33,847 nt of DNA, from the NCBI GenBank assembly GCA_030613055.1, contig JAUWMR010000048.1:1-33847 (forward strand). The letters run 5' to 3'. The notes beneath the pieces were generated by a model. The model was not told the origin of the DNA and made no database searches. It was given only the letters and a program-made list of their open reading frames with translations. Position 1 is the first letter of the stretch; the number at the start of each line of letters is the position of its first letter. Both the position numbers and the translations under genes were made by a program. Source of the DNA: Desulfobacteraceae bacterium (lineage in GTDB: Bacteria > Desulfobacterota > DSM-4660 > Desulfatiglandales > Desulfatiglandaceae). Positions 1 through 33,847 of the stretch are shown piece after piece.

Positions 1-140
1 ATATGGGCTGCTAAACAAGGCGATAATAGGCAAAATAGTTAATTGAAATAGAGAGTCAGTGGAAAATTAAGTGACAAATTTTGTCGAGAATTGTCATTTT
101 AATGATATTTTACTTATTGTATGAATAATTCAAAGGTCTC
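1..140 (+). mobile_element. Right end of an IS5-like insertion sequence
   Basis: This stretch has no gene. Bases 129-140 read TTCAAAGGTCTC, the reverse complement of GAGACCTTTGAA. This matches the presumed IS left end GAGACCTTTGCA at 32590-32601 in 11 of 12 positions. Bases 1-84 are identical to 33764-33847, which lie downstream of the transposase remnants, so the stretch reads as the last part of that same element. A short palindrome, GACAAATTTTGTC, lies at 73-85. I infer that an IS copy ends here, just upstream of the first gene's leader. Any promoter for the cluster could lie in this IS end (TTGTCA at 91-96 is a possible -35), but no convincing -10 is seen at the right distance. Confidence 0.6.
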
Positions 141-145
141 ACAGC

Positions 146-215
146 GTCTCGCCAAAGGTGAGACTTTAACAGAAGCGACGTAGTCGCGTCATATAAAATT
201 ACGGAGTAATTTTAT
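146..215 (+). promoter_or_regulatory. Three-hairpin leader with ribosome site in the last loop
   Basis: Three hairpins follow each other before the first gene. The first is 146-153 with 157-164 (GTCTCGCC / GGTGAGAC, loop AAA). The second is 175-179 with 183-187 (GCGAC / GTCGC, loop GTA). The third is a perfect 10-bp stem, 193-202 with 206-215 (ATAAAATTAC / GTAATTTTAT). In the third, GGAG (203-206) starts in the 3-base loop and the AT of the start codon 214-216 closes the stem. The ribosome site is thus shown in the loop while the start codon is paired, which suggests translational control. The same plan recurs before 4822. Confidence 0.6.
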
Positions 216-1173
216 GAAAGCATTGATTACGGGTGGGGCAGGCTTTATTGGTTCGCATTTAGCGGAAAGGCTGCTTGAGCTGGGGAATGAAGTTTTTATC
301 ATTGATAATCTGTGGACAGGCAAGCTTGCCAATATCTCGACGATACAGAATCATAAAAGACTGCATCTGGTCATCGACACAATACTGAATGAGTCTGTCA
401 TGAATGAATTGATTTTCAAGATAGACCATATTTACCACATGGCAGCAGCAGTTGGTGTAAAGAATATTATGGATCACCCGGTGGAGACACTGGATATTAA
501 TGTGAAAGGAACAGAGGTGGTCTTAAGGCTTGCCAACCGGTTCAAGAAAAAGATCTTTATTGCATCGACTTCAGAGATATACGGAAAACACGTTAATCAT
601 GATTTGTCAGAAGATGATAATCGCGTAATGGGGTCTGTAAAAAAACGGCGCTGGGCCTATGCCTGCTCGAAAACATTAGATGAGTTCCTGGCCCTTGCAT
701 ATTTCGATGAGAAGAAACTGCCGGTAGTAATCGGGCGATTGTTCAATACAGTGGGCCCCCGGCAGACAGGCCAGTATGGGATGGTACTTCCAACATTTGT
801 GCAAAGCGCGCTGCTGGGAAAACCGATAGTCGTATATGGAGAAGGAACCCAGACCCGGAGTTTCACACATGTCAATGATGTTGTCGGGGCGATAGCAAGA
901 CTGATGGATGAGCCGACAGCGGAAGGAGATGTCTTTAATATTGGCAACGATAAGGAAGTTGCCATAAATGACCTCGCGCAAAAGGTCAGAGAGATGACAG
1001 GGAGTAGTTCTGAGGTCGAACATATTTCCTACGAGAAGGCCTATGGGCCGGGGTTTGAAGACATGGAGCGACGATGTCCCATCATTGAAAAAATAAGGAA
1101 GCTAATAGGATTTGAGCCGTCTTATGATCTTGAGGCAATCATCCAGAGCGTAATTGACTATTTCAAGAAATGA
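214..1173 (+). CDS. NAD-dependent sugar-nucleotide epimerase/dehydratase (extended SDR)
   Basis: A 319-residue extended short-chain dehydrogenase of the nucleotide-sugar type. The NAD-binding loop GGAGFIGS is at residues 7-14 and the catalytic pair is Y149 and K153 (YACSK), with the substrate-side STSEIYG at 118-124. Length and motifs fit UDP-glucuronate decarboxylases, UDP-hexose 4-epimerases and 4,6-dehydratases. The sequence alone does not separate these, so no symbol is given. It is cytoplasmic and acts on a UDP-, GDP- or dTDP-sugar. The start is set by GGAG seven bases upstream. It is the first gene of the cluster and is followed after 10 bases by a uronic-sugar oxidoreductase/acetyltransferase fusion, so it may supply or interconvert the precursor of that sugar. 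Confidence 0.85.
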   Translation: MKALITGGAGFIGSHLAERLLELGNEVFIIDNLWTGKLANISTIQNHKRLHLVIDTILNESVMNELIFKIDHIYHMAAAVGVKNIMDHPVETLDINVKGTEVVLRLANRFKKKIFIASTSEIYGKHVNHDLSEDDNRVMGSVKKRRWAYACSKTLDEFLALAYFDEKKLPVVIGRLFNTVGPRQTGQYGMVLPTFVQSALLGKPIVVYGEGTQTRSFTHVNDVVGAIARLMDEPTAEGDVFNIGNDKEVAINDLAQKVREMTGSSSEVEHISYEKAYGPGFEDMERRCPIIEKIRKLIGFEPSYDLEAIIQSVIDYFKK

Positions 1174-1183
1174 GGTTGAAAGA

Positions 1184-2767
1184 ATGACTGGTCAGATTAA
1201 AATCGCTGTTGTGGGCGCGGGGTACTGGGGCAGGAATCTGGTTCGGAACTTTGATTCTTTAGGCTCTTTGGGTGCTGTCTGTGATAGCCGCAGGGATGTG
1301 CTTCAGGAGTTTGCAAAGACATATCCTGATGCCTATTCAACTGATTCCTTTCAGTCTATTTTAGATAATGCATCTTTTGAGGCATTAGCTATATCCAGTC
1401 CTGCTGAAATGCATTATCCAATGGCAAAAGAAGCGCTTTTAGCCGGCAAGCACGTATTTGTAGAAAAGCCCATCGCCCTTCACGAGGAGGAAGGCCTTGA
1501 ATTGCATAAACTGGCAAGGGAAGGAAAAAGAGTACTGATGGTGGGACACCTTCTTCGGTACCATCCGGCCATTATTAAACTTGAACAGTTAGTATCAGAC
1601 GGCGAGTTAGGAAAGATTCAATATATCTATTCAAACCGTTTGAATTTAGGAAAGATAAGGAGGGAGGAAAATATACTCTGGAGCTTTGCACCCCATGACA
1701 TCTCTGTGATTCTTTCCTTAACAGGCGAAATGCCGGAGCATGTTATCAGCACAGGCGCTCGCTATCTTCACCCGCAGGTAGAAGATGTTACTCTGAGCAG
1801 TCTGTCTTTTCAGTCCGGGATCAGGGCCCATATTTTCGTGAGCTGGCTTCATCCCTATAAGGAACAGCGGTTAGTTGTGGTTGGGGATAGAAAAATGGCC
1901 GTGTTTGACGATGTGGAACCGGAGGATAAGCTTCTACTTTACCCACACCGGATAGAATGGAAAGACCACATTCCAGTTCCAAGCAAGCAGGCAGCGGAAA
2001 AGGTCTCCATCGAGAAGACTGAACCGCTTAAGGAAGAATGCCGGCATTTTCTGCATTGCATTACCAATGGCCTGAAACCCAAAACAGACGGGGAAGAGGC
2101 CCTCATGGTTCTGAGGGTACTTGAGATGTGCCAGCAGTCCTTAGAGAACGAAGGCAAACCTGTTTCATTAAAAGTTCTACAAGATGACAAACAGCGGCGG
2201 AGCTTTTTTGTTCATGAAACGGCAGTTATTGACCCGGGGTGTCAGGTAGGGAATGAGACAAAGATATGGCATTTTTCCCATATAATTAAAGGAAGCAGGA
2301 TCGGCAAGGGCTGTAGTATTGGACAGAATGTCATGATTGGGCCGGATGTGACGATTGGGGACCGGGTGAAAATCCAGAATAATGTCTCTGTATATCCGGC
2401 CGTTACTTTGGAAGATGGTGTGTTTTGTGGCCCCTCTATGGTTTTTACGAATGTTTTTAATCCGAGAAGCTATGTCCCGAGAAAGGATGAGTTTCGATCC
2501 ACTTTAGTCCGGGAGGGAGCTACCTTAGGGGCAAATTCAACCATTGTGTGCGGGCATACAATTGGACGATTCGCATTTGTCGGAGCAGGGGCTGTAGTGA
2601 TTGAGGATGTCCCCGACTTCGCCCTTGTGGCCGGGAATCCGGGAAAAGTCAAGGGATGGATGTGCCGTTGTGGAATCCGTCTGCACTTTGATGGAAAGAA
2701 CGCCACGTGCGATGTATGCGGTTTAAGGTATCAAAAAAAAGGGAACACTGTATTCGAACTCGAATAA
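1184..2767 (+). CDS. Fused Gfo/Idh/MocA dehydrogenase and hexapeptide N-acetyltransferase (WlbA-WlbB type)
   Basis: A 527-residue two-domain protein. Residues 1 to about 330 are a Gfo/Idh/MocA oxidoreductase (GAGYWG near 11-16, EKP at 94-96). From about 345 it is a left-handed beta-helix acyltransferase with repeated I-G-x-x hexapeptides, ending in a four-cysteine ribbon (CRCG and CDVCG). The two halves correspond to the separate proteins WlbA/WbpB (UDP-GlcNAc-uronate 3-dehydrogenase) and WlbB/WbpD (3-N-acetyltransferase), which build UDP-2,3-diacetamido-2,3-dideoxy-uronates. The aminotransferase between those steps (WbpE) could be one of the DegT genes here. A longer TTG-initiated reading at 1154 overlaps the previous gene. 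The ATG at 1184, behind GAGG, is preferred. The family match is good, the exact substrate is inferred. Confidence 0.85.
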   Translation: MTGQIKIAVVGAGYWGRNLVRNFDSLGSLGAVCDSRRDVLQEFAKTYPDAYSTDSFQSILDNASFEALAISSPAEMHYPMAKEALLAGKHVFVEKPIALHEEEGLELHKLAREGKRVLMVGHLLRYHPAIIKLEQLVSDGELGKIQYIYSNRLNLGKIRREENILWSFAPHDISVILSLTGEMPEHVISTGARYLHPQVEDVTLSSLSFQSGIRAHIFVSWLHPYKEQRLVVVGDRKMAVFDDVEPEDKLLLYPHRIEWKDHIPVPSKQAAEKVSIEKTEPLKEECRHFLHCITNGLKPKTDGEEALMVLRVLEMCQQSLENEGKPVSLKVLQDDKQRRSFFVHETAVIDPGCQVGNETKIWHFSHIIKGSRIGKGCSIGQNVMIGPDVTIGDRVKIQNNVSVYPAVTLEDGVFCGPSMVFTNVFNPRSYVPRKDEFRSTLVREGATLGANSTIVCGHTIGRFAFVGAGAVVIEDVPDFALVAGNPGKVKGWMCRCGIRLHFDGKNATCDVCGLRYQKKGNTVFELE

Positions 2768-2786
2768 GTTTGGGAGATTTCATACT

Positions 2787-3416
2787 ATGGAAAAAGGATT
2801 TACTGTCTGGTTTACTGGGCTGTCTGGCTCTGGAAAAAGCACTAACTCTTACAGGGTTTATATGGAATTGAAAAGACGGGGTATAAAGGCTGAGCTTCTT
2901 GATGGCGATATTATCCGAACCAATTTTTCACAAGGATTAGGGTTTTCAAAAAACGATAGAGACATAAATATTCGCAGGATAGGTTTTGTTTCGTACCTGC
3001 TTAACAAAAATGACATCGTCAGTGTTGTGGCCGCTATTTCTCCTTACAGGAAGACAAGACGGCTAAATCGGGACTTGTTAGGCGATTATGTGGAAGTGTT
3101 TTGTGATTGCCCCATAAATTTTTTAGAGAAGAGAGATCCCAAGGGGCTGTACAAAAAGGCAAGGTCCGGTGAAATAGCCAACTTTACAGGTATCTCCGAT
3201 CCTTACGAGGCGCCTGAGAATTCCGAAATTATTTTAAAGACGGCTTATGAGTCAGAGGATGAATCCTTTGAAAAGGTTATGTCCTACCTTGAGTACAATG
3301 GGTATGTCCTTCCTGATTCAGAATGTACGCTTTGTGATTATTCGGAAAGTGAAGAGAAAGAGATTAAGGAACATCTTGCTTCTCTTGGATTTGCAAACAG
3401 GATTACGGAGATTTAG
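2787..3416 (+). CDS. cysC: Adenylylsulfate kinase (APS kinase)
   Basis: APS kinase makes the sulfate donor PAPS from adenosine 5'-phosphosulfate and ATP. The 209-residue protein has the P-loop GLSGSGKS (11-18), the DGD of the APS site (39-41) followed by R44, and FSKNDRDINIRR (53-64), all diagnostic of CysC. It is slightly longer than most CysC proteins because of an acidic tail carrying CTLCDY near residues 181-186. GGGAG precedes the start. No ATP sulfurylase or sulfotransferase is recognisable in the window. A role in sulfating the glycan is therefore only suggested by position, and general sulfur assimilation is the alternative. Confidence 0.88.
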   Translation: MEKGFTVWFTGLSGSGKSTNSYRVYMELKRRGIKAELLDGDIIRTNFSQGLGFSKNDRDINIRRIGFVSYLLNKNDIVSVVAAISPYRKTRRLNRDLLGDYVEVFCDCPINFLEKRDPKGLYKKARSGEIANFTGISDPYEAPENSEIILKTAYESEDESFEKVMSYLEYNGYVLPDSECTLCDYSESEEKEIKEHLASLGFANRITEI

Positions 3417-3519
3417 CAAATAGGTATTAGTTCACCACGGAATTATACTGAATTATCAATAGACCCCGTTTCATCTGTCAGGATAAAACCCCAAATTCGT
3501 TTTCTGCAACTCTATACAA

Positions 3520-4740
3520 ATGACACGAATCATCCCTTACGGCAAGCAGAGCATTAGTGAGGAAGATATTGAGGCAGTTTGTTCCGTACTGCGCTCTGAC
3601 TGGCTGACCCAGGGACCCAGGGTCAGAGAATTTGAGGATGCCCTGGCCCGTCAATGCGGGGCCAGGCACTGTATTGCTGTCTCAAACGGCACTATGGCCC
3701 TTCACTTTGCCTGCCTCGCATTGGACATGGCCCCAGGAGAAACAGGACTGACTTCTCCCATTTCCTTTTTAGCCTCTGCCAATTGTATTGCCTACTGTGG
3801 AGGAAGAGCTGATTTTGCGGACATTGATCCAAAAACGTTATGTCTTTCACCCGAGAAGGTAGAAGAATATTGCAAAACCCAAGGAGTGCCCAGGGTTGTC
3901 ATACCTGTGGATTTTGCAGGAGTACCGGCCGACCTGCCTCAATTTAAATTATTGTCAGAGAAATACGGGTTTGCCTTGATTGAAGATGCGGCCCACGCTA
4001 TCGGATCCACATACAAACATGCTGATAAGGAATATGCCTGCGGGTCCTGCGTACATACAGATATGTCCGTTTTATCCTTTCACCCTGTTAAGACCATTAC
4101 AACGGGAGAGGGTGGAGCCATACTAACTAATGATGACAATATTGCTGCAAAACTCAGACAACTTGCAAATCATGGCATAGAAAAAGATCCCATACGATTT
4201 GTCACTTGTCACGTGCCTGCCCCGCGGTACGCGGGGTCACTTGTCTCTCGTAACTCTCCTCCCCCCTGGTATTACGAGATGCATTCGTTGGGGTTTAACG
4301 GTAGAATCACGGATATCCAGTGTGCCTTAGGTCTTTCGCAGTTGAAGCGCCTGGAAACATTCAAGGCAAAGAGACAGGAAATTGCAAGACGATACAATGA
4401 GGCCTTTGCCGAACTGGAGCGGGAGCAGGTTGTTATCCTCCCACCCTGGCCTGCGGGAACTGATCCCTGTTTTCATCTCTATCCCATCAGGCTCGGTCCG
4501 GATTGCCGGATAAGCCGAGATGAACTTTTCCTTGGCCTGCGCGAAAAGGGAATATACTGTCAGGTCCACTATATACCAATTTATCGCCAGCCTTTTTATC
4601 GCCAGAAATATAATTATAACCCTGGTCGATTTCCAGAAGCAGAGAATTATTTTAATTCCTGCGTAAGCCTGCCACTGTTTCCTGATATGGATGATGAGAT
4701 TTTTCAATATATCATAAAATCGTTTTACGATTTTATATAG
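3520..4740 (+). CDS. pseC: UDP-4-amino-4,6-dideoxy-N-acetyl-altrosamine transaminase (PseC)
   Basis: PLP-dependent DegT/DnrJ/EryC1 aminotransferase. PseC adds the 4-amino group to the UDP-4-keto-hexose made by PseB, the second step towards pseudaminic acid. The N-terminus IPYGKQSISEEDIEAV and the later WYYEMHSLGFNGRITDIQ are characteristic of PseC. The PLP lysine is K191 (FHPVKTITTGEGG) and the cofactor-contacting EDAAHA is at 155-160. The protein has 406 residues, longer than usual, because about 20 residues around 227-248 are inserted just before WYYEM. That stretch is encoded by a palindromic repeat (4201-4245). No clear ribosome site is seen before the ATG. The 103 bases upstream hold nothing I recognise. 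Unusually, pseC is separated from pseB by a two-gene cassette. Confidence 0.9.
   Translation: MTRIIPYGKQSISEEDIEAVCSVLRSDWLTQGPRVREFEDALARQCGARHCIAVSNGTMALHFACLALDMAPGETGLTSPISFLASANCIAYCGGRADFADIDPKTLCLSPEKVEEYCKTQGVPRVVIPVDFAGVPADLPQFKLLSEKYGFALIEDAAHAIGSTYKHADKEYACGSCVHTDMSVLSFHPVKTITTGEGGAILTNDDNIAAKLRQLANHGIEKDPIRFVTCHVPAPRYAGSLVSRNSPPPWYYEMHSLGFNGRITDIQCALGLSQLKRLETFKAKRQEIARRYNEAFAELEREQVVILPPWPAGTDPCFHLYPIRLGPDCRISRDELFLGLREKGIYCQVHYIPIYRQPFYRQKYNYNPGRFPEAENYFNSCVSLPLFPDMDDEIFQYIIKSFYDFI
4201..4245 (+). repeat. Palindromic insert with short direct repeats inside pseC
   Basis: A perfect palindrome, CCCCGCG-GTA-CGCGGGG, occupies 4220-4236. It lies between two copies of GTCACTTGTC at 4201-4210 and 4236-4245. 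It falls at a place where PseC proteins normally run directly into WYYEM, and it is translated in frame. GC content is far above the surrounding gene. I infer a small palindromic element or local duplication that the reading frame has tolerated. Confidence 0.6.
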
Positions 4741-4741
4741 C

Positions 4742-4820
4742 GTCCCACCAGAGGCGGGACTTAAAAAAACAACGAAGTTGCGTTTTATAAAACCAGTAAG
4801 CGGGGGGAGCTTATTTTATA
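4742..4820 (+). promoter_or_regulatory. Three-hairpin leader of the nucleotidyltransferase cassette
   Basis: Same plan as the leader at 146-215. Hairpin one is 4742-4749 with 4753-4760 (GTCCCACC / GGCGGGAC, loop AGA). Hairpin two is 4770-4773 with 4777-4780 (CAAC / GTTG). The third pairs 4786-4792 and 4797-4801 with 4809-4820 (TATAAAA, 4-base bulge, TAAGC / GCTTATTTTATA). The loop GGGGGGA holds the ribosome site, and the ATG at 4822 follows the stem directly. The first hairpin lacks a T-run, so it is not a classic terminator for pseC. Confidence 0.55.
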
Positions 4821-4821
4821 T

Positions 4822-5007
4822 ATGCATCCGGAACAAAAACGTATATTTAAGTCAATGACACCCGAACAGAAACTCAAGATTGCACAGAGGCTTTACTTTT
4901 CTGCAAGGGAGTTCAAGGCAGCGGGTTTGCGATCCCATAATCCGGATTGGACAGAGGAAAAGATTCAGGAGAGGCTTCGGGAAATATTTTTATATGCACG
5001 AACATAA
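4822..5007 (+). CDS. Small helical protein upstream of a nucleotidyltransferase, putative antitoxin-like partner
   Basis: A 61-residue, highly charged and probably all-helical protein with no membrane segment or signal peptide. It starts with PEQK and MTPEQK motifs and ends REIFLYART. Its ATG sits right after the ribosome-site hairpin, and its last 14 bases overlap the start of the next gene, so the two are translationally coupled. Small proteins of this kind often precede single-domain nucleotidyltransferases. An antitoxin-like or partner role is inferred from that layout only. It has no evident link to sugar synthesis. Confidence 0.7.
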   Translation: MHPEQKRIFKSMTPEQKLKIAQRLYFSAREFKAAGLRSHNPDWTEEKIQERLREIFLYART

Positions 5008-5560
5008 TCTATTTCAAATTTTTATCAGCCGCCTAAATGGGGCAAAAGTAAAGTACATGGTTACAGGGGCGGTCGCGTGTATTATTTATGGAGAGCCGCG
5101 CTTGACACACGATATTGATATGGTCATAGAGTTGAATATGGAAGATGCTGAAAAGATAATTGAGACTTTCCCCTCTGAAGAGTTTTATTGTCCACCCTCT
5201 GAAGTAATTAAACTGGAAATCAGACGATCACTACATGGTCATTTCAACCTTATTCATCATAATACAGGTTTTAAAGCTGATGTTTATCTTTTGGGTGAGG
5301 ATGAACTTCATCATTGGGCTATGTCGAATCGAAAGAAATATTTTATGGAAGGAGATCCTATATGGTTGGCGCCGCCCGAATATGTCATTTTACGGAAATT
5401 GCAGTACTATCATGAAGGCAAATCAGAAAAGCATTTGAAAGATATTGCAGGCATGATAGAGATTTCTTCAGATATAATAAAATTTGATCAGCTTCAGGAA
5501 AAAATCATGGGCCATGGCCTGGAATCAGTATGGCAAAAGGCCAGAAAGATGACCGGATAA
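4994..5560 (+). CDS. Nucleotidyltransferase-fold protein (AbiEii-like)
   Basis: A 188-residue protein with a nucleotidyltransferase signature near the N-terminus: a GAVACIIYGEPRLTHDID segment in which the D-I-D supplies the metal-binding aspartates. The fold is shared by AbiEii/MNT-type toxins and related proteins of unknown function. A longer in-frame reading exists from 4880, but it runs out of frame across the upstream gene. The ATG at 4994 overlaps that gene's end by 14 bases and is the better start. It forms a two-gene cassette with the 61-residue protein, inserted between pseC and pseB, and probably acts as a maintenance or defence module. Catalytic activity and toxicity are not shown by the sequence. 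Confidence 0.75.
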   Translation: MHEHNLFQIFISRLNGAKVKYMVTGAVACIIYGEPRLTHDIDMVIELNMEDAEKIIETFPSEEFYCPPSEVIKLEIRRSLHGHFNLIHHNTGFKADVYLLGEDELHHWAMSNRKKYFMEGDPIWLAPPEYVILRKLQYYHEGKSEKHLKDIAGMIEISSDIIKFDQLQEKIMGHGLESVWQKARKMTG

Positions 5561-5585
5561 AATCTCGACGTGTCGAGATTTTATC
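5556..5585 (+). repeat. 30-base perfect palindrome between the cassette and pseB
   Basis: GATAAAATCTCGAC (5556-5569) is followed after GT by its exact reverse complement (5572-5585). The stem includes the stop codon of the nucleotidyltransferase gene and ends 23 bases before the pseB ATG. There is no T-run, so a simple terminator is unlikely. It could be an operator, an mRNA hairpin affecting pseB translation, or a boundary mark of the cassette. Confidence 0.7.
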
Positions 5586-5608
5586 AAGCGAAGCGATGGA
5601 GTGAAACG

Positions 5609-6601
5609 ATGTTTAATGATAAAATTGTATTAATTACCGGCGGGACCGGATCGTTCGGCAAAAAGTGTACGGAGATTATTTTAAAGAGATACAAGCCCAA
5701 AAAGCTTATTATTTTCAGCCGGGATGAGTTGAAGCAGTGGGAGATGGCCCAGCAGTTTCCAGATACCAGATATGGCTGTATGAGGTATTTTATTGGTGAC
5801 GTTAGAGACAAAGAGCGACTGAACAGGGCATTCCAGGGAGTGGAATATGTTATCCATGCGGCCGCCCTGAAACAGGTACCGACTCTTGAATACAATCCAT
5901 TTGAAGCGATTAAGACAAATATAATAGGTGCCCAAAATGTTATAAACGTGGCCATTGATCAGGGTGTAAAAAGGGTCCTTGCCCTGAGTACTGATAAGGC
6001 TGCCAACCCAATAAATCTTTACGGTGCAACAAAACTCTGCTCGGACAAGCTTTTCATTGCTGGTAATTCCTATACCAAGAGGGACGGTACCATCTTCAGC
6101 GTGGTTCGTTATGGAAATGTCGTAGGCAGCAGGGGAAGTGTTATTCCATATTTTGAGAATCAGCGTGAAACGGGTACACTGCCGATCACCGATCCGCGAA
6201 TGACTCGCTTCTGGATTACCCTTGATCAGGGCGTCAATTTCGTTCTCGAATGCATGGAGAACATGGTAGGCGGCGAGCTTTTTGTGCCCAAGATACCAAG
6301 CATGAATATCATGGACCTGGCAAAGGCCATTTGTCCGGACTGCAAGACCGAAATAATCGGTATAAGGTCAGGCGAAAAACTCCATGAGGTAATGATTACG
6401 AGAGACGATGCAAGATTCACGGTTGAATTTGACAAATACTATGTAATCAAACCACAGTTCCGGTATTTCGAAAGGCGCTTTGATAACAGCAAGGGAAAAT
6501 CGGTCCAGGAAGACTTTGAATATAATTCAGGGACAAATACTGTTTTTTTAAGCGTTGAGGAGATGACAGATATCATTAATAATAAAGCGGAGAAGCAGTA
6601 A
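5609..6601 (+). CDS. pseB: UDP-N-acetylglucosamine 4,6-dehydratase, inverting (PseB)
   Basis: First enzyme of pseudaminic acid synthesis, converting UDP-GlcNAc to UDP-2-acetamido-2,6-dideoxy-4-keto-arabino-hexose in the cytoplasm. The 330-residue SDR has the NADP loop TGGTGSFG (10-17), the PseB/CapD-type TDK (128-130) with D129 and K130 as catalytic residues, and Y138/K142 in YGATK. The length fits the soluble PseB class, without the membrane domain of larger CapD-like relatives. The ATG at 5609 is chosen over an upstream GTG at 5570 because GGAGTG lies five bases before it and the GTG falls inside a palindrome. It follows the nucleotidyltransferase cassette and precedes pseF. Confidence 0.9.
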   Translation: MFNDKIVLITGGTGSFGKKCTEIILKRYKPKKLIIFSRDELKQWEMAQQFPDTRYGCMRYFIGDVRDKERLNRAFQGVEYVIHAAALKQVPTLEYNPFEAIKTNIIGAQNVINVAIDQGVKRVLALSTDKAANPINLYGATKLCSDKLFIAGNSYTKRDGTIFSVVRYGNVVGSRGSVIPYFENQRETGTLPITDPRMTRFWITLDQGVNFVLECMENMVGGELFVPKIPSMNIMDLAKAICPDCKTEIIGIRSGEKLHEVMITRDDARFTVEFDKYYVIKPQFRYFERRFDNSKGKSVQEDFEYNSGTNTVFLSVEEMTDIINNKAEKQ

Positions 6602-6614
6602 TATTATTTCATCA

Positions 6615-7310
6615 ATGTCAAAGCGACTCTGTGTAATTCCAGCTCGCGGTGGTTCAAAAAGATTGCCGAGAAAAAACATCCTTTCATTTATGGGAAGGCC
6701 AATTATCCATTATACTATTGAGGCTGCGAAAGACTGTGGCCTTTTTGACCGGATTATAGTCAGTACTGAAGATGAAGAAATAGCTAAAGTAGTTCGAGAT
6801 ACAAATGCTGAAGTGTTGTCACGACCTCCGGGGCTGGCTACAGATGATTCTACAGTAGTTGAAGTCTGCTTGCATGTTTTGGATTGGCTCTGGCAGGATG
6901 GTTTTGTGCCTGATTTTTTGTGCTGTCTATATGCTACAGCTCCGATGCGGACCGCAGAAGATATCAAAAATTCCTTTGAGTTAATGTTATCAAAAAATGC
7001 TACATCAGTAATGGCTGTGACCCATTATCCGATTCCAGCGTGGTGGGCGATGAAACAGGATGAACATGGTCATCTAAGTTTTGTATGGCCGGAGTTTATG
7101 GAAAAATGCGAAAAGGAAATTCCTGAAATGGTTGTGGATAACGGGTCTACATATTGGGCACAAACAAAAATATTTCTCAAAGAAAAATCGTTTTATACAT
7201 CGCGATTAGCCGGTTATGCCATGCCTTTTGAAAGATCGATAGATATTGACACGCCGACTGATCTTAAATTAGCCACATATTTAGCCAGTATTATAGAAAA
7301 GGAATCCTGA
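6615..7310 (+). CDS. pseF: Pseudaminic acid cytidylyltransferase-type CMP transferase
   Basis: Activates a nonulosonic acid with CTP to give the CMP-sugar used by glycosyltransferases. The 231-residue protein has the nucleotide-binding PARGGSKRLPRKN motif near residues 9-21 and CCLYATAPM, which resembles the CCIYATAPF of PseF more than NeuA. It is the only CMP-sugar synthetase in the window, so it may serve the products of all three NeuB-type synthases or only one of them. Its stop codon overlaps the next start (TGATG). PseF against NeuA/LegF is a judgement from short motifs and from the pseB/pseC/pseG context. Confidence 0.85.
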   Translation: MSKRLCVIPARGGSKRLPRKNILSFMGRPIIHYTIEAAKDCGLFDRIIVSTEDEEIAKVVRDTNAEVLSRPPGLATDDSTVVEVCLHVLDWLWQDGFVPDFLCCLYATAPMRTAEDIKNSFELMLSKNATSVMAVTHYPIPAWWAMKQDEHGHLSFVWPEFMEKCEKEIPEMVVDNGSTYWAQTKIFLKEKSFYTSRLAGYAMPFERSIDIDTPTDLKLATYLASIIEKES

Positions 7311-8350
7311 TGAAGCACCTCGTTTGCGGTTTAGGATCAATTGGTAAAAGGCATCTGGAAAACCTGGTTCAATTAGTGGGCAGGGATCAGGTATGTGGTA
7401 TGGACATCGATGACTTGGCTGCGGGTCATGTAAGAGACAAATACTCGGTTAATGTCTTATCCGATCTTAATTCGGGCCTGGCATGGAAACCTGATATGGT
7501 TTGGATTTCCAGTCCCAACCATCTCCATATGCCCATAGCGCACAAGGTAATCGAAAATAGCAACGCCCACCTGTTCATAGAAAAACCGGTTAGTGATTCG
7601 CTTTCCTCTGCACTGAGCCTCATGCCGGCCTTCAGGAAAAGGCCCAGGCTTATCTGGGTGGCGTGCAATATGCGCTTTCATCCGGGTGTTACAACACTGA
7701 AAAGGGCATTTGATGAACGGATGATCGGAAGGGCGATTGTGATACGTATCCATTTTGCACATTTTCTTCCTAACTGGCGACCGGGCCAGGACTACAGGGC
7801 TACTTATAGCGCAAAGAGGGACCAAGGGGGAGGAATTATCTTAGATGATATACATGATTTGGACCTCGCAAACTGGTTTGGTGGGCCTGTGAAGTCCCTC
7901 TTCGCAGTTACGGCTCAAAGCGGGTTCTTGGAAACAGACGTTGAAGAGATAGCGTCAATAAATCTAATTCACGAAAATGGAATATTCACTAGTTTGTATA
8001 TGGATTATCTCAGGAGGGACAAGAGCAGGGGAATAGAGATAATAGGTGAAAAAGGCACATTGACATGGCTGAGCAAAGGAAAAAGGCCAGAAATGATTCG
8101 GGTAGAATTCTTTGATGCCACTAAAAACAGTACGGACGAACTTTTCCATGAAGAATTTGACGATCCTGATGTTGAATTGCGGCTGCAAAGGGATTCTGTG
8201 ATAGCAGCCATAAAAAAACCGGAAATCTGGCAGAAAAAGCTGCAATCGGGTCTTGCCTCTCTGGCTTTGGCAGAGGTTGCAAAGCGTTCAGCGGAAAAAG
8301 GTGTTTGGATTAATGAACCTCTAAGAGATATTGATATAGTTTTTAGATAA
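7310..8350 (+). CDS. Gfo/Idh/MocA family oxidoreductase
   Basis: A 346-residue NAD(P)-dependent sugar oxidoreductase. The Rossmann loop GLGSIGKRH is at residues 7-15 and the family EKP is at 91-93. Members oxidise a sugar hydroxyl to a ketone, or the reverse. It starts one base inside the pseF stop codon and is followed after 19 bases by a class III aminotransferase. An oxidoreductase directly before an aminotransferase suggests oxidation of a hydroxyl followed by transamination to an amine. The substrate (free nonulosonic acid, CMP-sugar or hexose) is not decided by the sequence. Confidence 0.85.
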   Translation: MKHLVCGLGSIGKRHLENLVQLVGRDQVCGMDIDDLAAGHVRDKYSVNVLSDLNSGLAWKPDMVWISSPNHLHMPIAHKVIENSNAHLFIEKPVSDSLSSALSLMPAFRKRPRLIWVACNMRFHPGVTTLKRAFDERMIGRAIVIRIHFAHFLPNWRPGQDYRATYSAKRDQGGGIILDDIHDLDLANWFGGPVKSLFAVTAQSGFLETDVEEIASINLIHENGIFTSLYMDYLRRDKSRGIEIIGEKGTLTWLSKGKRPEMIRVEFFDATKNSTDELFHEEFDDPDVELRLQRDSVIAAIKKPEIWQKKLQSGLASLALAEVAKRSAEKGVWINEPLRDIDIVFR

Positions 8351-8369
8351 GGATGCGAAATAGAATAAG

Positions 8370-9668
8370 ATGACTAATCATAACTTACGGTACAAAAAAA
8401 GCAAAAGCATGCTTGAACGCGCTCTCAAGCACATCCCTTTAGGTTCACAGACCTTTAGCAAGAGCCATATCCTATTGCCTACAGATGCTGCACCATTGTT
8501 TTTAACACATGCTAAGGGATCCCGAGCATGGGATGTTGACGGAAACGAATATATTGATCTAACAAATGGTTTGTTACCAGTTGTACTTGGATACTGTGAT
8601 CCCGATGTGGACCGGGCCGTTATAGAGCAACTCAAAAAAGGAGTGAGCTTTTCCCTCGCAACAACCCTGGAAATCGAATTGGCTGAAATGCTTTGTGAAA
8701 TTATTCCATGCGCGGAAATGGTACGCTATGGAAAAAACGGGTCTGACGTTACAACTGCGGCAATACGCCTTGCAAGGGCATATACCGGAAGAGAACGCGT
8801 TGCTTCTTGTGGATATCATGGCTGGCATGATTGGTACATTGGCGCTACTACCCGAAATAAAGGTGTTCCAAAGGCGGTTTGTGATCTTACCCATCGGTTT
8901 GAGTATAACGATCTGAGTTCACTTCGAGAGATATTGGAAGGACATTCGGGGGAGTTTGCGGCGGTAATCATGGAGCCCATGAGCGCTGAAGAACCCTTAC
9001 CCGGTTTTCTCGAAAGTGTCAAGAGTATTGCCCATGAACATGGTGCAATTTTTATTTTTGACGAGATAGTTACCGGTTTTCGTTTCCACATCGGAGGTGC
9101 CCAGTCAATGTTCGGGGTCGTCCCTGATCTGGCCACATTCGGAAAAAGTATTGCCAATGGGTTTCCAATCTCCGCCATAGTGGGCAAGACTGAAATCATG
9201 CGCGAGATGGAAGACATATTTTATTCCTTTACCTTTGGCGGGGAAGCCCTGTCCCTGGCTGCGGCTATAGCGACTATTCATAAAATGAGGCGTGAGAATG
9301 TGATAGAAGTACTTTGGGAGAGAGGCGAAAAACTATCTGAGGCTACAGCAGCAGAAATTAAAAGATACGGACTCGATAATATTGTAAAACTCAAAGGCAT
9401 GCCTCCTTGCAAAATTTTTGATTTTAAAGATTTCGATTCCATCGCAGCAGATGAAATAAAGAGCCTTTTTTTTCAAGAAGTCCTTAGTCGAGGCGTGCTC
9501 ATGTGGGGAAGTCATAATATAAGCTATGCATTAACCCAGGATGATACGGATTCTATTATATCCATCTACGGGCAGGTCCTCGAATTAATGGCCGAGGCTA
9601 TTGAAAAAGGAGATGTGCGATCGCGCCTGTATGGTCCACCCCCTAAACCCGTTTTCAGGATAAGATGA
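8370..9668 (+). CDS. Class III aminotransferase, glutamate-1-semialdehyde aminomutase-like
   Basis: A 432-residue PLP enzyme of the HemL-like branch. The PLP lysine is K259 in TFGKSIANG, the aspartate partner is in FDEIVTGFRF (230-239), and the substrate-side YHGWHDW is at 149-155. The location, between an oxidoreductase and pseG, argues against haem synthesis and for transamination of a keto-sugar. Such HemL-like enzymes recur in flagellar and surface-glycan nonulosonate clusters. Its last four bases overlap the pseG start (ATGA), so the two genes are coupled. The reaction is inferred. Confidence 0.85.
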   Translation: MTNHNLRYKKSKSMLERALKHIPLGSQTFSKSHILLPTDAAPLFLTHAKGSRAWDVDGNEYIDLTNGLLPVVLGYCDPDVDRAVIEQLKKGVSFSLATTLEIELAEMLCEIIPCAEMVRYGKNGSDVTTAAIRLARAYTGRERVASCGYHGWHDWYIGATTRNKGVPKAVCDLTHRFEYNDLSSLREILEGHSGEFAAVIMEPMSAEEPLPGFLESVKSIAHEHGAIFIFDEIVTGFRFHIGGAQSMFGVVPDLATFGKSIANGFPISAIVGKTEIMREMEDIFYSFTFGGEALSLAAAIATIHKMRRENVIEVLWERGEKLSEATAAEIKRYGLDNIVKLKGMPPCKIFDFKDFDSIAADEIKSLFFQEVLSRGVLMWGSHNISYALTQDDTDSIISIYGQVLELMAEAIEKGDVRSRLYGPPPKPVFRIR

Positions 9669-10729
9669 AGCGGTCATACATCCTTATGAGGGTTGACGGA
9701 GGCGCTCGTGTGGGCATAGGACACATCATGCGCTGCCTTGCTTTAGCCCAGGCCCTAAAAACAAAAAATCATGAGCCAATATTCATAACTAGACCGACCG
9801 CCAAACCCTTACTCAAGCGGTTGACTGATGATGGTTTTAAATACTTATTTTTAAAAGAGGACGCATCTGTTGAAGATGATGCAGCGGAGGTTGTCAGGAT
9901 AGCCAAAAACATTGATGCAGACTGGGTTGTTACTGATGGCTATCAATTTCACACCGAGTACCAGAGATCTATAAAATCAGCAGGGTTTTCTCTTTGCTGC
10001 ATTGATGATATTGCAAAATATTATTTTGTCTCAGACGTGGTATTAAATCAGAATTTGGGTGCTGAATATTGCTTTAGTTATTCTCATGAACCATATTGCC
10101 GCCTTCTTTTAGGAAACAAATATGTCATGTTGCGACGGGAGTTTTTGGATTTCAAAAAGCAGCAAAGGACATTTTCGAGAACCGCCAGCAGAATCCTGGT
10201 AACATTGGGAGGGAGCGACCCTAATAACCAAACTTTAAAAGTACTTCAGGCTTTGAAAAGATTAAAAGGATTTTCCTCAGATGTGAAAGTAGTAGTTGGT
10301 GGAACTAATCCTAACATTGCATCTTTGGAGATTTACCTCAAAGAATTACCTTTTGATGCAAAGTTATTTAAAGATGTCAATAACATATCTTCTCTGATGA
10401 TGTGGGCAGATATAGCGATTAGTGCCGGAGGTTCTACTTGTTGGGAAATGGCATATTTGGGCCTTCCAAATATAATTCTGGTATTAGCTGAGAACCAGAT
10501 TCCGGTTGCAGAGCAATTAGAAAAGAAAGGGGTCTCTATAAATTTAGGATGGTGGGAAGATGTTAAGGAAGAAAATATTGTCGATTGTCTTAGTATTCTT
10601 ATTAATAATTCTGAAAGAAGGGAAAAAATGAGTCTCATTGGGCGACAACTGGTAGATGGTTATGGTACACAGCGGGTTGTTGCGTGTTTAGAAGATTTTA
10701 AAAACTCCAGATACAGTGATAAAAGATAG
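9665..10729 (+). CDS. pseG: UDP-2,4-diacetamido-2,4,6-trideoxy-altropyranose hydrolase (PseG)
   Basis: PseG removes UDP from the 2,4-diacetamido sugar to give the free hexose that the synthase condenses with phosphoenolpyruvate. The N-terminal RVDGGARVGIGHIMRCLALA (9-28) is the PseG signature, with the catalytic histidine in GIGH. The GT-B-like C-terminal half carries TLGGSDPNNQT and a later SAGGSTCWEMAYLGLP, which contacts UDP. Length (354 residues) is normal. It overlaps the aminotransferase by four bases and is followed two bases later by a PIG-L deacetylase. No PseH (GNAT acetyltransferase) is present, so the preceding acetylation must be done elsewhere or by another acyltransferase here. 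Confidence 0.9.
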   Translation: MKRSYILMRVDGGARVGIGHIMRCLALAQALKTKNHEPIFITRPTAKPLLKRLTDDGFKYLFLKEDASVEDDAAEVVRIAKNIDADWVVTDGYQFHTEYQRSIKSAGFSLCCIDDIAKYYFVSDVVLNQNLGAEYCFSYSHEPYCRLLLGNKYVMLRREFLDFKKQQRTFSRTASRILVTLGGSDPNNQTLKVLQALKRLKGFSSDVKVVVGGTNPNIASLEIYLKELPFDAKLFKDVNNISSLMMWADIAISAGGSTCWEMAYLGLPNIILVLAENQIPVAEQLEKKGVSINLGWWEDVKEENIVDCLSILINNSERREKMSLIGRQLVDGYGTQRVVACLEDFKNSRYSDKR

Positions 10730-10731
10730 AT

Positions 10732-11421
10732 ATGAGTGAAAATATTCTCATAATAGCAGCTCACCCAGACGATGAAGTCCTTGGGTGCGGCGGGACCATA
10801 GCGCGACATGTGTCAGAAGGCGATCAGGTATATATTTTGATCCTCGCAGAAGGAATTACCTCCCGTGATCCTGTTAGAGGAAACAGCAAGCAAAGCAATG
10901 AGTTAAAGGCTATTAAAAATCAGGCGCAAGAAGTGGCAAAACTTCTGGGAGCCGTATCCGTTAAATTAAATAATTTTCCTGATAATCGGATGGATAGCGT
11001 AGATCTTCTTGAAGTAATAAAGGTGATAGAGGACGAAATTCAACTGGTTAAGCCAAACATTGTTTATGCCCATTATGCTGGCGATCTCAACGTTGATCAC
11101 AGGGTTACGGCGCAAGCGGTAATTACTGCTCTCCGGCCCTCGAGGGAATCTTCAGTATCCGCAATATACGCATTCGAAATTCTCTCTTCTACAGAATGGA
11201 CTTTTGGCGTGACAGGACCAGGTTTTAGGCCAAATCACTTTGTAGATATTACACCATATTTTGAAAAAAAGATCTCAGCGATGAATCTTTATATATCGGA
11301 AATGGAATCGCATCCCCATCCAAGATCTGTAGAGGGCATAAAGACCTTGGCGATGAGAAGGGGCAGCCAGGCCGGATTAGAAATTGCTGAAGGATTTGAA
11401 TTAATACGTTCAGTAATTTGA
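10732..11421 (+). CDS. PIG-L/LmbE family N-deacetylase
   Basis: A 229-residue zinc-dependent deacetylase. The metal site AHPDDE is at residues 10-15 and the second histidine lies in GDLNVDHR. These enzymes remove N-acetyl groups from amino sugars. Two bases separate it from pseG. It may free an amino group of the nonulosonic acid or its precursor so that another acyl or methyl group can be added, which fits the acyl- and methyltransferases downstream. A decayed second PIG-L copy lies at 17578-18038 and shares the SSTEW and HPRSVE-type motifs. The substrate is inferred. Confidence 0.87.
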   Translation: MSENILIIAAHPDDEVLGCGGTIARHVSEGDQVYILILAEGITSRDPVRGNSKQSNELKAIKNQAQEVAKLLGAVSVKLNNFPDNRMDSVDLLEVIKVIEDEIQLVKPNIVYAHYAGDLNVDHRVTAQAVITALRPSRESSVSAIYAFEILSSTEWTFGVTGPGFRPNHFVDITPYFEKKISAMNLYISEMESHPHPRSVEGIKTLAMRRGSQAGLEIAEGFELIRSVI

Positions 11422-11440
11422 TAATGAAAGTCCACTGATT

Positions 11441-12490
11441 ATGAAAGAAATCAAGATCGGTAATAAAATAGTTGGAGGAAAAAACCCAGTTTATATTATT
11501 GCAGAAGCTGGGATAAACCATAATGGTGATCTAAAATTGGCAAAGGAGATGATTGAAGTAGCTAAAGAGAGTGGCGTTGATGCAATTAAGTTCCAGTTAT
11601 TCAAGGCATCTGATGTTATTCAGGACAAGAAGGAGATCTATGAATATGAGTCCCAAGGAAAGATCTTCCGAGAATCACAATATGAGATGTTTAAGCGCTA
11701 TGAGCTCTCCGGGGAAGATATGAATTGTATTGCTGATTATTGCAGAAAGAAAGATATAGTTTTCTTTGCCACCCCTCAAAACATCTCTGATCTTAAGGTG
11801 CTTTTAGAAATAGGAGTTCCAGCAATAAAGGTTGGTTCAGATGATCTAACACATATTGAAATGTTGAAAGAATATGCATCCCATGGCCTTCCTCTGATTC
11901 TCTCGACAGGTATGGCCTATTTATCTGAAATCGATGAAGCCCTGCAAGCGGTCATGCCTATTAATGAGAAAATTGTCTTGCTCCATTGTGTCTCTATGTA
12001 TCCAGCGGCCTTTAAGGATGCAAATATGATCAAAATCCAGAGTTTAAGTAAGATTTATTCAAACGTGATAATTGGTTTTTCTGACCATACTCTTGGCACT
12101 ACCGCAGGAATTATGGCGGTGACTTTAGGTGCCAAGGTGTATGAGAGGCATTTTACATTGGATAAGAATCTATATGGTCCGGACCATCGGTTTTCAGTGG
12201 ATTTTAAGGAACTGAAAACACTGGTCAGGCAAATACGTGAGGCGGAAGAAGCATTAGGCAGCCCGGAATTGAAGCCAACAAAGACAGAAGAAGGAATGCG
12301 TCTCCTGTGCCGTCGTAGTATTGTTGCTGAACGTGACATTAATATTAATGAAATTATATCCAACGACAATTTGTCCTTCCGTAGACCGGGCAAAGGAATT
12401 CCGCCTAAATATATGCCATTCCTCCTTAATAGAAAGACTAAAAGATCGATAAAAAAGGGGGAGGTAATTCTTCTGGAAGATGTTTATTAA
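11441..12490 (+). CDS. Nonulosonic acid synthase of the NeuB/LegI type (copy 1)
   Basis: Condenses phosphoenolpyruvate with a hexosamine-derived aldose to make a nine-carbon acid. The 349-residue protein has AEAGINHNG (21-29), STGMA (155-159), metal histidines H182 (LLHC) and H216 (GFSDHT), and RHFTLDK..GPDH (236-249), followed by a C-terminal SAF/antifreeze-like domain. These motifs are those of NeuB/LegI. The PseI-type SGNHNG, LLKCTS and GG-D-S motifs are missing. Its position after pseG makes it the most likely synthase for the PseB-C-G product, a mismatch worth noting. Confidence 0.88.
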   Translation: MKEIKIGNKIVGGKNPVYIIAEAGINHNGDLKLAKEMIEVAKESGVDAIKFQLFKASDVIQDKKEIYEYESQGKIFRESQYEMFKRYELSGEDMNCIADYCRKKDIVFFATPQNISDLKVLLEIGVPAIKVGSDDLTHIEMLKEYASHGLPLILSTGMAYLSEIDEALQAVMPINEKIVLLHCVSMYPAAFKDANMIKIQSLSKIYSNVIIGFSDHTLGTTAGIMAVTLGAKVYERHFTLDKNLYGPDHRFSVDFKELKTLVRQIREAEEALGSPELKPTKTEEGMRLLCRRSIVAERDININEIISNDNLSFRRPGKGIPPKYMPFLLNRKTKRSIKKGEVILLEDVY

Positions 12491-12558
12491 TTCGGACCGA
12501 TGAAATTTGAAAGATTAATCAAATCAGATCATAGAAGCTTTTATCACATTAAGTCACA

Positions 12559-13323
12559 ATGTCAAGCCATAAACAGGATAAGTCTTCAGAGACTGAATTC
12601 TGGGATCGTATAGCCCAGCAAAGAATCTATGCTGCTTTTGATGAAGAAGAATATGAAGATGTATTTAACAGGGTTATGCCTGATCTTTATGGAAAAAAAG
12701 TCCTTGACATTGGAAGTGCTTCGGGAATTTCCTGTGCCTTGCTTGCAAAACGTGGTGCACAGGTTATTGGAGTGGATATTTCCTCTGATCTTATCAAACA
12801 AGCAAATGAACTGTGGAAGGACTGGAAGGAACATATAGCCTTCATGGTGGGAGACGCCGAGAATCTTGATATAGTGAGTGGGACGGTGGATTATTGTTTT
12901 TTCGGTGGCGTACTTCATCACTTCCCCGACCGTTCCGGTGTGTACTGTGAAAGCCTTAGAGTTCTCAAGGATGGAGGGAGATTTATAGCCGTTGAGCCAA
13001 GCAGTCGGGATGTATTGGAACTCCTTGAATGGAAAATCGCTGGTTGGCGGAAAAAACTCTCTCCCAATGAGTACCCGATTGATCCCATGGCGATGCATGA
13101 CGAACTGGAACGGATTGGTTATGAGCAAGTCAACTTTTATAACATTCGGCATGACATACCCTTTCTTGCTCAGTTGCCCATATTGATTCATTTCTTCAGT
13201 AGAAAGAAAGGTAATAGAGTCAAAAAGCCTATTTTGTCAATTATCAATCGCTTTCGGCCTTCTATCAATTGCGGGACTTTCTTTGTTATTACGGGAAATA
13301 AACCTCTGGGAGCTGGTGCGTAG
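12559..13323 (+). CDS. SAM-dependent methyltransferase (class I), first of a pair
   Basis: A 254-residue class I methyltransferase. The SAM-binding motif I is VLDIGSASG (near residues 49-57), VIGVDIS follows as motif II, and FFGGVLHHFPD is the post-motif loop. The C-terminal part is basic and partly hydrophobic. No substrate-specific feature is recognisable. Together with the next gene, a second methyltransferase six bases downstream, it probably O- or N-methylates the glycan or an N-acyl substituent. A 68-base gap before it holds no obvious regulatory site. Confidence 0.85.
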   Translation: MSSHKQDKSSETEFWDRIAQQRIYAAFDEEEYEDVFNRVMPDLYGKKVLDIGSASGISCALLAKRGAQVIGVDISSDLIKQANELWKDWKEHIAFMVGDAENLDIVSGTVDYCFFGGVLHHFPDRSGVYCESLRVLKDGGRFIAVEPSSRDVLELLEWKIAGWRKKLSPNEYPIDPMAMHDELERIGYEQVNFYNIRHDIPFLAQLPILIHFFSRKKGNRVKKPILSIINRFRPSINCGTFFVITGNKPLGAGA

Positions 13324-13328
13324 GATCA

Positions 13329-14027
13329 ATGAGAGAGACAAGAATTTTATGGCGTGAAATATGGAATGATAAGGCAACGGCACCCTCTGATTTCCAGGCA
13401 ACTGGTCGTGGTAATATGGGTATCGTGGGTTTCCTATACACCTTACATGAAATTATAACAGCCCTTGATATACAACCTGACGATGAAATTCTCGATATCG
13501 GTTGCGGCACAGGTATTATCCCCCTTGCCCTTTCGCCATGGGTAAAGCGAATTATTGGAATTGATCTCAGTAACCATATGGTCTTTAGGGCAAGGGAAAA
13601 TTGTTTAGATACTGATAATATTTATTTTTGTGCCGGGGATATTAGGACTTTACCCATTAAAAGTAATTCTTTCAATAAAATTTTTGCTTACAGTGTGTTG
13701 CAATACTTGGAAGATACAGAGGGAATGGAATGGGCTTTAAAAGAGGTATCAAGAATACTCAGTCCTGGCGGCATTGTCTATCTTGCTGCAAATCCGGATC
13801 CCCAAAAAAAGGAGGCCTTCAGGCAGACAGTTAAAGGGTTAGATATATCTCAAGAACACAAAAAGGAGGCCCTTAGTTATGTTGACGTGACCCTATGGGT
13901 ATCCCAGGATAAAGTGCTCAGCATGGCATCAAAGTTGGGCCTCAGGGGAAAGTCGAAGTATGTACATCCGAGAATCTGGCAATCCTTTTATATGTATGAT
14001 CTTTTTCTTTGGAAGAGCCATGGATAG
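13329..14027 (+). CDS. SAM-dependent methyltransferase (class I), second of a pair
   Basis: A 232-residue class I methyltransferase with motif I EILDIGCGTG, motif II IIGIDLS and an acidic-loop AGDIRTLP. Its N-terminus resembles small-molecule methyltransferases of the UbiE type (WREIWND). It is unlike the preceding methyltransferase, so the pair is not a recent duplication. Its last eight bases overlap the start of an acyltransferase (ATGGATAG), which suggests coupled translation and work on the same substrate. The target is unknown. Confidence 0.85.
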   Translation: MRETRILWREIWNDKATAPSDFQATGRGNMGIVGFLYTLHEIITALDIQPDDEILDIGCGTGIIPLALSPWVKRIIGIDLSNHMVFRARENCLDTDNIYFCAGDIRTLPIKSNSFNKIFAYSVLQYLEDTEGMEWALKEVSRILSPGGIVYLAANPDPQKKEAFRQTVKGLDISQEHKKEALSYVDVTLWVSQDKVLSMASKLGLRGKSKYVHPRIWQSFYMYDLFLWKSHG

Positions 14028-14478
14028 TAAAGCTTTCAAGAAAATGTTTCTGACCATGATGAATAACAAAGATAATCCTTACCACCCATTGGTGTGGATC
14101 AACGGTGATCCTGAGATCGAAGATAATGTTTACATCGGAGGCATGTCGGAGATTAATGCCAGGGGATCTCGAGTGTATATTGGTCACCACTGCGACATCG
14201 CCTCTTTTGTTGCGATAAACGTGGCGGATTCACACCTATTGACTTTGGGTCTTTCGGATGAAAATATTTGTAAAGAAATAATCATAGAGCATCATGTATT
14301 CATAGGATCACACAGTGTGATCAAAGGTGGTGCTCATATTTGTCATCACTCTGTTGTAGCCGCCGGAACCATCATAGATGCTGGATACATACCGCCCTAT
14401 TCTTTGATATATGGTAATCCGATGACGGTCAAGGAAGGCTACTATAAAAATAGAATCAAGTCATATAAAGTCCTATAA
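14020..14478 (+). CDS. Hexapeptide-repeat (left-handed beta-helix) acyltransferase
   Basis: A 152-residue acyltransferase. Hexapeptide turns run from IEDNVYIGG through SRVYIGHHCDIA, IIIEHHVFIGSHSVI and GAHICHHSVVAAGTII, ending with the typical YGNPMTVK tail. A histidine in the helix (HH at the coil corners) is the likely base for acyl-CoA transfer. The longer reading from 13960 lies wholly inside the methyltransferase gene. The ATG at 14020, behind GGAAGAG, is preferred. Because no PseH is found, this enzyme is a candidate for acetylating the 4-amino group or a later amine. That is inference from context. Confidence 0.82.
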   Translation: MDSKAFKKMFLTMMNNKDNPYHPLVWINGDPEIEDNVYIGGMSEINARGSRVYIGHHCDIASFVAINVADSHLLTLGLSDENICKEIIIEHHVFIGSHSVIKGGAHICHHSVVAAGTIIDAGYIPPYSLIYGNPMTVKEGYYKNRIKSYKVL

Positions 14479-14487
14479 TCTATTTAA

Positions 14488-15549
14488 TTGCATATTATTC
14501 AACACAACAAACCATTTATTGGCGAAGAAGAGCAAGCCGCTGTCAAAAAGGTGCTTACTTCAGGATGGCTTGATCAGGGGCCTGAAGTTGAAGGTTTGGA
14601 AAGGGATTTTACCTTTTACTTGGGAGGCGGAAACGCTGTAGCCCTTTCTTCTGGAACGGCTTCATTATTCTTGGGATTAAAATTATTGGAAGTTAATAAA
14701 GGCGATGAGGTTATTCTGCCAACCTACGTCTGCTCAGCGGTTCTCAATGCTATTTATATGTCTGGTGCAAAGCCAGTATTGGTTGATATAAGAGAGTCGG
14801 ATTTCAACATCGATCACGATTCTGTTGAAGAAGTTATAACAGAAAAAACCAAAGCAATCATTGTGCCTCACATTTATGGCTTCCCCGCAGACCTTAGAAG
14901 ATTATTGAAAAGTGGTATAACTATTATTGAAGATACCGCGCAGGCCCTCGGTGCAATAAGTGGAAAAAGCAAAGTTGGTACTATAGGCCATTTGTCTATT
15001 TTTTCTTTTTATGCAACCAAAATAATTACAGGAGGTCAGGGGGGCTTACTTTTTAGCATGAACAAGAGGTTGTCTGAAAAAGCAAGGGATTATCGCGAGT
15101 TTGATTGTCGTGGGGACTACTACCCCAGATTTAATTTTAAGATGACCGATATGCAGGCTGCCCTTGTACGTTCTCAGCTTATACGTCTACAATATTTTAT
15201 TGAACGACGGAAGAAGATAAGTGATAGTTACAAGGAGGTACTACCTCCGCATTTACGTTTCCAGAAAGCGCGTCAGGATTCTGAACCCATATTCTACCGT
15301 TTCGTAGTCCGGTTCAATTGCGAAGAAGACCGGGACCGGCTTAAAAAATATCTTTCGGAAAATGGCATACAAACAATTATTCCCATCGAACGATATGAGC
15401 TGCTTCATCGCTATTTGGGACTTGATCCGGCGGCCTTTCCGGTATCAGAGAAAATTGTGGATGAAACCCTTTCGTTGCCAATCTATCCCGCCCTTAAAGA
15501 TGAAGAAATATCAAGAATTTGTGAACTGTTAGAAAAGGCCCCAGTTTGA
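14488..15549 (+). CDS. DegT/DnrJ/EryC1 family sugar aminotransferase (second copy)
   Basis: A 353-residue PLP aminotransferase for nucleotide-sugar ketones. The PLP lysine lies in SFYATKIITGGQGG and the EDTAQALGA segment contacts the cofactor. It is clearly distinct from PseC at 3520. It could be the amine-forming step (WbpE-like) between the two activities of the fused protein at 1184, or could act on another keto-sugar. The reading frame has no early ATG. TTG at 14488 is the first codon after an in-frame stop and gives the normal N-terminus of the family. No strong ribosome site precedes it, so coupling to the upstream gene is likely. Confidence 0.85.
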   Translation: MHIIQHNKPFIGEEEQAAVKKVLTSGWLDQGPEVEGLERDFTFYLGGGNAVALSSGTASLFLGLKLLEVNKGDEVILPTYVCSAVLNAIYMSGAKPVLVDIRESDFNIDHDSVEEVITEKTKAIIVPHIYGFPADLRRLLKSGITIIEDTAQALGAISGKSKVGTIGHLSIFSFYATKIITGGQGGLLFSMNKRLSEKARDYREFDCRGDYYPRFNFKMTDMQAALVRSQLIRLQYFIERRKKISDSYKEVLPPHLRFQKARQDSEPIFYRFVVRFNCEEDRDRLKKYLSENGIQTIIPIERYELLHRYLGLDPAAFPVSEKIVDETLSLPIYPALKDEEISRICELLEKAPV

Positions 15550-15568
15550 TAGGGAAAAGGCTAAAATA

Positions 15569-16288
15569 GTGATTCTTACAGCACATCAGCCGGTGTATTT
15601 GCCTTGGCTTGGATTGCTGCATAAAATTGCCCTGAGCGATGTATTCTGTATTTTTGATGATGTTCAATACCTGAAAAAGGATTGGAACAATAGAAATAAG
15701 ATTAAAACCAAGAATGGTCCGGTATGGTTGACCGTTCCAGTTCTGACTTCAGGACATCGTGAAAAGGCGATAAGAGAGATAGAAATAAATAACAGTATAA
15801 ACTGGAAGAAAAAACATTGGAAAACTATACAATTAGCCTATAAGAAATCGCCTTTTTTTTCTCGGTATGCAGATTTCTTTAAAGACCTTTATCAAAGGGA
15901 TTGGACTCACCTCGTTCCACTCAATGACCACATCCTTTGTTTCTTGCTGGATATGTTTGGAATCGAAGTGGAAATTCGCCGGGCATGTGATGAAGAATTT
16001 CAAGGGAAAAAGAGCGGTTTGGTACTGGATATGTGTAAAAAATATGGTGCCGATGTTTATATCTTTGGCACTTTGGGCCGTAATTATTCTGAAATTGACG
16101 ATTTTAAGAAAGAGGACATCGGAGTTTATTTCCAGGAATATAAACATCCCGCATATTCACAAATGCATGGTGCATTTTTGAGTAATATGTCTTCAATCGA
16201 TCTTCTCTTCAACCATGGTGATAAAGGCCTTGAAATTATTACGAATGGAAATATTAACAAGGCAGAGTTACAGAAACAATTTGTTTGA
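15569..16288 (+). CDS. WbqC-like family protein
   Basis: A 239-residue protein of the WbqC family, recognised by the N-terminal HQPVYLPWLGLLHKIALSD and the later DDVQYLKKDWNNRNKI. It has no membrane segment. Family members occur almost only in O-antigen and capsule clusters, often beside DegT aminotransferases, as here. The biochemical role is not established, although a transfer reaction on sugar nucleotides has been suggested for the family. The start is GTG (15569), 20 bases after the preceding stop. Confidence 0.8.
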   Translation: MILTAHQPVYLPWLGLLHKIALSDVFCIFDDVQYLKKDWNNRNKIKTKNGPVWLTVPVLTSGHREKAIREIEINNSINWKKKHWKTIQLAYKKSPFFSRYADFFKDLYQRDWTHLVPLNDHILCFLLDMFGIEVEIRRACDEEFQGKKSGLVLDMCKKYGADVYIFGTLGRNYSEIDDFKKEDIGVYFQEYKHPAYSQMHGAFLSNMSSIDLLFNHGDKGLEIITNGNINKAELQKQFV

Positions 16289-16319
16289 AATCAATCTATA
16301 TAAGGGGGCGTGAACACAC

Positions 16320-17375
16320 ATGAATAATAAGTCGGTAGTAATAGATGATAAAGCTATCGGGGCAGGCTACCCCTGTTTTTTGATCGCAGAAGTGGGTACT
16401 ACTGCAAATGGTGATATGGACAGAGCAAAAAAATTGGTAGATATTGCCAAAGAAGCAAATTTTGATGCGGTAAAGTTTCAGACCATTAGCCCTGAAGGAA
16501 ACCTAAGCGACCTGGCGACCACCTTTCGATATAAAGATATCCATGGAAATATGATCGAAGAAAATATGTATCAAATGTTCAAGGGGCTTACCTTTACACA
16601 AGATGAATGGCAAGAGATAGCTGATTATGCTTTAGAGAAAGATATTATCTTTTTTTCTACTGTAGACTATTTGGAGGGCGTTGATGTTCTTGAAAGATGT
16701 AAGGTTCCATTGCACAAAATTGGTTCCTGGGACGTCAATTATGAGCCATTGATTATGGAGGCTGCAAAGACAAAAAAGCCGTTGATGGTGGATTTGGGAC
16801 CTGCCGCACTGTCAGATATAGTTCGGTTACTTGATCTGCATAGAGCTTATGGAACAGGAGAAGTCATTTTGATGCATGATTTTCACACTGACAAACACGA
16901 CCAGATGAATATGAGAGCAATACCTTATCTTCAAAAGACTTTTGGTTTACCCGTAGGTTTTTCTGCTGCGGGAAGGGACATAGACTTGGACATAATAGCA
17001 ATAGCATTAGGTGGTCATGTCATTGAAAAACGCATCACAATATCCCGTTCAGATTCAGGACACCACCATGCAATTTCTTTGGAAATGGAAGAGCTTAAAC
17101 CGTGGGTAGAGAGTATGAGAAAAGCAGAAAGATGCTTAGGATCATATGAGGTCAAGCCCTCGGATGCTGATCTTGAGGATTCAAAAAAGTATTATAGAAG
17201 TGTTTGTACAATTCGAGACATTAGAAAGGGTGAAAATTATAGCCCGAAAATTATTGATGGAAAGAGGCCTGGGACAGGAATCCCCAGTCGGTATTTAGAA
17301 CTTTATTATAATCGAAAAGCAATCAGAGATGTTCCTGAAAATACTTTACTTGAATGGAATGATTTGGGCACTTAG
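16320..17375 (+). CDS. Divergent NeuB-family synthase (copy 2) lacking a metal histidine
   Basis: A 351-residue NeuB-family protein with a C-terminal SAF domain. The fold-defining segments align, but many catalytic ones are changed. AEVGTTANG (23-31) replaces AE-G-NHNG, GSWD replaces GSDD, VDLGP replaces STGM, LMHDFH keeps H186, and GFSAAG (213-218) replaces GFSDHT, so the second metal histidine is missing. The late segment is EKRITISRS followed by HHH (248-250). The rest is well preserved with no stops, so it is probably functional but may use a different acceptor or chemistry. GGGGG precedes the start. See findings. Confidence 0.82.
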   Translation: MNNKSVVIDDKAIGAGYPCFLIAEVGTTANGDMDRAKKLVDIAKEANFDAVKFQTISPEGNLSDLATTFRYKDIHGNMIEENMYQMFKGLTFTQDEWQEIADYALEKDIIFFSTVDYLEGVDVLERCKVPLHKIGSWDVNYEPLIMEAAKTKKPLMVDLGPAALSDIVRLLDLHRAYGTGEVILMHDFHTDKHDQMNMRAIPYLQKTFGLPVGFSAAGRDIDLDIIAIALGGHVIEKRITISRSDSGHHHAISLEMEELKPWVESMRKAERCLGSYEVKPSDADLEDSKKYYRSVCTIRDIRKGENYSPKIIDGKRPGTGIPSRYLELYYNRKAIRDVPENTLLEWNDLGT

Positions 17376-17460
17376 TCCCATATATAAGGATACATACAAG
17401 TATTCTGTGTTAATAACATGGATTTCTTTTTACGAAAAACTTTATTATATTGATTAAAGG

Positions 17461-17546
17461 ATGAAAAACTCTCTTGAATTCAGGCCAAGGAGCTTAATAG
17501 GGGCTGATCAATGGAATGCCTTCTGCCGTGATAGTGATTATGCATG
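17461..17546 (+). pseudogene. 5' fragment of a broken gene
   Basis: An ATG behind AAAGG opens a frame of 29 normal-looking residues (including DQWNAFCRDSDYAW), then enters the 31-base IS-end remnant and stops at 17632-17634 inside the following PIG-L remnant in another frame. The W-x-x-F-C-x-x-S motif resembles the first residues of some FemAB/GNAT-like glycan-cluster proteins, but 29 residues are too few to be sure. The break coincides with the start of the repeat at 17547. I read it as a gene truncated by an insertion sequence. Confidence 0.4.
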
Positions 17547-17577
17547 GAGACCTTTGCAGAACCTGCTCAAAATCGCC
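17547..17577 (+). repeat. 31-base remnant of an IS left end
   Basis: GAGACCTTTGCAGAACCTGC and the next 11 bases match 32590-32620 with a single difference (C against G at 17568). The copy at 32590 starts the IS that carries the transposase fragment. Here only the first 31 bases remain, directly joined to the PIG-L remnant. This looks like a scar of IS insertion followed by deletion. Confidence 0.65.
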
Positions 17578-18038
17578 GATTCATGCACGGCTTGCCAGAC
17601 AATAAATTCGACACCTTACCGTTTCTGGATGTGATTAAGGACGTAGAAAAGCACGTTGAGAGCTTTGAACCTGACACAGTTGTGACCCATAACGGTGGCG
17701 ATTTGAATATCGATCATGAGGTTACATTCCGAGCGGTACTTACGGCCACGAGACCAATGGCAGGAACGTGAATACAGCGTCTGCTCTGCTTAGAGGTGGC
17801 ATCATCTACCGAGTGGGCCTTTGGTAGGCTTGAGGCACCATTCTCGCCGAGGTACTTTGCGGACGTCTCCCGGACACTTAACGCCAAGCTTGAGGCCGTG
17901 ACTTGCTATGAGAGCGAGACCCGCAATTTCCCGCGCCCGCGCTCGGTGGAGGCCTTGAGGGCCTTGGGCATGAGCCGTGGCGCTGCTGTGGGTTTTTCTG
18001 CGGCTGAAGCCTTCGAAGTCGTATGCTGGATAAGGTAG
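17578..18038 (+). pseudogene. Decayed PIG-L/LmbE deacetylase
   Basis: Reads as the C-terminal two thirds of a PIG-L deacetylase. LPDNKFDT, GGDLNIDHEVT, SSTEWAFG and PRPRSVEALR correspond to NFPDNRMDS, GDLNVDHRVT, SSTEWTFG and HPRSVEGIKT of the intact protein at 10732. The N-terminus with the zinc-binding HPDDE is missing, cut at the IS scar, and a TGA at 17769-17771 interrupts the same reading frame. It cannot make an active enzyme. Base composition is more GC-rich than the copy at 10732, so it is not a recent duplicate and was probably acquired with the next gene. Confidence 0.85.
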
Positions 18039-18071
18039 CCGAATCAATCGAGCTGGACGGATTGTTACGAG

Positions 18072-19655
18072 ATGAACACTCAGACAACGCTTCCAACCGA
18101 CATTAATTCCTTGGCGAGTATCGGTATCGAGTGCTTGGGCGAATTGCCCTGGCCTGTGTCCGATGAAGAGTATTTTACGCTGATGCGTGGCTATCGTGAC
18201 GCCTTTGAGGAGGCCCTTTTGAGCCTTGATCCTGAGCATCAGGGCGTTCTTTTGGCGGATTTCTCTTACATAGCGCTTTTAGCCCAGGTATCGCACGCCG
18301 AGGCTGTCAAAGTCAGGGTGCGGAAAATGGGAGGACGTGTAGAGGTAGGCCGTTTGGCACAATCCGCTTATGACCCCGACTGGCGGGCGCTGGGGAGTAT
18401 TCAATCTCATGACCCTGGGTGGAGCCGAATAGTTTTTAGGCTAAAAGGACTGGCCAAGGATCTGAAGTTCAACGACCACCTGAGTTTATTGAGGAGATGC
18501 ACGGGCAGCGATAGAAAAGCCCTGGGAATAGGTAGCTTCTCCAGGCTCAAAGGCGAATACGTGCGTGAACGAGGAATTTTCGTCCGAAATGTCTATATGC
18601 AAAACCTTTTACCCTCCAGGTGGTCGGACGGTAAGGCCCCGCAGGCACTGACAACGGCGGCTGAAGATATCGTTGATCGCATCGACAATATATTTTCAAG
18701 CAAGTTTGGATTTACTCTCCATCTAGTAGACGCTGTTGCCTGCTGGAAGAACCGCTTAGGAGTGCTTTACACGCTATACGAGGCACTGAGGGACCGTAAA
18801 GGCTTGCCGGACGAGGTCTTGGTCACTGAGGCGGCCAGGCCTCTGCACAAAACCGTTGCTGCGGCTTTCCGCGCCGCTGGCGCCCGGGCTGTGGGCTTTC
18901 ACCACGGCAACTCAATGGGGGGGGTGGCTTGGGACATGGGCTGCTATACTGAACTCTCGGCCTACGACGTATTTGTCTGTCCCACGCGCGCCTGCGCCAA
19001 GGCCTACGCCGACGACTACGCTGCTTGCACAGTGAGCCGACATCTACCTATATCTGTGGTCGCAACGGATTCCACACACTACAAACGGCTGCACCAGTCT
19101 ATGGCCAGTAAAAGTTTGCCCAAGCGCATCGAGAGCGTAATGCTCATGGGCTCTCCCATGAATGCCAACAGATATTATGGCTTCCCGGGCTATTTTTTTT
19201 ACTACCAGATCGCCCTGGAGCTTAAGCTGGTCCACTTGCTGGCATCAAAGGGCTATCGCGTGCTCTATAAAGTCCACCCTGAGTGCATCAACGACGTTTT
19301 GGACCTCATCGGCCCTATCTGTAACGAGGTGTTAGCTGAGCCGTTTGAGAGTTGCTGGGAACGGGCGGATGCTTTCATCTTTAAACAGACCGCTACCACA
19401 ACTTTTGGCTTTGCCCTTTGCACAAACCGGCCCATTGTACTCCTTGACACGGAGCGTTCCTTCTGGAGAGAAGACCACTATGCTTTAATTAAGCGTCGTT
19501 GTCGCATGGTCCCAGCACGTATGGAACATGATGGTGTGACGTTTGATGAGGATGCCTTGATAGAGGTTCTCTCCAGAAAGCCGGAACCACCCGATGATTC
19601 ATACGTGCGGGAATTCATGTATCCAGGCATTAAGGTGGGAAAGGCAAGTTCCTAA
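18072..19655 (+). CDS. Glycosyltransferase-like surface-carbohydrate protein
   Basis: A 527-residue soluble protein without a signal peptide. Its C-terminal half resembles GT-B capsule or CDP-glycerol-type transferases: FHHGNSMGG, YDVFVCPTRA, VLYKVHPE (a lysine and histidine placed as in nucleotide-binding sites of that class), then DAFIFKQTATTTFGFAL and RPIVLLDTE. I do not recognise the N-terminal half. It and the preceding pseudogene are visibly richer in G and C than the flanking genes, which indicates separate acquisition. It is one of the few candidate sugar transferases in the window. The exact sugar and acceptor cannot be stated. Confidence 0.65.
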   Translation: MNTQTTLPTDINSLASIGIECLGELPWPVSDEEYFTLMRGYRDAFEEALLSLDPEHQGVLLADFSYIALLAQVSHAEAVKVRVRKMGGRVEVGRLAQSAYDPDWRALGSIQSHDPGWSRIVFRLKGLAKDLKFNDHLSLLRRCTGSDRKALGIGSFSRLKGEYVRERGIFVRNVYMQNLLPSRWSDGKAPQALTTAAEDIVDRIDNIFSSKFGFTLHLVDAVACWKNRLGVLYTLYEALRDRKGLPDEVLVTEAARPLHKTVAAAFRAAGARAVGFHHGNSMGGVAWDMGCYTELSAYDVFVCPTRACAKAYADDYAACTVSRHLPISVVATDSTHYKRLHQSMASKSLPKRIESVMLMGSPMNANRYYGFPGYFFYYQIALELKLVHLLASKGYRVLYKVHPECINDVLDLIGPICNEVLAEPFESCWERADAFIFKQTATTTFGFALCTNRPIVLLDTERSFWREDHYALIKRRCRMVPARMEHDGVTFDEDALIEVLSRKPEPPDDSYVREFMYPGIKVGKASS

Positions 19656-19675
19656 CTGTATCTTCTATCATTGTT

Positions 19676-19801
19676 ATGTTTCAGTTAGAATCAGTTGACA
19701 AGTGTCGGCAAATCCGAGCCCTGTCCTGGGTTCAGCGTGAATTAGACAAATCAGGAAATGAGGCACAGGCTATAAGGCTGCTTCTTAAATTTTACCTTTA
19801 A
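19676..19801 (+). CDS. Possible 41-residue small ORF
   Basis: An ATG-to-TAA frame of 41 residues, containing DKCRQIRALSWVQRELDKS and ending LLKFYL, fills most of the 180-base gap between the glycosyltransferase-like gene and the serine-acetyltransferase-like gene. There is no ribosome site and I recognise no family. It may be a remnant of a lost gene in the scarred region. Confidence 0.2.
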   Translation: MFQLESVDKCRQIRALSWVQRELDKSGNEAQAIRLLLKFYL

Positions 19802-19835
19802 ATGATTCTTAGCGCAAGGAAAAGGACTAAATAGA

Positions 19836-20504
19836 ATGTATCCTAATTTCACTAAAGAGGATGTTTGGAACTTATGCCTTACAATGATAGAAAAAGATGC
19901 TCCTTACCCAGATTTGATCAAAGATCTTAAGCAGTACAAAGACGACTTTTACCATATATATTTTAGAATTAAAGAGGAGCATAGCCATGTGAAAAATAAA
20001 TATTACAGAACAGAAGGCAAAGAAGGAATTGTTAATCCACTACATTTGGAACATTATTCCAGACTAATGTACTATTTTTCAAGACATCTATTTCTTAAAC
20101 AGGCGGATAAAATTATTTTGGATCAAATTTTTTTATCAATTAAGAGCAAATGTGCGATTGATTTATTTTATGAATTCGATATTAAGAAATATTTTATGCC
20201 CTTTCATGCATATGCAAGTGTTCTTGGTCGTGCTGAGTACGGTAACTATACTATAATAACTCAGAATTGCACGATTGGTAATAATTATGGAAAATATCCG
20301 AAACTTGGAGATGGACTCATTCTCAGTCCCGGCGCAATCGTTTTAGGAAGCTGTCGGATTGGTAAAAATGTTCAAATTGCAGCGGGTGCTTTAGTGGTAG
20401 ATACTGATGTAGCCGATGATACTGTGGTCTTCGGTAGAGTACCCAATCTTGATTTCAGGAAAAACAAGCGCGACAATATTTCAATGTATTTTGATATTGA
20501 ATAG
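19836..20504 (+). CDS. Serine O-acetyltransferase-like hexapeptide acyltransferase
   Basis: A 222-residue protein with an alpha-helical N-terminal half and a short left-handed beta-helix at the C-terminus (TIITQNCTIGNNYG, PKLGDGLILSPGAIVLGS, RIGKNVQIAAGALVV). This arrangement is that of CysE-type serine acetyltransferases and of the many sugar acyltransferases derived from them. It lies directly before an asparagine synthetase, so it may acylate an amino acid or amino-sugar substituent rather than supply cysteine. AAGGA precedes the start by 14 bases. A housekeeping CysE role is unlikely, because the helix region is much changed. Confidence 0.75.
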   Translation: MYPNFTKEDVWNLCLTMIEKDAPYPDLIKDLKQYKDDFYHIYFRIKEEHSHVKNKYYRTEGKEGIVNPLHLEHYSRLMYYFSRHLFLKQADKIILDQIFLSIKSKCAIDLFYEFDIKKYFMPFHAYASVLGRAEYGNYTIITQNCTIGNNYGKYPKLGDGLILSPGAIVLGSCRIGKNVQIAAGALVVDTDVADDTVVFGRVPNLDFRKNKRDNISMYFDIE

Positions 20505-20632
20505 AATTTTTCCAGGGACTGGATAGATGGAAAATTGTAACTAAAGTCAATTTATGGTGAAAACTTTTTTTAAATGGAAGCAAAACGAAATGGCTTGTGC
20601 ATTTTACCAAAGATTCAAAGGTCTATTTAAAT

Positions 20633-22459
20633 ATGTGCGGATTCGCGGCATTTTTTGAACCAGGAAGGATATTTCAACAAGAACTCCTCGATGGGGTCGA
20701 CAGAGACCTATATCACAGGGGGCCTGACTCGGGAGGGATGATAAGTGAGCCCGGATTGTCCCTGGTTTTTCGCCGCCTTGCTATCATTGACTTGAGCGAT
20801 GATGCTAATCAGCCCATGACCGATTCAACTGGGCGTTGTTCGATTGTCTTTAACGGCGAAATTTACAACTACAAGGAGATTCGCAAGGATCTTCAATCTG
20901 CCGGAGCAAACTTCCATACAAATTGTGACACTGAGGTAATTCTTCAAGGATACCTGTTCTGGGGTGAGGAAATCCTGGACCGATTGGAAGGGATGTATGC
21001 TTTCGCCATAGTAGATCGAAAAAAAAGCGTGGCTTTTGTGGCACGAGACCCTTACGGTATTAAGCCCTTATATATGTTACGAAACGGATCAACGACCGCT
21101 TTTGCCAGCGAAATGCGCGTGCTGACAAGATTAATCAAACCTGAGATTGACGAGAGCGCATTGGCCGAGCTTTTGACCTTTGCCTGGGCCGCGGGGACGA
21201 AGAGTAACCTGAAGGGAATAGAGCGTGTGCCGGGCGGCACAGTATATAAAATCTGTCTGAATACCGGTACTGTGACCTCGCGATGTTTCCTGAATATTCT
21301 TGATTTATTAGGTCAAGAAACGCCAATGACCATGGATGAGTCGGTAGAGCAGATTTCGGGGGCTATAAAAACATCGCTCAGGGCGCATTTGATAAGCGAC
21401 GTAGGTTATGCCCTTCAATTATCAGGGGGTGTTGACTCAAGCGTGGTTGCGGCTTTGGCGAGCGAGGAGACAGACTGGCCAATTTCTTCTTTTTCAGCAA
21501 GCCTTGGCAATCATCCTCTTGACGAAGGTGAGTTTCGCAATGAAGTTGTTGAAAGGTACAACCTGGTTCACAATGAGATACCTCTTGGCAACAAGGAGTT
21601 TGCGGATGCCTTGGAGCAGGCCATATGGCATATGGAAGGCCCTGTACCTCACGGTGGTTGCGTTATGCTTATGCTTATCTGCAATCAACTTAGGTCCGAA
21701 ACCAAGGTGGTATTAACCGGCGAAGGGGCTGATGAGATGTTTGGGGGTTATTACCGCTACGAGATCTGGCGTAAATTGCGCAACCAGGAGCTGATATCAC
21801 GGATCCTCCCATCAAAAGTCCTTCCAAATAGACGGCCATTTATGGGCATTAAAAAATTTGCAGGACTTGACGCTGCTGTGTACGCATCGGTGTATCGCGA
21901 TATCCGTCCGCTGCACCGGCTTTTCCCGGAACTGGTGCCGGGAAATGGGGCACGTGAAGTTAGCAGTAATAATTTCAAGTCTTTTTTATTAAGACTCTTT
22001 GCAGTAGATCAAACGGCCTATCTTGAATCCTTGTTAGTCAGACAGGACAAGATGTCTATGGCTGCTTCCGTGGAGGCTCGAGTTCCCTTTGTCCATGTGC
22101 CATTAGCCAGGAAAACAAACTCAATACCCAGAAAAATCATGGCCCCGGGTGGTATTACCAAGCCTGTGCTTAAACGTATTGCCGAAAAATATTTATCTAA
22201 GAGACTGATCCACCGACGGAAAAACGGATTGCTTCTGCCCTATTCGGACTGGCTTAAAGATCCCGATGGTCTGGGCAGATACCTTGAATACCTCTCAGAT
22301 CCTAATTCTCGCTTGGCTGCTTATTGCTCCCGAGGGGAGCTTGAAAATATTGTTGAAAATTTCCGCACCGGTAGGCACAGCGGCGTGCAGTGGCTTATGC
22401 GTCTTGTCAACATCGAAATCTGGTTGAGAACGGCGGATAGCCTGACAAGGCCGAACTGA
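20633..22459 (+). CDS. asnB: Asparagine synthetase (glutamine-hydrolysing), glycan-cluster type
   Basis: Transfers ammonia from glutamine to an ATP-activated carboxylate. Processed, the N-terminus begins with the catalytic cysteine (MCGF). RGPDSGG (29-35) and FNGEIYN (73-79) belong to the glutaminase domain, and LSGGVDSS (263-270) is the ATP pyrophosphatase loop. The protein has 608 residues, normal for the family. The start is fixed by the need for cysteine 2. A longer frame from 20597 adds 12 residues and is rejected. Such proteins in O-antigen clusters amidate uronic acids or aminoacyl groups. Here the carboxylate of an acidic sugar is a plausible target, but this is inferred. Confidence 0.85.
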   Translation: MCGFAAFFEPGRIFQQELLDGVDRDLYHRGPDSGGMISEPGLSLVFRRLAIIDLSDDANQPMTDSTGRCSIVFNGEIYNYKEIRKDLQSAGANFHTNCDTEVILQGYLFWGEEILDRLEGMYAFAIVDRKKSVAFVARDPYGIKPLYMLRNGSTTAFASEMRVLTRLIKPEIDESALAELLTFAWAAGTKSNLKGIERVPGGTVYKICLNTGTVTSRCFLNILDLLGQETPMTMDESVEQISGAIKTSLRAHLISDVGYALQLSGGVDSSVVAALASEETDWPISSFSASLGNHPLDEGEFRNEVVERYNLVHNEIPLGNKEFADALEQAIWHMEGPVPHGGCVMLMLICNQLRSETKVVLTGEGADEMFGGYYRYEIWRKLRNQELISRILPSKVLPNRRPFMGIKKFAGLDAAVYASVYRDIRPLHRLFPELVPGNGAREVSSNNFKSFLLRLFAVDQTAYLESLLVRQDKMSMAASVEARVPFVHVPLARKTNSIPRKIMAPGGITKPVLKRIAEKYLSKRLIHRRKNGLLLPYSDWLKDPDGLGRYLEYLSDPNSRLAAYCSRGELENIVENFRTGRHSGVQWLMRLVNIEIWLRTADSLTRPN

Positions 22460-22475
22460 TTATTTAATCAAGGAT

Positions 22476-22605
22476 GACAGTCTCGTAAAAAGTCCAATTT
22501 ACCGTCACTCCCGCGAAGGCGGGAGTCCAAAACTGTCTGAAATGACTGGATTCCCGCCTTCGCGGGAATGACAAAAAAAGACAGATAGAGGCTTTTTACG
22601 AGGCC
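22476..22605. mobile_element. MITE-like palindromic element with 9-base direct repeats
   Basis: An outer inverted pair, TCTCGTAAAAAGTC (22481-22494) and GGCTTTTTACGAGG (22590-22603), encloses an inner pair at 22504-22529 and 22547-22572. The inner arms contain CCCGCGAAGGCGGG and CCCGCCTTCGCGGG and match over 26 bases with two differences. ATCAAGGAT is directly repeated at 22467-22475 and 22606-22614, as a target-site duplication would be. It encodes nothing. The whole can fold into one long hairpin and may act as a partial terminator or mRNA stabiliser between asnB and the ABC transporter gene. Confidence 0.8.
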
Positions 22606-22620
22606 ATCAAGGATCACTTA

Positions 22621-24414
22621 GTGCGAAAAATTATTCAATCCATCCTCTTTTTTCCATCTGTTACAAAATCCAAGATATTTCTTCTTACGGGGATCACGCT
22701 TACCGCTGCCTTTTTTGAGGGCTTTGGTGTTGCAATGCTTTTTCCCATTATGGATTTTATTGAAAAGGGGAAAGACTTTGCTGTGTTAGCAGAGTCCTCC
22801 AGGATGTGGATGTATATCGGAAGGGTCTTTGATCTGTTCTCATTGCCCAAGACTCTTATTGCCCTGATGTTTATTGTTTTCGGATTGCTCATGATCAGGC
22901 AATTGTTTAACTATCTCAAAACAATTTACAGCAGGTGGATTACCGAGTGTATTAATGCTGATATCAGAAGCACGGGTTTTAAATGGTTTGCCAGGGCGGA
23001 GATGCCGTTTTTTGATACACATGGAGTTGGTGAATTGATCAATGTCATGACCGTGGACGGGATAAGGGCTGGGGGTGGCATTTCCAGTTTTTTCACCCTG
23101 CTTTCCGCAATGGTCATTTTTGCCCTGTACTTTGTCTTACTTCTCATTTTATCTCCAGGCATGACAGTATTTGCTATGGTTATTATGGGTTTTGTAGGCC
23201 TTATCCTAAAGTCGCGTATTAAAAAGTCCGGGGAGATAGGGAGCGAGGTCTCAAAGTTTAATAACAGAATTGCCTCTTCCCTAATCGAGAGATTAAATGG
23301 CATAAGACTCCTCATGCTTTCGGCAACGGTAGAAAAAGAGGCATCGTTTATCAGGGGACTCTCTGAAAAGATCAAGATTGACAGTTACCAGCTCAGCAAG
23401 ATAAAGGCCAAGATGGAATTTGTAGTGGACCCCATGGTGATTGTAGCCGGACTCACCATCCTCTATTTTTCCGTCGAAGTATTTCATATGTCTTTAGCCA
23501 AAACGGGTATTTTTATCTTTGTGCTTTTAAGACTAATGCCGTACAGCAGGAATATTTTTTCTGCCAGACAGGTCCTTGCTGGTTTTTCCGGGAGCCTGTT
23601 CAGGGTAAATGATTTGATGAATGAGGCCAGGAAAGCCAGTACGATTAAGGGCGGAATTCTTAAAGAACTGAAATTACATGATGGTATCAGGTTCGAAGAT
23701 GTTTCCTTCTACTATAATCTAAACGACGGTTTTGCATTGAAGAACCTGAAATTTACAATCCCGGCAGGTAAGATGACGGCACTTGTGGGAAGGTCAGGGG
23801 CAGGGAAATCAACACTCATTGACCTGATTCCGCGTCTAAGAGTGCCTTTCGATGGGAAGATAATGATTGATGGTCAATCGATTGAGGATATTGATTTGAC
23901 CACGCTACGGAGGTCCATAGCCTTTGTTACGCAGGAAGGTTTTCTTTTCAATGATACAATTGAGAACAATATCAGATACTGTAAGCCGGAATCCTCAATG
24001 GAAGAGATTATCAAGGTAACAAAAATGGCTTATGCGGACAATTTCATACAGGAGTTTCCGGATGGATACCGGACAATAGTGGGAGAAAGAGGAATAAAGC
24101 TCTCCGGGGGACAAAGGCAGCGGATTATACTTGCAAGGGCGCTGCTTCAGGAGGCATCCATCATTATCCTTGATGAGCCTACAAGCTCCCTTGATTCTGA
24201 ATCGGAACAATACATCCAACGTGCAATGAAAGAGATACGGTCAACAAGAAATATTACCATGATCATTATTGCCCATCGCTTATCCACTATCAAAAGTGCA
24301 GATCAGATTATTGTCTTAGACAAAGGGCAGGTGACAGAGTGCGGGAGCCCGGGTGAACTGATTGATAAGAACAAATGGTATGCCCAAATGGCACGGATGC
24401 AGGCGATGGGATGA
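22621..24414 (+). CDS. ABC transporter, fused membrane and ATPase domains (lipid-linked glycan flippase type)
   Basis: A 597-residue MsbA/PglK-type half transporter in the inner membrane. About six hydrophobic helices lie in residues 1-330 (for example TLIALMFIVFGLLMI and MVIFALYFVLLLIL). The C-terminal ATPase has Walker A GRSGAGKST near 389, signature LSGGQRQR, Walker B IIILDEPTS and the H-loop IIIAHRLS. It is the only transporter in the window, so it probably flips the lipid-linked glycan, or a precursor, across the membrane in place of a Wzx flippase. The start is GTG (22621), right after the MITE-like element, with a weak AAGGA site. Confidence 0.88.
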   Translation: MRKIIQSILFFPSVTKSKIFLLTGITLTAAFFEGFGVAMLFPIMDFIEKGKDFAVLAESSRMWMYIGRVFDLFSLPKTLIALMFIVFGLLMIRQLFNYLKTIYSRWITECINADIRSTGFKWFARAEMPFFDTHGVGELINVMTVDGIRAGGGISSFFTLLSAMVIFALYFVLLLILSPGMTVFAMVIMGFVGLILKSRIKKSGEIGSEVSKFNNRIASSLIERLNGIRLLMLSATVEKEASFIRGLSEKIKIDSYQLSKIKAKMEFVVDPMVIVAGLTILYFSVEVFHMSLAKTGIFIFVLLRLMPYSRNIFSARQVLAGFSGSLFRVNDLMNEARKASTIKGGILKELKLHDGIRFEDVSFYYNLNDGFALKNLKFTIPAGKMTALVGRSGAGKSTLIDLIPRLRVPFDGKIMIDGQSIEDIDLTTLRRSIAFVTQEGFLFNDTIENNIRYCKPESSMEEIIKVTKMAYADNFIQEFPDGYRTIVGERGIKLSGGQRQRIILARALLQEASIIILDEPTSSLDSESEQYIQRAMKEIRSTRNITMIIIAHRLSTIKSADQIIVLDKGQVTECGSPGELIDKNKWYAQMARMQAMG

Positions 24415-24483
24415 GATTGGTCTGCCGGAAAAATCAATTATGAGCACAAATATTCTGCCTGTACCACTATGATGGGGGACAAT

Positions 24484-25533
24484 ATGCGACAGATTATAAT
24501 TAATGGGGAAATTGTCAATGACAATTCTGATTGTTATGTTGTCGCTGAGATAGGCCATAACCATCAGGGGAGTCTGGATACGGCTAAGGAAATGATCAGG
24601 GTGGCCAAGGAGTGTGGTGCAAATGCTGTCAAACTCCAGAAAAGGGATAACAAGTCGCTCTATACAAGAGAAGTCTATAATGCTACTTACAACAATGAAA
24701 ACAGCTATGGGTCCACATATGGCAAACACCGCGAGGCCCTGGAATTTGGAGACCCAGAGTATCGGGTACTCATCGACTATGCCAGGGATCTGGGAATTAC
24801 CTTATTTGCCACCGCGTTTGACTTTAGCAGTGCGGACTTTTTGGCAAGGTTAAATATGCCCGCATTCAAGTTTGCTTCCGGGGATTTAACGAATACGCCA
24901 CTGTTAAAACACGTCGCGCACTTCGGAAAGCCTATGATTGTGAGCACAGGAGGGGGAACATTAGATGATGTGAAACGCGCTTATGATGCTATTATGCCTG
25001 TTAACCCGCAGCTTTGTCTGCTTCACTGCACTGCCGCCTATCCAATATATAACTATGAGGATATGAATTTGCAGGTTATAACTACTTACCGTGAGACATT
25101 TCCGGACGTTGTTATAGGATTGTCTGATCATGAAAGTGGCATCTCTATGGCCTTGGTAGCCTATGTCCTTGGTGCAAGGATCATTGAGAAACATTTTACA
25201 TTGAACCGTTCATGGAAGGGGACAGATCATTCCTTTTCCCTATCCCCAATTGGACTTCGCAGGCTTGTGCGCAATTTACACCGCGCCCGGCTTGCGATAG
25301 GGGACGGAGTAAAGAGGCCGCTGCCCTGTGAAGAGAAACCACTTTATAAAATGTCAAAAAAACTTGTGGCTGCCAGGAATTTGAGTGTGGGAAGTGTTCT
25401 TAGGCCAGAGCATATTGCTCTCAAGTCACCCGGAGATGGGTTGCCACCTTACGAATTATACAACATTGTCGGCAAGCGCCTGACGAGAGGGCTAAAAGAG
25501 GATGAAAATTTATCGTTTGAAGTTGTTGAATAG
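24484..25533 (+). CDS. NeuB-type synthase (copy 3)
   Basis: A 349-residue synthase that should condense phosphoenolpyruvate with an aldose. AEIGHNHQG, FASGDLTN, STGGG, LLHCTAAYP, GLSDHESG and EKHFTLNRSWKGTDHSFS are all in place, including both metal histidines, and a SAF domain follows. Unlike copy 1, the lysine-rich loop reads KLQKRDN and is followed by a long polar insertion (YNATYNNENSYGSTYG). The ATG at 24484 behind GGGGGAC is preferred over 24469. It begins the downstream group of SDR, aldehyde dehydrogenase, transketolase and sugar-acid enzymes, so its acceptor is likely made by them. Confidence 0.88.
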   Translation: MRQIIINGEIVNDNSDCYVVAEIGHNHQGSLDTAKEMIRVAKECGANAVKLQKRDNKSLYTREVYNATYNNENSYGSTYGKHREALEFGDPEYRVLIDYARDLGITLFATAFDFSSADFLARLNMPAFKFASGDLTNTPLLKHVAHFGKPMIVSTGGGTLDDVKRAYDAIMPVNPQLCLLHCTAAYPIYNYEDMNLQVITTYRETFPDVVIGLSDHESGISMALVAYVLGARIIEKHFTLNRSWKGTDHSFSLSPIGLRRLVRNLHRARLAIGDGVKRPLPCEEKPLYKMSKKLVAARNLSVGSVLRPEHIALKSPGDGLPPYELYNIVGKRLTRGLKEDENLSFEVVE

Positions 25534-25595
25534 TGTTTCAGACACATGTCAGGGAATTTTCGGTGCTTTAACGACGAGATGCGCGTAAGGTAAAT

Positions 25596-26408
25596 ATGAT
25601 GCGAGATATTTTCGACGTTCGAGACAGGGTCGTGGTGATTACCGGTGGCCTTGGACAGTTGGGGAGGCAATACTGCCTTGCATTGCTTGAGAGGGGGGGC
25701 AGGGTAGTAGTTCTTGATTTACCCAAAGACCCGGGGATTGAGATTAACAAGTTTGAAAAGGAAAAAAATTTTTTGTATTTTTCCGCGGACGTGACGAATA
25801 AGGCGTCATTAGAGGCAGCCTTGAAAGCACTAATTGGGAAATGGGGCACGCCGCCTCATGCCCTGGTGAACAACGCGGCCCTGGACTCACCGCCTAATTC
25901 ATCTTCAAAGGAAAATGGCCCATTTGAGACATATCCCGGTGAATCGTGGGACAGGGTTATGAATGTAAATGTCAAGGGCGTTTTTTTGACCTGCCAGGTG
26001 ATTGGCGGGGCAATGGCGGAGGCCGGTCGAGGTTCGGTTGTTAACGTTTGCTCCGTATATGGAGTTGTATCTCCTGACCAGCGTATTTACGAATATCGAC
26101 AGCAGGAAGGGAGTGGGTTTTTTAAACCGGTTGCGTATTCGGCATCCAAGTCGGCGCTGCTTAATCTGACGCGATATCTGGCTACCTACTGGGCGCCGAA
26201 AGGTGTGCGAGTTAATACCATCACCTTAGGTGGTGTCTTAAATAACCAGGATGTTGAATTTCTTAGAGGCTACCAGAGCAAAGTACCTCTGGGTCGTATG
26301 GCAAGAGAGGACGAATACAACGGTGCCATCATTTTTTTTGTGTCAGATGCCTCGTCGTATATGACCGGCGCCAATATGATCATTGATGGAGGCTTTACCG
26401 CCTGGTAA
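25596..26408 (+). CDS. Short-chain dehydrogenase/reductase (PtmA-like)
   Basis: A 270-residue classical SDR. The cofactor loop is TGGLGQLG (16-23), NNAA follows, and the catalytic tetrad includes Y181 and K185 (YSASK). The C-terminus MTGANMIIDGGFTAW is typical. It resembles PtmA, an SDR of flagellin legionaminic-acid clusters, and is likely to oxidise or reduce a sugar hydroxyl with NAD(P). AAGG lies before a double ATG, and either codon may be used. The 62-base gap to the NeuB gene contains a small TGTTTCAGACA inverted repeat without other signals. Confidence 0.85.
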   Translation: MMRDIFDVRDRVVVITGGLGQLGRQYCLALLERGGRVVVLDLPKDPGIEINKFEKEKNFLYFSADVTNKASLEAALKALIGKWGTPPHALVNNAALDSPPNSSSKENGPFETYPGESWDRVMNVNVKGVFLTCQVIGGAMAEAGRGSVVNVCSVYGVVSPDQRIYEYRQQEGSGFFKPVAYSASKSALLNLTRYLATYWAPKGVRVNTITLGGVLNNQDVEFLRGYQSKVPLGRMAREDEYNGAIIFFVSDASSYMTGANMIIDGGFTAW

Positions 26409-26445
26409 GATAGAGGAACAGGCGTTAAAAATATGAGAGGCGATA

Positions 26446-27915
26446 ATGAGAAAGATTATACCTGATACTGTATTAAACTGGATCAATGGTAAGGAATGTC
26501 TTTCAAAATCTCAGAAAGAAATTGACAAGTTGAATCCAGCCAACGGAAAGCTATTATGCCGTTTTGTCCGTTCAGGAGAAGACGACATAGAGAAGGCTGC
26601 TAAAGTCGCACTGTCTGCACAACCTGCTTGGGCTGCCACGCCCCCGGTCAAGCGGGGAATGATACTACATGACCTGGCAATGGGAATGAAAGAGCGGCGA
26701 GAGGACATTGCCAGGATTGTGGCTCTGGAAACCGGCAAGTCGCACAAGGAGGCGTTGGGCGAAACGGATGGTGCTATTGCTTTAGGTCTTTTTTTTGCGG
26801 GAGAAGGTCAACGCCTTTATGGCAGGACCACTACAAGTGCTGTGCCCAACAAATATGCAATGACCATACGACAGCCCATAGGAGTGGCGGGCCTTATAAT
26901 TGCGGCGAATACACCCATCGCGAACGTGGCCTGGAAGATCTTTCCTGCCATGATCTGCGGCAATACCGTAATTCTAAAGGCGGCCGAGGATACACCGGCC
27001 ACGGCCTGGATTGTTGGTGTTATTTCCAGGGAAATTGGGCTTCCGCAGGGCGTTTTGAATATCGTGCAGGGAATCGGGGAAGAGGCTGGATCGCCCCTCG
27101 TAGCACATCCGGATGTTGGTGTCATCAGCTTTACGGGTTCCACCGTTGTAGGAAGGATGATTGCTGAAACAGCTGGTAAGAGACTGGCAAAGGTTTCTCT
27201 GGAGTTGGGGGGTAAGAATCCCCTCGTGGTTTGCGATGACGCGGATTTGGACGATGCGGCAAAGTGGGTTATTTTATCTGCCTTCAGTAATGCTGGCCAG
27301 AGGTGCGCCTCTGCAAGCCGTATAATTATTTTTGATGACATTTATGAGATATTTCGAGACAGGTTGCTTGAGGAAACAAAAAAACTCAGGGTTGGCCCCG
27401 ACGACAACGATGATTTTGGCCCCGTTATTAATCAAAGCCAGATTGATAAAATGCTCGCTGCTGTGGAACGGGCAAAGAAAGAGGGGGCAATGGTTCTCAC
27501 TGGTGGTGGACGCATGACTGACCCGGATCATATTGATGGGTTCTATATGGCTCCCACGTTGATAGAGAATGTGGATATGAAGAGCGAAATTTCCACAACT
27601 GAGCTGTTCGGTCCTATAGCATGTCTTTACCGGACCAGGGATTTTGTTATGGCTCTGGATATGGCGAATGATTCCCCCTATGGGCTTACGGCCTGTATCC
27701 ATACAAAAAGCATCCACAGGGCCGTTGAGTTTGCCCAGAAGGTCCAGGCCGGCGTGGTTGTTGTAAACGCGGGTACATACGGGAGCGAACCACATATGCC
27801 CTTTGGGGGATTCAAGCAGTCTGGCAACGGGACGAGGGAACCCGGGACAGAGGCGCTGGATGTCTATTCGGAATTGAAAGATATATATGTTAATATCGAA
27901 CCTTCAAAGCTTTAA
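26446..27915 (+). CDS. NAD(P)-dependent aldehyde dehydrogenase
   Basis: A 489-residue aldehyde dehydrogenase oxidising an aldehyde to its acid. Catalytic C287 lies in GQRCASASR, the general base E253 in LELGGKNP, the cofactor motif FTGSTVVG precedes it, and the C-terminal ELFGPIA and PFGGFKQSGNGTREPG motifs are present. All catalytic parts are intact, and the overall pattern is that of succinate-semialdehyde or betaine-aldehyde-type enzymes. In this setting an aldose or a sugar semialdehyde is the probable substrate, giving a sugar acid for the dehydratase two genes downstream. The substrate is inferred from context. Confidence 0.88.
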   Translation: MRKIIPDTVLNWINGKECLSKSQKEIDKLNPANGKLLCRFVRSGEDDIEKAAKVALSAQPAWAATPPVKRGMILHDLAMGMKERREDIARIVALETGKSHKEALGETDGAIALGLFFAGEGQRLYGRTTTSAVPNKYAMTIRQPIGVAGLIIAANTPIANVAWKIFPAMICGNTVILKAAEDTPATAWIVGVISREIGLPQGVLNIVQGIGEEAGSPLVAHPDVGVISFTGSTVVGRMIAETAGKRLAKVSLELGGKNPLVVCDDADLDDAAKWVILSAFSNAGQRCASASRIIIFDDIYEIFRDRLLEETKKLRVGPDDNDDFGPVINQSQIDKMLAAVERAKKEGAMVLTGGGRMTDPDHIDGFYMAPTLIENVDMKSEISTTELFGPIACLYRTRDFVMALDMANDSPYGLTACIHTKSIHRAVEFAQKVQAGVVVVNAGTYGSEPHMPFGGFKQSGNGTREPGTEALDVYSELKDIYVNIEPSKL

Positions 27916-27981
27916 TGCCCCTTAATGATGAACCGAAGTTTTCCTTATAAACATTCCTGAATTCTGGGTTTATGTAAAACT

Positions 27982-29895
27982 ATGATTTCACTAAACTTGA
28001 TTCCCAGGGAAGAATTTAAGCGAATCTGGCGAAGCAATCTGCCGGATTATGAAAAGCTTGCCCTAATCGCTGATATGTGCCGGGCCAATGCCTTGACTGC
28101 CGTGAAAATCGCGGGTTCCGGTCACCTTGGTTCCAGCCTGAGCGCCATGGATATCGTGGTGTTTCTTTATTATAAAGAGATGAATACGGTTGAACTGGGC
28201 ATAGACCATCCTGACAGAGACATCTATTTTTCATCAAAAGGACATGATGTGCCCGGACTGTACTCAGTGTTCTATTCTTTGGGTATTTTACCAAAGGAAA
28301 AACTGTTGAAACTCAGACGATTAGGTGGGCTGGACGGGCATCCCGATGTTGGCATTCCGGGCATTGAAACCAACTCAGGGTCCCTGGGCATGGGCATCTC
28401 AAAGGGAAAGGGGATGGCCTTTGCGAAACGCCTGGCAGGACGAAAGGGGAGAATATTTGTCCTGACAGGCGACGGGGAACTCCAGGAGGGTCAGATATTT
28501 GAGGGCCTGCAAACAACGGCCCATCAAAGCATCAATAATCTTATAGCCATCGTGGACCATAACAAAGTCCAATCGGACAAGCAGGTTGATGAGATTACCG
28601 GCCTTGGAGAGCTTGAATCAAAGTTCCGGAACTTCGGCTGGTATGTTAGGCGCTGTGACGGGCATGATTTCCGGAAACTTTCTGAGGTCATGTCTGATTT
28701 TTCTGAAATAACCGATCGCCCGAAAATTCTCATTGCCGATACCATCAAAGGCCGCGGCATATCCTTTATGGAACACCCAAAGGCGCTTATTGATGGAGAC
28801 GGTTTGTATCGCTGGCATGCGGGCGCCCCTGATGATCAGGCGTTCACTGCGGGCTACGAAGAGATTATAGATCGCGTAAATAGTCTATTGACTGAGGCGA
28901 ACCTGGCCTCGCTCCGGGTTGAAGACATACCATTAGAAAAGAAAGAAAAAAGCGGCGTGTCCCCGGAATACGTGGCTGATGCCTTCGGAGAGGTGCTCGT
29001 TGAGATTGCTGCGGAACGGAAGGATATGGTGGTTCTGGATGCAGATCTTGCTGCTGACTGTCATATCCGCAATTTTGAAGAAAAATTCCCTGGGCGATTT
29101 ATTGAAAACGGTATTGCGGAACAGGACCTGGTCTCCATGGCGGGCGGTCTGGCCCTTCAGGGCTTTTTGCCGGTGGTAAATTCCTTTGCTGCATTTCTGG
29201 CATCGCGAGCCAACGAACAGATCTACACAAATGCCTGTGAAGGCACAAAGATTATCTATATCTGTCATTATGCCGGCCTTATTCCGGCCGGACCGGGAAA
29301 ATCACATCAAAGTATCCGGGACATCTCTCTTTTCGGCGCCCTGCCTGATTTTGAGATCCTCCAGCCGTGCAATGCCGCCGAAGCAAGGATGGCAGTACGG
29401 TATTGTGTTAACGAAAGCAGGAAAAACTGTGTCCTGCGGCTGATCATTGGTCCATCGCCCCGGATCATCGAACTGCCGCCGGAGTATGAATTCTATCCCG
29501 GCAAAGGCGCGGTCCTTATGGATGGCTGTGACGCTGTGCTATTAGGCTACGGACCTGTTATGCTGCATGAGGCGTTACTGGCCGGTGAAATTCTTCAAAA
29601 GCGGGGTTTCAAACTAAAGGTAGTCAATATGCCATGGCTGAACTATGTGGATGCGGACTGGCTGGCAGAAGTTTTAAAGGGCTGTCAGGAATTATATGTA
29701 ATTGAGGATCACGCTCCTGTGGGTGGTTTGGGAGATAGATTGCTCAATGTAATAGCCTCAGAAGGTCTGCTCCAAAAAATAAAATTTCATTGCATTGGGA
29801 TAGATGGCTTTCCGGCCTGTGGGACACCTGCGGAGGTCCTGAAGTTTCATGGTTTAGACGGCAAAACCTTGGCTAATCGAATTGCCATAAAATAA
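27982..29895 (+). CDS. Transketolase, single chain
   Basis: A 637-residue thiamine-diphosphate enzyme that moves a two-carbon ketol unit between sugars. GSGHLGSSLS gives the substrate histidine, TGDGELQEGQ near 162-171 with the later DHNKVQSD is the cofactor/metal motif, and GIAEQD near 376-381 carries the catalytic glutamate. It is a complete one-piece enzyme, whereas cluster-borne transketolases are often split in two genes. It lies between aldehyde dehydrogenase and an acid-sugar dehydratase. This suggests a biosynthetic chain extension or ketose formation rather than central metabolism, but a housekeeping role cannot be excluded. Confidence 0.9.
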   Translation: MISLNLIPREEFKRIWRSNLPDYEKLALIADMCRANALTAVKIAGSGHLGSSLSAMDIVVFLYYKEMNTVELGIDHPDRDIYFSSKGHDVPGLYSVFYSLGILPKEKLLKLRRLGGLDGHPDVGIPGIETNSGSLGMGISKGKGMAFAKRLAGRKGRIFVLTGDGELQEGQIFEGLQTTAHQSINNLIAIVDHNKVQSDKQVDEITGLGELESKFRNFGWYVRRCDGHDFRKLSEVMSDFSEITDRPKILIADTIKGRGISFMEHPKALIDGDGLYRWHAGAPDDQAFTAGYEEIIDRVNSLLTEANLASLRVEDIPLEKKEKSGVSPEYVADAFGEVLVEIAAERKDMVVLDADLAADCHIRNFEEKFPGRFIENGIAEQDLVSMAGGLALQGFLPVVNSFAAFLASRANEQIYTNACEGTKIIYICHYAGLIPAGPGKSHQSIRDISLFGALPDFEILQPCNAAEARMAVRYCVNESRKNCVLRLIIGPSPRIIELPPEYEFYPGKGAVLMDGCDAVLLGYGPVMLHEALLAGEILQKRGFKLKVVNMPWLNYVDADWLAEVLKGCQELYVIEDHAPVGGLGDRLLNVIASEGLLQKIKFHCIGIDGFPACGTPAEVLKFHGLDGKTLANRIAIK

Positions 29896-29936
29896 TAGAT
29901 GCAGATGGTTTAGAAAAGAATTCACAGGAGACAATA

Positions 29937-31103
29937 ATGAAAATTACTTCTCTTGAGACCTTCACCTGCCAGGCCGGGTGGCGACCTTGGAGCTTTTTAA
30001 AAATTCTTACAGATGAAGGAATAGCCGGCTACAGCGACTGTACAGACTTTCACGGTTCGACTAAGGCGCTGATAGCCGTCATTCAACAGCTTTCAGATAT
30101 ATTAATCGGTCGCAACCCAACCGCCATTGAAAGCATTTATTGGGATTTATTCAGAATAACCAGGCAAAGTACAGGGGGCGTGATACATAAGGCTCTTGCC
30201 GCCATAGAGAATGCATTGTTGGATATAAAAGCAAGGGCATTGGGTATTCCTGTCTATGAATTATTGGGCGGACCGGTTCGTGATCGAATACATTTGTACT
30301 GGTCTCATTGTGGTACGACCAGGCTAAGATCTTCCGAATATTTAGAAAAGAGCTCTATTCAGACCCTCGAAGACATTGCTGCTCTGGGTAAAGAAGTTGA
30401 GGACGCTGGCTTTACGGCACTTAAGACAAATCTAATTATTTTAGGAAAAAAACCCTTCGTCTTGATGCAGGGGTTCAAAGGAGGGATAGGAAGTGCAGAT
30501 AGAAATATAAGCAGGAAAATTTTGCATTCTGTGGAGTCTTTGATCTCCACCTTTCGAGACAGTGTAGGGCAGGATATTGATATTATTCTCGACACGAATA
30601 TGCATTTCAGGTCTGATGGTAATTCTGAACTGGCCAAAATTGTTGCACCCTACAACCTTTGCTGGCTGGAAGTGGATACGCGCCAACCTAAAGCTCTTAG
30701 AAAACTATCAGATCGGGCACCGATGCCATTGGCCTCATGTGAGACGCTTCAGGGCTTACGCGAATACATCCCGTATTTTGAGGAACACGCCGTGGATGTG
30801 TGCATCATTGATGTCCATTGGAACGGTGTTTGGCAATCGAAAAAAATAGCCGATCTTGCCGAAACATATGAAATAAATGTGGCGCCCCACAATCATGGAA
30901 GCCCACTGGCGTCATTGATTACAGCCCATTTTTGTGCTTCTATATCCAATTTAAAGATTATGGAATATGACGTTGATGATGTTCCATGGAGGGATGAAAT
31001 AGTAACAAATCCTCCAATTATAGAAGGCGGGTACATGATTGTACCTAAAGGACCAGGTTGGGGAGCTGAGTTGGATGAGAAAGTTGTCCTGTCTCATTAT
31101 TAA
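29937..31103 (+). CDS. Enolase-superfamily sugar-acid dehydratase (galactonate-dehydratase-like)
   Basis: A 388-residue mandelate racemase/muconate lactonizing family protein. Magnesium ligands are D219 (LDTN), E245 (WLEV) and E269 (CET), and the general acid/base histidine is H318 in APHNHGSP. At the usual K-x-K site it has K163-T-N165, the second lysine replaced by asparagine, as in galactonate dehydratases (K-x-N). It should dehydrate a sugar acid to its 2-keto-3-deoxy form. GGAG lies 10 bases before the start. Together with the aldehyde dehydrogenase upstream, this gives an aldose-to-keto-deoxy-acid route. Confidence 0.85.
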   Translation: MKITSLETFTCQAGWRPWSFLKILTDEGIAGYSDCTDFHGSTKALIAVIQQLSDILIGRNPTAIESIYWDLFRITRQSTGGVIHKALAAIENALLDIKARALGIPVYELLGGPVRDRIHLYWSHCGTTRLRSSEYLEKSSIQTLEDIAALGKEVEDAGFTALKTNLIILGKKPFVLMQGFKGGIGSADRNISRKILHSVESLISTFRDSVGQDIDIILDTNMHFRSDGNSELAKIVAPYNLCWLEVDTRQPKALRKLSDRAPMPLASCETLQGLREYIPYFEEHAVDVCIIDVHWNGVWQSKKIADLAETYEINVAPHNHGSPLASLITAHFCASISNLKIMEYDVDDVPWRDEIVTNPPIIEGGYMIVPKGPGWGAELDEKVVLSHY

Positions 31104-31130
31104 CAGAGGAATACAATAACTAAAAAAACG

Positions 31131-32021
31131 ATGTTTCCGAAAACAATAGCAATTTTGAGCCCGGGAGATATGGGGCATGCCATTGGCACAGTACTACGTG
31201 AAAATGGCCTGAATGTAGTTACCTGCCTAAATGAGAGAGGGGGCGAGACAAAAAGGCTGGCTTTAAAAGCGGGGATCCATGATCTGCCTAATCTGGATGA
31301 ACTTGTTGTTTTAGCTGATTTGATCCTTTCGGTAATTCCTCCTAAAAGTGCCTTTGTGCTGGCTGATAATATATTGAACGCCGTAAAACGAACGGGATCA
31401 AAACCCGTTTTTGCAGAGTGTAACGCCATTTCGCCAAGCTTATCCCGCAAGATAGCTTCGCATTTTATATCAATGAATATCCTTTACATCGATGCCGGAA
31501 TTATCGGTCCACCTCCCACCGTCGGAAAACCAAGCATTTATGTTTCGGGCATGGATACTTCCTGCATGGAAAAACTGCCCGGACTGCACGTCATCCCGCT
31601 TGGGTTTGAGGTCGGCAGAGCTTCTGCTTTAAAAATGTGTTTTTCAGCTTTTAATAAGGGTATCAATGCACTCGCCGCCGCAGTTTTATTCGCGGCAGAA
31701 CGCCTAGACATCTATAGTGAATTGGAGAAAGAGCTGCTAAAGCGCCAACAGGATGTTTTCAAACGCATTGAAAAACAAGTGCCGTTCCTACCGTTGAATG
31801 CAGAAAGATGGGTTGAGGAGATGAAAGAAATTTCCAAAACCATGTTTGATGCAGGATCCATATCCGAATTTCATAATGGTGCCGCTCTTTTATATGAGCT
31901 AATGGCGGCTACACCTTTTTCAAAAGAAGTTCGCGATACCTTTGACAAAACAAGGACAGCACATGAGACGATCCGTGGATTGAAGAGCAGAGAAGCAAAC
32001 TATAAAATAGAAAAAAAGTAA
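31131..32021 (+). CDS. 6-phosphogluconate/beta-hydroxyacid dehydrogenase-like NAD(P) oxidoreductase
   Basis: A 296-residue protein with an N-terminal Rossmann domain (LSPGDMGHAIG, residues 9-19; SVIPPKSA) and a helical C-terminal domain of the DUF1932 kind, as in proteins annotated phosphogluconate dehydrogenase-like. The substrate loop reads DAGIIGPPP. It probably oxidises or reduces a beta-hydroxy acid. It is the last intact gene of the NeuB3 group. The precise substrate is not known from the sequence. Confidence 0.78.
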   Translation: MFPKTIAILSPGDMGHAIGTVLRENGLNVVTCLNERGGETKRLALKAGIHDLPNLDELVVLADLILSVIPPKSAFVLADNILNAVKRTGSKPVFAECNAISPSLSRKIASHFISMNILYIDAGIIGPPPTVGKPSIYVSGMDTSCMEKLPGLHVIPLGFEVGRASALKMCFSAFNKGINALAAAVLFAAERLDIYSELEKELLKRQQDVFKRIEKQVPFLPLNAERWVEEMKEISKTMFDAGSISEFHNGAALLYELMAATPFSKEVRDTFDKTRTAHETIRGLKSREANYKIEKK

Positions 32022-32025
32022 TGAA

Positions 32026-32142
32026 ATGCTTGATGAGGCATCGACCTTCTTGAAAATAGATATTGTTACATTTGCTGAAGGCATCGGGGAAATAAAACTC
32101 GCGGGGCTAAAGGATATTAGTTTTAACATAAATGGATTCTGA
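32026..32142 (+). CDS. Possible 38-residue small ORF
   Basis: An ATG four bases after the preceding stop opens a frame of 38 residues containing KIDIVTFAEGIGEIKLAG and ending NINGF. There is no clear ribosome site and no family I recognise. It could be a small coupled gene or the end of a lost one. The remaining 44 bases before the next gene hold a GAGGGGGAA stretch. Confidence 0.2.
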   Translation: MLDEASTFLKIDIVTFAEGIGEIKLAGLKDISFNINGF

Positions 32143-32186
32143 GGGGGAATTTCAATCATAGCGCAGGAGATTTGGAAGAAAAAATT

Positions 32187-32612
32187 ATGAGACGCAGCAT
32201 CATTTATTTTCATTCGACGATATGGAATCAATTTTTTTCCGATTTACTTAGATACTTTCAGGATAATGAAAATGCTCAAGTCTTTATAATCTGTGACAAC
32301 CTGACAAAAGATCTTTACGATAAAAATATTGCATTGGGTGCAGAGCCTGTTATTATTCCCGATTTCGACATTAAAGAGACGTGGGAAGATGATCCGGATC
32401 AGGTGGAAGACCTTATAAGATTCATCAGGTCGTGTGAGGATGCATGTGGAAGGTCTATGGGGCGGATTGTTCTGACAGGTGAAAGGACGATCGGCCGAGC
32501 TCTTTCTATAGGCTTTTATTACTGGCCCCAAAATAGTTATCAAAAAGCGTATACAGAAGATAATTCAAAGCCTGAGTCATATACCCTCCGAGACCTTTGC
32601 AGAACCTGCTGA
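32187..32612 (+). pseudogene. 5' part of a glycan-cluster gene truncated by an IS
   Basis: The frame begins RRSIIYFHSTIWNQFFSDLL and continues for about 134 normal residues up to PESYTLR. It then runs into the IS left end at 32590 and stops at 32610-32612. There is no catalytic motif in what remains. The N-terminus and YYWPQNSYQKAY resemble the beginnings of larger capsule or glycosyltransferase-like proteins, but I cannot name the family. The ATG at 32187 has GGAAG before it. A TTG at 32172 would add five residues. The missing 3' part is not in the window. Confidence 0.6.
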
Positions 32613-32768
32613 AAATCGCCAATGTTTATAACAACCACTGGGATAGGAATCCTTTAAATTAAAAAAATGTCATTTGCAACGAATGGTCTGAATTCGGAAG
32701 TTGGCGAGAATGCTTTAGAAACGGCAATATTGGGTTGCCGAAAAAGATGTATAACTTGCTGATAATGC

Positions 32769-32797
32769 TTGCTAAACTGGATTTATTGTGCTATGTT
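32769..32797 (+). promoter_or_regulatory. Putative sigma70-type promoter of the transposase
   Basis: TTGCTA (32769-32774) and TATGTT (32792-32797) are 17 bases apart, followed by a GGGGGAAG ribosome site (32825-32832) and the transposase ATG at 32839. A hairpin, CGGCAA...TTGCCG, lies further upstream in this IS leader. Confidence 0.4.
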
Positions 32798-32838
32798 CTT
32801 CCCTAAAGGATAACAAGTGATTAAAGGGGGAAGATGAC

Positions 32839-33285
32839 ATGGGATACAAGGAATTGGGTAAAGAGATCAGTTTTGCAGATTTGGCGGTTAGTAAGTCTCT
32901 GGAGCATAATCGCAGCCTCAAGATGATGAATAGGATCAATCAGGTGGTAAAATGGAGGAATGTAGAGGCTTTATTGAGAGAGTACTACGAAGTTGGCACG
33001 AGTAAAGAAGGCGCAGACGCCTATCCACCATTGATGTTATTAAAATGTATGCTGCTCCAGAAATGGTTTCGGATTCCATCAGATCCTGAGCTTGAGAACC
33101 AGATTAATGACAGGATTTCTTTTAAGAAATTTCTGGGACTTCCGCTTGACAAGCCATCCCCTGATCACTCCACATTTTCGAGGTTCCGTAGTCGGTTATC
33201 TAAAGAGGCGATGACTAAGCTGAACAATGAAGTGTTACAAGGATTTGAGAAGAAGGGGTTAAGCATCAATGAAGGGATACCTTCC
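32839..33285 (+). pseudogene. IS5-family transposase, N-terminal fragment
   Basis: About 149 residues of a transposase with the DUF772-type N-terminal domain: YPPLMLLKCMLLQKWF, SDPELENQINDRISFKKFLGL and PDHSTFSRFRSRL. Homology ends at SINEGI. The frame continues to 33372, but that tail is encoded by hairpin-forming sequence and does not look like transposase. None of the DDE catalytic acids, which lie further along, are present, so the fragment is inactive. The strong ribosome site is intact. Confidence 0.85.
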
Positions 33286-33335
33286 GGTTCGTCACATGTT
33301 ATGTGCCATGAACCTACAGGTCATAGAGCTGTAGG
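33286..33335 (+). other. Paired hairpins at the left border of the GIY-YIG insert
   Basis: Two hairpins sit where transposase homology stops. The first has stems GGTTC (33286-33290) with GAACC (33310-33314) and CACAT (33293-33297) with ATGTG (33301-33305). The second is CCTACAG (33313-33319) with CTGTAGG (33329-33335). They share two bases and precede the GIY-YIG start by 16 bases. They may be a folded RNA or end structure of an inserted element. Confidence 0.5.
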
Positions 33336-33350
33336 CGCCCATTTCGCGGT

Positions 33351-33611
33351 ATGTATTCAGTCTACGCAATAAGAAGTCTTACGAATGGACGAGTCTATAT
33401 TGGCCAAACAAAAAATCTTGAGGGTAGGCTTAGGGATCATAACGCAGGCCGCGTTCAGTCAACAAGAAGGGATAAGCCGTGGGTGCTACATGCTTTGCAC
33501 AGGGTGAGTAATCGAAAAGAAGCAATGTTTGTCGAATGGAGAATAAAACGTTCAAGAGGAACACGGCTGAAATGGTTAACGAAAAACCGAGTAGACGATG
33601 ACAGGGTCTAA
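33351..33611 (+). CDS. Small GIY-YIG endonuclease-domain protein
   Basis: An 86-residue stand-alone GIY-YIG (UvrC N-terminal/URI-like) domain. YAIRSLTNGRVYIGQT carries the variant first motif (YAI) and the YIG, R28 in GRLRDHN is the usual catalytic arginine position, and E in AMFVEW is the usual metal-binding glutamate. Such proteins cut DNA as homing or repair nucleases, and many small ones have no known role. It overlaps the non-homologous tail of the transposase frame and lacks a ribosome site. It is located inside the IS, which suggests a passenger or a nested mobile element. Confidence 0.8.
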   Translation: MYSVYAIRSLTNGRVYIGQTKNLEGRLRDHNAGRVQSTRRDKPWVLHALHRVSNRKEAMFVEWRIKRSRGTRLKWLTKNRVDDDRV

Positions 33612-33625
33612 GACTCGTAGGGTAG

Positions 33626-33703
33626 AACCCGGAGAGGGACACGATGTGTAGGCAAATGGCGTTCAACTTATTTCGAGGGTCTAAATTGCTTGTAACTGCT
33701 TAA
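33626..33703 (+). pseudogene. Transposase C-terminal remnant
   Basis: After a TAG the frame reads 25 residues, including MCRQMAFNLFRGSKLL, then TAA. This is like the C-terminal end of IS5-type transposases (a helix with NL near the stop). It is in a different frame from the N-terminal fragment. About half of the transposase is absent between the two, replaced by the GIY-YIG segment. Confidence 0.5.
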
Positions 33704-33717
33704 TAACAAGGGAGAGG

Positions 33718-33744
33718 TATGCCCAAACAAACAAATTGGGCATA
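33718..33744 (+). terminator. Hairpin after the transposase remnant
   Basis: TATGCCCAA (33718-33726) pairs perfectly with TTGGGCATA (33736-33744) around a nine-base A-rich loop. There is no T-run after it, so it is a poor intrinsic terminator. It may protect the IS from outside transcription. Confidence 0.4.
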
Positions 33745-33763
33745 TCGATCAAGGGAACAACCC

Positions 33764-33847
33764 ATATGGGCTGCTAAACAAGGCGATAATAGGCAAAATA
33801 GTTAATTGAAATAGAGAGTCAGTGGAAAATTAAGTGACAAATTTTGT
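33764..33847 (+). repeat. 84-base terminal direct repeat (same as 1-84)
   Basis: All 84 bases are identical to 1-84 (starting ATATGGGCTGCTAAACAAGG, ending ACAAATTTTGT). The copy lies at the very end of the window and continues naturally into base 85. It is either a circular-assembly overlap or the shared part of two direct IS copies flanking the cluster. Confidence 0.95.

Follow-up and report, generated by a model that had tools for sequence, protein, structure and literature searches.

The window analysed here, a stretch of 33,847 nucleotides from a Desulfobacteraceae bacterium, contains six intact open reading frames that adjoin each other on the forward strand at positions 24484–32021, as confirmed by a check of the reading frames. 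Domains of the six proteins were assigned with Pfam and NCBIfam profiles. The first gene (24484..25533, +; an in-frame ATG at 24469 is a possible alternative start) encodes NeuB3, a NeuB-family ulosonic acid synthase with a SAF domain (Pfam NeuB, 259.9 bits). It is followed by an SDR dehydrogenase (25596..26408, +; Pfam adh_short_C2), the proposed oxidase of the C8 alcohol, at the penultimate carbon of a nonulosonate, by an aldehyde dehydrogenase (ALDH; 26446..27915, +; Pfam Aldedh, 507.9 bits), which may oxidise the aldehyde left by a transketolase, and by the transketolase (TK) itself (27982..29895, +; all three transketolase domains), a clamp-less enzyme and candidate for the removal of a ketol unit from a non-phosphorylated 8-keto sugar. 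The two remaining genes, regarded here as accessory, encode an enolase-superfamily sugar-acid dehydratase (29937..31103, +; Pfam MR_MLE, N- and C-terminal domains) and a DUF1932/6PGDH-like NAD(P) reductase (31131..32021, +; DUF1932 and NAD_binding_2). The motif residues listed in a preliminary description of this locus are present in the SDR (Y181/K185), the ALDH (C287/E253), the TK (GDG at 163 and E380, i.e., the thiamine diphosphate motif and the catalytic glutamate) and the dehydratase (acid triad D219, E245 and E269 and catalytic H318), the latter also carrying the Lys motif K163-T-N. Directly upstream of NeuB3, an MsbA/HepA-type ABC exporter (22621..24414, +) probably serves glycan export, and in G058 the gene immediately before NeuB3 is a homologue (68%). 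The window furthermore holds a Pse cluster with PseB, PseC, PseF and PseG, in which a PseF/NeuA-type CMP-sugar synthetase (6615..7310, +) reaches 201.4 bits with the PseF model at a cut-off of 205.7.

The unit that is conserved in other genomes has the composition NeuB3–(HAD phosphatase)–SDR–ALDH–CMP-sugar synthetase–transketolase and was recovered from Desulfobacterota, Chloroflexota, Gammaproteobacteria, Actinobacteria, cyanobacteria and archaea. Cultured bacteria that bear it include Moorena and Oricola nitratireducens, the latter with no ALDH of this type found. Within the phylum, NeuB3, SDR, ALDH and TK occur together in five genomes unrelated to one another, and in a scan of the whole collection for other TK loci, which returned 81, ALDH was found alongside in 40 and NeuB in 45; such linkage is far from what chance would give. 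Among 395 genomes of the window's own phylum NeuB3 is present in all TK genomes (6/6, p = 5.5e-12) and in eight genomes in total, and in both NeuB3 genomes without TK the contig ends there, in one case with NeuB3-SDR-ALDH running up to the break. In Mantel comparisons the pairwise distances of NeuB3, of ALDH and of TK follow one another (r 0.57 to 0.85), and those of the SDR follow the other cassette proteins only weakly (r 0.25 to 0.44). Lone TKs in Ignavibacteria were considered as counter-evidence to the linkage and rejected, as the remaining operon is present elsewhere in the same genome in 9/9 cases. We therefore regard a conserved biosynthetic cassette as almost certain, which bears out the earlier suggestion of a biosynthetic route with NeuB and TK that matches no assigned pathway. 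The co-occurrence of six families named there as a check holds for NeuB3, SDR, ALDH and TK, whereas the dehydratase and the reductase turned out to be accessory, and its gene list lacked the HAD phosphatase and the CMP-sugar synthetase that belong to the core elsewhere. The dehydratase was found in just 6 of the 81 other TK loci, each time beside a PanE-type reductase (6/6), and none of these loci has a homologue of the DUF1932 reductase next to the TK, for which reason the view of the six genes as a single conserved unit was rejected. The pair of dehydratase and reductase is an occasional two-gene extension of the cassette, in which the DUF1932 reductase is proposed to replace the PanE-type enzyme in the window. 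The nearest solved relative of the dehydratase is 2oo6, and those of the DUF1932 reductase are of the 2-hydroxyacid dehydrogenase and imine reductase types.

The SAF domain of the synthase lacks an arginine that is conserved in the Neu, Leg and Pse pathways. NeuB3 has S315 aligned with Arg314 of Neisseria meningitidis NeuB, which positions the N-acetyl group; its replacement in the R314A mutant abolishes activity (PMC6795526). Among NeuB copies from cassettes the comparison covers those with a C-terminal (SAF) domain; every one with this residue has Ser, Thr or Cys at the position, and the Arg is kept in the window's own NeuB1 and NeuB2. NeuB3 scores below the cut-offs of the equivalog models for NeuB_NnaB (295.5 bits; cut-off 399.65) and PseI (234.4 bits; cut-off 340.25), as NeuB1 and NeuB2 likewise do. 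In Bacteroidota the same type of NeuB, with about 60–73% identity, occurs in 103 sampled genomes that have no single-chain cassette TK, some of which retain just NeuB and the phosphatase; because of these genomes the Bacteroidota NeuB can be taken as independent of a TK product.

Transketolases have their active site between two subunits. All 80 aligned TKs of the cassette family retain H37, H77, H110 and E366, and all 80 are without R318, S345, H416, D424 and R474 (human numbering); in the TK of the window the clamp positions R318/S345/H416/R474 read A/D/Y/I. The phosphate clamp is intact in the human enzyme, in housekeeping TKs and in four further TKs. A separate ordinary TK is encoded in the genome of the window (G000) as well as in 12/12 other genomes, and this, together with the lost clamp, rules out that the cassette TK is the housekeeping enzyme. 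The preliminary description had named as refuting its proposal a TK, ALDH and dehydratase that group with housekeeping or catabolic orthologues and do not co-occur with NeuB3 elsewhere; the cassette TK, which is distinct from the housekeeping one and co-occurs with NeuB3, does not bear this out. A second, split TK lineage from the same Bacteroidota operon has also lost the phosphate clamp, and since it has additionally lost His37, its chemistry may differ. Judged from the sequences, clamp loss shows that the substrate of the TK has changed and does not say to which one. The E. coli TK variant R358I/H461S/R520Q, altered at the same positions, has improved activity in cleaving 5-ketogluconate to tartaric semialdehyde (PMC12016104). 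Searches of plasmids gave no match at the DNA level, and with proteins only distant TKs and dehydratases were found.

The best NCBIfam neighbours of the SDR are PRK09186, PRK06114, GolD/DthD and gluconate 5-dehydrogenase, the last of which is an oxidase of the penultimate carbon, and another SDR with the same Pfam assignment participates in the 8-epimerisation of a nonulosonic acid (PMC12053666). For the ALDH the nearest NCBIfam model is alpha-ketoglutaric semialdehyde dehydrogenase, and a query against the PDB at 1e-100 gave no match; ALDH-type enzymes have been proposed for the last step of the 5-ketogluconate/tartaric route (PMC7970118). Bacteroidota operons contain a glutamate-semialdehyde-type aminotransferase in place of the ALDH, and the two enzymes exclude each other in the 81 TK loci, of which 40 have the ALDH and 6 the aminotransferase (overlap 0/46). 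A phosphatase is present in 25 and a CMP-sugar synthetase in 56 of these loci, and the best-scoring model for the Bacteroidota cassette phosphatase is that of Kdn-9-phosphatase, although the score is below its cut-off. The window has no HAD phosphatase, and its genome has one distant homologue only, on contig C4. No CMP-sugar synthetase lies within the cassette here; the homologues in this genome are the copy in the Pse cluster, which possibly CMP-activates the cassette product, and one at G000:C89:17204.

Starting from the observed gene content, linkage, mutual exclusivity and residue losses, we infer a series of reactions and their order, in which the product of NeuB is trimmed by TK and oxidised to a doubly acidic C7 ulosonic sugar, and we consider this full order slightly more likely than not. 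In the first step NeuB3 would condense PEP with a hexose, for which a hexose 6-phosphate without an amino group, for instance Man-6-P, is the most likely candidate; the resulting C9 ulosonate phosphate of the Kdn type would be dephosphorylated to the free nonulosonate by a phosphatase of the KdsC/Kdn-9-P type. The SDR would then turn the penultimate C8 hydroxyl into a ketone, so that the sugar would end in HOCH2-CO-CHOH-, as the donors of transketolases do. The clamp-less TK could break the C7-C8 bond and pass the two carbons C8 and C9 on to an aldehyde as acceptor, and the C7 aldehyde left behind would be converted by the ALDH to a carboxylate, giving a 3-deoxy-hept-2-ulosaric acid, which has the skeleton of Dha from plants, or, in the Bacteroidota variant, by the aminotransferase to a 7-amine. 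A NeuA/PseF-type enzyme would finally produce the CMP-sugar. In the window, an alpha-keto acid may be formed when the dehydratase strips a hydroxyl adjoining the new carboxylate, and its ketone may be reduced by the DUF1932 reductase, so that one oxygen would be removed in net terms. A TK that acts after NeuB and shortens the chain fits the loss of the clamp, the NeuB of TK-less Bacteroidota and the exchange of ALDH for aminotransferase. The preliminary description had instead let TK supply a ketose or aldose to NeuB3, a role at variance with the lost clamp and the TK-less Bacteroidota NeuB, and had let ALDH and dehydratase turn a sugar into a 2-keto-3-deoxy acid; that the dehydratase makes such an acid for NeuB is not supported, as it is an add-on always accompanied by a ketoacid reductase. 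Against trimming count six loci with NeuB and SDR that have neither ALDH nor aminotransferase nearby, the absence of cassette-type ALDH from most genomes tested for it, the lack in the window of a phosphatase and of a CMP-sugar synthetase dedicated to the cassette, the lost His37 of the split Bacteroidota TKs and the weak co-variation of the SDR.

The same C7 diacid would also arise if trimming preceded condensation, with SDR and TK acting on a six-carbon sugar acid made by the ALDH and NeuB3 joining PEP to the four-carbon aldehyde acid that they leave. This sequence is nearest to the literal tartaric-acid precedent from 5-ketogluconate to tartaric semialdehyde, it results in the same heptulosaric skeleton and is also compatible with the loss of Arg314. 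We nevertheless consider it unlikely, as it has no need for the Kdn-9-phosphatase-like phosphatase of Bacteroidota and its counterparts at other TK loci, leaves the aminotransferase in place of ALDH unexplained and does not account for the NeuB of Bacteroidota genomes without single-chain TK. Quite as doubtful is chain lengthening, in which an aldehyde would gain two carbons through TK and the ketose would be reduced by the SDR, with a higher-carbon acidic sugar as the outcome. The gene content would be the same, and TK is reversible and used in the lengthening direction in the pentose phosphate pathway; however, an aldehyde would be required on the NeuB product, which no cassette gene would supply, ALDH and aminotransferase would be left without a role, and the loss of the clamp takes away the usual phosphorylated donors. 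A higher-carbon product, as first suggested for this locus, thus finds no support, since clamp loss and the exchange of ALDH for aminotransferase fit shortening. We also give little credence to the idea that NeuB3 makes one of the established nonulosonic acids (Neu, Leg, Pse or Kdn), to which SDR, ALDH and TK contribute a small acyl or acid decoration. N-acyl decorations exist on nonulosonic acids and the Pse cluster shares the window with the cassette, but most loci have no aminotransferase-acyltransferase pair in the cassette, and an amino sugar that could carry an N-acyl group is not what one would expect from a NeuB that lacks the arginine for N-acetyl binding. Catabolic or housekeeping enzymes that adjoin a glycan cluster by chance are very improbable, a reading refuted for NeuB3, SDR, ALDH and TK by the cassette kept with NeuB and CMP-synthetase across phyla and by the presence, in each genome examined, of a housekeeping TK of its own, and conceivable for the dehydratase and DUF1932 reductase alone. 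Within the phylum, orthologues of the dehydratase do lie next to genes of catabolic appearance.

Taken further, trimming of the NeuB product after condensation could be a route, widespread but so far undescribed, by which CMP-activated C7 ulosaric sugars are made, and 7-amino-heptulosonic sugars in Bacteroidota, with two TK lineages that independently lost the clamp to cut the nonulosonate side chain and with 3,5-dideoxy-heptulosaric acid as the product in the window; we put forward this wider proposal tentatively. Our literature search returned no paper linking transketolase to nonulosonic acid synthesis and no description of such a route. If the proposal is true, a nucleotide-sugar pathway would shorten sialic-acid-like sugars by cleaving a carbon-carbon bond, which is not described in the literature searched, and many uncultured bacteria and some archaea would carry an unrecognised acidic sugar on their surface.

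Several known systems share parts of this scheme. Neu, Leg and Pse pathways combine a NeuB-type synthase with a CMP-sugar synthetase in glycan clusters, as the cassette does at many related loci, but use 2-acetamido sugars, keep nine carbons and have synthases with the conserved SAF arginine that NeuB3 is without. Bacteroides thetaiotaomicron and Prymnesium parvum make Kdn with a NeuB-family synthase, as the window also has, and with a HAD phosphatase and a CMP-synthetase, which the cassette has at part of the related loci; neither route has an amino-sugar step, whereas the cassette additionally contains SDR, transketolase and ALDH or aminotransferase, none of which, to our knowledge, belongs to a described Kdn route. 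Pathways with Kdn-9-P synthase and phosphatase are known (PMC6200933). The predicted product shares its C7 diacid skeleton with Dha, for which neither the genes of biosynthesis nor the nucleotide form is known (PMC12168206), and the cassette would offer first candidate genes and enzymes for a Dha-type sugar, the genes of which are unknown even in plants. The tartaric acid route via 5-keto-D-gluconate (grape, Gluconobacter, engineered E. coli TK) likewise comprises oxidation of the penultimate carbon, cleavage by TK and oxidation of a semialdehyde, steps which are predicted here from genes and residues; its substrate is an aldonic acid, whereas that proposed for the cassette is the NeuB product, its natural TK is not established and it is not a nucleotide-sugar pathway. 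With housekeeping and split transketolases the cassette TK shares the domains, the thiamine diphosphate motif, the catalytic glutamate and the ketol-binding histidines, and it differs from the housekeeping enzymes in that all residues of the phosphate clamp are replaced. The engineered E. coli TK is changed at the same clamp positions, and the cassette enzymes would thus be natural transketolases that already bear the changes which engineers introduced for non-phosphorylated substrates.

The row of ordinary-looking enzymes encoded at 24484–32021 on the forward strand of the window is a real, conserved biosynthetic cassette, apparently undescribed as judged from the open-access literature, and the evidence points to the shortening of a sugar and not to the lengthening proposed in the preliminary description. 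The six intact neighbouring genes named there, for a NeuB-type synthase (NeuB3), an SDR, an aldehyde dehydrogenase (ALDH), a transketolase (TK), an enolase-superfamily dehydratase and a DUF1932/6PGDH-like reductase, were recovered as ORFs with the family assignments and active-site residues listed, and their pathway is indeed unassigned. As a unit they stand in part: a conserved cassette exists, but its core reads NeuB3-(HAD phosphatase)-SDR-ALDH-CMP-sugar synthetase-TK. In the source genome the CMP-sugar synthetase is shared or borrowed, and the search for a KdsC phosphatase gave one distant homologue, on contig C4.

A TK search across 395 genomes from the phylum returned only five other matches at 61–68% identity, the next match lying at 37%. 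NeuB3, SDR, ALDH and a NeuA-type synthetase adjoin the TK in all five relatives, the dehydratase in one and a DUF1932 protein in none of the five; in one of them (L025) the gene run also includes a phosphatase of KdsC type and a reductase of PanE type. NeuB3 occurs in eight genomes of this sample, TK in six and both in six (hypergeometric p = 5.5e-12), and in the other two NeuB3 genomes the sequence breaks off, one contig ending inside NeuB3 and the other stopping after NeuB3-SDR-ALDH. Pairwise distances are correlated among NeuB3, ALDH and TK (Mantel r 0.85, 0.68 and 0.57) and more weakly for the SDR, organism kinship being left in the measure. When the TK alignment was used to scan a genome collection, at least 80 loci emerged, mostly in metagenome bins, from Deltaproteobacteria, Chloroflexi, Gammaproteobacteria, Ignavibacteria, Bacteroidales, Actinobacteria, cyanobacteria (Moorena), Parcubacteria and methanogenic archaea. 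In a sample of 81 (80 listed loci and one of Streptomyces), within the stretches examined and with many contigs short, a CMP-synthetase lies near the TK in 56, NeuB in 45, SDR in 42, ALDH in 40 and a KdsC-type phosphatase in 25. On a plasmid of Streptomyces sp. NBC_01237 (16105–19953 of the locus) NeuB3, SDR and a clamp-less TK adjoin methyltransferase-like and adenylation-domain-like ORFs, a set possibly directed to a natural product bearing a trimmed sugar acid. Four Moorena loci (L104, L105, L106, L108) have a CMP-synthetase and TK pair without adjoining NeuB; the genome of L108 has NeuB-type and ALDH genes within 20 kb.

The cassette TK is not the housekeeping copy: the source genome encodes a second full-length TK on another contig, and all 12 genomes checked have an ordinary TK, full-length or split, besides the cassette type. 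Standalone TKs of Ignavibacteria were considered as exceptions to the linkage and rejected: in each of the nine genomes SAF-less NeuB, phosphatase, SDR, aminotransferase and an SpsF-type synthetase form an operon of their own at another site (in two it is cut by contig ends); for the Chthonomonas and Fimbriimonadaceae TK loci NeuB3 lies elsewhere in the genome. In the Bacteroidota-side phylum (296 genomes) all eight TK-bearing genomes carry the Bacteroidota-type NeuB, itself present in 111 (p = 3e-4). Among 12 genomes with this NeuB but without this TK, six have a different, split TK in the same operon, in two the operon contains no TK at this point, and the remaining four, lacking the aminotransferase, look like a plain Kdn route (one NeuB alone, two NeuB with phosphatase, one with SDR as well).

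Aligned with human TK and in its numbering, the 80 family TKs all keep H77, H110 and E366, and H37 wherever covered, while the phosphate clamp is lost: R318 is V/A/T/S (K in two, I in one, P in one), S345 is D in all 80, H416 is Y/F/L, D424 is P and R474 is I/S/L. The R/S/H/D/R clamp is kept in human TK, in four other TKs (L021–L024) and in the housekeeping TKs, one of ten being unaligned over this region and one gapped at 474. An E. coli TK variant, R358I/H461S/R520Q, is reported to have enhanced activity for forming tartaric semialdehyde from 5-ketogluconate (PMC12016104); by our motif-based mapping these positions would be human R318, H416 and R474. The split TKs of Bacteroidota operons have lost the clamp (416 V/F, 424 N) and His37 too, and may use a different ketol; at L191, L193, L195, L197 and L198 they are two adjacent genes between SpsF and the aminotransferase.

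In NeuB3 a Ser aligns with Arg314 of Neisseria meningitidis NeuB, which positions the N-acetyl group and whose R314A variant is inactive (PMC6795526). Across the 42 cassette copies aligned, which represent 39 distinct loci, this position holds S, T or C, and it is R in NeuB1, NeuB2 and two other NeuBs; the Bacteroidota type, of 297 residues, matches Pfam in the barrel domain only. A substrate without N-acetyl is therefore likely.

Three NeuB paralogues lie on this one contig. NeuB1 belongs to a nearly complete pseudaminic acid cluster (3520–12490) with PseC, PseB, PseF and PseG, which also holds a Gfo/Idh-like ORF at 7310, a PIG-L deacetylase at 10732 and, between PseC and PseB, an unexpected ORF (4880–5560) with no Pfam match at 1e-5, by eye of nucleotidyltransferase type. 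A gene at 18072–19655, within a 54% G+C stretch of the roughly 45% contig, also has no Pfam match at 1e-5. The window is the entire contig, which stops at base 33847; near that end lies a DUF772-type transposase fragment (32839–33372) adjoined by a 146-aa ORF without Pfam match (32172–32612), and the gene cluster may extend past this insertion element.

We propose that a Kdn-type front end would make a C9 ulosonate, which the SDR would oxidize to the 8-keto ulosonate; the clamp-less TK would then remove a two-carbon ketol, leaving a C7 aldehyde that the ALDH would convert to a C7 diacid. Four independent points fit this trimming scheme. ALDH occurs in 40 of the 81 listed loci and a glutamate-semialdehyde-type aminotransferase in six, never both beside one TK, and an aldehyde is commonly either oxidized or aminated; the window does have such an aminotransferase at 8370, but 14 kb off, within the pseudaminic acid cluster. 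The SDR is close to gluconate 5-dehydrogenase and KduD, which act at the penultimate carbon. The closest ALDH model is an alpha-ketoglutaric semialdehyde dehydrogenase, which acts on the semialdehyde of a keto acid. Finally, the dehydratase, which with its reductase forms an occasional extension, requires a carboxylate and occurs with ALDH in five of six loci, the sixth contig starting at the PanE gene; in all six it accompanies a PanE-type reductase, a role that the DUF1932 reductase would fill in the window. Six NeuB-SDR loci have neither ALDH nor aminotransferase within reach, and most genomes tested for a cassette-type ALDH lack one (the Moorena genome has one, at 70% and no more than 20 kb from its TK), so the last oxidation is not a step of every cassette.

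An SDR from the Pfam family of the cassette SDR is involved in pseudaminic acid 8-epimerisation (PMC12053666), and the Kdn-type front end has its own precedent (PMC6200933). The tartaric acid route, with its engineered and 5-ketogluconate precedents, comprises SDR-, TK- and ALDH-type activities (PMC12016104, PMC7970118), and its penultimate-carbon oxidation, two-carbon ketol cut and semialdehyde oxidation are the activities of the SDR, clamp-less TK and ALDH of the cassette.

Follow-up and report, generated by a model that had tools for sequence, protein, structure and literature searches.

The window analysed here, which is the entire contig C26 (33,847 bp), carries near its right end an IS5-type transposase gene in two pieces, and the question that it raises is what lies between the pieces and how it came to be there. 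Our comparisons point, with moderate confidence, to a small homing-type element at 33280-33637, whose sole gene encodes a minimal 86-aa GIY-YIG nuclease and whose copy in the window would represent an off-target insertion in the transposase gene.

The N-terminal part of the transposase (residues 1-147, to ...S-I-N-E-G-I) occupies 32839-33279 on the forward strand and is recognised by DUF772, by IS5_4 and by alignment with L052, an intact transposase of 354 aa that scores 176.8 bits against the IS5_4 cut-off of 140 and thus belongs to the IS5 family. The 177-aa ORF that begins at 32839 matches DUF772 (Pfam, E 2.6e-25) and NCBIfam IS5_4 (E 6.2e-22, 78.3 bits), as a fragment remaining under the cut-off of 140 and likewise under those of other IS5-family models, and the N-terminal part is 71% identical to residues 1-147 of L052. 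A tblastn search with the 354-aa L052 transposase placed these residues at 32839-33279 and residues 333-350 at 33638-33691, the latter with 78% identity over 18 residues, within a C-terminal remnant (D-T-M-C-R-Q-M-A-F-N-L-F-R-G-S-K... stop) at 33638-33703 on the same strand. Residues 148-332 of 354, which we take to be most of the catalytic domain, are missing, so that 185 codons have given way to 358 bp. Another copy from the same genome (L003, at the end of contig C54) is uninterrupted: it is identical to the window over 55 bp ending at 33279 and from there on keeps encoding transposase, and this sets the left edge of the insert (33280-33637, forward strand) at 33279/33280; the right edge, set by the L052 alignment and by a CCGGAG end common to the relatives described below, is uncertain by 2-3 nt. 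The first-pass annotation was right that transposase homology lies on both sides of the insert, while the edges it gave, 33285 and 33626, move to 33279 and 33638, and the comparison with an intact IS copy that it had proposed links the two joined halves, both of which L052 matches. Positions 1-84 and 33764-33847 of the window are identical to each other, as in a circular molecule or an assembly overlap.

Between the transposase halves there are, as first annotated, an intact small GIY-YIG gene and two hairpins in its leader. The gene (33351-33611, forward strand) encodes 86 aa, belongs to the GIY-YIG superfamily by its match to PF01541 (E 1.7e-16, 60.7 bits, cut-off 22.6) and overlaps at its start the read-through transposase frame, which stops at 33372. 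Residues Y5, Y16, R26, H30 and E62, presumably the catalytic positions, are invariant in an alignment of four members. Phage homing-endonuclease families match the protein weakly (E between 6.7e-6 and 9.4e-5), and the solved proteins nearest in sequence are 1zg2 (E 1.7e-8) and 1ywl (E 3.9e-7), with SLX1 and 1mk0, an intron endonuclease, next in order. In five of the six members the nuclease measures 77-86 aa, and no separate DNA-binding domain is seen. The nine bases to the left of the junction, GAAGGGATA, recur within the nuclease ORF, a repeat that 10 of 200 shuffles equalled.

The insert region occurs once in its own genome, and its DNA gave a single 42-bp match in the other 296 of the 297 phylum genomes (L018, where no such element was seen). 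Similar DNA was not found in plasmids, the nuclease had no tblastn match in plasmids and phages, and one junction pattern had no match in viral contigs. At the protein level, 19 of the 297 phylum genomes (its own included) matched the nuclease query at E <= 1e-8; outside its own genome L033 scored best (82.9 bits), followed by L034 (51.5 bits) and a series from 46 bits downward. A profile search of 85 genomes of the class returned L087 at 113.8 bits with the next locus at 61.9, and a profile search of 23 genomes of the class of G237 returned L119 (130.1 bits) and L128 (127.3 bits) with the next new locus at 72.5, the profile having been built from rows that included L033, L087 and L034 and neither L119 nor L128. 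Among 395 phylum genomes the own genome, L033 and L034 alone passed 1e-17, and L033 alone passed 1e-15 in three genomes of the class of G049. As L118 is the same place as L034, there are five distinct close relatives (L033, L034, L087, L119 and L128), and the flanks of all five were inspected. A tree of 31 rows puts them closest to the window in path length but holds no supported clade uniting the window with the five; the fork with values 67/72 also takes in six other rows. Back-translated nuclease patterns gave 5 loci in genome contigs, the flanks of which were inspected, and 14 in viral contigs, and no match with L087 as the query, and a C-terminal codon pattern gave 9 loci in viral contigs.

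Small GIY-YIG genes outside this close group have other surroundings. Of 30 distinct loci, 19 (16/21 and 3/9) have a tRNA gene no more than 400 nt away, as against none of the six close-group loci; the tRNA-adjacent loci are L005, L006, L035, L037, L039-L041, L044-L048, L088-L090, L121, L123, L125 and L013. At L010/L013 a truncated nuclease frame of 48 residues (48% identity over 46 residues) adjoins a tRNA-Leu gene and is not in a four-helix gene. By eye, some of these outside genes sit amid partial tRNA copies with short palindromes, and one (L008, G000:C81:17022-17243) lies within sequence recognised as a 23S rRNA gene.

All five top-scoring relatives interrupt genes of family PF05635 ('23S rRNA-intervening sequence protein', a four-helix bundle) at profile position 46-51. 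When the host halves were scanned separately, all ten matched PF05635, the N halves ending at 46-49 and the C halves beginning at 49-51, and nine exceeded the curated cut-off, the exception being the C half of L033 (29.6 bits). The insertion point falls in the codons N-[IL]-[ASV]-E-[GA], within the Glu codon in L033, L087 and L128 and 7 nt further on in L034 and L119. The last two are 92% identical in protein and may stem from one insertion, and we therefore count at least four lineages. In L033 (G049:C29) the nuclease frame stays open beyond the element into the host half that follows, for a total of 154 aa and a possible fusion protein, whereas in the other four relatives it ends within the element. 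The window is the sole close member seen within an IS. Because its top five relatives interrupt PF05635 genes at one position, the nuclease is not part of the IS.

A fixed site in homologous host genes is one mark of homing; spread of the nuclease independently of its host gene is another. Pairwise among L033, L087 and L128, the nucleases are 53-59% identical and the split host halves 23-38%. L034 and L119 share 94% DNA identity in the nuclease (dS 0.21, dN/dS 0.16), against 89% (dS 0.48) and 72% (dS not computable) in the host halves. Between these two sets the excess is smaller, with nucleases at 40-50% and host halves at 21-42% apart from one value of 57% over 14 columns, so that independent spread is clearest in L033/L087/L128 and in the pair L034-L119 and weaker between the sets. 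Either exchange of the nuclease between host genes or a slower evolution of the nuclease than of those genes would account for this, and the fixed site favours exchange as the sequences stand. We read the insert as homing-type because the nuclease is better conserved than the split host halves, as expected of such an element. The nested mobile element of homing type that the first-pass annotation had suggested thus gains from both observations, the common position in another gene family and the better-conserved nuclease.

The copy in the window departs from this pattern, as it is located in a transposase gene and its site resembles the usual one weakly. We scanned the uninterrupted IS piece with a target matrix made from 12 four-helix sites (nine from the own genome; three with short flanks joined). 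The best position (AGC ATC AAT GAA GGG on N-x-x-E-G) has the left junction in register and scores 4.7 bits, in the top 0.15% of window positions, with p 0.013, 0.022 and 0.031 for the best score within 9, 15 and 21 nt; the source sites of the matrix score 10.5-23.0 bits. The right junction region has no target resemblance (score <=1.0), and the five best matrix positions in the 3.4-kb L052 locus (4.3-10.9 bits) exclude the I-N-E-G of L052. IS copies elsewhere that hold no nuclease are broken close to the residues where the window copy breaks: L053 ends with residue 146, <=3 nt from the left junction of the window; in L072 a join leads from about residue 336-339 to about 142; and L157 (G436:C33:13765-14418) joins 153 to 286 in frame, with residues 154-285 deleted and an open frame of 253 aa. 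Against an intact copy, the two pieces of L157 overlap by 9 bp, as in a short-repeat deletion. This shared break region may, from the sequences compared, be repeatedly cut or fragile.

The leader of the nuclease gene holds the two hairpins, both on the forward strand. Hairpin 1 (GGTTC-gt-CACAT-gtt-ATGTG-ccat-GAACC, 33286-33314), found by folding and in the stem list, has a perfect 5-bp stem at 33293-33305 and an imperfect extension to 33286-33314; hairpin 2 (CCTACAG-9 nt-CTGTAGG, 33313-33335), also found by folding, has a perfect 7-bp stem. When the leader was shuffled 5000 times with its dinucleotides preserved, 0.2% of the shuffles held two such disjoint hairpins, as did 36 of the 4826 71-mers in the contig, by a criterion chosen after the hairpins had been seen; in folding energy the leader is unremarkable (z -1.28, or -0.98 for a slightly longer stretch). 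Apart from the overlapping loci of the window itself, the exact hairpin patterns are absent from the 159 loci examined, and a hairpin pattern joined to a start codon was not found in viral contigs. The leaders of the window and its relatives differ in length and sequence and are too unlike to align; those of the relatives (24-60 nt) fold no better than their shuffles. The first-pass annotation had made its proposal depend on hairpins conserved with the nuclease gene, and on these results they are not. No part of the window matches Rfam at the gathering score.

In the window, the left end CCTTCCGGTTC (33280-33290, forward strand) is an imperfect inverted repeat (11 matching bases, two 1-nt gaps) of the right end GAACCCGGAGAGG (33625-33637, forward strand). 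Near their left ends the five relatives share CTCCG, and their right ends read CCGGAGGG; the window counterparts are CCTTCCGG (left) and CCCGGAGAGG (right). The inverted repeat of the window was equalled by 132 of 1000 shuffles and alone is not significant; the corresponding counts are 96 in L033, 15 in L087, 0 in L128, 124 in L034 and 128 in L119, which makes the repeats significant in two of the six only (L128 and L087). The elements measure 267-366 bp, most of which is ORF.

How else could a nuclease gene come to replace the middle of a transposase gene? An ordinary deletion might have broken the transposase, with the nuclease element entering during illegitimate repair and without site recognition. 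The breaks of L053, L072 and L157 near the same residues without a nuclease speak for this, as does the weak resemblance of the window site to the usual target; yet the insertion site is fixed in the five relatives, the left junction is in register with that target, and the break of L053, so close to the window junction, fits repeated cutting as well. We consider this account unlikely, though it deserves to be kept in mind. An assembly chimera is suggested by the position of the insert, since only about 210 bp separate it from the end of a metagenome-type contig whose first and last 84 bp are identical. The right end of the insert, however, matches the right end of the relatives, and its two flanks both come from one kind of transposase in one orientation; we judge a chimera very unlikely.

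The remaining alternatives give the hairpins a function. The first-pass annotation had also offered an IS derivative whose cargo is the nuclease with a structured RNA and which intact IS copies move in trans. Such copies exist in other genomes (L052, L054 and L057) and the hairpins are present. However, the composite was found once, with no second example in the own genome, 296 phylum genomes, plasmids or, by one junction pattern, viral contigs, where several copies with common ends would be expected; the relatives lack the hairpins; and no clear IS terminal repeats surround the window copy (best local score 8-9, w/o chance control), nor did a comparison of five IS copies and the window give a clear pair (local scores 8-12, the best in L052, again w/o chance control). 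We see very little chance that the insert is such cargo. An RNA-guided nuclease, with the leader hairpins in a guide RNA complementary to the target, would explain how a protein that in five of six members measures 77-86 aa, and in which a separate DNA-binding domain is not seen, nevertheless finds a fixed site in the relatives. This is hardly credible, given that no consistent complementarity links element and target: the longest antisense matches are 6-9 nt and were equalled by 7 to 183 of 200 shuffles, the lowest counts being those of L128 (9 nt, 7/200) and L087 (8 nt, 19/200). The leaders also vary in length and sequence, and Rfam recognises nothing in the window at the gathering score. 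Neither a structured guide RNA nor IS-driven movement is thus supported, with unshared hairpins, no consistent complementarity and a single composite found.

For the homing-type element that we favour, the following course of events can be proposed. The nuclease would cut an unoccupied four-helix site at the codons N-[IL]-[ASV]-E-[GA], and repair of the break would copy the element into the cut site. One copy, drawn off target by a look-alike site, would have entered the IS5-type transposase in or close to ...S-I-N-E-G-I, and residues 148-332 would have been lost through untidy repair, insertion and deletion being one event.

By its comparisons, the element is predicted to work like a free-standing homing endonuclease gene, with the window copy off the usual site. 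Free-standing GIY-YIG homing endonuclease genes include the I-TevI-like and Seg genes. The elements described here resemble them in the GIY-YIG catalytic domain, in the fixed insertion place of the relatives and in a nuclease exchange independent of the host gene; they differ in the small size of the protein (77-86 aa in five of six members) and the lack of a visible separate DNA-binding domain, and in lying within bacterial protein genes that they interrupt, with no intron recognised. IStrons and group I introns with homing nucleases also place a nuclease gene with hairpins within another gene, but the window has no Rfam match and the elements of 267-366 bp are mostly ORF. The small UPF0213 GIY-YIG proteins 1zg2 and 1ywl are the closest solved proteins by sequence and similar in size (107 and 96 aa), whereas the five nearest relatives of the window are inside four-helix genes. 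A further likeness is to 23S rRNA intervening sequences with an S23p ORF, as PF05635 is the host gene family of the five relatives (PMC4990558); the subject there is the 23S rRNA intervening sequence itself, and the words homing and endonuclease are absent from that text. Among the titles and abstract openings of the matches listed by a literature search with many journals outside its scope, no GIY-YIG element in four-helix genes was described.

The four-helix genes themselves look mobile in the genome of the window, because they have inverted, locus-specific flank repeats and dispersed copies with common ends. PF05635 matches there number 26 at E <= 1; 15 exceed the cut-off, and some are fragments of a single copy. 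Short tandem repeats, specific to the locus and inverted between the two flanks, accompany 8 of the 11 ORF-bearing four-helix genes tested there (L092-L098, L100-L102 and L110), with scores of 17-31 in the eight and of 5, 8 and 12 in the other three, compared with a 95th percentile of 14 and a maximum of 17 for mismatched flanks. In the same test, four of the five interrupted relatives (L034, L087, L119 and L128) scored 17-30, in each case more than any of 500 shuffles of the flanks. Decayed or internally deleted four-helix copies (L099, L104-L109, L112, L113, L115 and L117) are dispersed at unrelated places in the own genome, four of them at contig starts, with six common left ends (GGATCATCTCCAAATTGG...) and seven common right ends (...TTGGAGAAGAACC), and form a dispersed mobile repeat that is probably non-autonomous.

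A wider proposal, which we advance tentatively, is that there are self-sufficient elements of ~270-370 bp, each with a GIY-YIG nuclease of ~80 residues, that have specialised on one codon site of four-helix genes which are themselves dispersed mobile units, so that one selfish element would parasitise another. Look-alike sites in other mobile genes, IS5 transposases for instance, would be open to attack by the nuclease too, with loss of their catalytic part. If this is right, the element would be a very small self-spreading DNA element, and it would raise the question of how a nuclease of ~80 residues without a separate DNA-binding domain selects a single codon site among genes that share 23-38% identity. 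GIY-YIG mini-elements, four-helix-bundle units and IS5 elements, three kinds of mobile DNA, would moreover be linked within one genome.
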